A stretch of DNA of 64,000 nucleotides, taken from positions 1 through 64,000 of the IMG/VR virus record IMGVR_UViG_3300020596_000020, one strand, 5' to 3'. Source of the stretch: a virus. Under the pieces are notes generated by a model that saw only the letters and a program-made list of their open reading frames with translations, did no database searches and had not been told where the DNA came from. The position numbers and the translations under genes were made by a program. Of this stretch, positions 1-64,000 are shown piece after piece; within the stretch, counting starts at the first letter, position 1; the number at the start of each line of letters is the position of its first letter.

Positions 1-566
1 GCGAAGACGGCAGCACCGACCGCACCCGCGGTCCGCACCATGCCCCACGAGAATCCGTCCGAGTGAGCGGAGCCGTCTGATGCGTCCTCCCACGTGCAGG
101 CGCCCTGAAGCACACCGGGGACGACCGCAGCAGAATCCGAGATGAGGAAGAGGATAAGCGAGTCATTGACCGTCGTAGTAAGGACCGGCATCGCCACGCG
201 AGCAGCAGAATTGCTCGCAGTGCGGTAGCCCGCGCCTGCGCCACCCGTCCCATTGAAGGGCGTGGCCGTGTTCACATCACGAATTGACAAGAGGTGAACG
301 TTTGCCGTCTCTGCGATCGTATACGTGAACGTCGGATCGGTCTCGGCCGCTCCGGCGATCTTGTACAAGATCGCCAGGTTGCTCGTGTTGGACACACTGA
401 AGAGCTGAGTCCAGCCAGCCAGGGACCACGCTTGCGTCGTTCCGGTGTCTGCCGAGAGGATGGCTAGAAGTAGGTCGTTCTCGGCGTGGACCGGAAGCGT
501 CGCGACAATTGTTGTAGCGCTCGTTACCGTGCCGTAATTGAACGTCCAGTCACGAATCGCCGGCAT
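1..566 (-). CDS. Virion-type protein, 3'-truncated by the window edge
   Basis: An open minus-strand frame starts at the ATG at 564-566 and runs off the left edge without a stop (188 codons visible). The product begins MPAIRDWTFNYGTVTSATTI and is rich in Thr, Ala, Ser and Gly, with an alternating beta-strand pattern. It sits 3 nt downstream of another large beta-rich protein. This composition and position fit a phage tail, fibre or decoration protein. The C-terminus is outside the window and no enzyme motif is visible. Confidence 0.75.
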   Translation of the reverse strand, partial: MPAIRDWTFNYGTVTSATTIVATLPVHAENDLLLAILSADTGTTQAWSLAGWTQLFSVSNTSNLAILYKIAGAAETDPTFTYTIAETANVHLLSIRDVNTATPFNGTGGAGAGYRTASNSAARVAMPVLTTTVNDSLILFLISDSAAVVPGVLQGACTWEDASDGSAHSDGFSWGMVRTAGAVGAAVF

Positions 567-569
567 AGA

Positions 570-2924
570 TCACGTGTCTCCGGTTCGAATCGCTGTCGTA
601 GAACCTCCGCTTGATCCGAGAGTACCAACGGTTTCAAACGTCTTGATCGGCGTGCCTCCGCCGTCGCGAACTCGAACGAAGAGGTTACGATCTGCGAGGT
701 AAACGCCCGTGAACGACGCAGTGGCTGCGACTGCCAACAAGTCAACATAGGAGATGAAGATGCTGTTTCCGGCTTCCACGGCGCCACCAGTAGCGGGGTC
801 AGCGACGAAGTTGGTCGAGCCGATCGTGAACGTCGAACCCGTGTAGGACGTGTACGCGACGCGCCGGAAGATTCCGCTGTTGAGCTGAATGCGGATTGTG
901 CCTGTCGAGGGCGTGTCCGTGGGGATGGCCGAGGTGCAGACCACTGCCAGGACGCCGGCGCCGTTGAGCGTCGTATTGAGCCGGAGCTGGCGAGGGTCTT
1001 CGCTCGCGACAACCGTGCCGTTGACGGCGGCCGTGGCGGCTGACGTTCCGCCAGTGATCGTCGAGTTGTCGACGGGCGGCGACCCAGTGAGGAGACGGAT
1101 CTGTATCCGGCCCGTCGTGCCGTCGTCAGTGAGTGCGGAGAGGTACCCTGTACCCGCTGGGCTCGTGAACGTGAGCGTCTCTCCGAGCTGGAACGGGCCG
1201 CCGGCCTCCGCGTCGTACGCGAACGAGTAGCCGAGGGGTGCAACAAGTGTGCGATCCTCGCCGGAGATGAGACCTCCAACAGTGAATGTAACGTTGTTTG
1301 GCGGTACACGGAGGGTGCCGTCGAGGTCCGTGACCTTGTCTGAAGCGGACAGGTCAGATGTTTCAACGCCAAGGCCGTATGCTCCGATGAGTGCTGTACC
1401 AGTGGAAGCACCAACAGAGGGCGTCGCAACAGTTCGCTCGGTGACTGTCACGTTGACCATGCATGTGGCAGCCGATGTCCCGCCAGTGATGACTTGATTA
1501 TCTGTGGGCGCGACTCCTGTGAGTAGCTGCATCCAAAGCTTCGTGCCTGCCGTGGTGCTGTTGATGGCGAGGAGCTGCCCCGTGCCACCCGTCCACGAGA
1601 GCGCTTCCACGGCAGCGAAGGTGCCGGTGGGCGTGTCGATCACAACCTCGTGCGTGACTCCGCGGAAGACCTCGCCGGGGATGCCGTACTGCTTCGGGCT
1701 CGCATAGACCTTGAAGTACAGGTCGTCCGCTGCCGTTGCCGTCCACGTAGCCACGACGAGCTGAGAACGGTTGCCTGTGTGGGTGCCGGTCGCCGCGAGG
1801 CCCTGGATCTGGACGTAGTTCGAACCGTCGCCGACCGCTTTCTCGAACGTGATCGTGTAGTTCGTCGAGGCCAGCATCTCGAACTGCGTGAGGAATGCGA
1901 TCTCGTATTCGATGTATGCAGTCGTTAGTTTCGAAACGTCGAAGTTGACAGAAGTCGCAAGCGCCGCGGCAGTGGGGATGGACGACGTGCCGAACGTACC
2001 CGAGTGAGCGTAGAGCTTTGCCGTGAGGTTACCCGTGGGTGAACCCGTCTTCTTCATTTTCACACGTACGCGTGTCAAATATTGCGCGTTTACGCCGTTG
2101 ACGAAAGACTGTGCCTGCCCGATGACAGTTGCGTTGCCAACCTGAAAGTCTGAACCAGAGTCCGCGCATGAGCTCTCGATCGTAGATTCACGGTGAAGCC
2201 ACTTGTGGCGCTCGTAGAACTGGTTGATCGAGAGTGCGGCCCTGTTCCACTCCGCGTAGTACGGCTCGTTGACGGTGTCGTTGTTCACATCAAGGAGCCG
2301 GTAGCCCTGTGTGTTCGTGATCGTCGTGTAGCCGCGAATGGAAGCCTCGGCGGTCGCGTTGTTCAGGTCAGCTGCGTACGTGAGTGCGAGAACGTTGTTG
2401 CCTCGCGACGTGCCGTTGATCTTGAACTCCGAATAAGTGAAGCCGGTCGAACGTGTCTGCCCGACGAGACGGCGACCGTCGATGTCCGCTCCGCTCGTGC
2501 GCGTCTTGAGCATGAAACGATGCGAGATACCAGCTGCCGAGTCGGCGTTGATGCCTGTGTCCCAGAAGTTCGGGTAGGCAGGCTTGCCGTTCTGCAAGAT
2601 CTGGAGCGGCGTCCCAGTAGCGGCGAACATGAGGATGCCGTCATAGATGTCGGCACCGCTGTTCTGGATGATCGACCCGTCGAACAAGTGCTGCGCTGCG
2701 GTATCGTCGATGTTGTACGGCGTGTTCAGCGTGATGATGTTGTCGGTCGAGCGCTCCGAGGCCGTCGCATCCGTGATGTCGAGGATGTCGTTGCCAGCGG
2801 CGGCGGCGTCATCCATGAGGTCACCGAGCCAGCGGTGCAACGCGATGACGGTGTAGTTGCTGGTCGTCCCCGTGTATCGAATTTCACCGTTAGCGGCGAC
2901 ACTGAAGTCATCTGCGATTGCCAT
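570..2924 (-). CDS. Large beta-rich virion or tail-appendage protein
   Basis: 784 aa, ATG start at 2922-2924. The protein is rich in Thr, Gly, Ala and Asn, with no transmembrane segment or catalytic motif. Its second half holds an internal duplication: an LLTGxxPxDNxxITGGTSAAT segment occurs twice, each copy preceded by a similar Gly-rich strand. That suggests repeated beta domains of the kind used in phage fibres or baseplate appendages. It lies directly upstream of the truncated 1-566 gene (3 nt gap), so the two are probably co-transcribed. The structural role is inferred from composition and context. Confidence 0.75.
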   Translation of the reverse strand: MAIADDFSVAANGEIRYTGTTSNYTVIALHRWLGDLMDDAAAAGNDILDITDATASERSTDNIITLNTPYNIDDTAAQHLFDGSIIQNSGADIYDGILMFAATGTPLQILQNGKPAYPNFWDTGINADSAAGISHRFMLKTRTSGADIDGRRLVGQTRSTGFTYSEFKINGTSRGNNVLALTYAADLNNATAEASIRGYTTITNTQGYRLLDVNNDTVNEPYYAEWNRAALSINQFYERHKWLHRESTIESSCADSGSDFQVGNATVIGQAQSFVNGVNAQYLTRVRVKMKKTGSPTGNLTAKLYAHSGTFGTSSIPTAAALATSVNFDVSKLTTAYIEYEIAFLTQFEMLASTNYTITFEKAVGDGSNYVQIQGLAATGTHTGNRSQLVVATWTATAADDLYFKVYASPKQYGIPGEVFRGVTHEVVIDTPTGTFAAVEALSWTGGTGQLLAINSTTAGTKLWMQLLTGVAPTDNQVITGGTSAATCMVNVTVTERTVATPSVGASTGTALIGAYGLGVETSDLSASDKVTDLDGTLRVPPNNVTFTVGGLISGEDRTLVAPLGYSFAYDAEAGGPFQLGETLTFTSPAGTGYLSALTDDGTTGRIQIRLLTGSPPVDNSTITGGTSAATAAVNGTVVASEDPRQLRLNTTLNGAGVLAVVCTSAIPTDTPSTGTIRIQLNSGIFRRVAYTSYTGSTFTIGSTNFVADPATGGAVEAGNSIFISYVDLLAVAATASFTGVYLADRNLFVRVRDGGGTPIKTFETVGTLGSSGGSTTAIRTGDT

Positions 2925-2969
2925 GTTGGATACTTACCTGTCACGACGATTGTAATGTGACCTTGACGA

Positions 2970-3230
2970 TCAAAGCTGTGTTGTGCTCGCAATCTTTTCG
3001 AACGAGAATGATTTCATCGCCTCTCGCATGTCGGACGTCGTGAAAGATCCCGAGGTCCAGTGGCGGAAGCTACTGCCACGGTGCTCAGAGTTGTTTCCGT
3101 CATCCAAAACGAAAAACGTGTAATTCGTTCCAAAACCCCAGCTTAACTCGCGAATCTCAAGACAGATCAAGACACGAGCATCGTGGAGAGAAGTTTGATA
3201 GACGTCGCCAACATGTGGCAAGCAAGTCAT
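2970..3230 (-). CDS. Small unknown protein with GxVY motif
   Basis: 86 aa; the start overlaps the stop of the upstream gene by 4 nt (ATGA), so translational coupling is likely. The N-terminus carries VGDVYQTSLHD followed by a hydrophobic strand. The same G-x-V/I/L-Y/W pattern opens several other small proteins in this window (for example at 26966, 27485 and 41760). Function unknown; a small beta-barrel fold is a guess. Confidence 0.65.
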   Translation of the reverse strand: MTCLPHVGDVYQTSLHDARVLICLEIRELSWGFGTNYTFFVLDDGNNSEHRGSSFRHWTSGSFTTSDMREAMKSFSFEKIASTTQL

Positions 3231-3469
3231 AGCAGTCGGAAGTACTTCGCGTCAGCGAGAATGCAGCCGATGCCCTCCGAACAGACGACCAGGGCGGCGT
3301 ACGTGCAATTGAAGGCTAAGTCCTCGTCGTCAAGCACATCGATCACTCCGCAGATGTCACCCGGCGTGAGAACGGAAGTCACCATGACGAGCGTGTCGTC
3401 GTCGTCGGACGAATTGTACCACATTTTAGTAGGCCACAGATGCGTGTGCTTAACCACAAGCAACGTCAT
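3227..3469 (-). CDS. Small unknown acidic protein
   Basis: 80 aa from the ATG at 3467-3469. A longer frame to 3508 exists, but its first codons lie inside an 8-bp hairpin (3486-3506), so the internal ATG is preferred. The protein has an Asp run (SSDDDD) followed by LVMVTSVLTPGDICGV. It overlaps the next gene by 4 nt. Function unknown. Confidence 0.6.
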   Translation of the reverse strand: MTLLVVKHTHLWPTKMWYNSSDDDDTLVMVTSVLTPGDICGVIDVLDDEDLAFNCTYAALVVCSEGIGCILADAKYFRLL

Positions 3470-3485
3470 GCACGGCTCTAGTCTA

Positions 3486-3506
3486 GGCACCCAGGAAGTG
3501 GGTGCC
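3486..3506. repeat. Perfect inverted repeat
   Basis: The 8-nt arms GGCACCCA and TGGGTGCC flank a 5-nt loop, just upstream of the small gene starting at 3469. There is no T-run on either side, so it is not a typical intrinsic terminator. It could be an RNA hairpin in the leader or an operator. Confidence 0.5.
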
Positions 3507-3571
3507 ACTCACATTGCTCGCAATTCCAATCAAGCCACGCATCTTAACGATGTTGTAATCATGTACTTGAA

Positions 3572-3820
3572 TTACTTCCCTGGAGTGCACTCATATCCCC
3601 ACACCCAACCGGAGAGTTTCACGTTGTTGTGAACAAGCTCCACCATGTATGCTGTTTTTCCCTTGTCGGCGTTCTGGATGACACCAAGCACGGTTGCCTT
3701 GGTGTCGTACTCGACGATGGCGCCTTCCTGCATGGTCTGATCGAGCAGACGCTTCCCATCTTCGGAGATGCGACGAAAACGCGAACCAGACACGATGATG
3801 ATGTTGTTACCGGGCTTCAT
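3572..3820 (-). CDS. Small unknown protein
   Basis: 82 aa from the ATG at 3818-3820, one base after the stop of the GIY-YIG gene. The longer frame to 3952 would run deep inside that gene and is not favoured. The start MKPGNNIIIVSGSRFRRI and the end KLSGWVWGYECTPGK suggest a small beta-rich fold. It lies downstream of groEL but lacks the mobile-loop pattern of GroES. Function unknown. Confidence 0.6.
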   Translation of the reverse strand: MKPGNNIIIVSGSRFRRISEDGKRLLDQTMQEGAIVEYDTKATVLGVIQNADKGKTAYMVELVHNNVKLSGWVWGYECTPGK

Positions 3821-3821
3821 G

Positions 3822-4580
3822 TTATTCTTCTTTCCAATAGCGTTTTGCGACAATGTTGGCAACGTGACCTTTGGAAACGCCAAACTCGATTGAAAGCTGT
3901 CGATAGCTAATCCGAGTTGGATCCGCTTGAGGCAAGTGTCGCGTGTGATCATAACATAGTCGAATTTCGGTTACCTGTTCACGTGTCAGACAAGCGTTCG
4001 GGTGATTTTCAGCTGCTTGATGCATGCCATTTCGTTCACCACTCACAGCTTCGCCTATACGTTTACGTGTCACCTCAGAATGTAACTTTCCATATGCGTG
4101 ATGTTTTGCACCACTCATGGATTCACTTTTCTGACGTTTCCATTCGTCTGAATGAGTATGTCCAAAGAAGGGATTGGAATTTCCCATCATCATTTCGCTG
4201 ATTTCAGGTCTTTTCTTCCCATACATTGGGTTGTTGCTCCCTGATCTCGCCTCTATCCATTCGCGCGAAGGTTTCCATCCGGTGGCTCCTTCGCCACCGA
4301 CAGTGAGATTTGCTCCCCAGGATTCAGACTCAGAGCTTTCGTGTGTCTTGAACTTCGCGATGAAACGGATTTCTTCTGTGAAGGCGTATGCTTCATCTTT
4401 TGTAGCAAGCACGACTTCGCGTCGTCGGCCGTATTTGCGAGTGATATTTTTCCAATAGACGTTACGTTCAGATCTTTGAACCCGTGAAAGTGTACCCTTC
4501 CCGACATAAAATGGTCGAGGCGTATTTTCAAGCGTCCAATCCACGTAGACAAAGAAGATGTTATTCCTTGACAGGCTCAT
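3822..4580 (-). CDS. GIY-YIG homing endonuclease with NUMOD3 motifs
   Basis: 252 aa from the ATG at 4578-4580, which overlaps the last 20 nt of groEL. The N-terminus has the GIY-YIG core as FFVYVDW followed by PFYVGKG. The middle contains several NUMOD3-like DNA-binding repeats (NNPMYGKKRPE, GNSNPFFGHTHS, HHAYGKLHSE), and the C-terminus has a helix-turn-helix (YRQLSIEFGVSKGHVANI). This is the architecture of a free-standing phage homing endonuclease that cuts an allele lacking it. It is closely similar to the plus-strand genes at 6267 and 20427. The track frame extends upstream inside groEL, but homology begins only at MSLSRNN. Confidence 0.9.
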   Translation of the reverse strand: MSLSRNNIFFVYVDWTLENTPRPFYVGKGTLSRVQRSERNVYWKNITRKYGRRREVVLATKDEAYAFTEEIRFIAKFKTHESSESESWGANLTVGGEGATGWKPSREWIEARSGSNNPMYGKKRPEISEMMMGNSNPFFGHTHSDEWKRQKSESMSGAKHHAYGKLHSEVTRKRIGEAVSGERNGMHQAAENHPNACLTREQVTEIRLCYDHTRHLPQADPTRISYRQLSIEFGVSKGHVANIVAKRYWKEE

Positions 4581-6231
4581 GCACAATTGCGTCCAAAAGT
4601 AGGAAAATGCCGGCGACGCTAGAAGCGTTCCGGAAGGCGCATCGCGACACCTTGACGGGGTCGATGATGCCTGCCTTGCGAAGATCCTTGATCTCACCGA
4701 CGGCAGCGTCCCAGCCGACGTTTGCGGTCGGATCGCTTCGATACGCCAAACTGTTCATCCTGTCACAGACGACGTCGGGTGATTGTCCCGCGTTCTCGAC
4801 GATGCGTCGAAGAGGAGCCTTGCAGGCGTCGAAGACAGCCTTCCATCCACAAGCAACGGCACCCCCGTCGGCGAGGATCTCCTTGACATCTTCGTTGTAC
4901 ATCTGAAGATCGTGTTGGATCTTGAAGAGTGCTGCGCCGCCACCTGGGACAACGCCTTCTTCAAGCGCTGCTTTTGCAGCGTGAAGTGCGTCTTCCAGCC
5001 TGTACTTGCGTTCAACCAGTTCGAGCTCGGTGGCGCCACCGACGCGCACGATGGCCGCACCACTGGAGAGCTTGGCGAGGCGTCGACGAACGGCGTCTGT
5101 TTCTTCCTTCGAAAGGGTGGCGTCGTCGATCTGGCCGCGCAGTTCTGTAATGCGCTCAGCAACACGATCGCTAGCGTCTGCGCGACCGACGATGGTGGTC
5201 ACCTTGGAGTCGACAACCACCTTCTTTGCGTGACCGACATGAATCAGCTTGGTCTCGTCGACCTTGCGACCACTGGAATGAGTGGGATGCTCGCCGCCGA
5301 CCAGCGCGATGAGATCGCGCATCTGAGCGTCGCGGTCGGAGCCAGCCCCGGGGAGTTTGACCGCAACGACACGCAGATTCGCTTGAGCTCGGTTGAGCAC
5401 GAGGCCTTGCATGGCATCCCCATCGATCTCGTCGGCGACGATAAGCAGCGGCTTCTGAGCCTTGTTGCAGTCCTCGAGCAGCGGGATGAGCTCCTTTAAG
5501 GAGGACAGCTTACGATCGGTGATGAGGACGACACAATCCTCGTAAGATGCGCGCATCTTCTCCTGATCTGTGACAAAGTACGGGCTGAGATAGCCTCGGT
5601 CAAAGCGGAGGCCTTCAACAATCTCGAGAGTCGTCGTCGCCGACCGCGCGTTCTCGACAGCTACGACTCCGTCGACGCCGGTCTTGTGCACCGCACGCGC
5701 AACGAGCTCACCGATCTCGACGTCTCCGTTGGCACTGATCGTCGCGATGTCTCTCAGCGCCTCTTCGGTGTTGATGGGCTCCGCGATACTCGCGAGCTCT
5801 TTCAAGACACGCGCGGTCGCCGCGTCCAGTCCTCGCTTGATGTCCGAAGGCTCCATGCCGGCTGCGGCGTACTTGATGACGCTGTTGACGAGCGCGCCGG
5901 TGAGCACACTAGCTGTCGTAGTGCCGTCACCGGCCTCGTCGTTGGTGCGACTAGCAGCCTCACGAACGAGCTGAGCTCCCATACGTTCGGCGGGATCGAC
6001 GGGATCGACCGCCTTGCTGACCGTGACGCCGTCCTTGGTGACGACAGGCGACTCGCCCTCCTCACCCTGGATGATGACGCACTTGCCACGCGGACCCATC
6101 GTGGCACCCACGGTGTCCACTGCGAGGTCTAGACCCCTCTTCAGGGGTCCTACCGCGTCCTTGCCACGCAGGATGACCGAACGCCCAACGCGCGGCCGGC
6201 CAGATTCCTTCTTGAACATTCCGTCGAACAT
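4561..6231 (-). CDS. groEL: GroEL-type chaperonin (Hsp60)
   Basis: 556 aa, about the length of bacterial GroEL. It carries the chaperonin signatures TVGATMGPRGK, the ATP-binding NDEAGDGTTTASVL, the LEDALHAAKAALEEGVVPGGGAAL region with the hydrolysis-linked Asp of EDALH, and GIIDPVKVSRCAFRNAS near the end. The equatorial, intermediate and apical domains all appear present. It lacks the Gly-Gly-Met tail and ends HEPVKE. No GroES-like gene is visible in the window, so it either works with host GroES or alone, as reported for some phage chaperonins. Its likely job is folding virion or replication proteins. Homing endonuclease genes sit at both ends. Confidence 0.97.
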   Translation of the reverse strand: MFDGMFKKESGRPRVGRSVILRGKDAVGPLKRGLDLAVDTVGATMGPRGKCVIIQGEEGESPVVTKDGVTVSKAVDPVDPAERMGAQLVREAASRTNDEAGDGTTTASVLTGALVNSVIKYAAAGMEPSDIKRGLDAATARVLKELASIAEPINTEEALRDIATISANGDVEIGELVARAVHKTGVDGVVAVENARSATTTLEIVEGLRFDRGYLSPYFVTDQEKMRASYEDCVVLITDRKLSSLKELIPLLEDCNKAQKPLLIVADEIDGDAMQGLVLNRAQANLRVVAVKLPGAGSDRDAQMRDLIALVGGEHPTHSSGRKVDETKLIHVGHAKKVVVDSKVTTIVGRADASDRVAERITELRGQIDDATLSKEETDAVRRRLAKLSSGAAIVRVGGATELELVERKYRLEDALHAAKAALEEGVVPGGGAALFKIQHDLQMYNEDVKEILADGGAVACGWKAVFDACKAPLRRIVENAGQSPDVVCDRMNSLAYRSDPTANVGWDAAVGEIKDLRKAGIIDPVKVSRCAFRNASSVAGIFLLLDAIVHEPVKE

Positions 6232-6266
6232 GCGACGGATCTTAGTCGCTTGTCTAAGTTCGTTCT

Positions 6267-6925
6267 GTGGTATTCTTCACTTACATTGATTGGACGACTG
6301 AGGAAATTGCGCGCGCTTTTACGTCGGCAAAGGTAACGAATCACGTGTCAGAGAGCGAAAGAGAAATCTGTATTGGTAGCGGGTAGCTGCGAAATATGAG
6401 CACGTTCGTGAGGTCGTGTTCGCAACAAAAGACGAGCGTATGGCTCTTGATTTTGAGATCGAAATGATCGCCGTGCACAAAACATATCGCTTTGATAACG
6501 CTGATCGATGGTGATGTAACTTCACTCGCGGAGGCGATGGAACTAGCGGTCATCGACATTCCGAAAAGCATCGAGCAAGTATGAGCGGTGAAGGCAATCC
6601 GTTCTTTGGCAAGAAGCATTCACCTGAACAGATTGTCAAATGGAGTGAATCGCGCTTGGGAGAAAAGAGTTGGCAGTATGGTAGGCGTGGCTCTGACTGT
6701 CACAACTATGGGCGCAAGGACACACCAGAACAACTTGCTTTCAAGCGTGAGCTTATACTTGGTGAAAAGAACATCAATGCCAAATTGACGCAGACAAAGG
6801 TCGATCGAATCCGTTTGCTGTACGCCACTAACGAGCATACTCAAAAGGAGCTAGCGGCGATGTTTGAAGTCTGCGGAAGCACCATCTTCAAGATACTTCA
6901 TTACGAATTGTGGCCTAAAGTTTGA
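6267..6925 (+). pseudogene. Decayed GIY-YIG homing endonuclease
   Basis: Plus-strand translation gives a clear relative of the 3822 and 20427 endonucleases: VVFFTYIDW, then FYVGKG, REVVFATKDE, FTRGGDGTSG, NUMOD3-like GEGNPFFGKKHS and a C-terminal helix-turn-helix (KELAAMFEVCGSTIFKI). Reading it needs a one-base shift in the T-run at 6317-6320. Two in-frame stops follow: TAG at 6377-6379, where relatives have Lys, and TGA at 6512-6514, where relatives have Gly. Only the NUMOD3/HTH part (from about 6581) remains open, to TGA at 6923. It sits upstream of groEL on the opposite strand. Sequence errors are possible, but three lesions in one selfish gene fit decay. Confidence 0.85.
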
Positions 6926-7178
6926 GGAAAGAATACACAGGGACCACACCTTGCTCCCAAGCGATCGCGATGGAACCCTTGAGGTAGTCTGCCAACATTC
7001 GAAAAGCCAGACGACGCACGTCAGCGTCAGTGTGAGTGGCAGCCAAGCGACGCAGCTTCCGCTCCGCGAGGTCGACGACGTTCGTCGCGTCCTCCGTCGT
7101 CAGAAATGTCGACACGTGCACTTGGTAAGCACTCCGTGTGCATGCGTTACTCTTCCTCTTTACCATCGCGAACGTCAT
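6915..7178 (-). CDS. Small unknown helical protein
   Basis: 87 aa from the ATG at 7176-7178 (MTFAMVKRKSNACTR). A longer frame reaches 7274 but would overlap the end of the phosphoribosyltransferase gene. The middle is predicted helical (ATNVVDLAERKLRRLAATHTD). It overlaps the end of the convergent endonuclease pseudogene by 11 nt. Function unknown. Confidence 0.55.
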   Translation of the reverse strand: MTFAMVKRKSNACTRSAYQVHVSTFLTTEDATNVVDLAERKLRRLAATHTDADVRRLAFRMLADYLKGSIAIAWEQGVVPVYSFLKL

Positions 7179-7258
7179 ACATCTCCTAGTCGGTAAGTAC
7201 CGGTTCTGAAAGAGATGCCAGTCTTGAAGAAGAGCGCTTTGACTGTCGCGATGCGGTT

Positions 7259-8476
7259 TCACGCTGTCGCCCACATATGATGCGCTTGCTCGGGGGTAAG
7301 ATCATCGCCATACAGTCTCACGATACTATCTGTGTCGATGTCTCTGAGCTCGACTTCGGCCGGGCTAGCCTTCATCACCTCGAAGACTTCGGCGGCCTCC
7401 ACACCGTACTTCATGGAGTCGGACATCGCCATCAGCATGCTGCCAATCTGGAAGAGATCAACGGCAAACTCATCTGCCAAGCGCCCCGTGTCAGTGATAA
7501 GCTTGTCTAATTCAGGAGTCGCGACGTGTGCTTGTGTCGCGGCTGACTTCTTCTTCTTTACGAAGTGCATCATTTTGAAACCAGCCGCAAATAACGGCTT
7601 GAGGCCCGCGGCTCGCACTCGTTTTGCCACATGGTACGGCGTCCAGCCGCTGTCGACATTGTCGTCGACGATCAAAATCTTAGACCCGATCGCCAGGTCG
7701 TCGTCTATGATGTCATCAAAGAAGTTGAAGAATCTCTTATGACCTGTGTTGACGTTTACCCCTCCAGCCATGGTCGGCTTCTTCCCGGCCGCGATCAGGT
7801 TTCTCGCGTATCTGAGCTCGTTGCTCAGCACGACTTTGGCTGCGTCAAGATACTCGCTCGACGTGACTAGCCTCTTCACACCTTTTACCTTGATCATCAG
7901 CGGCTCACCGTTGCCGTTCGCCTCTGTGGAGCGTATCATGTCCTCGTACGCCGCCCATTCGTCAGCATCCCACGTGAGATTCATATTCATGGTCTTCTTG
8001 ATCATGGACTGATACGGCACGTTGAACTTCGTTGCCACCATTTTTGCTAGCGCCGCGGCCATGTCGTGACTGCTGTCGACGCATGAAACAACCACGACTC
8101 CCTCGTCCTCGAAGTGTCGAAAAATTTGGTCGGCCATGATCTCAATCACGATCTCAGACGCGTCAGGATCCGCTTTAAGCGTCAGAGGCGCGATCTTAGA
8201 GTCGCGACTGCCGTACTTTACTGTCGATATGACCTCAAACGGGTCCAGCTTAGAAAGGCGTTCTAGACGCGTGTGGGACGGCATCATCTTACGCTGACGG
8301 AACGGTGTATAGATCTTCTCATTATGAAGATTAGACACCTCAGACTTCGGCGTGAGCGAGAACATGATGTCTTCGGCCGACAGAATGAGCTCCTCGCGAG
8401 GTGACTCTACCTTCTTTGGCGTCTCATCCTCCAAGAGAACGAGTTGAATCAAATCGCGTAGCTCGTCTAGATGCAT
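7259..8476 (-). CDS. Phosphoribosyltransferase-fold protein
   Basis: 405 aa. Residues 268-280 (LIVDDNVDSGWTP) match the PRPP-binding loop of type I phosphoribosyltransferases, where two acidic residues precede a small loop. The preceding VVVVSCVDSSHDMAAALAKMV fits the fold's first strand and helix. About 100 N-terminal residues come before the domain and start with LRDLIQLVLLE, similar to a motif found at other N-termini here. The substrate cannot be told from sequence. It lies upstream-to-downstream with an AAA+ ATPase and a DNA glycosylase, all on one strand. Confidence 0.75.
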   Translation of the reverse strand: MHLDELRDLIQLVLLEDETPKKVESPREELILSAEDIMFSLTPKSEVSNLHNEKIYTPFRQRKMMPSHTRLERLSKLDPFEVISTVKYGSRDSKIAPLTLKADPDASEIVIEIMADQIFRHFEDEGVVVVSCVDSSHDMAAALAKMVATKFNVPYQSMIKKTMNMNLTWDADEWAAYEDMIRSTEANGNGEPLMIKVKGVKRLVTSSEYLDAAKVVLSNELRYARNLIAAGKKPTMAGGVNVNTGHKRFFNFFDDIIDDDLAIGSKILIVDDNVDSGWTPYHVAKRVRAAGLKPLFAAGFKMMHFVKKKKSAATQAHVATPELDKLITDTGRLADEFAVDLFQIGSMLMAMSDSMKYGVEAAEVFEVMKASPAEVELRDIDTDSIVRLYGDDLTPEQAHHMWATA

Positions 8477-8539
8477 GCCTCGTAACTACGTGTGGAAGCC
8501 GCGACGGTCGCGTCGCGACCGCGGTTGAACTTTGATCTA

Positions 8540-9733
8540 TCAATCGTCCTCGTCGTCATCACAGTTCTCAGACTCCTTACCAATCAGACGCTCTATGCGC
8601 TTCTGCAAGTCATCGAGCGTGGCGAGCGCTTTCTCGGGGCCGAGCAACTTCCGACGGATGATGTACTCGTTCACGAACGCGACGGGCCAGTTTTTCACGA
8701 CTTCGAATGCGTCGTCGAACTCGCCGAGCATGCCGTGCACTGCAGTCGCGTCAAGCTTCGCGACTTCAATGAGTTCATCGAAGCGACCTGGTCGAAGGAG
8801 CGCCGGCTGTAAGTGATTGATGTGATTGACCGTCGCGAACACGAAACGCACGCGCTTATGCAGGTTCTCCAAGGTCTCAAGCAGAGCAACCTGCGAGATC
8901 GCGCGGTCGAGATCGTCGAAGATAACAACGTCAGGGTCGAAGATCTTGATCATCTCGCCGAGCGACTCGCTGCCGAGGTCGCCGACGTCTTCAACACGCA
9001 CACGAAGGCTACGAAGCTTCAGGATGTCGCAGAGTGTGCGAGAGATGGTGGACTTCCCGGATCCCGGAGGACCGTAGAACAGAATGGTTCTGTTGACGTT
9101 CTGCTCCATGCACTTCTTGAGATATGGAGCGTACTCCGTGGCGAATTCGGAGCTAGCCGGCGCAACGAGGTCATCGGTCGCAACGCGTAGCTGATCGAAC
9201 CCACTGTGACCGCGCTTCCCGCGCTTCCCGTCAGGTGCGTTGGTGGTAAGAACGATACGAGTGAGGTCAACGGTTTTCCAGAGCATCTCGCGCGCAAACT
9301 TGACGGACTCGTCGAACGTGCTGACGTGCGCCAAGATCTCGGTGACGTGGTGGTCTTCATCGCCGCCTTTCACCCACCCGATGCGAACGTTAGACTCGGA
9401 GATGAAGTACGCGTACGTCTCGCCGGACCGGTTGACACGCAATTTAGATGTCATCCGCGGCTCAAGGATCTCAAGCAGCTGTGTCTTGATGCAAGTCGGG
9501 AACATCGGCTTCCACTCGGTGACGGGGAGAACCTCAGCGTAGTAGATGTCACTAGCCGACAGAGTGCGAGCCACGGCCATCGCAGCGCGCGTGATGTTTA
9601 TCGGGCCAGGGTTCTCAACGACCTCACCGATGATCTTGACGGTCTCCATGCCACGCTCGAGAATCTCGTCCCAGCCAGAGTTGCTGAGGCGACGGACGTA
9701 CAGGTCAAATTTCAGTTTCAGGTCGTCATTCAT
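8540..9733 (-). CDS. AAA+ ATPase
   Basis: 397 aa. The C-terminal half is a single AAA+ module: Walker A GPPGSGKS at 221-228, Walker B VVIFDDLD at 269-276, a sensor-1 region around residue 300 (VFATVNHINHL), and RPGRFDE at 314-320, as in BCS1, FtsH and proteasomal ATPases. The N-terminal 180 residues are not recognised and may bind the target. The start overlaps the stop of the glycosylase gene by 4 nt, so translation is probably coupled. It could be a remodelling ATPase for a DNA or virion complex. No protease domain is fused. Confidence 0.9.
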   Translation of the reverse strand: MNDDLKLKFDLYVRRLSNSGWDEILERGMETVKIIGEVVENPGPINITRAAMAVARTLSASDIYYAEVLPVTEWKPMFPTCIKTQLLEILEPRMTSKLRVNRSGETYAYFISESNVRIGWVKGGDEDHHVTEILAHVSTFDESVKFAREMLWKTVDLTRIVLTTNAPDGKRGKRGHSGFDQLRVATDDLVAPASSEFATEYAPYLKKCMEQNVNRTILFYGPPGSGKSTISRTLCDILKLRSLRVRVEDVGDLGSESLGEMIKIFDPDVVIFDDLDRAISQVALLETLENLHKRVRFVFATVNHINHLQPALLRPGRFDELIEVAKLDATAVHGMLGEFDDAFEVVKNWPVAFVNEYIIRRKLLGPEKALATLDDLQKRIERLIGKESENCDDDEDD

Positions 9734-10542
9734 GTTTGAACTGCGGGTACGTACCAGACGGTGCGCCCATTCTTGTCCTTTTTGCGTTCTACCGGGTTGC
9801 CATGCGGATCGTGTGTCTTACCGTAGATCTCTAGAAAATCAACCTGATCTCCTCTGTTACCGTCCCCGTCATAAAAGTTCTCGAGAGTGGCTCCACCACG
9901 GGCATAGGACTCCTTCATCACTGTAGCAACAGTCTGACAGAGGCGAATCGTGTCGGCGTAGACGATGTCTCGATAGCTTTTCCACGGGTCAATCTTTGCG
10001 CGATACATTGTTTCTGCGCGAATGTAGTTGCCCACACCAGCAAAGACATTCTGATCGAGCATCACCTCACAGATTGGTGTGACTCGTCTCACGTATTTTG
10101 TTGCGCGAGCGAAGATCTTTCCGTAGCCACCAGGATCCTGTAAAGGATCCCAACCTAACTCATCCAACTTCGACGTTGCTTCACGAGTGTCGACAACTTT
10201 AAAGTTGCCGAAGCGACGTTGATCGATATAGTAAATCGGTATGATGCCACGTGTCGGCGGCCATTCGCAGCCGAGTTTGAGAGCCGCATGCTTACCATCA
10301 GCACGCGACCATAAGCCACTCATTCCAAGCGTTGAGACGGCCGAGATGTCTCCTTCAAAGTCAAGAACCATCACCTTGCCACGACAACGAACGTTGATGC
10401 ACTTCTTGTTTTGCAGCTCCGTGAGTCGTTCAATCGGTTGCTTGACGAAGCGGCCTGCGAAGTCGATGCTGCGGATGATACAGCCCTCAATGTTGCTCTT
10501 CAGCCAATCAGCGGTTTTTCGAACTTCAGGGCCTTCCGGCAA
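9730..10542 (-). CDS. Fpg/Nei-family DNA glycosylase-lyase, zincless type
   Basis: 270 aa. The start is TTG at 10540-10542, chosen because the family needs Pro2 directly after the initiator Met as catalytic nucleophile; here the product starts MPEGPEV. An AAGGTG-like ribosome site lies upstream. The helix-two-turn-helix (AGVGNYIRAE) is present. The C-terminal beta-hairpin (GRTVWYVPAVQT) keeps the finger's shape, but the four zinc-binding cysteines are missing, as in known zincless Fpg and Nei relatives. It should excise oxidised bases and nick the strand. It shares an operon with the AAA+ ATPase. Confidence 0.92.
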   Translation of the reverse strand: MPEGPEVRKTADWLKSNIEGCIIRSIDFAGRFVKQPIERLTELQNKKCINVRCRGKVMVLDFEGDISAVSTLGMSGLWSRADGKHAALKLGCEWPPTRGIIPIYYIDQRRFGNFKVVDTREATSKLDELGWDPLQDPGGYGKIFARATKYVRRVTPICEVMLDQNVFAGVGNYIRAETMYRAKIDPWKSYRDIVYADTIRLCQTVATVMKESYARGGATLENFYDGDGNRGDQVDFLEIYGKTHDPHGNPVERKKDKNGRTVWYVPAVQT

Positions 10543-10770
10543 AATAACACCTTTTCATGACGTTCAGTGTAGCGCGCTCGCGTAGCAACAACCCTCTTTT
10601 CATCCTTTGCGTTCGAGAGAAAGGTTCTCGAACATTCACGATACCCTATGTCAATGACAGTTAAAAAGAAGCTGCAGCCTATGAAGGCATAGTGTCTCGT
10701 TCTTCTATTTAGTGTCGGGCGTCTAAGCACGTCTAATTCAGCGCGTGAATGTCTCGACGAGCTGCTGAGA
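10543..10770. promoter_or_regulatory. Divergent intergenic region with inverted repeat
   Basis: 228 bp separate the minus-strand glycosylase operon from a plus-strand set of small genes, so both promoters probably lie here. A perfect 8-bp inverted repeat (GTTCGAGA/TCTCGAAC, 10611-10633) and a short TGTCA-A-TGACA palindrome near 10650 are visible. No T-run follows either. I could not identify a convincing -35/-10 pair. Confidence 0.45.
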
Positions 10771-11031
10771 GTGCGACACAAGATTGGTACAGCGATGCTT
10801 GGCTCTAGTCTTTCGCAAAGAGAAATGGTGACGTATCTTGTCGAGAACTACGTGACTGTTATGTTGTCATTTATCGAGCTGATTAAGGTTACAGAGGATC
10901 CGAGTGTTGCGCATGCAATTGCTTTGAAGCAGCAACTCGAAGACTTGCGATATAAGCTCGAGGAGGTCACGAAGGATCTCTCCGAGCATGAGAGACGTTA
11001 CATGCACGAAGACAACGGAAACTTCTATTGA
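10771..11031 (+). CDS. Small coiled-coil protein
   Basis: 86 aa from GTG at 10771; an ATG at 10795 is an alternative start. The second half is a probable coiled coil (LKQQLEDLRYKLEEVTKDLS). It is the first gene of the plus-strand island, and its stop overlaps the next gene's ATG (TGATG). Function unknown. Confidence 0.6.
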   Translation: MRHKIGTAMLGSSLSQREMVTYLVENYVTVMLSFIELIKVTEDPSVAHAIALKQQLEDLRYKLEEVTKDLSEHERRYMHEDNGNFY

Positions 11032-11267
11032 TGCGGAGTTGGCAAAACGGTCACTGGATCGAGATAGCGTCGCGCAATCGCTTCGACAGCCGCTCGGGCT
11101 TCTTCATCGCGAAGGCTCACGAAGCAGAGCTCATCTTCGACATGATCACGTTTACGATCATCAAGAACTGTTATGGTAGCTGCGATTTGACCTCTCAACA
11201 AGCCTACGACACGCTCACCGAGTGCATCGAATACGCTGACACACGCATCTTGTTACTCGTAGACTAA
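11031..11267 (+). CDS. Small unknown protein
   Basis: 78 aa, ATG at 11031-11033 overlapping the previous stop by one base. Contains FDMITFTIIKNCYGSC and an acidic C-terminus. No recognised domain. Second gene of the plus-strand island. Confidence 0.6.
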   Translation: MRSWQNGHWIEIASRNRFDSRSGFFIAKAHEAELIFDMITFTIIKNCYGSCDLTSQQAYDTLTECIEYADTRILLLVD

Positions 11268-11279
11268 CGTAGTTGTATA

Positions 11280-11426
11280 ATGCAGACTTTCAAGTACATC
11301 CTTCAAGCGTTCGGCGCTACACTGTTCGTCGTTCTCCTCGTCATGTTCATCTGGTCGCTCTCACAGCCGCCGGTGATCGAGGGTCCCATGCCTCCGATGC
11401 CCGCTCTCAACAACCTGAGGAACTGA
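11280..11426 (+). CDS. Small single-pass membrane protein (48 aa)
   Basis: ATG at 11280-11282, TGA at 11424-11426. The sequence has one hydrophobic helix (ALFVVLLVMFIW-type, residues 12-27) followed by a short Pro-rich tail (PPVIEGPMPPMPA). The stop overlaps the next gene's ATG (TGATG). Its size, topology and position beside lysis-like genes would suit a holin or small envelope protein, but that is only inference. Confidence 0.55.
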   Translation: MQTFKYILQAFGATLFVVLLVMFIWSLSQPPVIEGPMPPMPALNNLRN

Positions 11427-11578
11427 TGGAAACACAAGGTAAGAAAGAGATCCAAGAAGCCGTCATCACGGCGGCGCTCGTGACGGTCGCAACCGGAATT
11501 ATCGGCATTGGTTTCGAGCTCGTTAAGCGACGTCTCTTCAAGAAAGAAGAACCGAAGCCTACGTCGGACAAGAAGTGA
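11426..11578 (+). CDS. Small membrane protein (50 aa)
   Basis: Start ATG at 11426-11428 (METQGKKEIQEA), overlapping the upstream stop. A longer frame to 11273 is rejected because it is antiphase to the 48-aa gene. A hydrophobic helix (AVITAALVTVATGIIGIGF) is followed by a basic tail (KRRLFKKEEPK), implying an N-out/C-in orientation. Function unknown; a phage holin is one possibility. Confidence 0.55.
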   Translation: METQGKKEIQEAVITAALVTVATGIIGIGFELVKRRLFKKEEPKPTSDKK

Positions 11579-11907
11579 TCATCTATACAGTCACGGTCTT
11601 CAAACACTTCGACCAGTCACGAGAAGACTACGGCAAGAACAGACAACGTACTTGGGGTTACTACGTCACGTTCGAAGAAGCTGAGAAGTCCATCGTCAAC
11701 AACTGGGGTGACATGTTCGAGAACAATTACTATGACATGGCGCTTATCGAAAAAGTGCCTGAGGGTATCTGCATTTGCAGCGAGATGATCCAATGGTTCA
11801 AGGCGACGTTCATGCCGCATGTGCCAGGTCTCTACCGCGAGCCAGACGTTCAACGATGCGACGCACCTGCTTGGTGTGCTAGCACAGTTAATTGGTCGAT
11901 GGGCTAG
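11575..11907 (+). CDS. Small unknown protein
   Basis: 110 aa, GTG start at 11575 overlapping the previous TGA (GTGA). Begins MIIYTVTVFKHFDQSRE and has an aromatic-rich middle (GYYVTFEEAEKSIVNNWGD). It ends 4 nt inside the convergent metzincin gene. No recognised domain; last gene of the plus-strand island. Confidence 0.65.
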   Translation: MIIYTVTVFKHFDQSREDYGKNRQRTWGYYVTFEEAEKSIVNNWGDMFENNYYDMALIEKVPEGICICSEMIQWFKATFMPHVPGLYREPDVQRCDAPAWCASTVNWSMG

Positions 11908-12557
11908 CGCTCTCGACAGTCGTTGAACATCTCGATTTTGCAAGACCATACTCTGCAGAACTCACGTAGATCGTCTCGCTCCCAAGTAATCGGGGTCGTC
12001 GGGAACGTTGGCGCGTATGTTTGCATTAGCCCTAACTCAACATGCTCGAGTCCGATCGTGTGACCGAACTCGTGCGCGGCGACCCAAACAACCATCTCAG
12101 GCTCGTCGATCCTGTCGATGACGAGAAAGACCCAATGAATGCCGGGTTGCGTGAGCCCAAGCAGGTTCTCATCCTCATTGTTGAAGGCCGCTTTCATCGT
12201 AGAGCTGCGCACCGCCATCACAACGTTGTCGCCACGAATGGTCGCTCGCAGCAGGCCGGCTTGGTCGGGGATGAAGTCCCACACGATCGTCAACTTGACA
12301 AGCCCGCACGACGTGCGGTCGAGGTCAATTAGTGACTTCTCAATGCCTTCCTTGAAGATGAGGTCAAGATCTGCTTGACCGTGGAACATCGCAGTGATCA
12401 CAGGTGTCTTCGCCTTCCCGTACTGTGTGATCTCACCCCACCGTGAGCTAGCGGCGAACGCGTAAGATTGAGTTTGCGGTTTCGAAGGGCAAAACACGAC
12501 CCCCGCTACTAGCGCGACGATCAGCGCGCCGTAAGCTTTAACGTCGACCCAGCGCAC
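11904..12557 (-). CDS. Secreted metzincin (matrixin-like) zinc protease
   Basis: 217 aa. An N-terminal hydrophobic signal or anchor (GALIVALVAGVVF) precedes the mature part. The zinc motif AHEFGHTIGLEH (HExxHxxGxxH) is complete and is followed by a Met-turn candidate (GLMQTYAP), defining the metzincin clan. The probable GTG start overlaps the lysozyme-like gene by 20 nt. It is probably exported and may act on envelope or extracellular proteins. A second metzincin of similar layout lies at 59486. Confidence 0.88.
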   Translation of the reverse strand: MRWVDVKAYGALIVALVAGVVFCPSKPQTQSYAFAASSRWGEITQYGKAKTPVITAMFHGQADLDLIFKEGIEKSLIDLDRTSCGLVKLTIVWDFIPDQAGLLRATIRGDNVVMAVRSSTMKAAFNNEDENLLGLTQPGIHWVFLVIDRIDEPEMVVWVAAHEFGHTIGLEHVELGLMQTYAPTFPTTPITWERDDLREFCRVWSCKIEMFNDCRER

Positions 12558-13680
12558 GAAGCACGACCTCCATCATAATCTTGATGAAACCCATGATGAT
12601 CTCGACGATGCCACCGTTCGGGCGCACAACAACGTCAAGTGACGGTGGTGTCGAAGGAATAGACGGCTCCGAGGGAATCGGCGAAGACTCCGGGGTCGGC
12701 ACGACCGACAAGTCCTCCAAGACGACCCACGGCTGCAGGTCGGGTGTCATAAACACGGGGACAACAGGCACCGACGGCAACGGCGGCGAAGTAGGCGCAG
12801 TGACGGCCCAGGAGCGCGCGACGAGGCCAGCATACGTCGGCAGCTTCACACCGAACGCGCGCTCTACAAGAGGCATCTTGGCCGACCAACGGGCCTTCCA
12901 GACGTCGATGCCGCCGTTGACCACGACGTCTCGCAGAACCTCTAGACACCAATCGGGAGAGAACTTAGATTTGCTGTTGTTCTTGGCTATCTCGTAACGC
13001 TTGACAACAATCGCCGGCGCGTTGACCGCGTACGCGAGCAGCAGAGCTCGAGTCGCTCCAACATACCCATCGTCGACGACGTTCACGTTGAACAGCTCAG
13101 CACGTAGACTTCCCCACGTGAAATCAGACATCAAGCGACGCAGACAGTACTCGCTTTGAGCTTCGACCGCGCCTGGGATGTACCAGACGTTCGCCATACA
13201 AGCCGCCCACGTTTTGGCGCGATTCTTCTTACCTTCATTGAAACTGCCAAAGGTGTTGCCTTGAGCGTCGCCAAAGAAGAGCTCACGCTGCTGTCTAACA
13301 GTTGTGACCGGCTGAGCGTTTGTGCTGAAGCGCCAATCGTTGCCAACCTTCAAAAAGTTTGCGTTCGACAGATTGAGCGCCGGCTGCAGCGCCTCAAGCA
13401 AAGGTTCGAGCCCGCACTTCTCAGCGACCTCACCGAGCATGCGCGTGACGCCGAATTGCGGAGCCACATCGATGAACTGCATGGCGCCGACGCTGAGCAG
13501 GCCACTGTCGTACATGTTGATTGCATCATAATGTCCACCTTCGGCGGCTGCAGTTATGGAAAGTACTTTTTTGGCGAACGAATCGATTCGCTCGGCTATT
13601 GGTGTTTTGATTGTGCCACCAAAAAAAGGGCCTTCCTGCGAGTGATAGCGACCCCAGCCGATCTTCGCGACGACGATCAC
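12538..13680 (-). CDS. Lysozyme-like muralytic protein with C-terminal hydrophobic helix
   Basis: 380 aa, GTG start overlapping the upstream stop (GTGA). Residues 44-67 (AAAEGGHYDAINMYDSG, then SVGAMQF) resemble the catalytic Glu segment of lysozyme-fold muramidases and transglycosylases, with Glu47 as candidate acid. The domain ends about residue 270. A Pro/Ser-rich linker follows (about 280-345), then a hydrophobic C-terminal helix (IVEIIMGFIKIMMEVVLRAL) that could hold it in a membrane or virion. It is the best endolysin or virion-lysin candidate here. No close family name can be assigned without a search. Confidence 0.65.
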   Translation of the reverse strand: MIVVAKIGWGRYHSQEGPFFGGTIKTPIAERIDSFAKKVLSITAAAEGGHYDAINMYDSGLLSVGAMQFIDVAPQFGVTRMLGEVAEKCGLEPLLEALQPALNLSNANFLKVGNDWRFSTNAQPVTTVRQQRELFFGDAQGNTFGSFNEGKKNRAKTWAACMANVWYIPGAVEAQSEYCLRRLMSDFTWGSLRAELFNVNVVDDGYVGATRALLLAYAVNAPAIVVKRYEIAKNNSKSKFSPDWCLEVLRDVVVNGGIDVWKARWSAKMPLVERAFGVKLPTYAGLVARSWAVTAPTSPPLPSVPVVPVFMTPDLQPWVVLEDLSVVPTPESSPIPSEPSIPSTPPSLDVVVRPNGGIVEIIMGFIKIMMEVVLRALGRR

Positions 13681-14192
13681 AGTTTCACCGCCGTGTTCTT
13701 GACATCGTTCTTGCAGTGCAAGTAACCTTGCGTGAACGAGGCTGGATCAGCGACCTGACCGGCGGCCCGCCGAGCGGCGACTTCGAACGCGTTGTCGTTG
13801 TACAGCTTCTCGCCAGCGCAGTAGCTGATGAACGAGGAGGCCGCATAAAGAATCGGCTGGAGGAAGCCGAGCGTATGCATTTGATGAACGTGGTGTAACT
13901 CATGATTGAGCGTGATGAGCCCATTCTGAGCGGCACGCTTGAGCACGACCGTTGAGCCAACGCAATGACCAGCCCAGTTCCGCCAGTACTTGTTGACGAA
14001 GTCAGGCGCCTTGTCAGCATTGAGTGTGAACACGAGGCCAATACCCAACGGGCTCTTGTCAGCTGGGGCAGTCTCGACCCCATGATAGCTGTACCACCCA
14101 AGCGCCCAGAATGGCAGTAGATAGAAGAGGCCAGTCAAGACGGTGACAGGCGCGGCGAAGACGATCCCAAGATACAGACGTGCGCGGCTCAT
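13677..14192 (-). CDS. Membrane protein with HExxH motif
   Basis: 171 aa. An N-terminal hydrophobic segment (YLGIVFAAPVTVLTGLFYLLPFWALG) is followed by a soluble part with LNHELHHVHQMHTLGFLQP, containing HExxH and extra histidines typical of zinc peptidases. A second hydrophobic stretch (PILYAASSFISYCAG) follows, then ENAFEVAARRAA-like acidic helix that could supply the third ligand. Neighbouring genes encode a lysozyme-like protein and a metzincin. Protease activity is inferred. Confidence 0.6.
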   Translation of the reverse strand: MSRARLYLGIVFAAPVTVLTGLFYLLPFWALGWYSYHGVETAPADKSPLGIGLVFTLNADKAPDFVNKYWRNWAGHCVGSTVVLKRAAQNGLITLNHELHHVHQMHTLGFLQPILYAASSFISYCAGEKLYNDNAFEVAARRAAGQVADPASFTQGYLHCKNDVKNTAVKL

Positions 14193-14340
14193 GTCGCTTA
14201 AGTTAGCGTCGCTTCAGATCTCGTGCGTGCGTCGCGCGAATTATTGAACGTCCCTAATCAGATTCACACGAACGATGCGCGTCTCACCGATATCAAGATC
14301 CATATTCAGGTGATAGAGCGACGTTCGACATGTTACAAAA
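14193..14340. other. Gap without a confident gene
   Basis: 148 bp between the HExxH membrane protein and the 124-aa unknown. Only a 20-codon minus-strand frame is seen. It may hold a promoter for the 14192 to 11904 operon, but no clear -10/-35 pair was identified. Confidence 0.3.
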
Positions 14341-14715
14341 TTAGAAGAACTTGTACATCTCCGTCCACTCCTGCATCTGCACGTAACGTTGCCCGAAAGA
14401 CACGCCGTCCGCGTTCTTTGTTAGGTCGAAGATCCACCAGCCGTCGCAGCGACGAGACAGCTCCATGAGACCATGTTGCTGACTCATTGACAAACCAGCG
14501 CCGTATGATCTCCCCTCGAACGCTGCGGCGAAGAGAGAGTACTCCAGACTGACTTCCCAGCCAGCACAATATTCCTCTTCGCTAATTTCACTCATCAAGG
14601 CGGCGAGCTCCAACGCAGCCGAGAAGTCGGGACAGTCAGCAGCAGAAAGCTTGCTGTGTGACATGTGCATGCCCCAGAAATCATTCACATCGCACTCTCT
14701 GACCCATTCGCTCAT
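14341..14715 (-). CDS. Unknown protein
   Basis: 124 aa, ATG start, acidic and aromatic. Contains the segments MSEISEEEYCAGWEVSLEY and LMELSRRCDGWWIFD. No recognised domain. It stands apart from its neighbours, with 140-150 bp gaps on both sides. Confidence 0.65.
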   Translation of the reverse strand: MSEWVRECDVNDFWGMHMSHSKLSAADCPDFSAALELAALMSEISEEEYCAGWEVSLEYSLFAAAFEGRSYGAGLSMSQQHGLMELSRRCDGWWIFDLTKNADGVSFGQRYVQMQEWTEMYKFF

Positions 14716-14821
14716 ACAGGCATTTTATCAGATATCAGGGAGATTGCGAACCGTCTCAGTTACACTCGGTCCGACCATTAACTGCTCGTCGGTCAACGAT
14801 CTACTCGTAATCTCTAACACA

Positions 14822-14881
14822 CATAAGCTGCGAACTTTGATACCCTGTCATAACTCAGCTCTTGGAATGTGAAGATGACGG
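14822..14881 (-). pseudogene. Remnant of a DNA-ligase C-terminus
   Basis: The minus strand reads VIFTFQELSYDRVSKFAAYV and then a stop. This matches the last part of the intact ligase at 16609 (VTFSFQELSDDGVPKFAAFL), with clear nucleotide identity over about 60 bp (for example CAAGAGCTGAG and AAGTTCGCAGCTT shared). It therefore looks like a leftover from duplication, recombination or gene replacement. It overlaps the doubtful 75-aa frame at 14855 in another phase. Confidence 0.7.
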
Positions 14882-15082
14882 CGCGGCGCACTCTTCGCAC
14901 TCGGCGTAATGACCATCCGATTGCTTTGCCGAACTACTTTTGTCAACTACGAACCAGAAGAACGGAGCGCCTCGCCAAAAGCGGATACCCCACGAGCGAA
15001 ACTTACCTTGTCGTTGGCCGTTGCAGTAACCGAGGTGCTTCCACCACGAGCGAATGCGAGCGGTCACTCTGCAGCGGCTCAC
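14855..15082 (-). CDS. Doubtful small protein
   Basis: 75 aa, begins MSRCRVTARIRSWWKHLGYC and contains AECEEC. It is positioned like a gene between neighbours on the same strand. However, its 3' end lies in another phase over the ligase-like remnant, so it may be a chance or chimeric frame. No domain recognised. Confidence 0.35.
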   Translation of the reverse strand: MSRCRVTARIRSWWKHLGYCNGQRQGKFRSWGIRFWRGAPFFWFVVDKSSSAKQSDGHYAECEECAAPSSSHSKS

Positions 15083-15104
15083 GTGCCGCCTCCTCTCACC
15101 GTCG

Positions 15105-15392
15105 TCACGTCATCTCTCCCTTACTGACTGCGCCGGCCGGCTGCGCCGCGAGGCATGCGGGGTGGTTGCGTCGGCACCCGCGACGTCCCCCGCAGGTTTC
15201 GTAGCCACCCTCGTGATGGTCCGAATGACAGTGCTCGCAGAAGGACACGACGCCCCCACAAGGAACCCCAACCGAGCGATCGAACGGAGCGAAGCATTCG
15301 TGCCTGTTCGCTCCGTACATCGTCTCGGTCGGCGTGAAGTTGTCGCATGGTTGGCAGTGCTCAGCGCTCGCGTTCCATGAATCGGTCATCAC
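15105..15392 (-). CDS. Cys/His-rich small protein, putative zinc binder
   Basis: 95 aa with eight Cys and several His in closely spaced pairs (HCQPC, FCEHCHSDHH, ETCGGRRGC). That pattern suggests one or two structural zinc sites. It overlaps the upstream gene's stop by 4 nt. Function unknown. Confidence 0.6.
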   Translation of the reverse strand: MMTDSWNASAEHCQPCDNFTPTETMYGANRHECFAPFDRSVGVPCGGVVSFCEHCHSDHHEGGYETCGGRRGCRRNHPACLAAQPAGAVSKGEMT

Positions 15393-15568
15393 TTGGTCGC
15401 CTCGCGCTGCCGTCCGTTCGCCAAGTCACGCTCGTACGCCGTCCGGCACGACTTCGCGATGGCCTCCAACCATGTGACTTGCCGAACGTCGTCGTCGTCG
15501 TCGAGCAAGTTCTCGCCCCACCCATTCAGAGAGAGTCGAGCTAATCGCCTGAATGTCGGGGCGGTCAT
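15389..15568 (-). CDS. Small unknown protein (59 aa)
   Basis: ATG at 15566-15568 overlaps the stop of the pentapeptide-repeat gene (ATGA), so the longer frame to 15775 is rejected. Contains an acidic run (NLLDDDDDVRQV) and a basic C-terminus. No domain recognised. Confidence 0.6.
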   Translation of the reverse strand: MTAPTFRRLARLSLNGWGENLLDDDDDVRQVTWLEAIAKSCRTAYERDLANGRQREATK

Positions 15569-16305
15569 GTCATCACCTTCGCGCGATCCAGAAACCACTG
15601 CGCGATCACCGCAGCCACGTACGCCGCACTCGTGTTGGTGAGCGGCGTGTCGCCCTTCGAGATCTGGAGAAACCAGCGCTCGGCCGGACGAGAGCCGTCC
15701 GGGAGCAGGTCGAGCGTGAGAGATGTGTAATGCTCGTGACGAAGATGCGCGATCGTGCCGACGAGGCACGTACACTCGCCTTCGTAGTGCGCGCCGTCGA
15801 CCGTGCCAGCCCAGAGCGCAGCGAGCAGGCCGGGTACCTCGTTCGGTGCCGCGTCGAGGATCTTACGGAGATCCTCGCGGACCGGCTTGAGATAGTCGAT
15901 CCCCACAGGGACGCCCCGGGCGCGGAACAGATTGGCGCCGCTGATGTCGACGCCGATGAGGTCGGCGCCGCAAAAATTAGCGCCATCAAGGCTTGCGTCT
16001 CGTAGGTTGGCGTCTCGTAGGTTGGCGTCTCGTAGGTTGGCGTCTCGTAGATCGACGCCGTAGAGGTTAGCGCCGCGGAGGTCTGCGCAGTAGAGGTTAG
16101 TGCCGTAGAGGTTAGCGCGGAGGAGATTGGCGCCGCGGAGGCGTGCGCTGCGGAGGTCGGCGTAGCGGAGGTCGGCATCGCGAAGGTCGACGCCGTAGAG
16201 GTTAGCGTCGCGGAGGCGTGCGTCTCGGAGGTCGGCGTTGCGCAGCGTGTCGACCTCCGCCGAGTACAGGATGGCGCCAGCGATGCTCTTGATCTCGATG
16301 GTCAT
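15565..16305 (-). CDS. Pentapeptide-repeat protein
   Basis: 246 aa from the ATG at 16303-16305, overlapping the upstream stop (ATGA). Residues of about 20-125 are continuous A(D/N)LRx-type pentapeptides (LRDADLRYADLRSARLRGAN), which form a right-handed quadrilateral beta-helix. A C-terminal region of about 120 residues is different and may be a separate domain. Such proteins can mimic DNA (for example the Qnr/MfpA gyrase group), but most have no known role, so no target is claimed. The DNA contains exact 15-bp tandem copies (16000-16050). Confidence 0.88.
   Translation of the reverse strand: MTIEIKSIAGAILYSAEVDTLRNADLRDARLRDANLYGVDLRDADLRYADLRSARLRGANLLRANLYGTNLYCADLRGANLYGVDLRDANLRDANLRDANLRDASLDGANFCGADLIGVDISGANLFRARGVPVGIDYLKPVREDLRKILDAAPNEVPGLLAALWAGTVDGAHYEGECTCLVGTIAHLRHEHYTSLTLDLLPDGSRPAERWFLQISKGDTPLTNTSAAYVAAVIAQWFLDRAKVMT
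15997..16050. repeat. 15-bp tandem repeat within pentapeptide gene
   Basis: About four nearly identical units of cgtctcgtaggttgg encode repeated LRDAN pentapeptides. The near-perfect DNA identity means recent slippage or unequal exchange rather than ancient divergence. Confidence 0.85.
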
Positions 16306-16550
16306 TTCGCCTCCCACTCGAGACACTCGACGATGGTGAGATCAATAGGATCGTCAACCCATCCGTGGTCACCTGAAGTTGCGTAATGAGCTTGGTACGT
16401 GTCATACGCGTGTTGACGACGCTTCTTGACACATTTTGGGTCAGCGAGTGGCTCAGAGTTGTTCGCCTGCGCCGGCCTTGTGTCGATGCGTGCAGTATAC
16501 AGGAACACGGCGAGAGCCATGCCCACGAAAATCCAGATAAACTTGCTCAT
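16302..16550 (-). CDS. Small exported or membrane-anchored protein
   Basis: 82 aa from the ATG at 16548-16550. The N-terminus (MSKFIWIFVGMALAVFLYTA) is a signal peptide or anchor. The mature part has two Cys and ends DLTIVECLEWEAK. The longer frame to 16661 would overlap the ligase. Function unknown. Confidence 0.6.
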   Translation of the reverse strand: MSKFIWIFVGMALAVFLYTARIDTRPAQANNSEPLADPKCVKKRRQHAYDTYQAHYATSGDHGWVDDPIDLTIVECLEWEAK

Positions 16551-16608
16551 TTGCGACAGGGTGACCAGACGGGTTGAACGTTGACAAACTCGTAGGACTA
16601 TTCTAAGC

Positions 16609-17793
16609 TCACTCACAGCTTCGTACACGCAGGAAAGCTGCGAACTTCGGGACGCCATCATCGCTCAGCTCTTGAAATGAGAAGGTGACCGTCGAGCCGA
16701 TCGGCGGCGGGTCTCGACGGTCGGCGTCGTTGAGACCGGTCCCAAGTTTGAACTCCTTGCCGTTCTTCAAACGAACCTCGAGTGCGCCGACGACACCCTT
16801 GTGACGGCCTTTGCCGGGCGAGTATCCGATGACGACCGCCTCGTCGTCGTGAAACTGCTTGACCTTCAGTAAGGTGTAGGACCGCCCAGCCTCGTACAGC
16901 GAGCCCGACTGACGAAGCATGAGACCTTCACCCTTCTGTTCGAGCACGGCTCGAAGATTCGCCTTGAGATGCTCAATGGTGAGGATCTGTCGTTGGTCAA
17001 CGACGTGAATGTTATCGTTCTCCGTGACGTTGTCCTTGAGCCACTGCATCCGTTGCTCGAAGACGAGTGTGGGGTGCGGGGCGTCGTAGATCATGTATCG
17101 CACGTCGTGCCAACGGTCGTCGGCTTCGAGTCGCTTGACGACGCTGATCGTCTGCTGGAACTTCCCGCGACCCATCCAAAGCTCACCGTCAAGCACGACG
17201 CCCCTGGGTAGAAGGGCTTTGAACCAGGCGGGGGCGTGATAGATGTTCCCTTGACGAGAGATCAGATTCTCTCCATCGAAGTAGCACCGGACCCCGTCCA
17301 TTTTCTCAGAGAACCACCAGCCGACCGGGTTGACGTCACCCTCGTACTTGTGAGCAAGCAGCACCGGTGGCCCGTTCAGTTGCGCCTTCTCGTCCGGGCG
17401 CAGCTTGCGACCCTGCTCTTTTGCGCGGTTGAGAATGATGTTTTGGTCGATGCCCTTCGCCTCCGCGATGGTCTGCCCCTTGACGATCTTCCGTATCTCG
17501 ACATTGGAGTCGATCGGCGCCGCGGCAAGGATCCCATCCTCAGGGATGCCGCCTCCAGCATCTGCCCAAGCAAGCACCTCAGCGCGGTTTAGTTTGTCGA
17601 GCCTTGCGTCCTCGTGCGCGCTGCCGAGATGAACTCGCAAGTGTTTGCAAGTTCTCTGGTCGATGGCGACTCCTTGGTTCTTCCAAGCTGGACATGAGCA
17701 GCTGTAGACGCCACCGGTATTTTTCAGCTCGTACGGTTTCTTACCGGAGCCCTGGATGTACGCGATCTCGCCGTCTTTCAGAGTATTCGCCAT
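16609..17793 (-). CDS. ATP-dependent DNA ligase with N-terminal SWIM zinc finger
   Basis: 394 aa from the ATG at 17791-17793, one base after the upstream stop. Residues 32-51 form a SWIM finger (CSCPAW, then CKH: C32, C34, C49, H51). The ligase core follows: the nucleotidyl-transfer motif KMDG at 164-167 with Lys164 as AMP acceptor, VVLDGELWMG (motif III region), EGLMLRQ (motif IV) and LLKVKQF (motif V). An OB-fold C-terminus ends the protein. It should seal nicks during replication or repair. The SWIM domain may add DNA or protein binding. A broken copy of its C-terminus lies at 14822. Confidence 0.93.
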   Translation of the reverse strand: MANTLKDGEIAYIQGSGKKPYELKNTGGVYSCSCPAWKNQGVAIDQRTCKHLRVHLGSAHEDARLDKLNRAEVLAWADAGGGIPEDGILAAAPIDSNVEIRKIVKGQTIAEAKGIDQNIILNRAKEQGRKLRPDEKAQLNGPPVLLAHKYEGDVNPVGWWFSEKMDGVRCYFDGENLISRQGNIYHAPAWFKALLPRGVVLDGELWMGRGKFQQTISVVKRLEADDRWHDVRYMIYDAPHPTLVFEQRMQWLKDNVTENDNIHVVDQRQILTIEHLKANLRAVLEQKGEGLMLRQSGSLYEAGRSYTLLKVKQFHDDEAVVIGYSPGKGRHKGVVGALEVRLKNGKEFKLGTGLNDADRRDPPPIGSTVTFSFQELSDDGVPKFAAFLRVRSCE

Positions 17794-17794
17794 G

Positions 17795-18019
17795 TCATAC
17801 GCCTTCCGGGACTTCGATGAGATAGAGACCATCCAGTTGAGCAGAGAACAGGCAGCTCATCAGATTCTTGATGACGTACGAGCGTGCTTCTTTGTAACGC
17901 TCGACCGACAGACCTGGCGTCTCAAGCACGCCGAGTCGAGCGAGAATGCGCAGCGCGTCGCCGTACACGGGCGAGGTCGGCGGCAGGTCTTGCAGAACCG
18001 CTGTCAGTTTGTCGTTCAT
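17795..18019 (-). CDS. Small unknown protein
   Basis: 74 aa, ATG start (MNDKLTAVLQDLPPT), mainly helical. It lies one base upstream of the ligase start and so is probably in the same transcript. No domain recognised. Confidence 0.65.
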   Translation of the reverse strand: MNDKLTAVLQDLPPTSPVYGDALRILARLGVLETPGLSVERYKEARSYVIKNLMSCLFSAQLDGLYLIEVPEGV

Positions 18020-18057
18020 GAAACCACTCTACCAGAGTTAGGCAAAAGAAGAACTCT

Positions 18058-18309
18058 TCATGCTGGTTGACGACTCATGAATACAACGAGACCGAGCATC
18101 CACCATTCGATGAACTGTTGAGGGTGGAACCAGAACGATTCTTCAACACTGGATTTCTGCCAGATTGTTTGAATCGTCTCGTCAGGCCATAAGCTTTCAA
18201 TATAGATGATCTGTTCTGTGTTGCCTGATTCTTTGATACGATCAATCAATTCAAACAGCTTCCAAGAAGCTGTCACCGATCGCTCATCCATATAGTCGAG
18301 AAGTATCAT
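18058..18309 (-). CDS. Small protein with C-terminal hydrophobic segment
   Basis: 83 aa (MILLDYMDERSVTASWKLFE). The last 20 residues include IEWWMLGLVVFMS, a possible membrane-touching helix. Function unknown. Confidence 0.6.
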   Translation of the reverse strand: MILLDYMDERSVTASWKLFELIDRIKESGNTEQIIYIESLWPDETIQTIWQKSSVEESFWFHPQQFIEWWMLGLVVFMSRQPA

Positions 18310-18423
18310 TTTTCCAAAGGTAGATGCGAATGCACTCTCGCATCATGTTATGGATCTCGAGCACTTTCGGCTCGAACCGAAGTCACCATACTCACGCCCG
18401 CCGGAATCGAATCGGACCTCCAT
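18284..18423 (-). other. Possible frameshifted small gene
   Basis: An ATG at 18421-18423, three bases after the upstream stop, opens MEVRFDSGGREYGDFG. In the next phase the reading continues as FEPKVLEIHNMMRECIRIYL to a stop at 18284. Both parts look protein-like, so a one-base change near 18375 may have broken a gene of about 45 codons. Otherwise the 116-bp gap contains nothing recognisable. Confidence 0.3.
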
Positions 18424-18425
18424 CA

Positions 18426-18887
18426 TCACCTCTTCCGTTTCGGGCGGTAGGCCTTTCGCGCCGCAATGAAGCCTTCCACAAAACTCCGCATGATACTGTG
18501 GTCGCTGCGAGGGATCTTGTCCTCATTGGGGTCCCTCATCGTCGAGTAGTTCCGGATAACCATGAGGTTGTAGTTGCCGCGGTCGTAGTGATTGATGTGC
18601 TTCTGGGCGAACAGATTGTAGAAGGGGAACTTCTTCAAGAACTGCCCTTGAAGACGACCAATCTCGTCTTCGTCGAGGTCGGCGCACCAGCTCATCAAGC
18701 TGAACGCTGGCATCATCGTCGCCTTGCTGATATCGTAGAAGCTGCTGTCTTCCTTGACCTTGTCGCCGAAGACGGCTCGCTTCTCGAGCTCAACGAGCTC
18801 GTTGCGATACTTCTGATCAAGCTCTTCTCGCACAGTCTCGAACGCTCGCTTGGTTTGCTCGTCGACATTCGTGTACTTGATGCTCAT
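18426..18887 (-). CDS. Unknown protein
   Basis: 153 aa from ATG at 18885-18887 with a GGAGG ribosome site and TGATG overlap with the upstream gene. The N-terminal half is a probable coiled coil (FETVREELDQKYRNELVELE) and the C-terminus is basic (RKAYRPKRKR). No domain recognised. Confidence 0.7.
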   Translation of the reverse strand: MSIKYTNVDEQTKRAFETVREELDQKYRNELVELEKRAVFGDKVKEDSSFYDISKATMMPAFSLMSWCADLDEDEIGRLQGQFLKKFPFYNLFAQKHINHYDRGNYNLMVIRNYSTMRDPNEDKIPRSDHSIMRSFVEGFIAARKAYRPKRKR

Positions 18888-19111
18888 CACCGACCTCCTC
18901 CAGGCCCGTACTTCTCCACGTCTTCAAGCTCCTGCACGAGCCCGGCAAGACGGTTCGCCTGCACGGCCAAAGTCATCACGTCACTAATATGTGTGTTCAA
19001 GTCGGAGTGGGCACCGTCGCGGCACTTGCGCAGTGTCTCGGCGCGAATGAGGAGATTGTCGACAGCTTCGTTGCGCTGCTTGATACGATGCTGGAGGAGG
19101 GTTTCTTTCAC
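18887..19111 (-). CDS. Small helical protein
   Basis: 74 aa, ATG start overlapping the upstream stop by 4 nt. Mostly helical (KQRNEAVDNLLIRAETLRKC) with a Gly-rich end. No recognised domain. Confidence 0.65.
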   Translation of the reverse strand: MKETLLQHRIKQRNEAVDNLLIRAETLRKCRDGAHSDLNTHISDVMTLAVQANRLAGLVQELEDVEKYGPGGGR

Positions 19112-19296
19112 AAGTCACCTCGAGAAAGACATTGCACGACCCTAATTGTGAAGATCGCTGGCCTGGCCAAGACGACGAAGATACTCAAGATCACTGAGAA
19201 AATGTCCACCCACTTGTCGAAGATTATTCTGCGACTCGCAATGACACAAAGAATGCCAACTGTCATGTAGAGTACAACGAGGTGCGCAATGTTCAT
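19108..19296 (-). CDS. Small two-helix membrane protein
   Basis: 62 aa with two hydrophobic helices (HLVVLYMTVGILCVIA and FSVILSIFVVLARPAIFT). ATG start, 4-nt overlap with the next gene. Function unknown; could be a holin-like or envelope protein. Confidence 0.6.
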   Translation of the reverse strand: MNIAHLVVLYMTVGILCVIASRRIIFDKWVDIFSVILSIFVVLARPAIFTIRVVQCLSRGDL

Positions 19297-19337
19297 GGAA
19301 AGAACTCTAATATCTCTGAGAGGGAAAAGATCTCTTC

Positions 19338-19517
19338 TTACAGGTCACCGTCCACGACGTGGTGATGAAACTTGACAACCCACTTGAACGGCCAGAAGAC
19401 GAACGTCCAGAAGACGTAGACCACCGCGAAGAGGCCGCGTGTGTCGTTGATACTGTCGCGAGCGGCGATGCAGGTCAACACGGCCGGCATCAGGTAAACG
19501 AGCAGGAAGATGATCAC
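19338..19517 (-). CDS. Small two-helix membrane protein (59 aa)
   Basis: GTG at 19515-19517 overlaps the exonuclease stop (GTGA), so the longer frame to 19619 is rejected. Hydrophobic helices at about 1-18 and 29-47 (VVYVFWTFVFWPF) lead to a His-rich tail (KFHHHVVDGDL). Translationally coupled to the exonuclease. Function unknown. Confidence 0.6.
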   Translation of the reverse strand: MIIFLLVYLMPAVLTCIAARDSINDTRGLFAVVYVFWTFVFWPFKWVVKFHHHVVDGDL

Positions 19518-20386
19518 AGCGAAGCTTCCTTCAAGGCGCCAAACGTGTCCACGAAGCGACTGTACGCCGGCTCCTCGGCGAGCGAAGGCATGTCCAACAT
19601 CAGAAAGTCGATCATGCACGCCGCCGGGTCGAACTTGCCGCTGTCGAGCTGCACCTTACGCCACTCGTCCTTGTCGAGCTCGTAGAACTTAACGAGCTTG
19701 AGGTTTCGTTCGTAGATCTCGTTCTGCTCCAACGGCAGATTGGCAACATCGAACGATCCGTCGGCAATGGAGGCACACAGCTTGAGTGCCTTCTTCGGCC
19801 CGTACCCGCCGATGCCCGGGATGTTGTCCGACTTGTCACCGACGATAGCCTTATAGACCAACACGTCGTGGTCGGGCGTTGTCACAAACTCCTTGATACC
19901 GTAGTTGTAGAGACGGATGTGCTCGGATTCGCGGAGAAGCTGAGTGAAGTCCTTGTCGTTGGACGCGATGATGCAGTTCTTACCTTTCTTTGCGAGGGCG
20001 CGGGCCACGTTCGCAATGAGGTCGTCGGCTTCGCACTTGGGATGCTTGATGACGGTCACCTCCAGGTTCTTGAGAGCGAAGTTGATCGCCTCGTCAACCT
20101 GCTTCTTCAGCATCATGATATCTGCGAACTTCTTCTCAGCTTCCGGATCGTCAGATTTCACCTTTCTGTGACCCTTATATTCCGGGTAGATTTCGTAGCG
20201 ATGTGCCGGCGAGCCTTCTTTTACCAAAATAAGTGAACTAGGCTTAAGCGTGTCAACGAGAGCACGAAGGTTGCGCAGGAACTGGAAGGTGAAGTTCGAC
20301 TTCACGCCTTCCGGCAGCGGCTTGCCGAAGGACATGCGACACCTAAACGCAAAGTTTTGGAGGTCCAGCAGGAGGATTCCGTTCAT
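19514..20386 (-). CDS. 5'-3' exonuclease / flap nuclease
   Basis: 290 aa. It shows the metal-binding motifs of the T5/Pol I N-terminal flap-exonuclease family: GILLLDLQN at the start, CEADDLIANVA, SNDKDFTQLL and GDKSDNIPGIGGYGPKKALKL, the last being the helix-3-turn DNA-binding element. It should remove RNA primers and flaps during lagging-strand synthesis, with the ligase at 16609 sealing the nick. A homing endonuclease gene is inserted immediately upstream on the other strand. Confidence 0.95.
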   Translation of the reverse strand: MNGILLLDLQNFAFRCRMSFGKPLPEGVKSNFTFQFLRNLRALVDTLKPSSLILVKEGSPAHRYEIYPEYKGHRKVKSDDPEAEKKFADIMMLKKQVDEAINFALKNLEVTVIKHPKCEADDLIANVARALAKKGKNCIIASNDKDFTQLLRESEHIRLYNYGIKEFVTTPDHDVLVYKAIVGDKSDNIPGIGGYGPKKALKLCASIADGSFDVANLPLEQNEIYERNLKLVKFYELDKDEWRKVQLDSGKFDPAACMIDFLMLDMPSLAEEPAYSRFVDTFGALKEASL

Positions 20387-20426
20387 AAAGTCACTATATC
20401 AGCTAACTTTGGAACAGGATCTCTTC

Positions 20427-21068
20427 ATGACTGTCTTCTTCGTCTACATCGATTGGACACTCGAGTCTTCACCTCGTGTCTTCTATGTTGGCAAAGGCAA
20501 TGAGCGTCGCGTCGGTCTCCGTGACCGTGACAACAGTCATTGGAAACGCATCGCATCCAAATACGGTTGGCGTCGTGAGGTCGTGTTGGCCACGAAAGAT
20601 GAAGCGTTCGCGCTTGACGAGGAGAAGCGCTTCATCAAGGAACATCGCACGTTCCAAGGGTATGACGACTACCTCTGGGGTGCGAACAAGACATTGGGTG
20701 GTGAAGGCACGAGCGGCCTTCGGTTCCGTCGTTCACCTGACTCCATTGAACGACAGCGTTGTGCCCAACTTGGCAAGAAGCGTGGTCCAATAGTAAAACT
20801 CGCCGGGGTCAATCATCCGATGTATGGAAAACATGGTCGCGATAACCCGAACTACGGATCAAAACGATCTGTCGATTACCTCACCAGGTGCAGCGGCGAG
20901 AACAGTCCGAACGCAGTCATGACTTGGGCGTTGGTTACCATTCTCCGTGAGAGATACGCCCAAGGAGAAAAGCAGGCAGACTTGGCGCGAGCTTTCGACA
21001 TCACGCCACACTCAGTGTACATGATCGTGCACAACAAGACTTGGAAGACTACATCTTCGTCGTGGTGA
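20427..21068 (+). CDS. GIY-YIG homing endonuclease
   Basis: 213 aa from ATG at 20427 (MTVFFVYIDW), with a GGAACAGGA-like ribosome site. The upstream in-frame extension runs antisense inside the exonuclease and is rejected. GIY-YIG core: VFFVYIDW and VFYVGKG. NUMOD3-like segments follow (NHPMYGKHGRDNPNYGSK), then a C-terminal helix-turn-helix (QADLARAFDITPHSVYMI). It is closely related to the 3822 gene and the 6267 pseudogene, indicating spread of one family within the genome. It stands on the plus strand among minus-strand genes and overlaps the next convergent gene by 20 nt. Confidence 0.92.
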   Translation: MTVFFVYIDWTLESSPRVFYVGKGNERRVGLRDRDNSHWKRIASKYGWRREVVLATKDEAFALDEEKRFIKEHRTFQGYDDYLWGANKTLGGEGTSGLRFRRSPDSIERQRCAQLGKKRGPIVKLAGVNHPMYGKHGRDNPNYGSKRSVDYLTRCSGENSPNAVMTWALVTILRERYAQGEKQADLARAFDITPHSVYMIVHNKTWKTTSSSW

Positions 21069-21258
21069 ACTGCACGCTGACGCTGACGTTGAACGGGAGG
21101 TAGAGCCTCCACTCCGTCTGAACATCTTCTTCATGCTCGAACACGAACTTATACAGTGTGACCCAGCCGCGGCGCCACCTGATGATCTGTGTGTACGTGA
21201 GTACAAGGTCGCCCTCGACTCCAACGCGATCCCACTCCCAGGTCCACCACTTACTCAT
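21049..21258 (-). CDS. Small unknown protein
   Basis: 69 aa, Trp-rich and beta-rich (MSKWWTWEWDRVGVEGD). Its C-terminal 20 nt overlap the convergent endonuclease gene. No domain recognised. Confidence 0.6.
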   Translation of the reverse strand: MSKWWTWEWDRVGVEGDLVLTYTQIIRWRRGWVTLYKFVFEHEEDVQTEWRLYLPFNVSVSVQFTTTKM

Positions 21259-21767
21259 GCTGACACCATGTTATCAAAATGGATGGATCTCGTCGCGCCG
21301 TCCTTGTCCAAGCGTACGAGCACGTGTCCGGGGTACAGTTCACAGAGGCCAAGAACCGTCGCTGACTCGTCTGTCGAGTACGTGAGAACGTGTTGTCCAA
21401 CAGCGTACGGGCAGTACAACCCGATGCGAGCGCGGAAGTCATCCCACGCTGCACGTGTCTGTTCTTTGTTGAGATCTGCTTGTACCTCAAAGCTGACACC
21501 CTGAATGTTGCTGACGTACACGCGCCAACCGTTGCGCTCCCAGATCCAGAAGCGATACACGCCGACCCAGGTGTAATCCTGTTGTCCGAGGATGGCCTTG
21601 TAGAAGCCAACCGTCTTGATCCACCCCTTACGCTTGTACGCGCCAAGAGCGATCGTTCGCGGAGCCATGTATATGGCCATCATCTCGGATTGGAAGGCCG
21701 TCTTCTCCTCGTCGGTCCAGTCCCAGATCTTGTTGACGATCGGCGTGCTCTCCCACCTCTCCCACAT
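21255..21767 (-). CDS. Unknown protein
   Basis: 170 aa from the ATG at 21765-21767 (TGATG overlap with the upstream gene). Contains WTDEEKTAFQSEMMAIYM and a C-terminal beta part with YPGHVLVRLDKDGATRSI. No recognised domain. 4-nt overlap with the next gene. Confidence 0.7.
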   Translation of the reverse strand: MWERWESTPIVNKIWDWTDEEKTAFQSEMMAIYMAPRTIALGAYKRKGWIKTVGFYKAILGQQDYTWVGVYRFWIWERNGWRVYVSNIQGVSFEVQADLNKEQTRAAWDDFRARIGLYCPYAVGQHVLTYSTDESATVLGLCELYPGHVLVRLDKDGATRSIHFDNMVSA

Positions 21768-22198
21768 CACTTCGTCTCCGGAGGCAGCAGTTCTTTCAGA
21801 AGCTTGGCCAAGCAGCTCGCCACAACGTTGAACCCGTTTGCGCGCTTGCGACGCTGTCGGTCGAACTTCTCCAGCTCGAGAACAAGCTCCCTGATGCCTG
21901 GCACAAGCGTGCTCAGACCCAGGCCACAGCGATCCGAGAACAACGTCGCGGCTCTTGCCGCGACGCGAGCGTTCTCCTCAGCACGAAGCTTACGCAGGTC
22001 AGTCCATTGGTTATTGATGTCACCGCTACCCCAACACTCGTCGCAGACGTCCTGCATCATGGAAGCGCCACCCATCCCGCCTCTCCATGTCGAGGTTGAC
22101 CCGTACATGCGAGTACCAAAGCCACGACATGCCTCGCAAGGCGTCTCGATGTCTCGATAGCGATACATCCACTTGAAATGCTCTTCTGTGTCGCTCAT
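21767..22198 (-). CDS. Protein with DnaJ-like zinc finger
   Basis: 143 aa from ATG at 22196-22198, overlapping the upstream stop (ATGA). Two CxxCxGxG-type motifs (CEACRGFGT and CDECWGSGD) match the paired zinc-binding repeats of DnaJ-like cysteine-rich domains. The C-terminal half is helical and charged. No J domain is present. It may bind protein or nucleic acid; role unknown. Confidence 0.7.
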   Translation of the reverse strand: MSDTEEHFKWMYRYRDIETPCEACRGFGTRMYGSTSTWRGGMGGASMMQDVCDECWGSGDINNQWTDLRKLRAEENARVAARAATLFSDRCGLGLSTLVPGIRELVLELEKFDRQRRKRANGFNVVASCLAKLLKELLPPETK

Positions 22199-22434
22199 CG
22201 CACTCTCCGACAGTTGCTGCCCGGCTGCCCGGGCTCGTTGGAGTGAGTGCAGAAGTTGCCATGATAAGTCGCCTTGGGGCAACGCTTGTTCCCACAAGTG
22301 GGACATAGGACCATACGAGATTTGACAGGGTTGAACGGGTTGAACGGGTTGAACGGGTTGAACGGGTTGAACGGGTTGAACGGATCGTTCGAATTATCGA
22401 GACATGTGTAACAAGCGTCGCACTTCTCAGACAT
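22195..22434 (-). CDS. Cys-rich protein with Asn-Pro-Phe tripeptide repeat
   Basis: 79 aa. An N-terminal CDACYTC site and a second CPTCGNKRC site suggest zinc binding. Between them lies a run of seven PFN units encoded by perfect 9-bp repeats. The repeat may be a flexible spacer or a binding motif. Overlaps the downstream gene by 4 nt. Confidence 0.65.
   Translation of the reverse strand: MSEKCDACYTCLDNSNDPFNPFNPFNPFNPFNPFNPVKSRMVLCPTCGNKRCPKATYHGNFCTHSNEPGQPGSNCRRVR
22322..22383. repeat. 9-bp tandem repeat
   Basis: About seven exact copies of the unit tgaacgggt, coding for Asn-Pro-Phe on the minus strand. Perfect identity suggests recent expansion, and copy number may vary between related phages. 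Confidence 0.9.
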
Positions 22435-22473
22435 AACGTCATATTACTGTATGAAGGCGCGCATTGTTACTCT

Positions 22474-23253
22474 TCAGAACACGAACCCGGGCACACGCGT
22501 TACGACCCACGTATCGCTCGTTTCGACCCATCCGATGTAACTTTCATCGACCCAAACATGACCGTTGTCGCCCCAACCAGCGCCCCAACTGTTACGCAGC
22601 AAAAATTCGCGACGGCCGTTCGCAGTGGTTCGCACACCAACGACAATCATGGCATGATAGCCGACCCAAGACGACGGCGGCATCCACACCTTACCGCCAC
22701 CGTGGTAGGCGATGAAGGAGTTATCAACCGCAGTGGCGATGGTGACCGGGTGGTTGGCTCGCACAGCGACCTCGACACCATCAGCTCGTGAGGTCGCGCC
22801 GCCGTAGATGCGGTAATACTCGAGCACTTTGTTATCAAGACTCTCTTTATATGCGCGCAGCGGCGGCTGAGCGAACACTTTGGTGACGTCGTAAGGCCAA
22901 GTCTCCTCGCGGCACACACCGAGTGTACGAAGACTATCGATCGCGTTGGCGATGAAAGTGCCTTCATCAAGGCCAGTATCTCGAGTGTAACTTCGTGCTG
23001 ACCAATAGAGATGCAAACGTGAGATCTGGACGACGTTCGTCGGATCTTCCAGACCGATGACGATCTCAAGTAAATCGCCAACGCAGTTAGCGACGCAGCT
23101 GTTCAATGAGAGCTGATTGGAGATCGGAGTGTGCTCCGGGATGACGTGTTCGCTACTTGTCGCGGCGGCCGTCGCGAAGGCGGGCATGGCGACCGTAAAC
23201 GGCTTAACGTGAGGAGTCTTGAGACTGGGCTTGTAGCCTGTGTAGAAGGTCAC
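22474..23253 (-). CDS. Papain-like cysteine protease (C1 family)
   Basis: 259 aa. Catalytic elements of the C1 family are in order: the oxyanion Gln and Cys in SNQLSLNSCVANCVGDL, the His in WVGYHAMIVVGV, and the Asn in LRNSWGAGWGDNGHVWV. A signal-like start is not obvious and no long pro-domain is present, so it may be active as made. Papain-like proteases occur in some large phages and could act on virion proteins, host factors or peptide cross-links. The target cannot be told from sequence. Confidence 0.93.
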   Translation of the reverse strand: MTFYTGYKPSLKTPHVKPFTVAMPAFATAAATSSEHVIPEHTPISNQLSLNSCVANCVGDLLEIVIGLEDPTNVVQISRLHLYWSARSYTRDTGLDEGTFIANAIDSLRTLGVCREETWPYDVTKVFAQPPLRAYKESLDNKVLEYYRIYGGATSRADGVEVAVRANHPVTIATAVDNSFIAYHGGGKVWMPPSSWVGYHAMIVVGVRTTANGRREFLLRNSWGAGWGDNGHVWVDESYIGWVETSDTWVVTRVPGFVF

Positions 23254-23272
23254 ATGATCTAACTAGCGAGGA

Positions 23273-23854
23273 TCAATTGTTGCTGTTTCTCAAGTTCTTG
23301 AGGGCTTTTCCCGCATCGGCCGCGGCCGATGCACTCGCGGGCGCAAAAGAGTATCTTTCCACATCACGTAGAAACTCTGCTAAAGGTTTGATAGGTGTGC
23401 CTTCAGATGTTTCGGACGAGCTGATCAACCCGTAACTACAACCAGAGTTAGTAGCCTTGACTTTTGTCGGTTTATACTCATAGGACATGTCAGAAGGGCC
23501 TACACCGTAGACGTCTTCGTGAGCGAGCTTCTTGCCGCTGTTCTCGTCGCTGGTTCTCGCGAAAAAGTGAACCTCATCGTAATCAAGACAATCGAGATCG
23601 TCGAAATGTTCCTCGCTCAACAACCATTCGATCGCTTCAAAGTCTCCATCAAAAGCAGAAAATAACTTGAACGTGAGTTCAGGCGGAAGCCCAGATATGT
23701 TACTCTTCGAGAGACTGAAGAAACCTTCAGCCGAATCGTAGACACGAAGAATCGACATCCCGGTCAGCGCCACGAAGACCGTTGCGGCTTGCTTGTCTAT
23801 CAGATTATTGTTGTCGATGAACTGTAAGGTTTGTGTAGGAGTGATCTTTCGCAT
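23273..23854 (-). CDS. Unknown protein
   Basis: 193 aa from ATG at 23852-23854, one base after the upstream stop (MRKITPTQTLQFIDNNNLID). Acidic, with a SEEHFDDLDCLDYDEVHF stretch and an Ala-rich C-terminus. No recognised domain. The longer frame to 23998 overlaps the lipoprotein gene. Confidence 0.65.
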   Translation of the reverse strand: MRKITPTQTLQFIDNNNLIDKQAATVFVALTGMSILRVYDSAEGFFSLSKSNISGLPPELTFKLFSAFDGDFEAIEWLLSEEHFDDLDCLDYDEVHFFARTSDENSGKKLAHEDVYGVGPSDMSYEYKPTKVKATNSGCSYGLISSSETSEGTPIKPLAEFLRDVERYSFAPASASAAADAGKALKNLRNSNN

Positions 23855-23855
23855 A

Positions 23856-24179
23856 TCATAATCGTTTCGGCAGCGGGTTGCTCGTCCCCGTGCACACATC
23901 GACTTCTGAGCAAGACTTAATGTTTGCGAGACAGCGCGGATTTGGAAAAATTCCTGCAGCCGATAGCTCACGACAAATATCGGAGAATCTTGTGCCACGC
24001 TTTGTTGGTTGGCCTTCCGGACAGCTTAGAGCAATCAGGTGAATCTCGGCGGCGTCGCACATGTCAACGTCGGTGGGAATCGGCGTCGGACGAGGCACGA
24101 CAGGATCAGAACCCTGTGACGGTGGACACGCGCTGTTGCTTAGCGCTACGATGATGGCGACGATCGGTCCGAATCTCAT
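23856..24179 (-). CDS. Small putative lipoprotein
   Basis: 107 aa. The N-terminus MRFGPIVAIIVALSNSAC looks like a lipoprotein signal ending in Cys, followed by a Pro-rich linker. The mature part has six Cys in a spaced pattern, so disulfides are likely after export. Overlaps the next upstream gene's stop by 4 nt. Function unknown. Confidence 0.6.
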   Translation of the reverse strand: MRFGPIVAIIVALSNSACPPSQGSDPVVPRPTPIPTDVDMCDAAEIHLIALSCPEGQPTKRGTRFSDICRELSAAGIFPNPRCLANIKSCSEVDVCTGTSNPLPKRL

Positions 24180-24412
24180 CGTGACCCCTTGAATGCGCCG
24201 AGTGGAATCATCTTGAGAGCTGTGATGGACATCTCAGCCGTCTTCCAGAACTCCGCAAGCTCCGCGTCGGACTTGATCTCCCCCGTGTCGACCATGTGAG
24301 TGACGAGATCCTGGATGCGTTGACGGACCTCTTCCTTCTTCATATACTCTTTTGAGGCTTTAATGGCCTCATCTAACACGATGCGGCGCACTTTGCTGAC
24401 GACGTCGCTCAT
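24176..24412 (-). CDS. Small helical protein
   Basis: 78 aa, ATG start, mainly helical and charged (KKEEVRQRIQDLVTHMVDTG). No recognised domain. Six-base gap from its upstream neighbour. Confidence 0.65.
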   Translation of the reverse strand: MSDVVSKVRRIVLDEAIKASKEYMKKEEVRQRIQDLVTHMVDTGEIKSDAELAEFWKTAEMSITALKMIPLGAFKGSR

Positions 24413-24417
24413 GCTTC

Positions 24418-24621
24418 TTACCTATCGCTCCCGAGCTTCAAGAAAGATCTCTGGTCAGGCTCCCAGTCGAAGGTCATGTCTTCGTAGGTGACTATCGACG
24501 CCAGCTTGAACGTTCCAGACGCCAGCAAAACATAGAAGAGGTCATCGTCGGTCTGGATCCAGACGAGAACTTCGTCGTCACCGACGATGACCTCTTCAGG
24601 TCGTCTTACCCAGGTTCTCAC
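24418..24621 (-). CDS. Small beta-rich protein
   Basis: 67 aa from GTG at 24619-24621, which overlaps the upstream stop (GTGA); the longer ATG frame to 24654 is less likely. Alternating strands (VIVGDDEVLVWIQTDDDLF). Function unknown. Confidence 0.6.
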   Translation of the reverse strand: MRTWVRRPEEVIVGDDEVLVWIQTDDDLFYVLLASGTFKLASIVTYEDMTFDWEPDQRSFLKLGSDR

Positions 24622-24923
24622 GGCTTGTGCAGCGTGAACGCGAGCGGTTTGCATTCCGCGCCAGACTTGACGTAAGGGTTGTCTTCAAGCACAACCACGT
24701 GTGCTCGAAGCTCGTTGTGCTCTGTGATAGTCGCTGGTGTGATGAGCAAGACGCGCACCGACTTGCTGCCATCGACGCGCATCATGTACTGGTCGCCGAC
24801 GACGAGTTCGACCGAAGCCAGTGCTCGCACGTCGTCGGCGTTCCGACGAACGTTGTAGTCGAAGAAGTCATACGTGCTGATCTCGCCGCTCGGTCCGCTG
24901 TAGTAGTGCCAATCCTTCTTCAT
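24618..24923 (-). CDS. Small unknown protein
   Basis: 101 aa, ATG start overlapping the upstream stop by 4 nt. Contains VELVVGDQYMMRVDGSKSVR, again a small beta domain with a G-D-x-Y core. No named domain. Confidence 0.65.
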   Translation of the reverse strand: MKKDWHYYSGPSGEISTYDFFDYNVRRNADDVRALASVELVVGDQYMMRVDGSKSVRVLLITPATITEHNELRAHVVVLEDNPYVKSGAECKPLAFTLHKP

Positions 24924-25234
24924 TCAGCAGGCTTCTCTGACGCTTCCATTCTGTACCAGGTGTGCTGCATGTTAACAGTCCACTGCGATTGCTTCTCTAT
25001 CCACTGCTCAAAGTTTTTCTTGAGATGCTCGAGCGCGAGCTCGAGCGTCAGATAGACCTTGCCGTTGATCTCGTCGAGCCTGAACGTCTTCTTTTCAGGT
25101 CCTGAAGTGATGAGATATGTGACATCCTCACCCGCGAAACTGCGACGACGGAGCTCCTCGCACACCTGCATAGGGACAATTTTGTCCGTTTCCGCGGAGA
25201 GTACGTAAATAATCTGCCCAACGTCCATGTTCAC
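24920..25234 (-). CDS. Small unknown protein
   Basis: 104 aa (MNMDVGQIIYVLSAETDKIV). The N-terminal VGQIIYV resembles the GxVY group. The C-terminal half is helical (LELALEHLKKNFEQWIEKQ). The stop is directly adjacent to the next upstream start. Function unknown. Confidence 0.65.
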   Translation of the reverse strand: MNMDVGQIIYVLSAETDKIVPMQVCEELRRRSFAGEDVTYLITSGPEKKTFRLDEINGKVYLTLELALEHLKKNFEQWIEKQSQWTVNMQHTWYRMEASEKPAE

Positions 25235-25582
25235 TTATTCCTCCAGTTTATAAACGTGCATCGCTGGGATGTGCGCCGCGCTGACAGCGAATGTAGGCGC
25301 TTGTTTACCAGTCACGATGCCGAGCGCCACACAGGCTTTTGCGATCTTCTTCCAGAGTGTGTGCTCGAGCTTCGTCCGATTGCTGATCGCTGCGAGATAC
25401 TCGGCGATCGTCGCCTCAGTCATGACAACCCCAGCAGACTCTTCATCTTCTTTAGTCGTTGCAACCGGCGTCATGATAGGCATCACGACGCCGAATATGT
25501 CACGTAACATCTCAAGCTCCTTCGAGGTAAGCGGTACGTCGACGGTCTGTTCGCTGACGCTAGACTTCTTCTTCGCCGTCAT
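25235..25582 (-). CDS. Unknown protein
   Basis: 115 aa with a basic N-terminus (MTAKKKSSVSEQ) and a helical middle (TSKELEMLRDIFGVVM). No recognised domain. Shares one base with the stop of its upstream neighbour. Confidence 0.65.
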   Translation of the reverse strand: MTAKKKSSVSEQTVDVPLTSKELEMLRDIFGVVMPIMTPVATTKEDEESAGVVMTEATIAEYLAAISNRTKLEHTLWKKIAKACVALGIVTGKQAPTFAVSAAHIPAMHVYKLEE

Positions 25583-25866
25583 CAGACGTTGAGGTCCCGT
25601 GTCTCGAGGATCTCCATAAAGGTGTCGAGTGTGTGCTTGTGTTCAGCGGCACGCTTCACCTTGACAATCTTCATTGCTGCGTTAAGCGTCTTCATATCGA
25701 GTTTTTCCTTGAACTCTTCGATAAGTTCCTTGCGGTCAGCCTTGAGCAGATCCTGTTCCTGCTCGATCGTGGCGAGTCGCTTCGTAAACTCTTCCACCAC
25801 TGCGGTGAGCTCGTTGAGTTCGTCGGGTTGCTGCGCGCCGGTCTGAGTGTCATTAGTGTTTGCCAT
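25582..25866 (-). CDS. GapR-like / DUF2312-like coiled-coil protein
   Basis: 94 aa. A long coiled coil is followed by LIEEFKEKLDMKTLNAAMKIVKVKR, which has the layout of the GapR/DUF2312 family (acidic-basic helix, then a short linker and a K/R-rich helix). In bacteria GapR binds overtwisted AT-rich DNA ahead of replication forks. Membership is suggested by pattern only. A phage version could associate with replicating DNA. Confidence 0.5.
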   Translation of the reverse strand: MANTNDTQTGAQQPDELNELTAVVEEFTKRLATIEQEQDLLKADRKELIEEFKEKLDMKTLNAAMKIVKVKRAAEHKHTLDTFMEILETRDLNV

Positions 25867-25881
25867 ATCGGCAAACTTACG

Positions 25882-26937
25882 TCACTTCAACGACTGAAGC
25901 ATACTTTTGAGCGACGTGACGTAAGGACTCTGGTCAGAGACACCCATTCCCATGGCGTGCTTGATCTGGTTCTCGATTTGCGCCGCATAGAACGCCTTCA
26001 TAGAGGCTTTCGCCTGCTCTAGCAACGCTTCGTCGGCGTCGGCCTTCTCATCAGGTTCAAGCGCTTCGTAGTCTTGCGGGACCTGCCAGGCGCCGCCTGA
26101 CGCGTGCGCGAGGTCCTCAACTGTGTTTGCGTTGAGCACTGGTTGCATCGCCTGTTTTAGCGCCATGTTCGTGTTTTTGTCGATCAGTGCTGCGTCCTTC
26201 TTCATCTCGATGACGAGCGGGGACTGCGCGACCATTTTCGCAAACTCTGGCGACATGAGCGCGTCGGCGATGAACTCGCCGGGGGTCTTCTTTTTAGGCG
26301 CGGCGACTGCGGCCTCGGAGCGAGGGCCGGCTTGTTGCGGAACGGGCGCGCCCGGTGCTTGAGCGCCGTACATCCGGTTGCGAATGTCTCGGAGATATAG
26401 CGAGAGAACCTGATTGCCTTCGGCGATAGTGTCGTAGACGGTGAGAATCGCCTCGGGCTTAGCCGTGATCGTCTTGTATGTGAGCCACGTCGTCGGGTTG
26501 TGCATGAAGGAGAAAAGCTGGATGTCGGGGTTGTCGTAGGCCTCGTTGACCGCCGCGTAGGCGTCTTTATACTTCTCAGTGATCTTCTTGATGTACTTTG
26601 CCTGCGTTGCCTCGATCTTCTTATAATCGACCTGGAAACTCGGGACCAAGATGCCGAGCGCGGACTCTAGAGTCGTGCGCACCAACGTGATCAAGCTCAC
26701 GCCGATTTTGCCAATCTCTGCGCCGATCACCTTGATCGCGTTGACGAACGGGTCAATGAAGATCGAGCCCAGATCCATCCCCATGACGCCGGACTTGGTG
26801 TGCTTCGACGAGCCGCCGTAACCGCCGGTCCACGGCGTCGCGCCGCCGTAGTTCGTACCACCGATGCCGTAATCGCCAAACTCCTCTTTGAGCGTGTTGC
26901 GAACAGCCTCGCGCAGCAGCTTTTCGTCAGACTTCAC
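25882..26937 (-). CDS. Virion-type protein with N-terminal LLREAVRNTLKEE motif
   Basis: 351 aa, GTG start at 26937. The N-terminus (LLREAVRNTLKEEFGDYG) carries the recurring basic/acidic helix seen at other N-termini here. A Gly/Tyr-rich linker, a hydrophobic region (about 65-95), a coiled segment, a Pro/Ala-rich linker and a helical C-terminus follow. This modular, low-complexity make-up is typical of phage structural proteins. No enzyme motif seen. Confidence 0.6.
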   Translation of the reverse strand: MKSDEKLLREAVRNTLKEEFGDYGIGGTNYGGATPWTGGYGGSSKHTKSGVMGMDLGSIFIDPFVNAIKVIGAEIGKIGVSLITLVRTTLESALGILVPSFQVDYKKIEATQAKYIKKITEKYKDAYAAVNEAYDNPDIQLFSFMHNPTTWLTYKTITAKPEAILTVYDTIAEGNQVLSLYLRDIRNRMYGAQAPGAPVPQQAGPRSEAAVAAPKKKTPGEFIADALMSPEFAKMVAQSPLVIEMKKDAALIDKNTNMALKQAMQPVLNANTVEDLAHASGGAWQVPQDYEALEPDEKADADEALLEQAKASMKAFYAAQIENQIKHAMGMGVSDQSPYVTSLKSMLQSLK

Positions 26938-26965
26938 AGTCAGTAACTACGTCACATGCATACAT

Positions 26966-27172
26966 CTACGCTACACGCTTCCATTTGGACATCCAGTTTT
27001 CGATAATAGAGAGCAAAACATCGATCTGCGTTGCGTCTTCCATACACGAAAGTCTGTAGTGACGAAAAAGCCTGCTTTGATCTGCCAGCCCAGCCATTGA
27101 CCGATCCATCTCGTTGATGACGATCCAATGCAAGTCATAAAACTTGTAGATCCTTCCGATAATGTCACTCAT
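26966..27172 (-). CDS. Small protein of the GxIY/GxVY group
   Basis: 68 aa from ATG at 27170-27172. The N-terminus IIGRIYKFYDLHWIVINEM fits the shared G-x-I/V/L-Y/W pattern. A competing frame (26971-27168) has a GTGA overlap but a much less protein-like sequence and is rejected. Function unknown. Confidence 0.6.
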   Translation of the reverse strand: MSDIIGRIYKFYDLHWIVINEMDRSMAGLADQSRLFRHYRLSCMEDATQIDVLLSIIENWMSKWKRVA

Positions 27173-27488
27173 CATCGAACTCCAGCGGTTTCCACCAGCG
27201 AATGTTGCGACGCTCCTTAAACGAACGGAGCTTGAGCTCCACCCCCGTCAATTCCTTCCAAAGGGCCACAATCTCGAGCTCCATCTGATTGAGAGCAACA
27301 ATGTTCTTGGTACGTTCATCGCGTTTAGTGAATAATTTTCGTGTGTCATTGTCGACTTCATTGAGTATCTGCTCTTTCAGAGATACCCAATCATCAGTCA
27401 AGTCTTTTACCCATATAACTGTTAATCTAATCGCGCGCTCGACTTTCACAGGAATATTATCGTTACTTTGTTTGGGTAACACGCTCAT
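27165..27488 (-). CDS. Unknown helical protein
   Basis: 107 aa, ATG start (MSVLPKQSNDNIPVKVERAI). A charged helical middle (DTRKLFTKRDERTKNIVALN) and an acidic end. No recognised domain. Overlaps neighbours by a few bases on both sides. Confidence 0.65.
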   Translation of the reverse strand: MSVLPKQSNDNIPVKVERAIRLTVIWVKDLTDDWVSLKEQILNEVDNDTRKLFTKRDERTKNIVALNQMELEIVALWKELTGVELKLRSFKERRNIRWWKPLEFDDE

Positions 27489-27679
27489 GCCACTCGTGAG
27501 TAGTTTAGTTGCTCGAATGACGAATCAGATTGCCACCACGGATTACGACTCGAGTCTTCAAGCGATCGGCACTCCCACTTCTTGATCAGGATGTCACCAT
27601 CACGACGACAGTCAATCACGACGAAGATTTCATCGTGCAGACTCGAGTAGTAGACCTCGCCGACACGATTACACGTCAC
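27485..27679 (-). CDS. Small protein of the GxVY group
   Basis: 64 aa from a GTG at 27677-27679 inside the end of the Nudix gene; the long frame to 28081 is antisense-phase noise over Nudix. The N-terminus RVGEVYYSSLHDEIFVVIDC closely resembles the 2970 protein (HVGDVYQTSLHDARVLICLE). Function unknown. Confidence 0.55.
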   Translation of the reverse strand: MTCNRVGEVYYSSLHDEIFVVIDCRRDGDILIKKWECRSLEDSSRNPWWQSDSSFEQLNYSRVA

Positions 27680-28127
27680 CGAAAAATCTCTCTTGGAACA
27701 CGCGAGTGACGACGCTTCGCAAGGCATCAAACATGGGGCGTTGGTACTGATGACACTGAGGCATGCTCGTGATCGGGAACCACGCCACTTGGTAGTTCTC
27801 TTCATCCATAGGGAAAGGCACGGTGTCGACGGTGTTCTCGATGCCCACGACGGGGATCGCGAGGAAGATGTGAACAGTCTTGCGTTCGTTGCCGGCGTTG
27901 ACCTCGACGCTGCCAAGAAGTTCAGGCAGGACGAGAACGGCGACGCCGGTCTCCTCGTAGGTCTCGCGCGCGGCCGTGTCGATGTCGTTCTCGTTCGACT
28001 CGGTATGACCTTTGGGAAAACCCCACATGTCTTGCTTAGCGCGTGGTCTGACGAGCAAAACCTCATACATACCATGTTCACCCAGACGGATGGTGGCTGT
28101 GCCGCAACTGGTTGTAAGCTTCTTCAC
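27669..28127 (-). CDS. Nudix hydrolase
   Basis: 152 aa, GTG start overlapping the upstream stop (GTGA). The Nudix box is complete: GHTESNENDIDTAARETYEE followed by TGV, matching Gx5Ex7REUxEExGU. An upstream WGFPKG segment is typical of MutT-like and (di)nucleoside polyphosphate hydrolases. It should cleave a nucleoside diphosphate linked to another group; the substrate (oxidised dNTP, ADP-ribose, NAD or RNA cap) is not determined. Confidence 0.92.
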   Translation of the reverse strand: MKKLTTSCGTATIRLGEHGMYEVLLVRPRAKQDMWGFPKGHTESNENDIDTAARETYEETGVAVLVLPELLGSVEVNAGNERKTVHIFLAIPVVGIENTVDTVPFPMDEENYQVAWFPITSMPQCHQYQRPMFDALRSVVTRVFQERFFGDV

Positions 28128-28588
28128 ATTAAGGATGCTAGCGTTTCCAAGTCCTCTACACGCTTACCGTTGGACACAACAGCACGAACCCAGCGCTTCT
28201 TGAGCTTGGAGAGCCAACGACGATATGATTCTGGCTGTCGACCGCGCGCGAGCATCTCTTCATTCGTGTTAGCATGCATCGCTTGGATCGCGTCGTCGTG
28301 ATCGGTCGCCACATGGTCGAATTCCGCCTCGACGGCTGTATGGAACCACGGGCAAAGCTTCTTAGTCGGCTTGACGCCCTTCGACTTGATCTTGTAGTCG
28401 ACCGCGCGTAACATGGGGACAACGACCAACGAGGCCTGCTCGTCGATCCACTTGACCAACACACGTCCGTCGAACGAGATGGCTGCAAGAACGTCGCCAG
28501 CTGGCGCCGCCTCGATAGCCTCAAAGGCACGCTCAGCGTACCATTCGTCCAAGAGCGTGATGACGCGTCCGTCCATGATGAGCTGCAT
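28124..28588 (-). CDS. Unknown protein
   Basis: 154 aa, ATG start. Contains MLRAVDYKIKSKGVKPTKK and a basic C-terminal helix (RRWLSKLKKRWVRAVV), which might bind nucleic acid. No recognised domain. Confidence 0.65.
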   Translation of the reverse strand: MQLIMDGRVITLLDEWYAERAFEAIEAAPAGDVLAAISFDGRVLVKWIDEQASLVVVPMLRAVDYKIKSKGVKPTKKLCPWFHTAVEAEFDHVATDHDDAIQAMHANTNEEMLARGRQPESYRRWLSKLKKRWVRAVVSNGKRVEDLETLASLM

Positions 28589-28594
28589 GACGAT

Positions 28595-28765
28595 TCACTC
28601 GCCGGCCTTGACGCAAGACTGGAGGAAGAAACGCTTGAGATCGGCGTCGGTTACATAGGAGTTGATGTCCATCCCCAGTCGCTCACGAACGAGCTGCTCA
28701 AATCGGGGTTGAACTTCAAGGTCAACGGTACGGCCGTTGGTGATCGTGAACTGTACGTGACGCAT
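28595..28765 (-). CDS. Small unknown protein (56 aa)
   Basis: ATG at 28763-28765 preceded by a strong GGGAGG ribosome site; TGA at 28595-28597. The product begins MRHVQFTITNGRTVDLEVQP, then FEQLVRERLGMDINSYV. It lies neatly between two genes and reads like a compact alpha/beta protein. Function unknown. Confidence 0.65.
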   Translation of the reverse strand: MRHVQFTITNGRTVDLEVQPRFEQLVRERLGMDINSYVTDADLKRFFLQSCVKAGE

Positions 28766-28783
28766 TAGAGCCTCCCTTAAATT

Positions 28784-29422
28784 TTAGTTCGAATGCCTTG
28801 AACCCTTGGACACCAAGACGAGAGGATCGTGCGTACTGTCGGATTGGTTTCCCCAGGGGTGGAGAGGATCTTCATGTACATTGTTCAACCCGTTTTTATC
28901 AGGAAGGAGGTAGGGTGGAACAACCTTTGCCTTGTGCCAAACCTGTCCGTGTTTATCCTTCTTGGAAGAAACAACAGTGATTGTTCGCGTGGAATTTTTC
29001 CAAACCTGACCCACTCGATCGATCACGGGGGCGGCCTTCGCTTGAGTGAGATAGAACTCGTCTTCGAGTTCTTGTTCTACATCGTCCTCGGTTTCGCCGA
29101 CGTACACATCGAGCTCGACGACTAAGTCGCTCACAGCGCCTTGAACTGCGACTTTAATCTCCTCGACATCAGGTTCCTTTTTGAGATACCAACCGATCTG
29201 TCTAGGGTTGATCCCTTCGCCCCAATCAGACTCTGCATTGACAAGCGGATTGACGATATTCGTGATGATTTCCGCGATAGCGAAGACTTCATTGACGTAC
29301 TTGCTAGCAATGGCTTGCTGTTCAGGTGTACGTTCACCACGAGCATCACGTTGACTAGCATTCGCAGCCAGATTCGTTTTTTTGTTTGACAGCGCAAACG
29401 TGATCGTTAGTTCGTAGTTCAT
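28784..29422 (-). CDS. Unknown protein with C-terminal GxVW module
   Basis: 212 aa. An N-terminal beta start (MNYELTITFALSNKK) and helical middle are followed by a C-terminal domain opening IDRVGQVWKNSTRTITVVSS, the same G-x-V-W/Y pattern found alone in several small genes. That suggests a mobile domain fused here to another protein. Role unknown. Confidence 0.65.
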   Translation of the reverse strand: MNYELTITFALSNKKTNLAANASQRDARGERTPEQQAIASKYVNEVFAIAEIITNIVNPLVNAESDWGEGINPRQIGWYLKKEPDVEEIKVAVQGAVSDLVVELDVYVGETEDDVEQELEDEFYLTQAKAAPVIDRVGQVWKNSTRTITVVSSKKDKHGQVWHKAKVVPPYLLPDKNGLNNVHEDPLHPWGNQSDSTHDPLVLVSKGSRHSN

Positions 29423-30061
29423 TTATCTCTTCTTCGGAATGATCGGTGCAGGAGCCGACGTGTCTTCTTTGGGCGGCGGGGCTGCCTTCCGAGTGATAGG
29501 CGCGCCGACATGTGCAGAGGCGGGCGCGATGGCCTTTCTCATCACCGACGGCTTGATGGTGCGCGTAACCTTGCCATTTGACTTTGTCGCAACGCCGTGA
29601 TCCTTGGGCTCCTCAGCCGCACCTGCGTCGACTTGCCCTGAGACGATCTGCGCGATGCCCTTAAGATACGCATGCAGTGCGTCCTGCTCACTATCCTCGA
29701 GTGCGTCGAAGTAGCGTGTGAGCTCGTCCATGACTTTTGTCTCTTTAAAAGATTGACCGCCGCGAATGGAGTTGAGCTGGTCGACGATCGTCTCCACCCT
29801 GACAGACTCTTCGGATTCGTTATCATCCTTAGACGGGTCAGTGTCTGACGAAGGAGAAGTCGGCGTCCCCTTGGGGGCTGAAGGCGCTGGGGCTGACGTC
29901 GCGGCGCTAGCAGGCGCTGCAGCCGGCGCGGAACCGCCGGCCGGGGCTGCTTCCCCCACCTCAAAGAGTCTCGCGCGCGTGACACGCTTGGCATGGTCGT
30001 TAAGTTTGCTGACGAGATTCTCGAGCTGCTGTTTCGTTTGGACGCGCGCTGCTGCCTTCAT
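29423..30061 (-). CDS. Ala/Pro-rich virion-type protein
   Basis: 212 aa. A basic N-terminal helix (LENLVSKLNDHAKRVTRARL), a long Ala/Pro/Ser linker (about 45-80), an acidic helical middle and a basic Pro/Lys end. Low-complexity composition suggests a structural or scaffold protein. It starts next to the stop of 28784. No enzyme motif. Confidence 0.6.
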   Translation of the reverse strand: MKAAARVQTKQQLENLVSKLNDHAKRVTRARLFEVGEAAPAGGSAPAAAPASAATSAPAPSAPKGTPTSPSSDTDPSKDDNESEESVRVETIVDQLNSIRGGQSFKETKVMDELTRYFDALEDSEQDALHAYLKGIAQIVSGQVDAGAAEEPKDHGVATKSNGKVTRTIKPSVMRKAIAPASAHVGAPITRKAAPPPKEDTSAPAPIIPKKR

Positions 30062-30065
30062 TGAC

Positions 30066-30653
30066 TCATTTCCCGATCTTAATGCGATTGCTAGGGCTCT
30101 CTTGCGTGCGGAGTTGACGGATATGACCGATGCTCTCTTGATTTAACGGCGCGCGCTTCAGACGATTCTTTGCCTCTTCAAGACGAAGTGTCTCCTCCAT
30201 GTAGGTGTCGCCGTTGAACTTGGCGGACTCGTGCTTCATATGAGACGGGGAGCGCTGAGTCTGAGCGATCGCATCGCCGATAGCGGTGTCCTGATTCATA
30301 CGGTTATGACCGCAACCCATCGGGTCGTCGCAGTCGTTGGTGATGCCGTCGCCAGGCATGCTACCGCAGCCTGGACATGCCTCAGAGTCGCGTTCGGTGT
30401 CGGGCGCCATCTCGTCACCAAAATCGTCATGAATGTCGTCGAGCGTCAATTCGGGCCAGTGGTACGGGACGCCGGATGCGTCAGCGTGCTCGTCACCATG
30501 TTTCGAGCGCACTCCGGAACTTCGCATCGTTTCGGGCCCGTCGAAGGCTTCCTTGAGGTCGGTCGCACATTTGCGACAAACGTTGGCCCCATAGAAGTTC
30601 CGGACCTCGTTCACACGCTTGACGCACGCATCACAGCTCTTCATCATGCTCAT
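30066..30653 (-). CDS. Zinc-ribbon protein
   Basis: 195 aa from ATG at 30651-30653, overlapping the upstream stop (ATGA). CDAC and CRKC pairs form one zinc site at the N-terminus. CPGCG followed by a spaced Cys near GCGHNRM may form another. The C-terminus is basic. It may bind DNA or protein; function unknown. Confidence 0.6.
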   Translation of the reverse strand: MSMMKSCDACVKRVNEVRNFYGANVCRKCATDLKEAFDGPETMRSSGVRSKHGDEHADASGVPYHWPELTLDDIHDDFGDEMAPDTERDSEACPGCGSMPGDGITNDCDDPMGCGHNRMNQDTAIGDAIAQTQRSPSHMKHESAKFNGDTYMEETLRLEEAKNRLKRAPLNQESIGHIRQLRTQESPSNRIKIGK

Positions 30654-31120
30654 ACGTAGCATGCCTCGTCCGCCGCCACCGTGAACGAGCAGGTGCCGTA
30701 CGAGAAGCTAAGCGAGCAATCAAGCTCGCCCATCAAACCAAAAGTTGCGTTATCGACGGTCGCGCGCACGAGTTCAAGCTTCTGACTTGCGGCTTCTTTT
30801 ACTACCTCAACAGCCGCAGCGATGTTCGTCTCAACCACGACCAGCCATCCCTTGCCGAACGACATAGACGAAATTGTGCCTTCAATCCACTTGACAGTCT
30901 CGTTTGCGAAGACTAGTTCCAACGACACTTCGACAGTTGGAAATGGCTGTAAGATCAACTTCTTAGCCTCATTTTGCTCGGCGCCGACCTCGATGTACTC
31001 GTTCATCTCCTTGATGACGTCATCGAGAGGGAGCGTCAGCAACGCTTCGTCCAGACGACCTTCGAGGTCGTTCGTCATGTACACCGCGTCAGAATCTGTA
31101 GTCGTGCTCGATTTCGCCAT
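30650..31120 (-). CDS. Unknown protein
   Basis: 156 aa from ATG at 31120 (MAKSSTTTDSDAVYM); a shorter ATG at 31078 is possible and avoids overlap. The sequence is helical then beta-rich, with VEVSLELVFANETVKWIEG. No recognised domain. Confidence 0.6.
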   Translation of the reverse strand: MAKSSTTTDSDAVYMTNDLEGRLDEALLTLPLDDVIKEMNEYIEVGAEQNEAKKLILQPFPTVEVSLELVFANETVKWIEGTISSMSFGKGWLVVVETNIAAAVEVVKEAASQKLELVRATVDNATFGLMGELDCSLSFSYGTCSFTVAADEACYV

Positions 31121-31460
31121 CTCGAAGCGCAACGTAGTCCATCTCACGTCGCATACTGTCGAGCGTCTTCGCGAACTCAACCATCGGCTCCGTGAGCCCG
31201 ATCGGTGGCTGCTTGAGCACGACGGTGACCACCTTACCCTCGATGGTCCAAATCACGTCTTCCTTGCCACGATGCGTCTCCAGCGCGATACACTGAATTA
31301 TGAAGCGGTCGCGGATAGGCAACTCCTTGAACTCGTAGCTCTTCATCAGACCGACGTCGATGATGTGCCTCCAGCGGGAGCCTGGTGAAACGGGTCGACC
31401 CGGCTGAACGGCCACGATCGGCTTATTGCTAACCGTGAAGTACTCTTTAAGGGCTTTCAC
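31089..31460 (-). CDS. Unknown protein
   Basis: 123 aa from GTG at 31458-31460, which follows an AAGGAT-like ribosome site; the longer frame to 31601 runs through a promoter-like region. Beta-rich with KPIVAVQPGRPVSPG and a segment IQCIALETHRGKEDVIW. Function unknown. Confidence 0.6.
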   Translation of the reverse strand: MKALKEYFTVSNKPIVAVQPGRPVSPGSRWRHIIDVGLMKSYEFKELPIRDRFIIQCIALETHRGKEDVIWTIEGKVVTVVLKQPPIGLTEPMVEFAKTLDSMRREMDYVALRDGEIEHDYRF

Positions 31461-31491
31461 TCTTGTGATCCTTGCGAAACAGATTTTCTTT

Positions 31492-31520
31492 ATTATAACT
31501 TGCGAGCAAAATCTGAGCAA
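31492..31520 (-). promoter_or_regulatory. Sigma70-like promoter candidate
   Basis: On the minus strand a perfect TATAAT (31492-31497) lies 17 nt downstream of TTGCTC (31515-31520, matching the first three bases of TTGACA). It sits 30-60 bp upstream of the GTG at 31460, in a 164-bp gap without genes. It would drive the 31460 to 25582 gene block. Confidence 0.55.
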
Positions 31521-31624
31521 ACACGAAGTTGTTCTAAGGAGAGCTATACGCTTTCCGCGATCAGGTTCTCGCTGAGGATCTTTTTGTAAAGTCAAAGCCA
31601 ACGATCTCGCGTAGGTTTCGCTTC

Positions 31625-33406
31625 TCAGTCATCGGAATCGTCTTGCGTGTCCGCGCGATAGGCGCGCACGGCACGCTTCACGAACTTCGAGAAGAAATCA
31701 CGGAATTCATCGCTGTACGCCACAACGTCGGCGTTGTCATGCAGGTACTTGATGTCGCCCGCGTCGAGCTCGCCCGTCTTGGTGAGCATCTGGATGTAGT
31801 CGTCGACGCCCGTCATGACGAGCTCAGCGAGGTCATTCGGGTCCATGTCATGCAGAATCTTGAAGCGCTCGAGCGCGATGCCGACGGCCTTCTTGGCGCC
31901 TTCGGGCGTGAAACCGAGCTTCTCGCTGATCTTCTCGTATGTTTCGCCGTCGACACCATAACCGGTGCCGATGTCGATGCGCGGCTTGGGGGAGCCCTTC
32001 TTACCTTTGGGCGCGTCATTGTCGTCGTCGTCCGACTCCTCAGGATCCCAATCGGTGTTCTTGCTGAGCGAATCGAGATATGTCTGCTTCTCCTCGTCGT
32101 CGATGATGTCCTCGTTTGGGTCGAAGTTCAACGAGCCGTCGGCGCGGAAATCGTCATCGGACGAACCACCGAGCGCGGCGAACGTTTTAGAGGGAGGGCC
32201 TTCGAAGTCATCATCTTCGGGACGCGAGGTGTCGAACCCGCCGCTGCCCATGAACTTTCCTTTGCCGAAGCCAAAGGGAAGCTTGTGGTCGCCGTCAGCC
32301 TCAGTCATCGCCGCGTCGTAGTTGGCTTCGTCGAGCTCATCCATCTCGTCGAACTCGTCCATCTCGTCAACACCTCGAATGTTATCTCGCTTGGTCGCAT
32401 TGCGTCCAGCGACTCTCGACGCACCGGCTGCGTCTGCCATCTTCGAAACCGCATCGTGAGCACTGCCAGACGAGTCTGTTGCACGTGCAGCGCGCATCTT
32501 GTGTACATCGCGTGCGGCGGCGTTGCGATCGCCAGGAAGGGGCGTCGAGCCGTCGGGACGCTGCCGACTAATGCCGCCGGCTTGACTCGCGACATCGCGC
32601 GGGTTGATCCGCACGGGGGCCTCAGCAAGAGCTTCAGCCGCGATGTCGCGAATAGCTTCAGCGAGCGAGCCGCCGCCAAAAGACGACGGGTTGTGCTTCG
32701 TCGCTTTGCCCGGGAACGGCTTGTCGCCGTCGGACTCGTTCTTGGTTTTTGTGCCCTTCTTCTTGAACTGATTCGCCTTGAACTTGCCGCCGCCAAAAGC
32801 GAAGGGATTACCCTTCTTCTTCTTGGCTTCCTCGAGAGCTTCGCCGGCGATCTGTCGGATGGCCTCACCAAGGTTCTTGACGGGCTTCTCAGTTTTACCA
32901 GGTAGAGTGGCAAACCTGTCTTCGTAGTCGTCTTTCGTAAACCAGTCGTCGTCGTCATCGTCGTCGTTCGAGGGCAGGGCTTCCGTCACGATGTCGCGAA
33001 CCACGTCCGCGAGATTCATACTCTCACCAATCTTTTTGTCAGTCATGTCAGTGCTCCTCGTGTTCGTTGCATCAGTAGAAGACGGCAGTTCGCGCGCCTT
33101 CCCGAAATCCTTCTTGCCGACCTCGTCGCCGCCGACGAGGCTCTTGATCTTCTTGTACAGTTCGCCAGACTGCTCGTCGTCGACGGTATCAAGCAGGTTC
33201 CGCACCATCACGATCAGCTCGTTTTTGGAGCGCGGCGCATGTCTAATCTCAATGGGATTGAGGTCAAGCTCGAGTGACGTGCGGTCCATCGCCGGGTTTG
33301 GCGTGATCGCAGGTTCCGGCGCGTCGTGACTCATGGCGTCCGTGTTGCTCAAGGCTTCACGAAGCAGCTCACGAAGCGCCGACTCGCTGACAACGGACTT
33401 TGTCAC
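31625..33406 (-). CDS. Large acidic virion-type protein with repeated LxxxIRxIxxEAL helices
   Basis: 593 aa, GTG start. A short helix motif occurs four times: residues 11-19 (LRELLREAL), 131-144 (NLADVVRDIVTEAL), 179-191 (LGEAIRQIAGEAL) and 248-260 (LAEAIRDIAAEAL). A weaker fifth copy lies near 62-72. The rest is acidic and low complexity with Asp runs. This looks like a scaffold or inner-virion protein carrying repeated targeting, processing or assembly helices. No enzyme motif. Confidence 0.65.
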   Translation of the reverse strand: MTKSVVSESALRELLREALSNTDAMSHDAPEPAITPNPAMDRTSLELDLNPIEIRHAPRSKNELIVMVRNLLDTVDDEQSGELYKKIKSLVGGDEVGKKDFGKARELPSSTDATNTRSTDMTDKKIGESMNLADVVRDIVTEALPSNDDDDDDDWFTKDDYEDRFATLPGKTEKPVKNLGEAIRQIAGEALEEAKKKKGNPFAFGGGKFKANQFKKKGTKTKNESDGDKPFPGKATKHNPSSFGGGSLAEAIRDIAAEALAEAPVRINPRDVASQAGGISRQRPDGSTPLPGDRNAAARDVHKMRAARATDSSGSAHDAVSKMADAAGASRVAGRNATKRDNIRGVDEMDEFDEMDELDEANYDAAMTEADGDHKLPFGFGKGKFMGSGGFDTSRPEDDDFEGPPSKTFAALGGSSDDDFRADGSLNFDPNEDIIDDEEKQTYLDSLSKNTDWDPEESDDDDNDAPKGKKGSPKPRIDIGTGYGVDGETYEKISEKLGFTPEGAKKAVGIALERFKILHDMDPNDLAELVMTGVDDYIQMLTKTGELDAGDIKYLHDNADVVAYSDEFRDFFSKFVKRAVRAYRADTQDDSDD

Positions 33407-33408
33407 GA

Positions 33409-33807
33409 TTAACCCTGCTCTTGCTTCGCGACGTCCGCGTTCTGCTGGATGATTTGATTGGTCATCTGATTCATGGTCGGGTTGGGCATCTGCATGGGCG
33501 AGCCGCCGAGGTCAGACGTCGTCGTGATTGTGTTTGGGTTGCCCCACTTGGCTTCGGTCGCGCGTCGAGCGACGTACGTGCCCAGAATGAGGCCGAAGTA
33601 AGCGGCGCAAGCGCCGGAGTCGAATGACTTGAACTCAACAGGTCCGATCTTAGAAAAGATGGACACGATGTAAGCGAAGGTCGTGGCCCAGAAGGAGATG
33701 GCGAGCATCGTCACCGAGATAGACGGGTACCCAGCCGAGTCCTTCATCCACAACTTGCTAGTCTTGATGACTTCAGGCGTGACAGCAATTTCAGGTGTGT
33801 CGCTCAT
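33409..33807 (-). CDS. Membrane protein with two helices
   Basis: 132 aa from ATG at 33805-33807 (MSDTPEIAVTPEV); the longer frame to 33915 overlaps the next gene in a different phase. Hydrophobic stretches at about 33-54 (TMLAISFWATTFAYIVSIF) and 65-79 (ACAAYFGLILGTYVA), then an Asn/Gln-rich tail. May be a phage membrane or portal-associated protein; unknown. Confidence 0.6.
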   Translation of the reverse strand: MSDTPEIAVTPEVIKTSKLWMKDSAGYPSISVTMLAISFWATTFAYIVSIFSKIGPVEFKSFDSGACAAYFGLILGTYVARRATEAKWGNPNTITTTSDLGGSPMQMPNPTMNQMTNQIIQQNADVAKQEQG

Positions 33808-33833
33808 GGCGGGAGTAACTAGGCGTTTCCTCC

Positions 33834-34301
33834 TCACTTCGCGGCACCCACGACCATGATGCTGAGAGTTACGATAACCGCGCCGACGAGAACGCCTCCA
33901 CCAGCCCACAACCAAGCGTTGCCGCGGGCAGATTCGGACTTCTCCAGACGTGTCGTAAGATCCTTGATGTTATCATCGCGCTGCTCGATCGCAGCCTTCG
34001 CAATCTCACGATCACGTTTTGTGTCGGAGACGGCGTTAGCAAGTGTCTTTTCACTGTGCGCTTTCTCTTCGGCGCGCGCACGGTCTGTCTCTACTAACAT
34101 GCGCTTCGGGCAGTCCTTCGCCTCAGCAATGACGCGGGCGACAGCCTCAGGTGTGAGAAGAATGCCAGTGAAGGGGGCGAGCGCACCTTTCGTCACCGGC
34201 GTAATAACAGGGGCGATCCACGAGGTCGGCTCATCGGCAGAAGCCGTGGAAGAAAGAAAGAGAGTGAAGCTCAGTGCGAGCGAAGCGAGCAGGCAGCGCA
34301 T
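33834..34301 (-). CDS. Exported coiled-coil protein with C-terminal membrane helix
   Basis: 155 aa from ATG at 34299-34301. A signal peptide (MRCLLASLALSFTLFLSSTASA) leads to a periplasmic coiled coil (KRDREIAKAAIEQRDDNIKD) and a C-terminal membrane helix (WLWAGGGVLVGAVIVTLSIMV). A protein exported and then fixed in a membrane by its tail resembles a spanin or envelope adaptor. Two further membrane genes follow in the same operon. Confidence 0.65.
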   Translation of the reverse strand: MRCLLASLALSFTLFLSSTASADEPTSWIAPVITPVTKGALAPFTGILLTPEAVARVIAEAKDCPKRMLVETDRARAEEKAHSEKTLANAVSDTKRDREIAKAAIEQRDDNIKDLTTRLEKSESARGNAWLWAGGGVLVGAVIVTLSIMVVGAAK

Positions 34302-34341
34302 GAAACACATCATACGCAGTGACCCTAGCCTCTGCAAAGCG

Positions 34342-34476
34342 CTATTTCACGGTCAAGCGCGTTTTTTCACGTTTCACTCGCAGAGATAGGACCAATCTCC
34401 GAACGGATGCTGCACATCCGGCAATGGCGAAGAGAATACCGATAGCGCAGACGAGCGTCTCCGTCGAGGGTGTCAC
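34342..34476 (-). CDS. Very small membrane protein (44 aa)
   Basis: GTG at 34474-34476 overlaps the upstream stop (GTGA). The product has one hydrophobic stretch (TLVCAIGILFAIAGCAAS) followed by a basic tail (RRLVLSLRVKREKTR). AIAGC resembles a lipobox, which would make it a tiny outer-membrane spanin partner. However, the positive charges lie after the helix, which argues for an inner-membrane N-out orientation. Confidence 0.5.
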   Translation of the reverse strand: MTPSTETLVCAIGILFAIAGCAASVRRLVLSLRVKREKTRLTVK

Positions 34477-34862
34477 AGCTTCTGCACTTGAAAGCCTAGG
34501 ACAGCCGCGAGCTCCGCTGCGAGAGCGTCCGGGTCATCCTTATGCTTCTTGAGAATGCGATCGACTTCAACTCGTTTTTCAACATCGAGATTGGTGAGAG
34601 CCTTCTTGTACCGGTCGTCCAGCATCTTTAGAGTTTCTTCGAGACGCTGCTGATTCTCCTGATGTTCTCGAAGGCGCGTCTCTTCCGCCGCGCGAATGCG
34701 TTCGATCTCCTCTGAGTGTCGCTTGTTGATGGCGTTGATCTGGTTCGCCATGTCAGAAGGGCCCTTAGCGAAGACAACCATCGCGAGCACGCCCGCAACA
34801 ACCGCGAAGAAGAGCCAAGCATATCTTTTGATGTACGTCCAGGCAATGCTCAGTGTGATCAT
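34473..34862 (-). CDS. Spanin-like membrane protein
   Basis: 129 aa. One N-terminal membrane helix (YAWLFFAVVAGVLAMVVF) is followed by a long charged coiled coil (NKRHSEEIERIRAAEETRLR). That is the topology of an inner-membrane spanin (Rz-like), which helps disrupt the outer membrane during lysis. A small GTG gene is coupled directly after it, as Rz1-like genes often are. Assignment is by topology only. Confidence 0.55.
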   Translation of the reverse strand: MITLSIAWTYIKRYAWLFFAVVAGVLAMVVFAKGPSDMANQINAINKRHSEEIERIRAAEETRLREHQENQQRLEETLKMLDDRYKKALTNLDVEKRVEVDRILKKHKDDPDALAAELAAVLGFQVQKL

Positions 34863-35161
34863 CAGTTCATCATCCGTTTCCGTTGGGCAAGCTCGTCGAG
34901 CGTCTCGCCTTCCGCTTCCTGAGACTGCATCTGGTCGTCCTCAATGTTGCTCTCGGCCGTGAGGTAACTGCAGATGTCGTCGATCTCGCGCTTGTTACTG
35001 ATCAAGATCTTCGTCAGGTCGATGCAACTCTTTTGCACACCGCTCACCGCTTGTGCGATCCGCAAGATCTGGCTTTCGAGAGTGATCACATGCTCCTTCA
35101 GCGCCGTATTCTCCTCGGACGCCTCAAGTAACATTTTGAATTTCTTGTCCCAAATGCTCAT
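34862..35161 (-). CDS. Small coiled-coil protein
   Basis: 99 aa (MSIWDKKFKMLLEASEENTA), helical with ENTALKEHVITLESQILRIA forming a coiled coil. The stop of the upstream gene overlaps its start by 4 nt. Function unknown. Confidence 0.6.
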   Translation of the reverse strand: MSIWDKKFKMLLEASEENTALKEHVITLESQILRIAQAVSGVQKSCIDLTKILISNKREIDDICSYLTAESNIEDDQMQSQEAEGETLDELAQRKRMMN

Positions 35162-35439
35162 GTGTCGTCGCTCTCTAACATGTCATAAAGTAGGTCGCTG
35201 TCGACCTGTGACAGAGCGCCGCGCTCGATCCGTTCGTGAAGCTTCCCGTTGTATTTGAGTCTCGCGAGCTCGTCAAGGATAGAGATAGCGCGATCATCGC
35301 CTTCTGCGACTAGTGCGACGAAGCCACCCAGCGTGTCCTGCAACGTCAGTTGTCGCTCGAACGTCGCCACCTTGGTTTTAACGTACGATGATTGTGGTAG
35401 AAGCACATGGATGTTCCGCTTCGCTCCGAACTTCTTCAA
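35158..35439 (-). CDS. Small unknown protein
   Basis: 93 aa (MKKFGAKRNIHVLLPQSSYV), beta then helical with DRAISILDELARLKYNG. 4-nt overlaps on both sides. No recognised domain. Confidence 0.65.
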   Translation of the reverse strand: MKKFGAKRNIHVLLPQSSYVKTKVATFERQLTLQDTLGGFVALVAEGDDRAISILDELARLKYNGKLHERIERGALSQVDSDLLYDMLESDDT

Positions 35440-36269
35440 GGGGCGCCGGTGCCTGAACCGCCGCTAGCTGCCGACGGCGCGCCGCCCCCGCCAGGCGCTC
35501 CGCCTGCGCCGGCCGCGGCAGGGCGGTCAGCGAAGCGTTCGCCTTCGAGATCACGTTCCGACTCCAATTCGATGTCGAAGTTCGCACCGAGGACTTGTTT
35601 GAAGTTCTCGGCGGCGTCGGGGCCATACTTCTTCGCGACGTGGTTGTAAGCGCGGCGTGCGATGGTCGCCTTCATGTCGATCAGTGTGTCGGTACGGTCG
35701 ACAAGGGTCGCGATGTCGCTTGCAAAGTCGGTCGCTGAAAACTGTTGCTCCTTCTCAGGATCCGTCGGGTCCATCTCCATATTCGCGGTGCCGGTCGCGT
35801 CGAGCGTCTCGCTCGCCTTCTGAAAGTAGCCGTCGAGCGCAACATCGATTGAATCGTTGGCAATCTGCTGGACGTCGCCAGGTTGGATCTCTGGCTCCTC
35901 GGCAAGCATCCGACGGCCACGTGTGAGCTCCTCAGTGACGAGCTGCGCCAGACGTGAGGCCACAGCGGTCTGGTAGACAGTGACACCCTCGAGCATCTCA
36001 AGACTCTCGGCGACGACTTCGTCCTGCGCGGCCGTGTCTACGTTCTCCAAGAACAGCTCAGCAGCTAACTGAATACGATCGAGGTTCTCAACCATCTCGC
36101 GGCGCGTCACGGTGTGAGTGCATCGGTCGGCGATGTTGTAGAGATGTTTGTCGATGCGTGTGACGATGGCACGAACACTCGACAGAGACGCCATGTACGG
36201 GTCGTTCAGGGCTTCCCGTAGTGAGCTAGCGAGTCGGTTGATCTCAGACTTAATTTCGCTGACTTTCAT
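35436..36269 (-). CDS. Virion-type protein with Gly/Ala-rich tail
   Basis: 277 aa. The N-terminus INRLASSLREALNDPYMASL includes an LREAL helix like those in the neighbouring virion proteins. A helical middle region follows, then a long Gly/Ala/Pro-rich tail (about 247-277). Directly downstream of the SOD-like gene with a 4-nt overlap. Probably structural or scaffolding. Confidence 0.6.
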   Translation of the reverse strand: MKVSEIKSEINRLASSLREALNDPYMASLSSVRAIVTRIDKHLYNIADRCTHTVTRREMVENLDRIQLAAELFLENVDTAAQDEVVAESLEMLEGVTVYQTAVASRLAQLVTEELTRGRRMLAEEPEIQPGDVQQIANDSIDVALDGYFQKASETLDATGTANMEMDPTDPEKEQQFSATDFASDIATLVDRTDTLIDMKATIARRAYNHVAKKYGPDAAENFKQVLGANFDIELESERDLEGERFADRPAAAGAGGAPGGGGAPSAASGGSGTGAP

Positions 36270-37027
36270 CCCATCACCTCTTTCACGGCAGTGACTCGCT
36301 TGAAGCGGTCTTCGATGACTTCCCAGTTTAACTCACGCATCATCGCGGTCAAGTAACCCTTCTTGTCACCGGCGTAGTCACGCACATAAGCGTGTTCCCA
36401 GAGATCGATGACGATGATCGGCAGAATGCCCACCGGAACTCCTTGATCGTGACTGTCGATCGTCACATTAATCAACCGCTTGAGAAACAAACTGTACCCA
36501 CAGACAACCCAACCAGACCGCGACGCGAGCGCTGCGGCCATGAAGTCCTTCATCCACGCGTCGAAAGTGCCCCAATCGCGAGACAGGTAGATGTACGAGT
36601 CCGAGTCCTGGAAGAGCTCCGAGTTGAGATCGAAACAGTTCGCAAAGAAGAGCTCATGCAGGTAGGTCGCGTTGAGATTGTAGACCTCGTCCTTCTTTAC
36701 CGAGCGGTACGCGGAGTGCGCCGAGCTGACGTTCTCTTTGTCGGCTGCGTCGACCTCAGCGCTGACGCGAGTCAGTAGCTCGGTATAGGACTTATAAAGC
36801 TGCTCGTGATGCTTCTTGGCCGGCTCAGATAGGTGATTAGTCGTCATGGAGTACGACTTGTTCTGCGCCACATAGGCCTCGTCAAGGAACGAACTCTTCG
36901 ATTGCGCGGTCTTCCTGTCTTTGCCACGAATCTCGGCCGCGACCTCCTTGACGCATGCCGCAGCGAGGTCAGAGATGTCGGCGTCGCTAAACTCCGGGAT
37001 GTGCAACTTAGTCAAGATCGAACCCAC
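36266..37027 (-). CDS. Fe/Mn superoxide dismutase-like protein
   Basis: 253 aa. The pattern of Fe/Mn SOD is clear: an N-terminal helix with AKKHHEQLYKSY, a second helix with NATYLHELFF, a core strand WGTFDAWMKDFMAAALA, and the C-terminal motif IVIDLWEHAYVRDYAGDKKG. Candidate metal ligands are His73 or His74, His124, Asp208 and His212, so all four are kept. About 60 extra N-terminal residues precede the domain. The start is uncertain (GTG at 37027 or TTG at 37015). It lies among virion-type genes, so a structural role for the fold is possible; catalysis is not proven. Confidence 0.8.
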   Translation of the reverse strand: MGSILTKLHIPEFSDADISDLAAACVKEVAAEIRGKDRKTAQSKSSFLDEAYVAQNKSYSMTTNHLSEPAKKHHEQLYKSYTELLTRVSAEVDAADKENVSSAHSAYRSVKKDEVYNLNATYLHELFFANCFDLNSELFQDSDSYIYLSRDWGTFDAWMKDFMAAALASRSGWVVCGYSLFLKRLINVTIDSHDQGVPVGILPIIVIDLWEHAYVRDYAGDKKGYLTAMMRELNWEVIEDRFKRVTAVKEVMG

Positions 37028-37304
37028 TTTCCAGTTGTTGATCGGAGACGTTGACCGTCTGCCCGGTGGGGTCGAGGAGGATCACGGAGTCAGGCCCCAC
37101 AGCCTTGACAGTGTAGAGGCGGCCGTACGGCTTGTCTCGGACCTTCAATCCGGGGGTGATGATCTTCTTCTCAGTGCCGCCGACGTTCATGTTGACGTCA
37201 ATGTTCTCAGTGAGCGAAGGCATCTCAACGCGCAAGGCGTCGAGTTGCTTCGCTCGCTCCTCTCGAAGGAGCTTGAGAATCACGTCAGAATCAAGCTTGT
37301 TCAT
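37008..37304 (-). CDS. Unknown protein
   Basis: 98 aa from ATG at 37302-37304 (MNKLDSDVILKLLREERAKQ). A helical N-terminus is followed by a small beta part with YTVKAVGPDSVILLDPTGQT. It overlaps the SOD-like start. The longer frame to 37364 enters the terminator and is rejected. Confidence 0.65.
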   Translation of the reverse strand: MNKLDSDVILKLLREERAKQLDALRVEMPSLTENIDVNMNVGGTEKKIITPGLKVRDKPYGRLYTVKAVGPDSVILLDPTGQTVNVSDQQLESGFDLD

Positions 37305-37348
37305 GCTACACGATAGATACGAAGTCTTCGTCAGAAGGGATAAAACCA

Positions 37349-37375
37349 GAACAGGTGGAATCATTCCATCTGTTC
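37349..37375 (-). terminator. Intrinsic terminator candidate
   Basis: A 12-bp stem (GAACAGATGGAA/TTCCACCTGTTC, one G-U pair) with a TGA loop is followed by TGGTTTTATCC on the minus strand. It lies in the 179-bp gap after the dCMP deaminase gene (stop at 37484) and before the 98-aa gene starting at 37304. It likely ends the deaminase transcript. Confidence 0.65.
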
Positions 37376-37483
37376 AAGCTGCGGGATTCTATGTGCCCAT
37401 TTCGGGTTATAGCGTGCCCGACAGCTGAATTTTGATATAGTGGAACTTGTCCGCGTGACCGCCCCAATCGATGACAAATGTGT

Positions 37484-38074
37484 TCATAAATTTCCGGTCC
37501 CCAGGTCGGCGTACTTCACAACCTCGATGCCTGAAGCACACAGAATCACAAGACCTTCATTGTTTCTGTAACTTTCGAGGTACACGACGCGACTAACTCC
37601 TCGATTGACGAGGATCTTCGCGCACATCTTGCAGGGCTGAGTCGTCACGAAACAGACCGAGTCATGCAGGTCGTCTCGAGACTTTGTGAGCGCGTTTACC
37701 TCGGCATGAATGCACCCGCAGTTGCCAGGTTCGCAGCTATCGCAACCGTTTGGGCCGCCAGCGTAGCTGCCGTTGTAACCGGAACAAAGCACGCGCATCA
37801 TATTTATGTCGGTAAAGACAGCTCCAACCTGGAGACGGTCGCAGGTAGCCTGCTTCGCCATCTCACCAGCATGGATCATATATATCTGTTCTTTTCGTGG
37901 TCGGTAGCTGACAGCGTTAACGTTTGGCTTGACGTACGCGACAAGCTTCTCGGGCACAATGATCAGTTTTTTCGCAGGCAACCCCGTAGCCGCCTCAAGT
38001 GCTGCATCGATCGCTTGACGCACCTCGGGTTCAAGGTCGCACGAATTACTCTTGAAGGAGTTTTTCTCGGTCAC
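37484..38074 (-). CDS. dCMP deaminase
   Basis: 196 aa. Zinc motifs of the cytidine/deoxycytidylate deaminase family are present: CIHAEVNAL (HxE) and TTQPCKMCAKIL (PCxxC). An extra Cys-rich stretch (GPNGCDSCEPGNCG) matches the second zinc region found in phage T4-type dCMP deaminases. It converts dCMP to dUMP, feeding thymidylate synthase at 40008. A terminator follows. Confidence 0.92.
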   Translation of the reverse strand: MTEKNSFKSNSCDLEPEVRQAIDAALEAATGLPAKKLIIVPEKLVAYVKPNVNAVSYRPRKEQIYMIHAGEMAKQATCDRLQVGAVFTDINMMRVLCSGYNGSYAGGPNGCDSCEPGNCGCIHAEVNALTKSRDDLHDSVCFVTTQPCKMCAKILVNRGVSRVVYLESYRNNEGLVILCASGIEVVKYADLGTGNL

Positions 38075-38193
38075 GTTGTCACCGTCCCATCACATTAAAC
38101 ATGACGTACATGTATTCTATTAGCAATCTGCACTGGACTGTTACTCTTCCGTTCGACGTGAACTCAGCAACGTCAACTTCGAATTGTTAGACT
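38075..38193. other. Gap between deaminase and thymidine kinase
   Basis: 119 bp with a TAGAAT -10-like element near 38110 on the minus strand but no good -35 at 17 nt. Possible promoter for the deaminase gene. Only a 29-codon plus-strand frame is seen, which I do not call. Confidence 0.3.
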
Positions 38194-38754
38194 TCATACA
38201 TCCTCGAGACACGGGTGGTGCGCGCGACAACGAGGCTCGTAACTCTCCTTTCCACCAATGACGATGTCACCCACGACGTCGTCAATCTTGCGATAAGTGT
38301 AGAAGGCGTCGCGACCGCATACCGAGCACGCACTGGGGCACTTAACCACCTTTGTGGCCCATGGCAGGATCCTGGAGACCTCGTCGAACGGCTTGCAGGC
38401 GTACGACAAGTCTAGAGTCGCAACGACCACGTCAACACCGCGATTGTAGAACCAAACCAGCGTGTCGGCCACGTTATCAAGCATGAAGAGTTCGTCGACG
38501 ACGATGAGACTGTTGTTGAAGTCCTTCGCGTTGTCAAGCATGTACGTCTCGATATCACGGCCGGACTTGACACATACGGCCGGGATGGACCAACCCATGT
38601 GCGTCACGATGTTCTCGGATGAGTAGCGGTTGTCGACCGTCGGTTTGAAGGCGTGAACCTCACGACCGGCGTGACGATGCTTTTCGACCTCAAGCAGCAT
38701 CCTACTTGTCTTGCCGCCCCACATCGGTCCGCAATAAACGGTCAAATTGTTCAT
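38194..38754 (-). CDS. tdk: Thymidine kinase, TK1 type
   Basis: 186 aa. P-loop GPMWGGKTSRML, DE motif LIVVDELFML, lid/thymidine region TLDLSYACKPFDE, and a zinc site from CPSACSVCG plus EPRCRAHH. Length and order match type II (TK1) thymidine kinases. It phosphorylates thymidine to dTMP for salvage. Overlaps the small 38751 gene by 4 nt. Confidence 0.96.
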   Translation of the reverse strand: MNNLTVYCGPMWGGKTSRMLLEVEKHRHAGREVHAFKPTVDNRYSSENIVTHMGWSIPAVCVKSGRDIETYMLDNAKDFNNSLIVVDELFMLDNVADTLVWFYNRGVDVVVATLDLSYACKPFDEVSRILPWATKVVKCPSACSVCGRDAFYTYRKIDDVVGDIVIGGKESYEPRCRAHHPCLEDV

Positions 38755-38984
38755 TCCACTTTCGATCTTAGCCGCTCAGCGATGTTTATCGCGTAGGCAG
38801 CCATGTAGCCGTTGGTGTACTCAAAGCCGTCGGCTTTTTCAAGCTGTTTCATGATGAGCTCGATGTCGCCGCCGACCACGTGATCACGTAACAACAGATA
38901 TAGGAAAGCAACGAGCTTGTCGTCGCTCACCACATTGTCGGACCGGTTCTTGAGCCCCGCGTTCACTTCGTCACCAATCGACAA
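38751..38984 (-). CDS. Small unknown helical protein
   Basis: 77 aa (MSIGDEVNAGLKNRSDNVVS), helical. Positioned between thymidine kinase and the IMPDH-like gene in the nucleotide operon, overlapping both. No recognised domain. Confidence 0.65.
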   Translation of the reverse strand: MSIGDEVNAGLKNRSDNVVSDDKLVAFLYLLLRDHVVGGDIELIMKQLEKADGFEYTNGYMAAYAINIAERLRSKVE

Positions 38985-39766
38985 CGATCAGGCAGGCTCC
39001 GCACGCTCTTCGCGCCGGCTGAACAGCACAACTCGAGCAGATTCTCGCGCATAGCGTCCGCGATGGACTTGACGATGAAGTCGAGATCTTCATCTGCGGC
39101 GAACGGGCCGCCAAAGTGGACGAGCGCCGCGTCAGCCCCAGCGACAAGCGCCTTGCAGACGTCGGTCGTGCTGCTCGCCGTCGAGATGACAGGCACGTCG
39201 ATCGCACGTGAGATCGACTCGATGAGTGTGATGCGTGGAACTGAGATCCCGATCGACTCGAGCCGAATGGTGGTCGCTGCCTGCGTCGGCCCAACGAGGA
39301 TGGCGGCAGCCACCTGTAGTTCGTTCGCGAGCGCGAGCGCGTGACGCGTTGACAGCGAGCAGCCAATCACCAGCGCCTGCGCGTCGTCGGTGAGTGTGCG
39401 GATGTCGGCCATGCTGTCGGCGCGAAGCGGGTCGAAACGCTCGAACAGCTTGTAACCGAGCATTTCGACCTTGACGTTCTTATCGTTCGTGACCAGCTCA
39501 TCCTCGGTCGACGACATGTTCGCGAGCGGGATCTGCGAGGCAGGCGCGCCGGCGGTAATGAGACCGTACTTGCGACAGACTTCCTCCATCTTTGAGATGC
39601 CTTCCGGGTCGTCGTAGTAAACGATCAATGGAAGCGTCGAGTGAAGCGTCCCCAATATGAAAGAGAGATCTGGATCGGTGACCTCTTGCTCGTACGAAAC
39701 GTACTTCTCGTCGATGAAGACATTCACATCTTCGTAGTCGTACTTGTTGTTTTCGCGGTGATTCAT
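38963..39766 (-). CDS. IMPDH/GMP reductase-like barrel, catalytic Cys lost
   Basis: 267 aa from ATG at 39764-39766 (ATGA overlap with the upstream gene). The C-terminal half follows the IMPDH/GMP reductase plan: VGPTQAATTIRLESIGISVP at the active loop, then DVPVISTASSTTDVCKALVA and GADAALVHFGGPFA, then RENLLELCCSAGAKSVR. In active enzymes the loop reads GxxSxCTTR; here the catalytic Cys is replaced by Ala (QAATTIR). Its normal reaction is therefore unlikely, and it may be a binding or regulatory pseudo-enzyme. Located in a nucleotide-metabolism operon. Confidence 0.75.
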   Translation of the reverse strand: MNHRENNKYDYEDVNVFIDEKYVSYEQEVTDPDLSFILGTLHSTLPLIVYYDDPEGISKMEEVCRKYGLITAGAPASQIPLANMSSTEDELVTNDKNVKVEMLGYKLFERFDPLRADSMADIRTLTDDAQALVIGCSLSTRHALALANELQVAAAILVGPTQAATTIRLESIGISVPRITLIESISRAIDVPVISTASSTTDVCKALVAGADAALVHFGGPFAADEDLDFIVKSIADAMRENLLELCCSAGAKSVRSLPDRCRLVTK

Positions 39767-40011
39767 TCTTTCCCTCTGTCTTTCGTGATGCAAGAACACT
39801 TCACGTACCCAAGGCCTTGTTCAAAGGTTCCGAGTGATGTTACGGCGTCGACACATTGCGTCTCGCAGGCGTCGAAGTTGACACGCTTGTTGGCTTCGTA
39901 ACCGGTGTCGCAGCTAGCGAACACGAGAAACAACATAAACAGTATCACCATACCCATGAGAACGATGAAGACCGTGCCAAGGATCCGTTGCACGCTCTCC
40001 CAAAACTTCAT
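39763..40011 (-). CDS. Small membrane protein or lipoprotein
   Basis: 82 aa from ATG at 40009-40011 (overlaps the ThyA stop, ATGA). A hydrophobic helix (ILGTVFIVLMGMVILFMLFLVFASC) ends in Cys with a lipobox-like FASC, followed by a Cys-rich part. Could be a lipoprotein or single-pass protein. Function unknown; placed oddly within the nucleotide operon. Confidence 0.6.
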   Translation of the reverse strand: MKFWESVQRILGTVFIVLMGMVILFMLFLVFASCDTGYEANKRVNFDACETQCVDAVTSLGTFEQGLGYVKCSCITKDRGKE

Positions 40012-41009
40012 CGCGTCAACTCCTTGAAGCACGCAATGGACAGGCCTTCGCGGAACCATGTTTCAAGATCTGTCATTCCCAACTTCTTGGCACGATGAGC
40101 GAGCAGAATGTGCACCCAGTCTGTCCACAACACATCACTGAGCATGCGCGCCGCGCTGCCGATCTTCACGAGCTCGTCAGAGGTAGTCGCCGCTCGACCT
40201 TGCGCCTCGAAGATCATCATTTCCTCGATCGGGGGAGGGCCAGGCAATCGAGGCATTGCGTGACGCATCTGTGTCTTGCCGCTCGCGTTGGACAGGATGT
40301 CCTCACACATCTTGTAATGACGATCGTACACATGCATTGAATTGCTGGTATGATAGTAGAAGCCGAGCTCGAGACCAAGCTCCATCGCCATCATCTCCTG
40401 CATAAAGGTAAAGGCGGGGACGTCGAGCGCCGTGCCAAGGATGAGGTCGTTTGAGCGCATCTGAACGATGAGATGCAGCTTCTCATCACGGATGAAAAAT
40501 TGCAAATTGAGCGTGCATGGCATGTCCTTCACAGCCAACATACTATCCTGCGGCTGACGGATATGAATAACGCCGCGACGCGAGTCACGATCGCGAGTGA
40601 GCTCGTCCTTGACGTATTGCCACTGGTTCCAGCTGATGAGCGTGTCTGCCGAAGTCCACGCGTCATGATACTCATGCTGCTTGAAGATGCGCGCACCGTA
40701 CGCCGAGTTGGCGGTCTTGCCATCGTCGCTAATCGCCTCCCAAAACTTGCTATACGTCGAAATCCAAGCAGTTTCGTTGTTGCCCGAGATGTACCACAGG
40801 ATCTCAGCCATAACGTAATCGAGCGGGAAGTTCCGCTCAGGCACGTAGAGTAGTCTGTCACGCGGGTTCGTAATGACGAACGAGGTAAAGAGATTCTCGC
40901 GGATCTTCATGCCGCGAGGCGCCGTCTCATAGTCGTACCCCTCGTACGTCCCCTGAACTAGAGCGTAGTAGGCGTCGGTGAAACTCTCAAAAACCATCAT
41001 CTGTTGCAT
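40008..41009 (-). CDS. thyA: Thymidylate synthase (ThyA)
   Basis: 333 aa. Recognised by MPCTLNLQFFIR (catalytic Cys in PCxL), RSNDLILGTALDVPAFTFMQ and YHTSNSMHVYDRHY. These are the dUMP- and folate-binding signatures of ThyA. It makes dTMP from dUMP with methylene-tetrahydrofolate. The C-terminus is longer than in E. coli ThyA. Together with the deaminase and kinases it forms a dTTP supply pathway. Confidence 0.95.
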   Translation of the reverse strand: MQQMMVFESFTDAYYALVQGTYEGYDYETAPRGMKIRENLFTSFVITNPRDRLLYVPERNFPLDYVMAEILWYISGNNETAWISTYSKFWEAISDDGKTANSAYGARIFKQHEYHDAWTSADTLISWNQWQYVKDELTRDRDSRRGVIHIRQPQDSMLAVKDMPCTLNLQFFIRDEKLHLIVQMRSNDLILGTALDVPAFTFMQEMMAMELGLELGFYYHTSNSMHVYDRHYKMCEDILSNASGKTQMRHAMPRLPGPPPIEEMMIFEAQGRAATTSDELVKIGSAARMLSDVLWTDWVHILLAHRAKKLGMTDLETWFREGLSIACFKELTR

Positions 41010-41167
41010 GTTCGTGGTGACCTTAGTAGTCTTGAGGGCCAGAGCGTTGACTTAATGTCAGCAGCTCTTCTCACACAGCTCGTCAAGCAGCGCGCGTGTC
41101 GCTCTCATCGAGCTCGGCGGTCTCTGCTACATTCTCTTCATAATCCGCTTCCATCTGATAAACTTTA
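41010..41167. other. Gap upstream of thyA
   Basis: 158 bp. A 23-codon acidic frame (minus, 41083-41154, MEADYEENVAETAELDES) and a following TTG frame are present but too short to call. May contain the thyA operon promoter; no clear elements identified. Confidence 0.3.
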
Positions 41168-41536
41168 TCAAAGAACTTCGTCAACCTTGGCGTCAATGTT
41201 CGACAGATCACTCGAACACACCGTCGAGTTCTCGATGTAGTCTGAAGGGTTCGACTTCGTGGTTCTCATGATGCGCTCGCCTCCGAACGCTATTTCTTCA
41301 AGTTGTTCTTGTGTCATCGGAATGATGATGTCGCCAACAGCAACGTAAGGGGTTTTACAAGCGTCGAGGTTCGCGAGCATCATTGCGAGGATCGTTGATC
41401 GGAGCAGATCGACGGAATCGCAACGATTGATACTGTTGGTGTCATGCAGCCACGTGTACAACTCTAAGAGTCCTTTAGAGCTGAGCTGCAATTGAAGTTG
41501 ATGAAACTTCTGAGTCTTGTCAGGACAATTGATCAT
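41168..41536 (-). CDS. Unknown helical protein
   Basis: 122 aa, ATG start. Helical with LLELYTWLHDTNSINRCDSV and RSTILAMMLANLDACK, and TQEQLEEIAFGGERIMR near the end. No recognised domain. Confidence 0.65.
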   Translation of the reverse strand: MINCPDKTQKFHQLQLQLSSKGLLELYTWLHDTNSINRCDSVDLLRSTILAMMLANLDACKTPYVAVGDIIIPMTQEQLEEIAFGGERIMRTTKSNPSDYIENSTVCSSDLSNIDAKVDEVL

Positions 41537-41553
41537 GCGTCAATCTTAGATCT

Positions 41554-41763
41554 CTACGTGTCGATCAGTAACTCCCAACCGTCGATGCAACCGACTGTGA
41601 GAGGACACCTGAAGTACAGACCCTTGTTCAGGTCGAACCACTCCCAATTCTGGCAGTAATCCTTCCCCAGATGCAAGGACTTCCCCAGATGCAATTTCTT
41701 GATGAGATACACGAGGTCGTCGTGATACCACGACCAAACCTGACCTGCTTTGGGAGGAGTCAT
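41554..41763 (-). CDS. Small protein of the GxVW group
   Basis: 69 aa. N-terminus KAGQVWSWYHDDLVYLIKKL matches the GxVY/W pattern. A short tandem duplication gives LHLGKSLHLGKD (18-bp DNA repeat). Overlaps 41760 by 4 nt. Function unknown. Confidence 0.6.
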   Translation of the reverse strand: MTPPKAGQVWSWYHDDLVYLIKKLHLGKSLHLGKDYCQNWEWFDLNKGLYFRCPLTVGCIDGWELLIDT

Positions 41764-41978
41764 GCGACCTTCTTCCAGTAAACAGCGATGGACACACCAC
41801 GATGGAACAGATCGTCCCTCTGAATGGTGAGATGACCCCTCTGAAGGGAAAACCTCTCGGATGTGATCTCGAAGTACTCATAGATCGAGTGTCCAGGTAT
41901 GAGCGAGCGTTGAAGACTGACTATCCAAAAGAGGCGATCTTCGGCTTCCCACAGGTCACCAATCTTCACAATGTTCAA
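41760..41978 (-). CDS. Small protein of the GxLW group
   Basis: 72 aa, N-terminus VKIGDLWEAEDRLFWIVSLQ. Tandem neighbour of 41554, overlapping it, and also overlapping the epimerase stop by 4 nt. The two adjacent members suggest local duplication of this small domain. Confidence 0.6.
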   Translation of the reverse strand: MNIVKIGDLWEAEDRLFWIVSLQRSLIPGHSIYEYFEITSERFSLQRGHLTIQRDDLFHRGVSIAVYWKKVA

Positions 41979-42910
41979 AACAACGGCGACTCGAGTGCCC
42001 AGAGACGTGTCTCCTCAAGCCCAGGCCAGAAGTCGGTAAGCGGCTTGTAGCCGAGCACTCTCTGACAGGCCGAGATGTCCGCCTGGGTCGCACGCACGTC
42101 GCCGGCGCGCCAGTCGGCATGCTTGACACGTGACTGGATCTCAGGGTGTTTGGAGGCGAAGTGCTTGAGAATCTGCTTATTACTGACGCTCCCACCGGTG
42201 CCAGCGTTGAAGGCTTCGCCACGAAGACGACCTTGGTGAGCGGCCACTCGCACGAAGATGTCCACGACGTTGTCCACATGCGTCATGTCACGTGTCTGTG
42301 AGCCGTCTCCGTCGCTTCGAAGCTCTCCGTCATGCTTGATTGCGTGCAGCCATGACGAGACGACCGTCCCGTACGCGCCATTAGCAAGCTGACGCGGGCC
42401 GAAAACATTAAAGGGACGAACGCACGCAGTGTCCATGTCGTACAGATCCGCGAACATGACACAGTAGTCCTCGCCGATCATCTTCTGAAGAGCGTAGGGC
42501 GACTTCGGGTCGCGAGGCGCGCTCTCCTTAGTAGGAAGCTGCTGCGCGCCGCCGTAGACTGAGCTAGACGACGTGAAGACGAACCTTCCGACCACACCGC
42601 GGCACGCTTCCAATAGTTTCACGGTGTTGCCGACGTTCTCGTCGTTCGTCTCAGCCGGGTGCTCCACCGAGTAGGACACACGAGGACGTGCTGCGAGGTG
42701 GAACACGGTGTCAAACTGTGACTGCTTGATGAAGCGAAGCACGCTCGGATCGGCGTAGTTGCTGTACAGCGGGACCGCTCCAGTCGGAACGAACTCGACG
42801 CGACCGTTCGAAAGATCATCGACCACCACAACCTGGTGGCCCTCTTTGACGAGGCGTTCAGCGAGGTGAGAACCGATGAAGCCCGCGCCGCCCGTTACCA
42901 AAGTTTTCAT
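41975..42910 (-). CDS. NAD-dependent sugar epimerase/dehydratase (extended SDR)
   Basis: 311 aa. Rossmann motif TGGAGFIGSHLAERL, active-site SSSSVYGG and YALQKMIGE (YxxxK), and substrate region RPFNVFGPRQ, the layout of UDP-glucose 4-epimerase-like extended SDRs. It interconverts nucleotide sugars; the exact substrate is uncertain. With the 58062 and 62481 genes it points to phage-encoded surface-glycan changes. Confidence 0.9.
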   Translation of the reverse strand: MKTLVTGGAGFIGSHLAERLVKEGHQVVVVDDLSNGRVEFVPTGAVPLYSNYADPSVLRFIKQSQFDTVFHLAARPRVSYSVEHPAETNDENVGNTVKLLEACRGVVGRFVFTSSSSVYGGAQQLPTKESAPRDPKSPYALQKMIGEDYCVMFADLYDMDTACVRPFNVFGPRQLANGAYGTVVSSWLHAIKHDGELRSDGDGSQTRDMTHVDNVVDIFVRVAAHQGRLRGEAFNAGTGGSVSNKQILKHFASKHPEIQSRVKHADWRAGDVRATQADISACQRVLGYKPLTDFWPGLEETRLWALESPLF

Positions 42911-42924
42911 GTTACCACCTTACG

Positions 42925-43137
42925 TCACTCCAGCGGCACCGTGAAGTTGAAGAAATCGTCGTGACACAAAGTATATCTGAGCCCGGTCTCAGGGCAGAAG
43001 ATCTTCGCGTACAACCAGTTGCAGTACATCACAAGTAAGGTGCCGTCGTCAAGCCAGATCTTGCTGTACTCTTCCTCACACCATGCGTCAACACCGCCTC
43101 CGCAGACGACGTATGCCGTGCCAAGTTCGTTTCTCAC
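42925..43137 (-). CDS. Small unknown protein
   Basis: 70 aa (MRNELGTAYVVCGGGVDAWC), aromatic with LDDGTLLVMYCNWLYAK. Follows the 43134 gene with 4-nt overlap. Possibly another small beta domain; function unknown. Confidence 0.55.
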   Translation of the reverse strand: MRNELGTAYVVCGGGVDAWCEEEYSKIWLDDGTLLVMYCNWLYAKIFCPETGLRYTLCHDDFFNFTVPLE

Positions 43138-43334
43138 GGCTCGTATCGAGTCAAGTAGATCGATCCAGTGGTCGGCATCGTCAACCCGCCCTCATCGTTG
43201 TCCCACGTGTACGTCATCATATTGCCGTGAACGAGGTTGAGCAGCTCCCACATGCAAGGAACGGCGTCATTTTTCCTTGTTCCGACGACGAGATACAGCG
43301 AACGGCCGTAGTGGTGCCAGAGTGTACCGATCAT
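43134..43334 (-). CDS. Small protein of the GxLW group
   Basis: 66 aa from ATG at 43332-43334, overlapping the helicase stop (ATGA). N-terminus MIGTLWHHYGRSLYLVVGTR fits the shared G-x-L-W pattern with a hydrophobic strand after it. Function unknown. Confidence 0.6.
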   Translation of the reverse strand: MIGTLWHHYGRSLYLVVGTRKNDAVPCMWELLNLVHGNMMTYTWDNDEGGLTMPTTGSIYLTRYEP

Positions 43335-44983
43335 ACCATCGCGTCCAAAATGTACTGAGGAAGGATGTGCTTGTTCTTGCGTAGGAACGCTTCGAAGCAA
43401 CCGTCAAGCACATATGTCACTGCCCAATCTTTTTCGTTGCGTACGCTACGACCAACAGCTTGAACGAAAGATCTCGTTGTCAAATAGTCGTAGTACCAAG
43501 GATCACGATCACAGCGTTTCTTTAAGCTTTTGTCACCCAAATTTGGATAGGGAAGTTTCGCGACGATCTGAAATCTGGATAGATCATCATCAAGCGAGAT
43601 TCCCTCGGTCATGGAGGGGGAGACAAGGACTGTTGGTTCAGGACTGTCGTGATGGCGACGTAGCACCGCATCGCGGTCCTCGCTCCCATGTACAAGAAGG
43701 CGGGGATCACGAAGACTGTCACGTAGATGATGAGCAACCCTAAAATTCGTTGTGTGGATGATGCCCTTTTGATCACTGTGAGCCTCTAGCAAGGCCTTCA
43801 CGGCTTGCACTAGTCGAGGGAGCGTGTCGTCGACGTCACGCATCGACATCTTGCCAACGGGCATGTAATGAATGGCGCGGTTTTCGACGGGAAACGTGGA
43901 TGGTAGCGCGATGTACTCGGTCTTATCGAGGTCGAGGCCGAGCGAACGACAGAACGACGTCTTGTCGAGGATGGTGGCGCTCATGAGCAGTCGTTTCTCG
44001 CCGAACCTCAACAGATACGGCTCCGCCCAGACTGATGCGTCAATGGGCTTGAACTGCAGCGTCATACGGTCGCCTCGATGATCCTTGCGAATCTCGCGGT
44101 TGATGATCCATTCCTCAGGTTTGAACCGATCGATGAAGCGGTTGACCTTGCAGATGTGCTTGTCGAACAGATCGTTTTGTTTGATGAGCTGCTGGAACAT
44201 CTCGTCGCCGCCGACGCCGCGATTGTCAGCGAACATTCCAAGCGCGCTTTTCACTTGGTCAAACATCTGGGCAAGCGCCGGCCGATACGTCTCCTTGATC
44301 CAGCGATAGAGGTACTCGGGATCCTCACCTTTTGCCATCGTCATGCCGAGATGCTTCTTGCAGAAGCGGTCCGTGACCTCGACCTCGACGAACTTGCAAA
44401 CCTCGGACTCGATGTTATGAGCTTCGTCACCAACGAGTAAGTCTCGCGGCTCGAGTTTGCCAGCATAGGTTGTCTCGGCCATGAAGTACGAGTAGTTCGT
44501 GATGCCGAGGTGACCTTGAATGAACGAACGCTTCGCAATGTTGTATGAACAGTTCGATGAACAATGTTTCTTCCAATTTGTGCCGTCAGCTGACTTTCCG
44601 AGAGCTGTCAGGGCTCGTTTGGATTCACCACAACTCTGTCGCTCGTCGTAGCCGCATTGGTAGTTCGTCGCGCTCTTCAACTCGAGCATCCCACCTCGAC
44701 GCTTCTCCTCGAAGTCACGCAAGTACTGCTGCTGCAGGATCTTCTGCGTCGTGAGGAAGTACGCCCCGATGTTGTACTCGTCCTCTGAATTTTGGCTGCG
44801 GATCTGGCTGTTCAGGTATCGTGCGACTGTCATACCGATAGCGGACTTGCCGACACCAGTCGGAGCGTCAACACAAACAGTGTTCTTCCCCTTCGCGAAG
44901 GCCTCGAGGATCGTGTCGATAGCCTTGATCTGGCCTTCACGAGGCTCGGAGTCGAGAGGGAAGTACTCACGCCAGTTCGTCAT
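43331..44983 (-). CDS. XPD/DinG-like superfamily 2 helicase
   Basis: 550 aa from ATG at 44981-44983 (TGATG overlap). Walker A DAPTGVGKSAIGM, an Fe-S-like Cys region between motifs I and II (YQCGYDERQSCGESKRA and KKHCSSNCSYN), DEAH box LVGDEAHNIE, and motifs in QAVGRSVRNEKDWAVTYVLD. That combination is typical of XPD/Rad3/DinG 5'-3' DNA helicases with an iron-sulfur cluster. It likely unwinds DNA during phage replication or repair. Confidence 0.92.
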   Translation of the reverse strand: MTNWREYFPLDSEPREGQIKAIDTILEAFAKGKNTVCVDAPTGVGKSAIGMTVARYLNSQIRSQNSEDEYNIGAYFLTTQKILQQQYLRDFEEKRRGGMLELKSATNYQCGYDERQSCGESKRALTALGKSADGTNWKKHCSSNCSYNIAKRSFIQGHLGITNYSYFMAETTYAGKLEPRDLLVGDEAHNIESEVCKFVEVEVTDRFCKKHLGMTMAKGEDPEYLYRWIKETYRPALAQMFDQVKSALGMFADNRGVGGDEMFQQLIKQNDLFDKHICKVNRFIDRFKPEEWIINREIRKDHRGDRMTLQFKPIDASVWAEPYLLRFGEKRLLMSATILDKTSFCRSLGLDLDKTEYIALPSTFPVENRAIHYMPVGKMSMRDVDDTLPRLVQAVKALLEAHSDQKGIIHTTNFRVAHHLRDSLRDPRLLVHGSEDRDAVLRRHHDSPEPTVLVSPSMTEGISLDDDLSRFQIVAKLPYPNLGDKSLKKRCDRDPWYYDYLTTRSFVQAVGRSVRNEKDWAVTYVLDGCFEAFLRKNKHILPQYILDAMV

Positions 44984-45168
44984 CAGTAGCAACCTTTCCA
45001 GACATAGTCAACGATACCCTTCCAGGCGAGTTCGTCGATGAGCAATGGGATCGACTGCGTGTCCCAGTTCTCAACCCCGCAGTAACGTGCGAGACGACGA
45101 ACGGCGTCTTCAGGCGCCGTTCGAAGTTGAGTCTCGCGTAGTCCTATCCGTTTCAAGCCTTCTCCCAC
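44983..45168 (-). CDS. Small unknown protein
   Basis: 61 aa, GTG start at 45166-45168, coupled to the helicase (stop TGA overlaps its ATG). Helical with APEDAVRRLARYCGVENWD. No recognised domain. Confidence 0.6.
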   Translation of the reverse strand: MGEGLKRIGLRETQLRTAPEDAVRRLARYCGVENWDTQSIPLLIDELAWKGIVDYVWKGCY

Positions 45169-45278
45169 TCCTCCTCGATCATTGCGATGGTAGCATTCAT
45201 CTCGAGACCACGACTCTTAGAGATCTTACAAAACAAGCGAACGAAAACCCGAATCTTCATATCATTGAACAGTTTCAT
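45153..45278 (-). CDS. Very small basic protein (41 aa)
   Basis: ATG at 45276-45278, TGA at 45153-45155 overlapping the next gene's GTG region. Product MKLFNDMKIRVFVRLFCKIS followed by an acidic end (IEEEWEKA). Reads like an amphipathic small protein, but the length makes the call uncertain. Confidence 0.45.
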   Translation of the reverse strand: MKLFNDMKIRVFVRLFCKISKSRGLEMNATIAMIEEEWEKA

Positions 45279-45318
45279 TGCTTCATCGTAACGCTCTATC
45301 TACCCAAAGACACTCTCT

Positions 45319-45609
45319 ATGAAATCAAATGATCAAGCTCTTCGAGTCATGATTCGCAACGTTCTGATCGAGTCAGAGTACACGAAGACCCCAGATGGTT
45401 CTTTCACGTTCTCGTTCCCTGTCCAGAACGACGAAGAGATCACGATCACGGCCACATACAACCCTCGTCGACCGTTCGAGGTCGAGTGCTGACAGGCGAT
45501 CGACACGTCCTCCGGCCTGGAGGTCGACATCGATGCCGTCGCTATGCAACACGACCTTGACTCGAAGGCGATGGATTGGATCGGCGATAACCTCGACGAA
45601 GAGAGCTGA
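45319..45609 (+). CDS. Small protein interrupted by in-frame TGA (recoded or broken)
   Basis: From ATG at 45319 the frame encodes MKSNDQALRVMIRNVLIESE (LRxxIRxxL motif), continuing to codon 58 where TGA occurs at 45490-45492. The same frame then continues QAIDTSSGLEVDIDAVAM to TGA at 45607-45609, two bases before the next gene's ATG. Both halves look like one compact protein of 96 codons. The stop is in the leaky UGA-C context. It may be readthrough, a nonsense mutation or a sequence error. Confidence 0.55.
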
Positions 45610-45611
45610 GC

Positions 45612-46097
45612 ATGAACATCAAACTACTAAGAGAGTACGTCAAACGCGTGCTTGCCGAATCTGTCTGTCCGGGCTGCGGGAACAAGGATGCGTACATTGG
45701 AATAAACGCCGTCGAGTGCCCGAACGCCTCGTGTAGCTTCTTCTCGAAGAGACAACAAGACGACATTCAGGCGGTCGGGGCCGATGACGAGGACGGCGAT
45801 TACGAAGAGTGCGGCTGGTGTGATAACGACATCTCGGGGTGTGGTGGACATTGCGAGAAGTGCGGCGATGGCGACATCGACATGCTACAAGCGTTAGACG
45901 ATGAAGCCAACAAAGCGTTAGACGATGAAGCCAACAAAGTGAGTTACGAGCACTGTGGAATGTGCGGCTTGAAAGCGGTCGACCCTGACACACAGAAGTG
46001 CACAAATTGCAGCAACGGACACTTCCCGGACTGTGCGGGGTGCGGTGGAGCGGTTGACAACCCAACGGCTTGTCAAAACTGCGGCCACCCTAGCTGA
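45612..46097 (+). CDS. Zinc-ribbon-rich protein
   Basis: 161 aa. At least four CxxC pairs (VCPGCGNK, ECGWCDND, HCEKCGDG, HCGMCGLK, NCSNGHFPDCAGCG, CQNCGH) indicate a string of zinc ribbons. The N-terminus MNIKLLREYVKRVLAES carries the LRxxxKRVL helix of other proteins here. A 24-bp direct repeat gives two copies of ALDDEANK. Possibly a nucleic-acid-binding or virion protein; role unknown. Confidence 0.65.
   Translation: MNIKLLREYVKRVLAESVCPGCGNKDAYIGINAVECPNASCSFFSKRQQDDIQAVGADDEDGDYEECGWCDNDISGCGGHCEKCGDGDIDMLQALDDEANKALDDEANKVSYEHCGMCGLKAVDPDTQKCTNCSNGHFPDCAGCGGAVDNPTACQNCGHPS
45891..45938. repeat. 24-bp tandem direct repeat
   Basis: Two perfect copies of a 24-nt unit within the zinc-ribbon gene encode two ALDDEANK octapeptides. 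The identity implies a recent duplication. Confidence 0.85.
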
Positions 46098-46304
46098 TCA
46101 CGGGCGAACGATCTCCCACCCGAAATTTTCCCACTCGCTCAGGTCCCAGTCAAACTTTGAGATGGACCCGGCCGGCCGACGATCGTCTCCCGCGTCCTCG
46201 ATGACTAGCCCCCACTGGCCGTAGTCATCGATGATGACGAACGACGCTCGTGTAAACGCGAACACGAGGTCGGTGTAGAGGATAACCGTGCCCTTGAGAC
46301 TCAC
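46098..46304 (-). CDS. Small beta-rich protein
   Basis: 68 aa (MSLKGTVILYTDLVFAFTRA), beta-rich and Trp-rich with DLSEWENFGWEIVRP. Overlaps the DnaE C-half stop by 4 nt. Function unknown; similar in size to the GxVY group. Confidence 0.6.
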   Translation of the reverse strand: MSLKGTVILYTDLVFAFTRASFVIIDDYGQWGLVIEDAGDDRRPAGSISKFDWDLSEWENFGWEIVRP

Positions 46305-48448
46305 AGATCGGTTCCGTCAACCTCTCGCATGTCACGGAGCGAGCAACTGAAACCGAGTTTGTCTTTCTTCACTCTCACGACGTAACAAGCGTACTTCTTG
46401 AGCTCGCTAATCTGATGCTCGGCGGTGCTCCACACGAACATGCGATGGATGGCGCCGTCCGAGCCGTAGCACGCTAATTGGAAGAAGTTGTTGCCTGTGC
46501 GCGCGGTCTTTTTCTTACCGTCAGACAGTACCATCCAATACGTTCCGTACTTCGCAGTGGTGCATTCCTCGAGAGGCGGGATGTCGTGCGCCTTGAGCTG
46601 CATGCGTAAATCATCGTCGAGCAACGCATCGGGGTCGATAGAGCCATAGAGCTCGATCTGATTCTTCACGATCTCATCACGCGTCCAGTCAGTCAACGTC
46701 TTCGACTCCTCGATGAGCTCGGCGAGTCGGCGAGTGTGATACTCGGGGTCCTTTTTCAAGCGTTTCTTGAGTTCGGCCTGACCATCGACAATGACATGAT
46801 GTAGCTGCTTGTAGTTCTCGAACGTTCTCCCCGGTCCGACGATTTGCATAGAGTCGAACGCCCCGAGTGTCACAAGTGCCCCGAGCGATTTCGAATTAAA
46901 CTTACTGTGTCGCCACGTTCCGTTCTCATCCCAGAGCAGGTCCTCCAACTTACGATACGGTCGTTTCACCAGCAGCTCGTTCACAGCCGAGGTTCCGACG
47001 CCGGTGACCGTGAGGAAAGACGGGTAGAAGGTTCGGTTGTCAGACGCGATCTCCCATTCGCGATTCGAGCGGTTGATGTCAACCTTTGCGACGTCGTAAC
47101 CCATCGCCTTGATCTCGGCCAGCGCACGTCGACGCGAATCAGGATCACCGAGCATGGATTCGACGTACGAGCAGAGCCATTCCGGCTCGTAGTAAGTCAT
47201 CAACCAGGCACACTGATACGAGATATATCCGTACGAGTACGAGTGGGCGCGGTTGAAACCGTAGGCGGCGAACGCCTGTAGGTCGTCGTAGAGCAACTCC
47301 GCCTTTGCGCGTGGATAGCCTTTGGCCTCGGCGCCGTCCACGAACTTCTCGTGCAGCTCGTCGGTCAGTGTCTTCCCCTTGGATGCGTCCTTGGTAGTGC
47401 GTTTCAGGATGGCCTTGCGCAGCTTGTCTGCCTCGACCTCGCTGAAGCCTGAGAGCTTCATTGAAATCTCCATGATCTGTTCTTGATAGATCACGAACCC
47501 CATCGTATCTTCAAGACATTCGTTGACCGCGGCGTGACCGTAGTCCTTCTTCACACCATCACGACGTGCTTTGATGTAGAGCTTGTCGACGTCGGCAGCT
47601 AACGGTCCGGGTCGGTAGATCGCGGTCGCGGCTGCCAGGTCGTGAACGCTACGAGGGTCAAGGTCAGTGATGAATCGCTGCGTGCTTGGATTCGTGAACT
47701 GAAAGATGCCGGCAAAGCGAGACTCACGGAAGACATGGTTGAACACGTCGCTCAGGTTCGGGTCGATGCGACTCGGCGTCAGATTATCGTCGTACCACTC
47801 CTTCACCTGCGCAAAGGTTGGGTTTCGGATCCCGCTGTGACGCTTCAGGATACGACGCACGCACCGCTCAATGATACGTAACGTGTCGAGGCCGAGGAGG
47901 TCGTACTTGACTAAGCCGTACGGGCTGAGACCCTTCATCGCCATGCCTTCACTCCAAGGCGTCTGTAGGTCTCCGCGGACGCTGATGAGTGGCATGATGC
48001 CGTCAGGGTCGTCGTGAACGATGATGCCGCCGGCATGCTTGCCGACAGCCTTCGTCTGCCGACCAAGGATCTTCACGTCGTTGTCGATCGCCGGGTACTT
48101 CTTCATCAGAGCGCGGAAAGCCGGCGAGTGCTCCATGCAGCCCTCGTACGTCAGCTGAACAGAACCCTTGGTGTCGTCGCCGGTATGAAGATGCGGCTTC
48201 ACCTCCTGATCGAGATTCTTGGTGGCGTCGTTGACCTCGTTGAACTCGAGCCCGTGCAGCTTGGACACGTCCTTCACGAGCGACTTCATCTGCAGACCGT
48301 TGAAGTTGCTGATGGGGACGATCGTCTTCTCGCCGAACTCCTTCTTTAGCAGGTCGATGACTTTGTCGCGATCAGAGACGTCGCAGTTGTGTGTCCCAAT
48401 CCAACGATCTTCTTTCATAAAAGAAGAAATTCGATAACTTTTACCCAC
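46301..48448 (-). CDS. dnaE: DNA polymerase III alpha, C-terminal half with split-intein C-fragment
   Basis: 715 aa, GTG start with an AGGAG ribosome site. Residues 1-21 (MGKSYRISSFMKEDRWIGTH plus N) are the intein C-fragment ending in His-Asn. The C-extein starts at Cys22 and continues CDVSDRDKVIDLLKKEFGEK, which matches the region just after PDxD in DnaE. Later DnaE parts are clear: LVKYDLLGLDTLRIIERC (third catalytic Asp), PGPLAADVDKLYIKARRDGV, GFVIYQEQIMEISMKLSGFS and FNRAHSYSYGYISYQCAWLM. Trans-splicing to the 49450 product is needed to build the active site. An endonuclease gene lies between the halves. Confidence 0.95.
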   Translation of the reverse strand: MGKSYRISSFMKEDRWIGTHNCDVSDRDKVIDLLKKEFGEKTIVPISNFNGLQMKSLVKDVSKLHGLEFNEVNDATKNLDQEVKPHLHTGDDTKGSVQLTYEGCMEHSPAFRALMKKYPAIDNDVKILGRQTKAVGKHAGGIIVHDDPDGIMPLISVRGDLQTPWSEGMAMKGLSPYGLVKYDLLGLDTLRIIERCVRRILKRHSGIRNPTFAQVKEWYDDNLTPSRIDPNLSDVFNHVFRESRFAGIFQFTNPSTQRFITDLDPRSVHDLAAATAIYRPGPLAADVDKLYIKARRDGVKKDYGHAAVNECLEDTMGFVIYQEQIMEISMKLSGFSEVEADKLRKAILKRTTKDASKGKTLTDELHEKFVDGAEAKGYPRAKAELLYDDLQAFAAYGFNRAHSYSYGYISYQCAWLMTYYEPEWLCSYVESMLGDPDSRRRALAEIKAMGYDVAKVDINRSNREWEIASDNRTFYPSFLTVTGVGTSAVNELLVKRPYRKLEDLLWDENGTWRHSKFNSKSLGALVTLGAFDSMQIVGPGRTFENYKQLHHVIVDGQAELKKRLKKDPEYHTRRLAELIEESKTLTDWTRDEIVKNQIELYGSIDPDALLDDDLRMQLKAHDIPPLEECTTAKYGTYWMVLSDGKKKTARTGNNFFQLACYGSDGAIHRMFVWSTAEHQISELKKYACYVVRVKKDKLGFSCSLRDMREVDGTDL
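48386..48448 (-). other. Split-intein C-fragment (about 21 aa)
   Basis: Encodes the first 21 residues of the DnaE C-half, ending GTHN before Cys+1. The His-Asn pair is the intein's block G, and Cys+1 belongs to the native DnaE sequence. The fragment is shorter than usual C-fragments (about 30-40 aa) because the block F-like segment lies in the other half. Confidence 0.75.
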
Positions 48449-49466
48449 GCTTAATCTCCTGTGACAGACGATCTATTTCGTGTTTGAAATTGACTTTTGT
48501 GGCTGCTTCCCAACATATCAACACGCGACAACCAAGTTTACTCTCTATACGACGTACACGAGATTCGTTTTTAAGACGAATCTGTCCTGCTGTCATACCG
48601 GAATGAAGGAGTTTATCGGCAGTGTAGACGCTTGGATTTGCATGCCAATAGTCGCCATAATACTCAACTGCACAGTCTCGATCTGGAAGGTAAAGATCGA
48701 GACTGTAACACCAACCTTCTTCTCTATTTGAGACAAAGAACTGTCTATTCATCCAAGAATATGATTTCTCGTTCTCAAATTCCTTAAGAAGAGCGTAAAT
48801 AAATTCTTCTTCTTTTGCTGACGAACCGGTCGTATGACTGTTAGGCCATTCAACGTACGGATTCACATTAGCAAACCAATTATTTTTCCCATGCGTTGAG
48901 AGCATGTTTGCTTTATGCAGATCGCGCACATTGCTAGACATCATTGGGTACGAGACACCCAATCGTTGTTCACATGTAGCTTTGTATTTCGCTTGAATCA
49001 ATGTTGACTGAAGTGGTCTATTGACACCATGACGATATCTCATAGTTGCTGTGAATTTATCTTGATATTCGTCAGTGCTATAAAAGGCTGATTTTAGACA
49101 AGATTCACAAAGAAATGTTCTCTTATGCTGACGACGTGCTGTGTTCCCCTCCATTACGTGGAGTTTTCCGCATGTTGGACACTTGAAATTGAATGCCAAA
49201 GAACCTAAAGCATACTTTTTCGCATTCTCATCGACGAAATGACATTTTTCGTCATCAAGCACGAATTCCACGTTGTTGATCAGTAACCCGGTAGTCATCA
49301 CACGCGTAGAAACTGCGTGCTTCACATTTTCGTAGCTGAACCATGGTGTTTCGAACAGTCCGCTAAACTGTTTTCTGAGCAGATTTATTTCGCGCGAGGA
49401 TTCGTCTTTGAGTTGATACCCGTGTTTCGCAGCTAACACTGACGAGAAGTTACTTCGATACTTCAT
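48441..49466 (-). CDS. Vsr-like (EDxHD) homing endonuclease between the DnaE halves
   Basis: 341 aa from ATG at 49464-49466, overlapping the DnaE N-half by 17 nt and the C-half start by 8 nt. An N-terminal zinc finger (CPTCGKLHVM, then FLCESCLK) is followed by a DNA-binding middle and a Vsr-like nuclease core: SLDLYLPDRDCAVEYYGDYWH, then RLKNESRVRRIESKLGCRVL. Such EDxHD endonucleases are known beside split inteins in fractured phage and marine viral genes, including DnaE. Its position exactly at the split fits that arrangement. Confidence 0.85.
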   Translation of the reverse strand: MKYRSNFSSVLAAKHGYQLKDESSREINLLRKQFSGLFETPWFSYENVKHAVSTRVMTTGLLINNVEFVLDDEKCHFVDENAKKYALGSLAFNFKCPTCGKLHVMEGNTARRQHKRTFLCESCLKSAFYSTDEYQDKFTATMRYRHGVNRPLQSTLIQAKYKATCEQRLGVSYPMMSSNVRDLHKANMLSTHGKNNWFANVNPYVEWPNSHTTGSSAKEEEFIYALLKEFENEKSYSWMNRQFFVSNREEGWCYSLDLYLPDRDCAVEYYGDYWHANPSVYTADKLLHSGMTAGQIRLKNESRVRRIESKLGCRVLICWEAATKVNFKHEIDRLSQEIKRG

Positions 49467-51399
49467 CAACGTCTAAATAGTCATTGACTTTGATAATCAC
49501 GTCACCCAAACGTGGATCACTTTCATCCACGTAGACATCGAACGGAATGACACGAAAAGTGTGAGAATGTTCGACCTCAATGTCCACTAACGTTCGTATA
49601 CCATGCAAAATTATGATACCAACCACGACGCAATTCTCAGATCCCTTGAGAGAGTGCCCGATTAACAGTTGTTTGGCACGAACAACTGTGTTATCATCAA
49701 GTACCATCTTGTGCTCGGCGTTACACACAATCGTTCCATAGCATGAATCTTGTTTCACTAGTAGTTCGTAGATTATCTCATCTTTTCTAGCAGATCTTGC
49801 GTTCACGGTCAAGACTTTACGATGAGCGCCTTCGATATCGATCACAACGTCGTTTTTTTCAACTGTCTCGATGCGCTTATAACTTCCATCTGTCATCATG
49901 ATCAAATGACGAGCATCTAAACAATCGATGTCTGGAACGTCAGTGCGAGCCAACGACATGAAGCGGGCGAAGATGAGATTGTTAGAAACAGGATCGACGT
50001 CTGTGATGCCGAGCACGAAGTTGACGAGGCTGCCGGCTCCGGACCCGCGACCCGGACCGACGAGACAATCCTTCTTGGCAACATCAAGGATCGCCTTCAG
50101 AGTGAGGAAGTAAATGGAGTTGTCGAGCTTCTTGATGACGGACAGCTCGTTCTTGAGTCGCGCGACGTAGGCCGGTAGATGGGCCAACCGCTTCGCGCGC
50201 ATGCCCTCCTTGCAACTCTCCACGAGCGTCTGGAACGGCGTCATGTCGGGGCGAACGCCGAAGCTAGGAAGCTTCACGCTCGTGTCGATGGTCACGTCGC
50301 CGATGACGTCGTGCGCGACGTGCCAGGCGTTCTCGATGGACTCGGCTACGACCGCGTCGTCGTAGAACGCGTGACCCTCCTTGTACAGGTTGTACGCATC
50401 CCACATCTGATCCGCGTTCTTTGGATAGAGCTCGCACTTGAGCTGCTTCACGTCAGCCGGGATGGAGTCCGGACCGAGCTCCGAACCGCCGCGCCCCATG
50501 CGGCCAAGCAGCTTGTACACCTCGCGTGCGCGCCACAGATCGGGGCTACAGTAGTGCGAGTCAGCCGTAGCGACCAACTTGACGCCGTTCGACTTTGCGA
50601 ACTCAAGCAGCACACGGTTGGTGAGGTGTTGAGGCGCTAAGCGGTTGAACTGGATCTCAGCGAACACGTTGTCGCGCCCGACGGCGTCCGTGAGTCTGTC
50701 GAACTCGTTGCCGACGGCTCGCATAACGGCGTCGCGCTTCCCAGGTTCGTCCAGGATATCTGGGGTCAACTCGTCGAACGACTTACCGGCGAACTGAGAG
50801 TACGTCGCCCAAGATGGCACGCCGGCAACGCAGGCCGTAGACACTACGACGTCCTCGCCATGTTCCTTCAGCATTGCCGAGTCGATGCGCGGGAAGCGGT
50901 AATAACCCTCGCGCGCACTGCGAGACACCAAGCGAAAGATGTTCTCGAGGCCCTTCTGCGACTTAGGAAGCAGCACGAGGTGGTGGCGACGCTCGACCGG
51001 GTCGAGGTATTTGCCGTTACGCTTGGACGCGTCCTCGTCTTCCACGGCGACGCCCGTGTCATCTTCGTCATTGTCCGGACGCTTGACTTTGGCAGCCTCG
51101 CGCTCTTCCTTGCGCACTTGGTCACGCGTGACTTTCGCTGCGGCCCAGTCCTTCAGACTCGGGATGTAGTATGCTTCGACCCCGGGAATGAACTTCATGG
51201 GTCGACCGTTTTTATTCAACTCCTGTGTTTTTTGGTAGCATTCAGGGAACGAGTTCATGTTTCCATGATTCGTCATAGCCATCGAGCTCATGCCATTGTC
51301 AGCAGCGAACTGGATGTGATCTCCTCCATCACCGAAGCCGTCGTAGATGCTTTTCCCATCGTGTGCGTGCAAGTTCGCGAACTTCTTCGGATTTACCAT
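49450..51399 (-). CDS. dnaE: DNA polymerase III alpha, N-terminal half with split-intein N-fragment
   Basis: 649 aa. Residues 1-492 are the N-extein: a PHP domain (NLHAHDGKSIYDG, MTNHGNMNSFPE, TADSHYCSP) and the polymerase palm/fingers start (GPGRGSGAGSLVNFVLGITD), ending DVPDID. Residue 493 is Cys, opening the intein N-fragment (CLDARHLIMMTDG). Block B-like CNAEHKMVLDDNTVV and block F-like TLVDIEVEHSHTFRV follow, to residue 649. The break falls in the PDxDxD motif, so both halves are inactive until joined by protein trans-splicing with 46301. Confidence 0.95.
   Translation of the reverse strand: MVNPKKFANLHAHDGKSIYDGFGDGGDHIQFAADNGMSSMAMTNHGNMNSFPECYQKTQELNKNGRPMKFIPGVEAYYIPSLKDWAAAKVTRDQVRKEEREAAKVKRPDNDEDDTGVAVEDEDASKRNGKYLDPVERRHHLVLLPKSQKGLENIFRLVSRSAREGYYRFPRIDSAMLKEHGEDVVVSTACVAGVPSWATYSQFAGKSFDELTPDILDEPGKRDAVMRAVGNEFDRLTDAVGRDNVFAEIQFNRLAPQHLTNRVLLEFAKSNGVKLVATADSHYCSPDLWRAREVYKLLGRMGRGGSELGPDSIPADVKQLKCELYPKNADQMWDAYNLYKEGHAFYDDAVVAESIENAWHVAHDVIGDVTIDTSVKLPSFGVRPDMTPFQTLVESCKEGMRAKRLAHLPAYVARLKNELSVIKKLDNSIYFLTLKAILDVAKKDCLVGPGRGSGAGSLVNFVLGITDVDPVSNNLIFARFMSLARTDVPDIDCLDARHLIMMTDGSYKRIETVEKNDVVIDIEGAHRKVLTVNARSARKDEIIYELLVKQDSCYGTIVCNAEHKMVLDDNTVVRAKQLLIGHSLKGSENCVVVGIIILHGIRTLVDIEVEHSHTFRVIPFDVYVDESDPRLGDVIIKVNDYLDVDEVSK
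49453..49923 (-). other. Split-intein N-fragment (157 aa)
   Basis: Begins with the catalytic Cys1 at codon 49921-49923 after PDID. Carries block A, a block B with the conserved His (CNAEH), and near its end a block F-like TLVDIEVEHSHTFRV followed by about 30 more residues. Having block F in the N-fragment is unusual for natural split inteins. Confidence 0.8.
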
Positions 51400-51439
51400 A
51401 CACTTCTATTGTCTGTCACTCGACCTCACACCCGAACAC

Positions 51440-51513
51440 TGGAGCCACCGACCGGACTTGAACCGGTATAACGAAGATACAAACTTCGGGTCCTGCCATT
51501 AAACGACAGTGGC
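51440..51513 (-). tRNA. tRNA-Thr (anticodon TGT)
   Basis: 74 nt including encoded CCA. Acceptor GCCACTG/CGGTGGC (one G-U), D-stem GTTT/GGAC, anticodon stem CGAAG/CTTCG with loop TTTGTAT (anticodon TGT, U33 and A37 present), T-arm ACCGG-TTCAAGT-CCGGT. G1-C72 and C2-G71 fit threonine identity. It reads ACA codons. Located just upstream of the DnaE N-half. Confidence 0.92.
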
Positions 51514-51530
51514 TAATCGCTGCTTTCCTC

Positions 51531-51773
51531 TTACTCTATCAGACGCCGCGGCGAACGAATCAGTTCCCACGTCGAAGAGATATTCGCCTCATCGTTGCGA
51601 ACGTTGACCACCTTACCTGTTGTCAGTCGTAGAGATACGTGTCCCTTGCGGGTTCTGCTGCGCTCAAGAATCAAGATCACTAGCGCGCCCTCGCGCCTGA
51701 CAAGGATGTCACCTTTACACAATGACGCCCAAGTTGGGGCCATTTCATCGGACGAATTCCATCTAAACGACAT
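51531..51773 (-). CDS. Small beta-rich protein
   Basis: 80 aa (MSFRWNSSDEMAPTWASLCK). Contains KGDILVRREGALVILILERS, a small strand-rich domain loosely like the GxVY group. Adjacent to the 51773 gene. Function unknown. Confidence 0.6.
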   Translation of the reverse strand: MSFRWNSSDEMAPTWASLCKGDILVRREGALVILILERSRTRKGHVSLRLTTGKVVNVRNDEANISSTWELIRSPRRLIE

Positions 51774-52123
51774 TAGTTGTCTTCACAGAGATCACGCCAC
51801 CAGCGCTTGAGAAAAGACACGTTAGCCTCAGCAAGCAACGCATCGATCGTCAACAGTTCGTCGGCACAGATCGCTCCCGAGATGTAGGCGTCGATGATCA
51901 CCTGCACCGGGATCTCCTTGGCTAGCGCGCGTAGCAGCGATCGACGTGTATCGACAGATCGCAGGGCGACCAGGAACTCGGGACTGATCCATCCACGATT
52001 CGTCACCGTTTCATACGTGACACCAGCTCGATGTACGAGATCGTCTCGGACCGTCTTCAAACTCTCGTTCATGAGTTTCAACTGCACGACGCAATCACAC
52101 AGGCGTCGTTCTCCCAGCCCCAC
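51773..52123 (-). CDS. Unknown helical protein
   Basis: 116 aa from GTG at 52121-52123, which follows a strong GGAGG site in the end of the upstream gene; the longer frame to 52174 is rejected. Helical, with SVDTRRSLLRALAKEIPVQV. No recognised domain. Confidence 0.6.
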   Translation of the reverse strand: MGLGERRLCDCVVQLKLMNESLKTVRDDLVHRAGVTYETVTNRGWISPEFLVALRSVDTRRSLLRALAKEIPVQVIIDAYISGAICADELLTIDALLAEANVSFLKRWWRDLCEDN

Positions 52124-52125
52124 AT

Positions 52126-52638
52126 TCAGTCCTCCACCGAGGTTAAAATTCCATAGATGTTGTCGGCCACGCACCAGCCGTTGACGCCCCCCTTGTTGTT
52201 TCCGATTTGGTAACGTCCGTCGCTCCCGACGGCAAGCACCAAGTGAAGATACTGATTGCCAGACACCTTGCAGAGAACGACAGAACCCACTTCAAGCGGG
52301 TGAGTTGCCGGCGCAACAGTCACCAGTTGACCATTCTTGACCCTACCAGTCATAGAGTTACCACGCGGTCTGAACTTAACAGTCTTTCCGTTCTGTAAGT
52401 CTGTAATGTGACTGTCAGCCCACATCACGCTTCTCCCGGGCACCCACAGCCCATCCGGCGCTTCTGGATTCACCGGAGTCTCGCGAACTTGGTAGTCGCC
52501 CTTCGGGTCACGCGTCTGATACTTTTGTGCAAGGTCAACGGCTCTATTGCGATCCTCGAACGAAGCGATGTGTGTTCCCTCAACATCGTCGCGAATCCAC
52601 GTGTACATCTCGCCCATGCTTTCGTAGCTGACGAGCAT
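52126..52638 (-). CDS. LexA/S24-like C-terminal domain protein
   Basis: 170 aa from ATG at 52636-52638. The C-terminal half has RPRGNSMTGRVKNGQLVTVA and VVLCKVSGNQYLHLVLAVGS, the plan of S24/LexA-type autopeptidase and signal-peptidase folds with a candidate catalytic Ser in GNSM. The usual Lys in the second motif is not seen (His at YLHLV), so activity is doubtful. No N-terminal helix-turn-helix is present. It might sense or protect another protein. Confidence 0.6.
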   Translation of the reverse strand: MLVSYESMGEMYTWIRDDVEGTHIASFEDRNRAVDLAQKYQTRDPKGDYQVRETPVNPEAPDGLWVPGRSVMWADSHITDLQNGKTVKFRPRGNSMTGRVKNGQLVTVAPATHPLEVGSVVLCKVSGNQYLHLVLAVGSDGRYQIGNNKGGVNGWCVADNIYGILTSVED

Positions 52639-52657
52639 CACACCATATTTTACATTT

Positions 52658-53134
52658 TTACTTGTCACCCTTGAGCTCCCTCCGCAATTCCATCCAAAGT
52701 ACGCCCAGAACGTTGCAACCTGTCCACTCACCATCTGCTTTTAATGCCGCGCCCCAGAAGAGACCAGTGCCCTGCGGACGTTTGGTGCAGTCTTCGATGA
52801 GGCAAGCGTCTTCTGTAAGCAACAGGTCAGCTTTAACCTTTGGGTGGGCTTCGACCTTCAAGCGAAGCACGATGCGCATCAAGTCAGCGTCTTCTTCCGA
52901 CAGCGGTGTCACCACTCGCTTCTCGGCGTACTTTTTCGCTGTCATCTTTGCTGCCATTGGCGACTTCTGTTCACGGATGAGGTCACGAATCGGGTCATTT
53001 TCGGCTAGACGCATGGCCTGGAACAGAGCCTCTGTCGTGCGCCACTCTACACCCTGGTAGATGACGGGAAAGGGTGCCATGTTGCCGAGCCAGCCGTAGG
53101 GCTCGGATACTTTGCGGAAGGTGATGTTTCGCAT
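52658..53134 (-). CDS. NADAR/YbiA-like protein
   Basis: 158 aa. NADAR family features: [34 protein letters not shown], and the C-terminal [20 protein letters not shown] followed by [14 protein letters not shown] proteins act on ADP-ribose-linked or related glycosidic bonds, and some reverse DNA ADP-ribosylation by DarT-type toxins. In a phage it could protect against such host defences; that is inference. Confidence 0.88.
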
Positions 53135-53196
53135 GTCTTCAATCTACACGAATGTTGAAGACAACCTATCTCTTCACAATTCTCAACACAAAAGGA

Positions 53197-53229
53197 AACA
53201 CCCGGAAGCCATGAGGCCGTCCGGGTGTT
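53197..53229 (-). terminator. Intrinsic terminator after the GH5 gene
   Basis: A perfect 10-bp stem (AACACCCGGA/TCCGGGTGTT) with a 13-nt loop is followed on the minus strand by TTTCCTTTTGTG. It lies 20 bp past the stop of the 53249 gene, so it should end that transcript. Confidence 0.75.
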
Positions 53230-53248
53230 AAGCGAAGCGTAAGAAAGC

Positions 53249-55687
53249 TTAGTAAAGAATACCGCCGCTCGTCGGTACGTATTTCTTTGGGCCGTAATCC
53301 CAACAGAAACCGACCGTTGCTGAAGATGTGTTCGCAGCAATTGTGCCAACGCCGATGTTGTTGTTCAAAGGCGTTACCACGGTCTTGCCAGTGGCTGTTG
53401 GATTTGGGAAGATCGCTCCCCACACACCAGAAACACCGCGCAGCCTGCTGTCATTCAAGTAAATGATCATCCCTTTCCACGACAGCGGCACAGGGTTTTT
53501 GTTGGTGTAGGTGTAAACTTTACACCCGCCACTACCCCAATCGTACGTCTTCACTGCGGTGACAACGAGAGGGAGGCAACCCTTTGCGCTGACTGTTCCC
53601 TTGACACTTGGACACAGATCGTTGACGTCGAGCACCCCATCGCCGTCAGTGTCGGTCGTCGGAGAAACGTATGTGCACGACTGACTGAGTGTGGGTGTGC
53701 CAGAGCATACAGTCGGATTCGAGGTCACCGTTCGCGTTTGCGTTCCGTTAGATTGGCAAACGTTCCAAGTCGAGTACGTGAACGTGCAAACAGGAGGAAC
53801 ATATGTACACGACTGTGTGAGCGACGCAGACGTCCCAACACAACCGACCGGCAACGAAGTGACGGTTCGCGTCTGCGTTTCCGTTGACGAACACGATGAC
53901 CACGTTGAGTATGTGAAGACACACGACGGAGGAGGCAAAGGCGCGCTGTCAGTCATCCAACCCGCGTTCATGAAGGGCAGCAAGCTGTTGATGAGATCAT
54001 ATTTGGTGCCGGTCGTCCCCACGTCGTTGTCCCAGTGACTACCAGGCTTCTCGATGAACGTCACCGGGAACCCGCGAGTCTTCAAGATGTTCATATTGTT
54101 ACGCACGTTGGCGATCGCGTAGTACGTGATGGTATCGCCGGTGTGAGCAAGGTGAGCGATGTTGAGCTTCCAGCTCGCGGTCGTGGACGCCGTCATGGCA
54201 GTCACGCTCGGATTGGTGTTCTCGAAGATGAGTCCAGAGAACAAATTTGCGTTCTTGAACGCGAGCTCGTACCCGATGTCACCGCCGGACGAGTATCCTC
54301 CGAGAATCACGCGACGCGGATCGACGTTAAAATGTGTCTTCATGTTCGCGATGGCGGCGAGGATCTTCGCACCGTCGGTCGCGTAGTTGGACCAACAAGC
54401 TCCCTCACGACCACCGACAGCAAGTGTGATCCAGTTCTGTGCGCCGCCAGGCGACACCATCCAGGCGTCGTACTGCGCCTGTCCACCGCATCCGTGGAGC
54501 CAGACGAGTAGTGAGATCGGAGTGGCGTGCGTCGCGTCGTAACTCGCTGGGACGTACGCCCAGTTGGTCTGACCGCTGTTGGTCGTAAAGACTGTGCTCT
54601 TCGTGTAGGCGATGGGGTTTGTCACCGGCGACGTTGTGGTCGGCGACAAAGTAAGGAACGGTGTGAGCCAGGCTGTCTGTGGGCGATCGACGCCTGCTTT
54701 CGGCTCGAGCGTGAGCATATACTCACCCCACCACGGTCCAGCAGCCCACCATGCCCAGCCAACGAGCACGTCAGAGTTGACGGTCGCGTACGTGAGGAAG
54801 TCCGTCACAGCAGCCTTACACGTCGACGTGTTCGGTGTTCCGATCTCGCCGACCCAGATCTTCTTGCCGTTCTGTCGAGCCCATGCCACGACTGCGGTCA
54901 TGCGAGTCGATCCAATAGTGGAGTTGACGCAATCTGTGCCGCCGCCACTACCGTCACTGTCGAAGTAGTTGTGCACCTCGAAGATCGAGTTGTTACCGCT
55001 GTCCACGTACTTGAGAAGCGCGACGGAGTTGGCCGTCCCGTACCAGGTCGCAGTCCAGCTGTGAGCGCCTGACCACGCGTTGCCAGGCACCGACACCACA
55101 TTCGTCGCTCCCGTGGCTCGAATGGCCGCGGTGGCCGCGTTGGCAGTGATCACCCACTGCTCGGTGGGCATGTCGTGCGGCTCGTTGACGAGGCCGAACA
55201 CAACCTTGAGATTGGACTTGTACTTGACGGCGAGTCGCGACCAGAGGTTCGCGAACACACTGGAGGGGACTTGTGTCGTGCCTACAACGCCATCATAGTA
55301 ACGGGCGAAGTTGTGCGGATTAAGAACGACCGTCAAACCTTTCGACGTCGCGTAGACGACGATGGCGTTGAGATCAGTCTCGTACGTCGGCACAAACGCG
55401 CCGTTGGCTGTCGGCTGCAGACGTTCCCATAAAAAACCGACACGAACCGTGTTCATGCCCTTACTAGCGAAATAGTCGACTTCGCTTGTTGTCGGCCAAA
55501 CATAATCGGTGCCCTTGACGCCAGGCTTTGCAGTACCAAACTCGGCTCCAGCGAGATTGATGCCGTGCATCGCGGGAAGACTGACTTCAGTCTTGGGGAA
55601 GTCGCTGCGACCGATATGCGGGTAACAGCCGACGGTTATCAGCACGGTGCTGACGATAAGAATGAGATATCGGATGATCTTGTTCAT
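53249..55687 (-). CDS. Secreted GH5 glycanase-esterase multidomain protein
   Basis: 812 aa. N-terminal signal ending near Cys21 (LILIVSTVLITVGC). Residues about 35-350 are a GH5 glycoside hydrolase, with acid/base Glu in GLVNEPHD (E169) and nucleophile Glu in WVGEIGTP (E281). Residues about 360-590 form an alpha/beta-hydrolase esterase (GCGG loop and GGYSSGGD, Ser466). Two thrombospondin type-1-like repeats follow (about 600-690; CVFTYSTWSSC and CTFTYSTWNVC), then a calcium type-3 repeat (DTDGDGVLDVNDLCP) and a CBM2-like C-terminus. This is a carbohydrate-attacking secreted enzyme rarely seen in a phage. Terminator follows. Confidence 0.9.
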   Translation of the reverse strand: MNKIIRYLILIVSTVLITVGCYPHIGRSDFPKTEVSLPAMHGINLAGAEFGTAKPGVKGTDYVWPTTSEVDYFASKGMNTVRVGFLWERLQPTANGAFVPTYETDLNAIVVYATSKGLTVVLNPHNFARYYDGVVGTTQVPSSVFANLWSRLAVKYKSNLKVVFGLVNEPHDMPTEQWVITANAATAAIRATGATNVVSVPGNAWSGAHSWTATWYGTANSVALLKYVDSGNNSIFEVHNYFDSDGSGGGTDCVNSTIGSTRMTAVVAWARQNGKKIWVGEIGTPNTSTCKAAVTDFLTYATVNSDVLVGWAWWAAGPWWGEYMLTLEPKAGVDRPQTAWLTPFLTLSPTTTSPVTNPIAYTKSTVFTTNSGQTNWAYVPASYDATHATPISLLVWLHGCGGQAQYDAWMVSPGGAQNWITLAVGGREGACWSNYATDGAKILAAIANMKTHFNVDPRRVILGGYSSGGDIGYELAFKNANLFSGLIFENTNPSVTAMTASTTASWKLNIAHLAHTGDTITYYAIANVRNNMNILKTRGFPVTFIEKPGSHWDNDVGTTGTKYDLINSLLPFMNAGWMTDSAPLPPPSCVFTYSTWSSCSSTETQTRTVTSLPVGCVGTSASLTQSCTYVPPVCTFTYSTWNVCQSNGTQTRTVTSNPTVCSGTPTLSQSCTYVSPTTDTDGDGVLDVNDLCPSVKGTVSAKGCLPLVVTAVKTYDWGSGGCKVYTYTNKNPVPLSWKGMIIYLNDSRLRGVSGVWGAIFPNPTATGKTVVTPLNNNIGVGTIAANTSSATVGFCWDYGPKKYVPTSGGILY

Positions 55688-56241
55688 ATATTTTCCTTAC
55701 GGTCGCTGAGACCTTCTTCGACGGCAAACTCGATCTCACGTAACTCGCGGTCGAGATCTTCGTCTGAAGTATCAAGAAAGATATGACGTGTCTTCAGGCG
55801 CGGCGCGCACTGCTTGTAGAGGGTGTCGATCGCCGTGATCTGGTCCTCTTTGATGGTGATATCATCTTCGTCGACCCGGCCAACGTACCCCTGTAGTCGG
55901 GTACACACGACGATAAGCGCGTTCATGCGTGCGTACGCTTCATCGAGCTGCGCGACGACATCAGGGTCGGTCGGGCGGCCGAAGTGTTTCGAGTAGACAA
56001 TCTCAGATGGAAAGTTGCGGTCAAGAATGACCGATGTGTCAGTCTGCTCAAGGAAGTCCGCCAGCGTCGTCTCGCCAAAACGGAGGAAGGGCAGAAACTG
56101 CGACCGGTCGCTCATGAAGAACTTCTTCTGGACTTGCGCCTTAAAGATCGGAATGTCGAGACTGGCAGAGAGAGCCTTAGCAATCTCAGTTTTTCCGACC
56201 CTCTCCGTCCCTTCTAGGATAATGATTCTCTGTTTGCTCAT
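55684..56241 (-). CDS. Thymidylate kinase-like P-loop kinase
   Basis: 185 aa. P-loop EGTERVGKTEIAKAL, DR motif VILDRNFPSEIVYSKHFG, and a helical lid region. The layout matches dTMP kinase or deoxynucleoside kinase. With Tdk and ThyA it would make dTDP from dTMP. The start overlaps the GH5 gene start by 4 nt, so the kinase stop and GH5 ATG are coupled. Confidence 0.75.
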   Translation of the reverse strand: MSKQRIIILEGTERVGKTEIAKALSASLDIPIFKAQVQKKFFMSDRSQFLPFLRFGETTLADFLEQTDTSVILDRNFPSEIVYSKHFGRPTDPDVVAQLDEAYARMNALIVVCTRLQGYVGRVDEDDITIKEDQITAIDTLYKQCAPRLKTRHIFLDTSDEDLDRELREIEFAVEEGLSDRKENI

Positions 56242-56250
56242 GCTTTTATC

Positions 56251-56535
56251 CTAGCCGCTCGTGCTCATTTCAATCTGCTGATCCAGTTGCTCGTCGAGCG
56301 TATGAACCTGTTCGCAGAGCTCGCGAATAATCTCGAACAAGAATTTCGTCTCAACGTCGTGATGCGTGCTCAACTTTTTGTACTCAATTGCCCAAGCATC
56401 CTCTCCAATGGGAGATGACTCATTATCAAGCTTGGATAGCGGCATCCAAGTTTCAGGATTGTCTATGCCTTCACGAAGTAGGATCTCGACGCGTTGCGCG
56501 ATGTTAAGCGACTTCTTCTCTTTTTTAATCGCCAA
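56251..56535 (-). CDS. Small unknown helical protein
   Basis: 94 aa (MAIKKEKKSLNIAQRVEILL). Helical, with a C-terminal coiled-coil-like IIRELCEQVHTLDEQLDQQI. Overlaps 56525 by 11 nt. No recognised domain. Confidence 0.6.
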   Translation of the reverse strand: MAIKKEKKSLNIAQRVEILLREGIDNPETWMPLSKLDNESSPIGEDAWAIEYKKLSTHHDVETKFLFEIIRELCEQVHTLDEQLDQQIEMSTSG

Positions 56536-56821
56536 AGAATCCTCCTGAACTCTGTGCTGGAAGTTTGAAACCGTTCATTAGCGACTTGAGACACGACTCG
56601 CATAACGAGAATGTATACGTCATGTCGTCGGGTAAGTCCGAAAAATAGCCAGTCGTGAAGCTGGTCTCGATGAGACCATACCAACTACGTTTCCAAGTCC
56701 AATCGTTCTTATACATCTCTTCTTGCTGAGAGGTCGAGCAAAGCTCGGAACAATTGTTACAACGAATTTCGTCAACAACCTCGATCTCTTCTGTCACAAC
56801 GATCTTTTTAACGGTTTTCAA
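56525..56821 (-). CDS. Small zinc-binding protein
   Basis: 98 aa with CNNCSELC and CESC pairs making a likely zinc site, and a Gly-rich tail. Overlaps 56818 by 4 nt. Function unknown. Confidence 0.6.
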   Translation of the reverse strand: MKTVKKIVVTEEIEVVDEIRCNNCSELCSTSQQEEMYKNDWTWKRSWYGLIETSFTTGYFSDLPDDMTYTFSLCESCLKSLMNGFKLPAQSSGGFFGD

Positions 56822-57087
56822 TCTTCCTCCTCAGGCCCAAGGAACTTCTTGAACCACTCAACGACCTCGTCGTCGTCTCCGATCATGAGCCATGAGGCGT
56901 CGTAATGAAGGCTAGCATACTGCTCGCTTCGCCAACGCCAAAACATGAACGCTTCCGCCGCGCTCAACTCGGCGAACATGCGTGCTCGTAGAACATTACG
57001 AATGCGTGAGATATCGGCGATCCCACCCCAATTGCCCCAGCCGGTGAGGAACAAGAATCTCTGATCCACACGTTGTTGAATTGTCAT
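56818..57087 (-). CDS. Small unknown protein
   Basis: 89 aa (MTIQQRVDQRFLFLTGWGNW). Aromatic, with RARMFAELSAAEAFMFWRWR and an acidic end. Overlaps the Dam stop by 4 nt. Function unknown. Confidence 0.6.
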   Translation of the reverse strand: MTIQQRVDQRFLFLTGWGNWGGIADISRIRNVLRARMFAELSAAEAFMFWRWRSEQYASLHYDASWLMIGDDDEVVEWFKKFLGPEEED

Positions 57088-57893
57088 CGGATGATCAGCT
57101 CCCCCACCTTACCGCGACCCATACCGTTGCTGTTGATCGAGCGACGCGCCTGCACCTCATACAAATCGAACATCTTATAGAGCTCGCGCACGAGCGGTGT
57201 GTCCGAGTTGGACAACATAACATGTACGCCACGCGACTTTAGATCAAGCGCAAGGTCACGCAAACGCAGCTGCTCGGGCGCACCGAACCCGTTGGCTGTG
57301 TAATCAACGAAGCTCGTTGCAGTCAGCGGGATGTACGGAGGATCGAAGTAGACTAGGTCACCTTCACTAGTGTGCTTGTCGACGTCGCCGAAATCCTCGG
57401 TGTTGAGATACAAATTCGGCGCGCGTAAAGCGATCGAACACGCCATCAGATTCGCCTCGTCGAGGAACATGCCGGACCGATCGCCCCCGTACGGGACGTT
57501 CATGCCGCCGCCGGCGTTCTCACGCCAGAGACCGTTGAAACACGTCTTGTTGAGGAAGATAAACCGAGCCGCAGCCTCGGGCTCTGCGAAGAACACGGAC
57601 CCTTCCTGATTCAGGAGATCACGCTGTTCGTAATAACACTTCTTCGTGCGCTTAAAGGTGCGCATGTGAGAGACGACTTCTTGTAGATCCTCTTTAATAC
57701 AGCGGAAGGCGTTGACGAGACGCGGGTTGAAGTCAGACAGATACGCCGTCTTCGGCGCGAGCGCGAAGAACAGGGCGCCACCGCCGAGGAACGGCTCGTG
57801 GTAAGTCTTGAACTCCTTGGGAGCGAGCTCGAGAAGGTGTGGCAAAAGTTGAGTTTTTCCTCCAACCCAACGCAAAAAAGGTTTCATTTTCAT
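57084..57893 (-). CDS. dam: DNA adenine methyltransferase (Dam/D12 family)
   Basis: 269 aa. SAM-binding FLRWVGGKTQLLPHL with FLGGGALFFAL, the catalytic DPPY in YFDPPYIPLTATSFVDY, and the D12 C-terminal NSNGMGRGKVGEL. Length and motif order match Dam. It should methylate adenine in a short palindrome such as GATC, which could protect phage DNA or mark new strands. Start overlaps a 39-aa gene (ATGA). Confidence 0.94.
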   Translation of the reverse strand: MKMKPFLRWVGGKTQLLPHLLELAPKEFKTYHEPFLGGGALFFALAPKTAYLSDFNPRLVNAFRCIKEDLQEVVSHMRTFKRTKKCYYEQRDLLNQEGSVFFAEPEAAARFIFLNKTCFNGLWRENAGGGMNVPYGGDRSGMFLDEANLMACSIALRAPNLYLNTEDFGDVDKHTSEGDLVYFDPPYIPLTATSFVDYTANGFGAPEQLRLRDLALDLKSRGVHVMLSNSDTPLVRELYKMFDLYEVQARRSINSNGMGRGKVGELIIR

Positions 57894-58009
57894 CCGAACT
57901 TCTTCTTAAGCTTCTCGAACGTCTTTCGTTCCTCTTCGACTTCACAAACTTTCTTCTCGGCGAGAGCTTCTTGAGCTTTTTTCTCGCGTTCTAGCTTCTT
58001 TTTAAGCAT
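57890..58009 (-). CDS. Small charged coiled-coil protein (39 aa)
   Basis: ATG at 58007-58009, TGA overlapping the Dam start (ATGA). Sequence MLKKKLEREKKAQEALAEKK, very charged and helical throughout. Could be a regulatory leader peptide or small structural protein; uncertain. Confidence 0.45.
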   Translation of the reverse strand: MLKKKLEREKKAQEALAEKKVCEVEEERKTFEKLKKKFG

Positions 58010-58061
58010 TTTACGTTCTATATCTTGCTCGACTGCGATCTCTGCAAGTAACGAATCTCAC

Positions 58062-59072
58062 TCACTTCAATCTCTCTTTCATCCACTTGATCGTCTTCTC
58101 AAGCCCGTCGCGCAGTGACACAGTTGGCCTATACCCCAATGTGATACGGGCTAGCGCCAAGCTCGGCTTGCGAACCTTTGGATCGTCGACTGGCAGAGGC
58201 TCGTTGACGATGATTAGTCGCGGAAACCACTCCGACAATGCCTCGGCGAGCTCGATGATCTTGAACTCACCGTCGTTACCGAGATTGACTGGCGCGCTCG
58301 GCGGCTTCGGCGTCTCCCCCAGTTTGCGTAGCCCAGTGACGAGGTCGCTGACGTAGCAGAAGCTCCTCGTTTGGTCGCCGGCGCCGTACACTGTGAGCGG
58401 CTCGCCGCGGATCGCCTGACGGATGAAGTTGCTAACTACACGCCCATCATCTGGGTCCATACGCGGACCATAAGTGTTGAAGATGCGCGCAACACGGACA
58501 TTCGTGTTTGCTTGGAGGAACTCGTAGCAGAGCGTCTCGGCACAACGCTTACCTTCGTCGTAGCAAGAGCGAGGACCCCAAGTGTTGACGTTACCCCAAT
58601 ATGCTTCGGTCTGTGGGTGCTCGAGCGGGTCCCCGTAGATCTCGCTCGTCGAGGCTTGCACGAAAGCGGCTTTGTGCGCTCGAGCAACCGCGAGCAAATT
58701 GGCTGTGCCCACCACGTTTGTCATGATCGTGCTGAAACCGTCAGTCTGATAGGCACGCGGCGAAGCTGGGCAAGCAAGGTTGTAGACGACGTCGTAAGTT
58801 GTGAGCACTCGACCGTTGTCACGGGCTGTCGAGGTGGTCACCGACGCGGACGTGACGTCGCCATAGTTTACCTGCATGAGCTTCTCAGGTTCGCCGTTGA
58901 AGTCGGATGCGTTGTCAAACTCATCTAGAAACTTGATGTTCTCAGGGTTCCCCGTGCTCATGTTATCGATCACGTCAACAAACCACCCAGAGACCACGAG
59001 ACTCTCCACGAGGTGCGAACCGATGAAGCCGGCTCCGCCGGCCACGAGCGCATATTTTCGACCTAGATGCAT
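58062..59072 (-). CDS. UDP-glucuronate decarboxylase-like (UDP-xylose synthase) SDR
   Basis: 336 aa from ATG at 59070-59072; an upstream TTG is less likely. Rossmann AGGAGFIGSHLVESL, VVYNLACPASPRAYQTD, STSEIYGDPLEHPQTE, NTWGPRSCYDEGKRCAE with YxxxK, and TRSFCYVSDLV are typical of UXS enzymes, which convert UDP-glucuronate to UDP-xylose. It pairs well with the UDP-sugar dehydrogenase at 62481. Confidence 0.9.
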   Translation of the reverse strand: MHLGRKYALVAGGAGFIGSHLVESLVVSGWFVDVIDNMSTGNPENIKFLDEFDNASDFNGEPEKLMQVNYGDVTSASVTTSTARDNGRVLTTYDVVYNLACPASPRAYQTDGFSTIMTNVVGTANLLAVARAHKAAFVQASTSEIYGDPLEHPQTEAYWGNVNTWGPRSCYDEGKRCAETLCYEFLQANTNVRVARIFNTYGPRMDPDDGRVVSNFIRQAIRGEPLTVYGAGDQTRSFCYVSDLVTGLRKLGETPKPPSAPVNLGNDGEFKIIELAEALSEWFPRLIIVNEPLPVDDPKVRKPSLALARITLGYRPTVSLRDGLEKTIKWMKERLK

Positions 59073-59142
59073 ACAGATCAATGTACTGCGTCGTTTACAA
59101 GAGGTTACTCTGCTCGATGACTAGGTTAGATTGTAGATTCCG

Positions 59143-59565
59143 ATGGAGATTGAGTTCGGCACACTCATTGAATGCGACGCCTTCTCGGCGATCGTTGTCG
59201 CGTCGAACCTATTGCTTGTGTTTGACATCAAGTTTCCAGACTATATGAACGTCAATGACTTGTTGTGTTTGAATTCGCTCGGGCCAAATGATTGGATGAT
59301 CAGCGTCTCGATGGATTACGGCGTGTGTGACAACTACTGGATCAAACGCGATTGGAACGGGGTCATCGAGACGAACCTCGCAGATTATTGGAGCGATTGG
59401 TATAATGACGACGACGACTACTATGACTATCTGCGCAATTATGTGAACGAGGACATCGTTGAATCGTACGACGACTACAAGAGTCTCAGCAGCCCGGCGC
59501 ACAACCCCAGATGTCACAGAGTCTTTTTCGGTCGAGGCAAGTGGGGTGGTCGCCGACGTCCGTAA
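59143..59565 (+). CDS. Unknown acidic protein on the plus strand
   Basis: 140 aa. N-terminus EFGTLIECDAFSAIVVASNL, loosely like the small GxV-type domains, followed by an Asp/Tyr-rich stretch (WYNDDDDYYDYLRNYVN). It overlaps the end of the convergent metzincin gene by 80 nt, so its last 25 residues are doubtful. Function unknown. Confidence 0.5.
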   Translation: MEIEFGTLIECDAFSAIVVASNLLLVFDIKFPDYMNVNDLLCLNSLGPNDWMISVSMDYGVCDNYWIKRDWNGVIETNLADYWSDWYNDDDDYYDYLRNYVNEDIVESYDDYKSLSSPAHNPRCHRVFFGRGKWGGRRRP

Positions 59566-60088
59566 TGTACGGGTACATAATGGTAGGGGTGTCCTTGCTC
59601 GCGTAATGAGCTAGCCCGAGCGCATGCCCGATCTCATGCATCGCCGTCAGGTAATACATGCGTGGGGCGAGATCGTCTTGGATCCAGATGCGCGAACGAC
59701 CAGGTCGACCGCTGCTGTCTGCGTTCCACGTCCAGCAGACGCCGACCGTACTAGAGGTCTTGTCGACATTTGTCTCGGTATAGATCCAGATCTCGCCGAG
59801 CGGCGGGATAGGTCGGTTGTCACCCTTGTATTGGAAATCATCGTACGTAACCTCAAAGGCGACCGCGCCCGAGGAGGCGGTCACCCACTCGAACGCTGCA
59901 TCGAGAATCAGACCTACGCGGTCAGTAGGGACGTCTTTGCTGACAACGATCTTGTACAGCTTGACGCTGTCGATTGGCACGTTCCGATCGGTCATGACCA
60001 CGTCACATTTGTCACGCTCCCCGTCAACACATGACACAAAGAGCGCGATTAGCAAAATAAAGAAGATGACGAAGCAACGCATAATCAC
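59486..60088 (-). CDS. Secreted metzincin (matrixin-like) protease
   Basis: 200 aa. Signal peptide MIMRCFVIFFILLIALFVSC, then a matrixin-like catalytic part with AMHEIGHALGLAHYASKDTP and a Met-turn candidate in TIMYPYI. Several Cys at both ends suggest disulfides. It is a second, distinct relative of the 11904 protease. Exported proteolysis is likely; the target is unknown. Confidence 0.9.
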   Translation of the reverse strand: MIMRCFVIFFILLIALFVSCVDGERDKCDVVMTDRNVPIDSVKLYKIVVSKDVPTDRVGLILDAAFEWVTASSGAVAFEVTYDDFQYKGDNRPIPPLGEIWIYTETNVDKTSSTVGVCWTWNADSSGRPGRSRIWIQDDLAPRMYYLTAMHEIGHALGLAHYASKDTPTIMYPYITDVGDHPTCLDRKRLCDIWGCAPGC

Positions 60089-60107
60089 ATGCTAGCTCTG
60101 GCTCAAC

Positions 60108-60506
60108 TTAGTCGTTCTTATGTTTATCAGCCGAAGCGTACTTTGTGTTCGTTTTTTCGACTAAATTCAGTACTTTTTCGTAAAGCTTAGACTTGTCGAT
60201 CTCCGCCGCAAGATTCTTGCTGTGGTTGCGCGCGTACAGATTAACCACGCCAGCCCAGTCGACGTCGACGCCGCGCTCAGACCATGCGTTGTGTAGTTGC
60301 TTGGCCATCGCTTCGTATTTCTTGTCAGTGATTTTCTCAGCGAAGTCGTCGTCGAAACTACGGAACTCGACGACGTTGCTACAACCGAGACCATCTTTGG
60401 TAGGCTCGTCAATCTCAAGCACCGGATTCACAGAGGTGCTGCTCATCGTCTCACGTACGAGCGCTCGGAGTTCAGACACTTTGATGCGGATCTTCTTGTC
60501 GCTCAT
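60108..60506 (-). CDS. Unknown protein with LRALVRET motif
   Basis: 132 aa from ATG at 60504-60506 (MSDKKIRIKVSELRALVRET). The N-terminal helix matches the recurring LRxxxRxxL pattern of other proteins here, and the rest is helical. Virion-associated role is possible; no named domain. Confidence 0.6.
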   Translation of the reverse strand: MSDKKIRIKVSELRALVRETMSSTSVNPVLEIDEPTKDGLGCSNVVEFRSFDDDFAEKITDKKYEAMAKQLHNAWSERGVDVDWAGVVNLYARNHSKNLAAEIDKSKLYEKVLNLVEKTNTKYASADKHKND

Positions 60507-60525
60507 GCCAGATGGTTCCCTATCA

Positions 60526-61052
60526 TTAGGTAGCAACGAACTCATCCCAAGACTCGTGCCAATCATCACGCGTCGACTGTCTTCGCATGTCAGAAAGCCA
60601 AAAATGTGTGACGGTCGGTAATCCAGGCTTGCAATGTAAATGCATGTCGGCCTTCTCGAGGGTCTTGTTGTCCTTGCGACGGTTGCAAGACTTACACGCG
60701 GTCACGCAGTTGATCCAATTGGTTCTTGCCGTCGCGTGACCGCGGGACGACATGGTCGATGGTCGCTTCCCTAAACGTCAGGTTGCGACCGCAGTACTGA
60801 CAGGAGTAATCATCGCGCGATAACACGACACTACGATTGTACCACACATCTTGTGCGCGCGAGAATGAAGTTCTTAAGTCTCAAGATGGCCGGTGTCTGG
60901 AGACCGGTGACGATGCAATCGTCGCCCCACTACGACACCACGTTCACACATTCGCATCGGATCAACGAGTACATGCGTCGATAGTTCACTAACACGATGG
61001 GTTCGTGGATCGTGCTGATGAGGAGGGCTCTCCTCGCTTTGCGTGCGCGCAT
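60526..61052 (-). pseudogene. Decayed HNH endonuclease
   Basis: Minus-strand pieces match an HNH homing-endonuclease family in order. ALLISTIHEPIVLVNYRRMY comes from ATG 61052, then TAG at 60930-60932. The same phase continues PAILRLKNFI to TAG 60831-60833. After a shift, VVLSRDDYSCQYCGRNLTFR and IDHVVPRSRDG follow (HNH core). A second shift near 60718-60726 leads to NWINCVTACKSCNRRKDNK and the C-terminus. The core Cys and His residues are kept, but the reading frame is broken at least three times. It is a pseudogene unless these are sequence errors. Confidence 0.85.
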
Positions 61053-61053
61053 C

Positions 61054-61854
61054 TCACCAGAGAGTAGGCGTCCAGGAGACGATCTGCGGATGCCCGTATC
61101 GAGCCTCCGCCGTTTGAACAACCAGGTTGTCTAGACGCTTGTGGAAAGCGCGGCTGTGTGTGTGCCCACAGAGCACCTCAAACTTGACCCAGAAATACTC
61201 ACGCGCCACCTGCTCGAGAACATCGCCGATGACACGCGACGTGAACCACGGCTGCGCGTAATCGTCGCCCGGCCGACCCATGTGCAATGCGGCCTCAGTG
61301 TATGGTGGCACATGTGTGATGACGATGACACGATTGTTTTTCGCCTCGCACGCCGCGCGCAGCTTCGCCTCGAGGATCTTGGCGCGACCGTCGGCGATCT
61401 CAGCACTCACGACACGCTCGTTCTTACCCTTGTACTCTGCGATGTAAAACCAGTCGTTCAGGATCATCTTGGGGTTGCCTTGCAGACCATTGCGACCATC
61501 GTACCATCCGCTGTCGCCAACAACACATAGATCTTCCTCGATTTGCACACGGTCAACAAGATCCATGAAGACCGAGTGGCCCTGCACGAGACCGTGAGAC
61601 CGCAGGTCACGCTCACACTGGACAAACGAGCTACCCCAACGGTCGTGATTGCCGAGCACGTAAAGCATCTTGCCGCGACCGGCCTGCCCGAGACCGTCAA
61701 TGTGTTCGAACAGTCGTCGCGACGAGGTAATGTCGCCGGTGACGAGCAACGTCGTGTCCATCGTGGTGTTGTCGCGAACCGTCTGGAAGAACTGCTCGAG
61801 TTCTTCGGGACTAAGGTGATCTAAATGCGGGTCGCTGACCCAAGAGTAATTCAT
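61054..61854 (-). CDS. Calcineurin-like metallophosphoesterase
   Basis: 266 aa. Metal-binding motifs in order: SDPHLDHLS, VTGDIT, VLGNHDRWG, ITHVPPYTE and CGHTHSRAFH. This is the metallophosphoesterase fold, but the substrate (phosphoprotein, nucleotide or DNA) is not known. The stop lies one base before the HNH pseudogene start. Confidence 0.9.
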   Translation of the reverse strand: MNYSWVSDPHLDHLSPEELEQFFQTVRDNTTMDTTLLVTGDITSSRRLFEHIDGLGQAGRGKMLYVLGNHDRWGSSFVQCERDLRSHGLVQGHSVFMDLVDRVQIEEDLCVVGDSGWYDGRNGLQGNPKMILNDWFYIAEYKGKNERVVSAEIADGRAKILEAKLRAACEAKNNRVIVITHVPPYTEAALHMGRPGDDYAQPWFTSRVIGDVLEQVAREYFWVKFEVLCGHTHSRAFHKRLDNLVVQTAEARYGHPQIVSWTPTLW

Positions 61855-61859
61855 AATTA

Positions 61860-62459
61860 TTAGAAGTTACCACGTACGGGCGGGAAATTGTTCTCTTCTA
61901 ACGTCATAGACAGGCTTTTCCATGACGTGACGCGTCGGATGCCAGCTCCAAGCTTGACGCGGTTCCATGGTTGATCGAAAAGGATCGGAAGCGGACCTTT
62001 GCAACCATCAAAAATGCGTTCTCCGCGGTAGTATGCCCACTTTTCGATGTTTTCCACCTTGTCGTCGACAAGGATATCGGAGTCGAAGAACTCCTTCTGA
62101 CTAAGGAAACAGACGTTCTTGCGCGACAGGCCAAGATTCTCGACCATCCAGTCCTCACGACCCTCGTACCAATGCAGCACGTCGTACGGGGCAGTGACGA
62201 TCATCACTGTGTACTCCTCCTGTGCCGCGCGACCGAACTCAATCGCTCCAGGGTAGGCTTGCATGTTTCGACAGAAGTCGGGCTGTGCAACGATCTCTCG
62301 TCTGTACATCGTCTCTAACTTCTCGTCGTCGTCGAAGACACTCCAGTTAGTAACGTCAGCGAGCGTTTTAAAACGACCGTGGGAGTTGATAAACTTCAGA
62401 GCCGGGGTCGTAAAATCGACCAACACACCATCCGCATCAAGTGCGAGGACAGGTTTCAT
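61860..62459 (-). CDS. HAD phosphatase, 5'(3')-deoxyribonucleotidase-like
   Basis: 199 aa. HAD motif I LALDADGVLVDFT, motif II VMIVTAPYD, and motif IV SDILVDDKVENIEKW. The ADGVLVDF start is typical of the NT5C deoxyribonucleotidase group. It could tune dNTP pools or remove dUMP-type nucleotides. Its true substrate is not determined. Confidence 0.8.
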   Translation of the reverse strand: MKPVLALDADGVLVDFTTPALKFINSHGRFKTLADVTNWSVFDDDEKLETMYRREIVAQPDFCRNMQAYPGAIEFGRAAQEEYTVMIVTAPYDVLHWYEGREDWMVENLGLSRKNVCFLSQKEFFDSDILVDDKVENIEKWAYYRGERIFDGCKGPLPILFDQPWNRVKLGAGIRRVTSWKSLSMTLEENNFPPVRGNF

Positions 62460-62480
62460 GCTGCGAACATAGTTCTCTGC

Positions 62481-63782
62481 TTAGATCGTGACGAGAATGA
62501 TGTCTTTTCGTAGCTTTGACGCGTCAACGACGCCTTTGAGGTCCAAAAGAACGCCGTTCGGTGCAAGACACACGTTTGCACGGTCTTCAAGTGTGTCGAG
62601 GTACGTTGCGTGCGGCACTGCCACGACGAGCGCGTCTAGATTTCGTTTTTCGAACACAGCAACACATGACTCTTTTGTGCCTGTAAACTTGTATGTGTCG
62701 TCGCTTGGATCAATCGCCAACGGGTTATAGGTGATGGAAGCGATCGGATCATGCACACTGACTTCACATCCACGGGCGCGCAAGGATTTCACTAGGTCAA
62801 CAACTTTGCTGTTACGCGTGTCCTTCACACCTTTCTTGAACGTGTAACCCAGCACCCCTACTTTGGCGCCGCGGTAGAAACCGCGTGTGGAAGCCTCGAG
62901 CGAGCTGATGAGCCGTTTCGCGACGTGTTTCGGCATGTGCTCATTGACACGACGCGCCAAAGACGCGAGTCTAAGCGGCTCACCGACGCTATCGGCGAGC
63001 ATCATGAGGTAGTACGGGTCGACGCCGACGCAGTGACCGCCGACGAGTCCTGGCTTAAACTTGAGAAAGTTCCACTTCGTCCCAGCTGCTTCAAGCACGT
63101 CCTTCGTGTTGATATCGACCTTGTTGAAAAGCTTGGCGAGTTCGTTTACAAGTGCAATGTTGACATCGCGTTGGATGTTCTCGATGAGCTTCGCGGCTTC
63201 GGCGACGCGTATGGTGGGCGCCTTGTGAATCTCCGTCACCTCACTATACACGGCCGCGACGCGTTCGAGCGTCTCCGCGTCCTCGCCTGCGACGATCTTG
63301 ACAACTTTCTCGAGTGTGTGCTCGACATCGCCAGGGTTAATGCGCTTCGGCGAGTAACCTAATCTGAAGTCTTTTCGGTCGAGCTTCGACGCCAGAACAG
63401 GAGCACAGATGTCCTCCGTCACGCCAGGGAAGACCGTTGACTCGTAAACGACGACGTCGCCTTTTTTGAGCATTGTGGCGACGATCTCAGACGCTCTCAG
63501 TAGAGGACTGAAATCTGGGGACTTGTCGTCGTTGATCGGAGTGGGAACGGCGACGATGTAAAAGGTCGTCTCCGCCATGTCGGTGAAGTTGCACGCGAAC
63601 TTCAGAGTCGTGTTGCAGAGTTTCTCAAGTGGAGTCTCGCCTGTCCGATCGTGCCCACGCATGAGTTCGGCGATCCGCACAGTATCGACGTCGTACCCGA
63701 TGACGTCAGGAAACTTGTGCGCGAGCGCTAGCGCCAACGAGAGCCCGACGTAACCAAGACCAATAACCGCGATCCGTTCCAT
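62481..63782 (-). CDS. Nucleotide-sugar dehydrogenase (TviB/WbpA-like)
   Basis: 433 aa from ATG at 63780-63782 with an AAGGAG site. NAD motif VIGLGYVGLSLALAL, the middle FSPLLRASEIVATMLKKGDV and STVFPGVTED, and the active Cys in LVGGHCVGVDPYYL are typical of UDP-sugar 6-dehydrogenases of the Vi/O-antigen type. It oxidises UDP-GlcNAc, UDP-GalNAc or UDP-glucose to a uronate. With the 58062 decarboxylase and 41975 epimerase it suggests the phage makes unusual surface sugars. Confidence 0.93.
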   Translation of the reverse strand: MERIAVIGLGYVGLSLALALAHKFPDVIGYDVDTVRIAELMRGHDRTGETPLEKLCNTTLKFACNFTDMAETTFYIVAVPTPINDDKSPDFSPLLRASEIVATMLKKGDVVVYESTVFPGVTEDICAPVLASKLDRKDFRLGYSPKRINPGDVEHTLEKVVKIVAGEDAETLERVAAVYSEVTEIHKAPTIRVAEAAKLIENIQRDVNIALVNELAKLFNKVDINTKDVLEAAGTKWNFLKFKPGLVGGHCVGVDPYYLMMLADSVGEPLRLASLARRVNEHMPKHVAKRLISSLEASTRGFYRGAKVGVLGYTFKKGVKDTRNSKVVDLVKSLRARGCEVSVHDPIASITYNPLAIDPSDDTYKFTGTKESCVAVFEKRNLDALVVAVPHATYLDTLEDRANVCLAPNGVLLDLKGVVDASKLRKDIILVTI

Positions 63783-63854
63783 TAATACTCCTTGACGAGG
63801 TTGAAATACAGCGAGACGACAAGTGTTATTAAAGAACAACGACGCCGATTATAT

Positions 63855-64000
63855 TCACGTCGAGCCAATCTTGTCGTTGGCGTTTCTCGTCTGCTTCGAG
63901 ATCTCACCTGCTCGATCAAGCAAGTCAGCGATGTTACGTTCGAGACGTACGCGACAACTAGGCGTGAGCGTGAGCAACTGTGTCTCCTGACCGATGGAAG
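63855..64000 (-). CDS. 5'-truncated unknown protein
   Basis: A minus-strand frame enters from the right edge and ends at TGA 63855-63857, with 47 codons visible. The C-terminus reads LERNIADLLDRAGEISKQTR, helical and charged. Nothing can be said about function. Confidence 0.55.
   Translation of the reverse strand, partial: SIGQETQLLTLTPSCRVRLERNIADLLDRAGEISKQTRNANDKIGST

What the first reader, a model, noticed from the sequence alone, without database searches (positions are those of the whole stretch)
48386..49923. DnaE broken between its two catalytic aspartates by a split intein with an endonuclease in the gap
The N-half ends PDID then Cys1 of an intein; the C-half begins with an intein fragment ending HN then CD. 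In DnaE the PDxDxD motif carries two catalytic Asp. The split leaves one Asp in each half, so neither product alone can polymerise. A Vsr-like EDxHD endonuclease gene sits exactly in the gap. This matches the fractured-gene plan known from environmental phages, but the site choice makes trans-splicing essential for replication.
Basis: partly seen in the sequence, partly recalled or inferred. Interest (0 to 1): 0.9.

Follow-up and report, generated by a model that had tools for sequence, protein, structure and literature searches.

The report
Phage DNA polymerase broken by split intein
In this uncultured phage the gene for its DNA-copying enzyme is broken inside the active site by a selfish element, and the two protein halves must probably be welded together by an intein whose second piece, only about 20 amino acids long, is shorter than in any natural split intein described in the papers I could read.

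Summary
A phage dnaE (G000, 81.6 kb virus record) is encoded as two ORFs, N-half 51399..49450 and C-half 48448..46301, minus strand. A free-standing Vsr-fold endonuclease-like ORF (49466..48441) lies between them. The two extein ends join without gap or overlap (PDID|C1...HN|CDVSD), and the foreign segment is sharply bounded (37-42% GC against 56-59%).

(1) The break is not between the two PDxD aspartates. Both (Taq D463/D465) are in the N-half; the third metal ligand (D618) is in the C-half.
(2) The intein is not split at the usual place. The N-part (157 aa) already contains block F; the C-part is about 20 aa carrying only the last hairpin and HN|C. Every other C-part I recovered contains block F.
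(3) The endonuclease has Asn where relatives have the last Asp of the EDxHD signature.

The closest relative (72-76% identical) is uninterrupted at this site but fractured at another (GRG^S). Related viral dnaE genes are broken at several further conserved motifs. Best reading: a fractured gene restored by protein trans-splicing, with a new natural split position resembling engineered IntC15/16 inteins. Splicing was not shown.

The parts
49924..51399 (-). dnaE N-extein, 492 aa (PHP domain and palm up to PDID, both PDxD catalytic Asps)
   Evidence: Pfam PHP and DNA_pol3_alpha; alignment to Taq Pol III alpha; 52% identical to intact viral dnaE L003
49450..49923 (-). Intein N-part, 157 aa plus stop: Cys1, block A, block B His, block F (LVDIEVEHSHTF), then a 30-aa tail predicted disordered
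   Evidence: Hom_end_hint E = 2.8e-7; alignment with related N- and C-parts; Hint fold by model and Foldseek
48441..49466 (-). Free-standing endonuclease-like ORF, 341 aa; Zn-ribbon-like N-part, Vsr-fold C-domain with E, D, H of EDxHD but Asn in place of the last Asp
   Evidence: PHROG homing endonucleases E = 4.6e-11; DUF7487; alignment of relatives; Vsr best PDB fold match
48386..48448 (-). Intein C-part, GTG start plus 20 aa (GKSYRISSFMKEDRWIGTHN); last hairpin and His-Asn, no block F
   Evidence: Translation and frames; alignment to the end of the L127 C-part, shuffle p = 0.0004
46301..48385 (-). dnaE C-extein, 694 aa starting with Cys+1 (third catalytic Asp in KYDLLGL, fingers, HHH)
   Evidence: Pfam; alignment to Taq D467 onwards with D618 inside; 44-45% identical to L003

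Best explanation
A fractured phage replicase gene. A mobile element, a class-1-type intein coding sequence with a free-standing Vsr-fold homing endonuclease gene, entered dnaE at PDID^CDV in the catalytic motif. The intein is now split at an unusual place, after block F and before the last beta-strand. The N-half protein carries an almost complete Hint domain, and the C-half carries a peptide of about 20 residues that supplies the final hairpin, the catalytic His-Asn and Cys+1. When the halves meet, the peptide completes the Hint fold, Cys1 and Cys+1 drive acyl transfer, Asn cyclises, and an ordinary contiguous DnaE (...PDIDCDVSD...) results. Shown: gene order, exact extein junction, intein motifs, predicted Hint fold, split position, foreign composition, intact alleles elsewhere, purifying selection on both exteins. 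Inferred: that splicing occurs, that it is needed for replication, and that the element moved by endonuclease-driven homing.
For: Extein ends meet exactly at Taq D465/T466 with nothing lost. Cys1, block B His, block F Asp and His, His-Asn and Cys+1 are all present. N-part resembles N-parts of canonical split inteins in related viral dnaE genes, some of which pass the curated intein_Nterm and intein_Cterm cut-offs. Hint fold predicted, with the last 28 residues disordered, i.e. the last strand is not provided by the N-part. Insert 37-42% GC between exteins of 56-59%. Closest relative is uninterrupted at this site and L003 is an intact single ORF. dN/dS about 0.17 for both exteins against L131. 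Engineered inteins with 15-16 aa C-parts split between strands 10 and 11 do trans-splice (PMC2664965).
Against: No experiment. The 20-aa C-part matches no intein model, and without THN its similarity to the L127 end is weak (p = 0.06). Block B has Asn in place of the usual Thr/Ser three residues before His. The N-part carries a 30-aa tail of unknown role. No second locus with this split position was found. The extein selection estimate covers time before the insertion as well as after. The N-part model is of moderate confidence (mean pLDDT 67.8).
Confidence: 0.75

Rival explanations
1. The intein is a decayed remnant. It no longer splices; the two DnaE halves either reassemble non-covalently (genes in pieces) or are dead, and the phage relies on another polymerase.
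For: Very short C-part with no model match, extra tail on the N-part, and Asn at the last endonuclease signature position fit decay. Another viral dnaE (G002, L075) is broken with only a Hint-like tail lacking Cys1, so pieces without an obvious intein exist.
Against: All splice-site residues are kept in both tails, the exteins are complete to the residue at the junction, both exteins are under purifying selection, reading frames and a good ribosome-binding site are intact, and no other A-, B- or C-family polymerase was seen in the record.
Confidence: 0.2
2. The break is an assembly or sequencing artefact: a normal cis-intein with an internal or frameshifted piece.
For: A metagenome-derived record; raw reads not available here.
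Against: No block F is hidden in any frame upstream of the C-part; three overlapping ORFs each with a start and stop, and uniform composition across the insert; the same overall gene order recurs in other viral dnaE genes.
Confidence: 0.03
3. An intron with an endonuclease gene, removed from RNA.
For: Endonuclease ORFs are common in phage introns (general knowledge).
Against: No intron match in Rfam at E <= 1 for 46000-52000. The tails carry intein motifs that start exactly at the extein boundary, which an intron would not need.
Confidence: 0.02

Closest known systems
Fractured genes with split inteins and free-standing EDxHD homing endonucleases (Dassa et al. 2009, NAR 37:2560; full text not held, content from memory)
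   Same: Host gene in two ORFs, an intein piece on each, an endonuclease gene in the gap, phage-like metagenomic source
   Different: Here the break is after block F, the C-part is about 20 aa, and the last signature Asp of the endonuclease is Asn
Atypical naturally split inteins: AceL-TerL, PolB16 OarG
   Same: Natural split at a non-standard place, from metagenomes
   Different: Those have a very short N-part (15-25 aa) and a long C-part; here it is the reverse (PMC10189870, PMC11766414)
Engineered split DnaE inteins, Npu IntN123/IntC15 and Ssp IntN144/IntC16
   Different: Man-made from cyanobacterial inteins; the present one is natural and sits at another site of DnaE
Cyanobacterial split DnaE intein (Ssp, Npu)
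   Same: Split intein in DnaE
   Different: Standard split with 35-36 aa C-part, halves at distant loci and no endonuclease gene between them; different insertion site (from memory, not aligned here)
Split intein and nuclease-like ORF in dnaE of L131 (IMGVR_UViG_3300035661_001867)
   Same: Closest dnaE relative (72-76%), similar N-part (33% identical), same kind of gene order
   Different: Inserted at GRG^SGAG, canonical split with 35-aa C-part containing block F

Membership tests
Fractured gene arrangement | Host gene in two ORFs that together cover the whole protein | tested here: met
Fractured gene arrangement | Each half ends in an intein fragment | tested here: met
   Clear for the N-part; for the C-part rests on HN|C and alignment to the L127 end
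Fractured gene arrangement | Free-standing homing endonuclease gene in the gap | tested here: met
   PHROG homing endonuclease hits and Vsr-like fold; activity not tested
Class 1 intein | Cys/Ser at position 1, block B His, block F Asp, terminal Asn preceded by His, Cys/Ser/Thr at +1 | tested here: met
   block B has Asn in place of Thr
Class 1 intein | Hint fold | tested here: met
   N-part model against PDB inteins, E down to 8.5e-6; the complex with the C-part was not modelled
Class 1 intein | Protein splicing activity | not testable with these tools
   Needs expression of the two halves
Canonical naturally split intein | Split between blocks B and F, C-part of about 35-40 aa | tested here: not met
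   Block F is in the N-part; C-part 20 aa, at most 28 before a stop
Atypical naturally split intein (short N-part) | N-part of 15-30 aa with long C-part | tested here: not met
   N-part 157 aa
EDxHD (Vsr-like) homing endonuclease | Vsr-like fold | tested here: met
   Best PDB match Vsr, probability 0.97, though E = 0.04
EDxHD (Vsr-like) homing endonuclease | Complete E-D-x-H-D signature | tested here: not met
   E, D and H kept, last D is N; all nine aligned relatives have D. The assignment of this column to the signature is mine
Cyanobacterial split DnaE intein | Same insertion site in DnaE | not tested
   Not aligned here; from memory the cyanobacterial site lies far downstream of the PDxD motif

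The most novel reading that the evidence does not exclude
A natural split intein of the reverse atypical kind: a near-complete Hint domain on one protein completed by a peptide of about 20 residues that supplies the last hairpin, i.e. nature using the split position known to me only from engineered IntC15/16 inteins, within a virus lineage whose replicase gene is repeatedly broken in its active-site motifs by different inteins.
Probability: 0.5. Interest if true: 0.65.

Novelty: new variant of a known kind. Interest (0 to 1): 0.55.

Why it matters
Natural split inteins are described with a 35-40 aa C-part or, rarely, a very short N-part. Short C-parts have been made by engineering because they can be chemically synthesised. 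A natural one would give an evolved starting point and show that the break need not lie at the usual endonuclease position. The viral clade is also a good system for asking why several inteins repeatedly break one replicase in its catalytic motifs, and whether trans-splicing times replication.

Tried and rejected
Close relatives of the N-part alone: none in viral contigs, genome contigs or cultured phages. Patterns for an intein after PD[IF]DC: 58 bacterial DnaE hits, none with an insert (57 native continuations by the automatic rule, the other reads CDMES without an insert), and 8 viral hits, none DnaE. These patterns fix some codons, so they are partial tests. The idea that the C-part duplicates the end of the N-part (TFRVIPF/SYRISSF) is not above chance, p = 0.48. 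Intron: no Rfam match. Block F hidden by a frameshift: none. The alignment still holds the mistyped first residue, outside the columns used. Dassa 2009, Aranko 2014 and Caspi 2003 are not held.

Full report
CHECK. The window lies in an 81,644-base linear virus record of IMG/VR. On the minus strand three overlapping ORFs occur: N-half 51399..49450 (649 aa), endonuclease-like 49466..48441 (341 aa) and C-half 48448..46301 (715 aa). The C-half starts at GTG behind AGGAG. Pfam DNA_pol3_alpha is cut at position 105/110 of 260. The N-half aligns to Taq Pol III alpha up to PDID (D463, D465) and the C-half from D467 onwards with D618 inside. Active-site aspartates of the C-family are E. coli D401, D403 and D555 (PMC3919608), so the first two are in the N-half and the third in the C-half.

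THE INTEIN. The N-half tail of 157 aa starts with Cys directly after PDID. It matches Hom_end_hint at E = 2.8e-7 (31.2 bits, cut-off 32.1) and is 30-33% identical to N-parts of split inteins found in other viral dnaE genes. An AlphaFold model with a 13-row alignment (mean pLDDT 67.8) finds intein Hint domains in the PDB (MchDnaB-1, gp41-1, NrdJ-1). Unlike its relatives, this N-part does not stop after block B. It runs on through LVDIEVEHSHTFRV, which aligns with block F of the C-parts of L126, L127, L131, L153 and L007 and of the contiguous intein of L012. Residues 130-157 have pLDDT below 50. The C-part has room for at most about 28 residues before an in-frame stop (20 after the GTG), and no block F lies upstream in any frame. 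It ends RWIGTHN|C and aligns to the last hairpin of the L127 C-part (p = 0.0004 by shuffling; 0.06 without THN). So the break is after block F and before the last strand. Published natural split inteins have C-parts of 35-40 aa or, atypically, very short N-parts (PMC10189870; PMC11766414). C-parts of 15-16 aa, split between strands 10 and 11, were engineered and splice (PMC2664965).

THE ENDONUCLEASE. The ORF hits PHROG homing endonucleases (4.6e-11) and DUF7487. Its C-terminal domain model (pLDDT 87) has Vsr as best PDB match, probability 0.97 but E = 0.04. In an alignment with nine relatives the last Asp of the signature is Asn here, so cleavage activity is doubtful.

SURROUNDINGS AND RELATIVES. 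The inserted segment is 37-42% GC between exteins of 56-59%. The closest relative, L131/L051, is 72-76% identical. It is uninterrupted at PDVDVDVSD but broken at GRG^SGAG by a split intein with a 35-aa C-part and a nuclease-like ORF, and a DinG-like helicase gene follows dnaE in both. Over 452 and 689 aligned codons, dN/dS is about 0.17 for both exteins. A more distant relative, L003, has an intact 1205-aa dnaE. In the loci aligned, most dnaE genes are one ORF, but breaks occur at NPHR^SGAPDID (L126-L129), before IVFQE (L123, fractured; L012 has a contiguous intein at the same place), at GRG^S (L131, L153), at GFN[RK]^SHA (L007, L153, L151) and at a site with a Hint-like tail without Cys1 (G002, L075). 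The loci were fetched by similarity and several are near-duplicates, so no frequency should be read from them.

MECHANISM. The most likely course is trans-splicing: the short C-part completes the Hint fold of the N-part, and DnaE is restored as PDIDCDVSD. A Cys at this position is native in many clostridial DnaE proteins, so the spliced product would be normal. Splicing, mobility and need for replication were not shown. No other A-, B- or C-family polymerase was found in the record, which may be incomplete.

VERDICT. A new variant of the fractured-gene kind: the arrangement is known, and the split position is new as far as the papers I could read go. The main rival is that the intein has decayed and the halves act without splicing, or not at all. 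Interest 0.55.

Noticed in passing
L047:779-4823 and 13892-14815; L007:7950-10988 (one record, G002): dnaE in three pieces. Piece 1 ends in a Hint-like tail without Cys1 or block A, followed by a 607-aa endonuclease-like ORF; pieces 2 and 3 lie about 11 kb away and are joined by a canonical split intein with its own endonuclease ORF. How pieces 1 and 2 are joined is unexplained.
   Followed up: partly
L075:10900-12752: The same Hint-like tail without Cys1 after the palm domain of dnaE, with a 537-aa endonuclease-like ORF.
   Followed up: partly
L126:9001-13938; L127:1486-6381; L128, L129: dnaE fractured by a canonical split intein at NPHR^SGAPDID, three residues upstream of the PDID motif that is broken in the window.
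   Followed up: yes
L153:8080-11481: One dnaE with two split inteins: at GRG^SAAG with a gap of under 200 bases and no endonuclease, and at GFNK^SHAV with an endonuclease-like ORF.
   Followed up: partly
L215 (OM634661.1, Bacillus phage vB_BauM_KLEB27-3): A cultured phage whose dnaE is annotated in two CDS with an HNH endonuclease between; no intein seen in the tails and no Rfam intron match.
   Followed up: partly
window 51440..51513: A tRNA-Thr (TGT) gene lies directly upstream of the dnaE N-half.
   Followed up: no
window 4561..6231; 53249..55687; 62481..63839; 41975..42910; 40008..41009: The phage record encodes a chaperonin of the Cpn60 family, a GH5 cellulase-like protein, a UDP-glucose/GDP-mannose dehydrogenase, a GDP-mannose dehydratase-like protein and a thymidylate synthase.
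   Followed up: no
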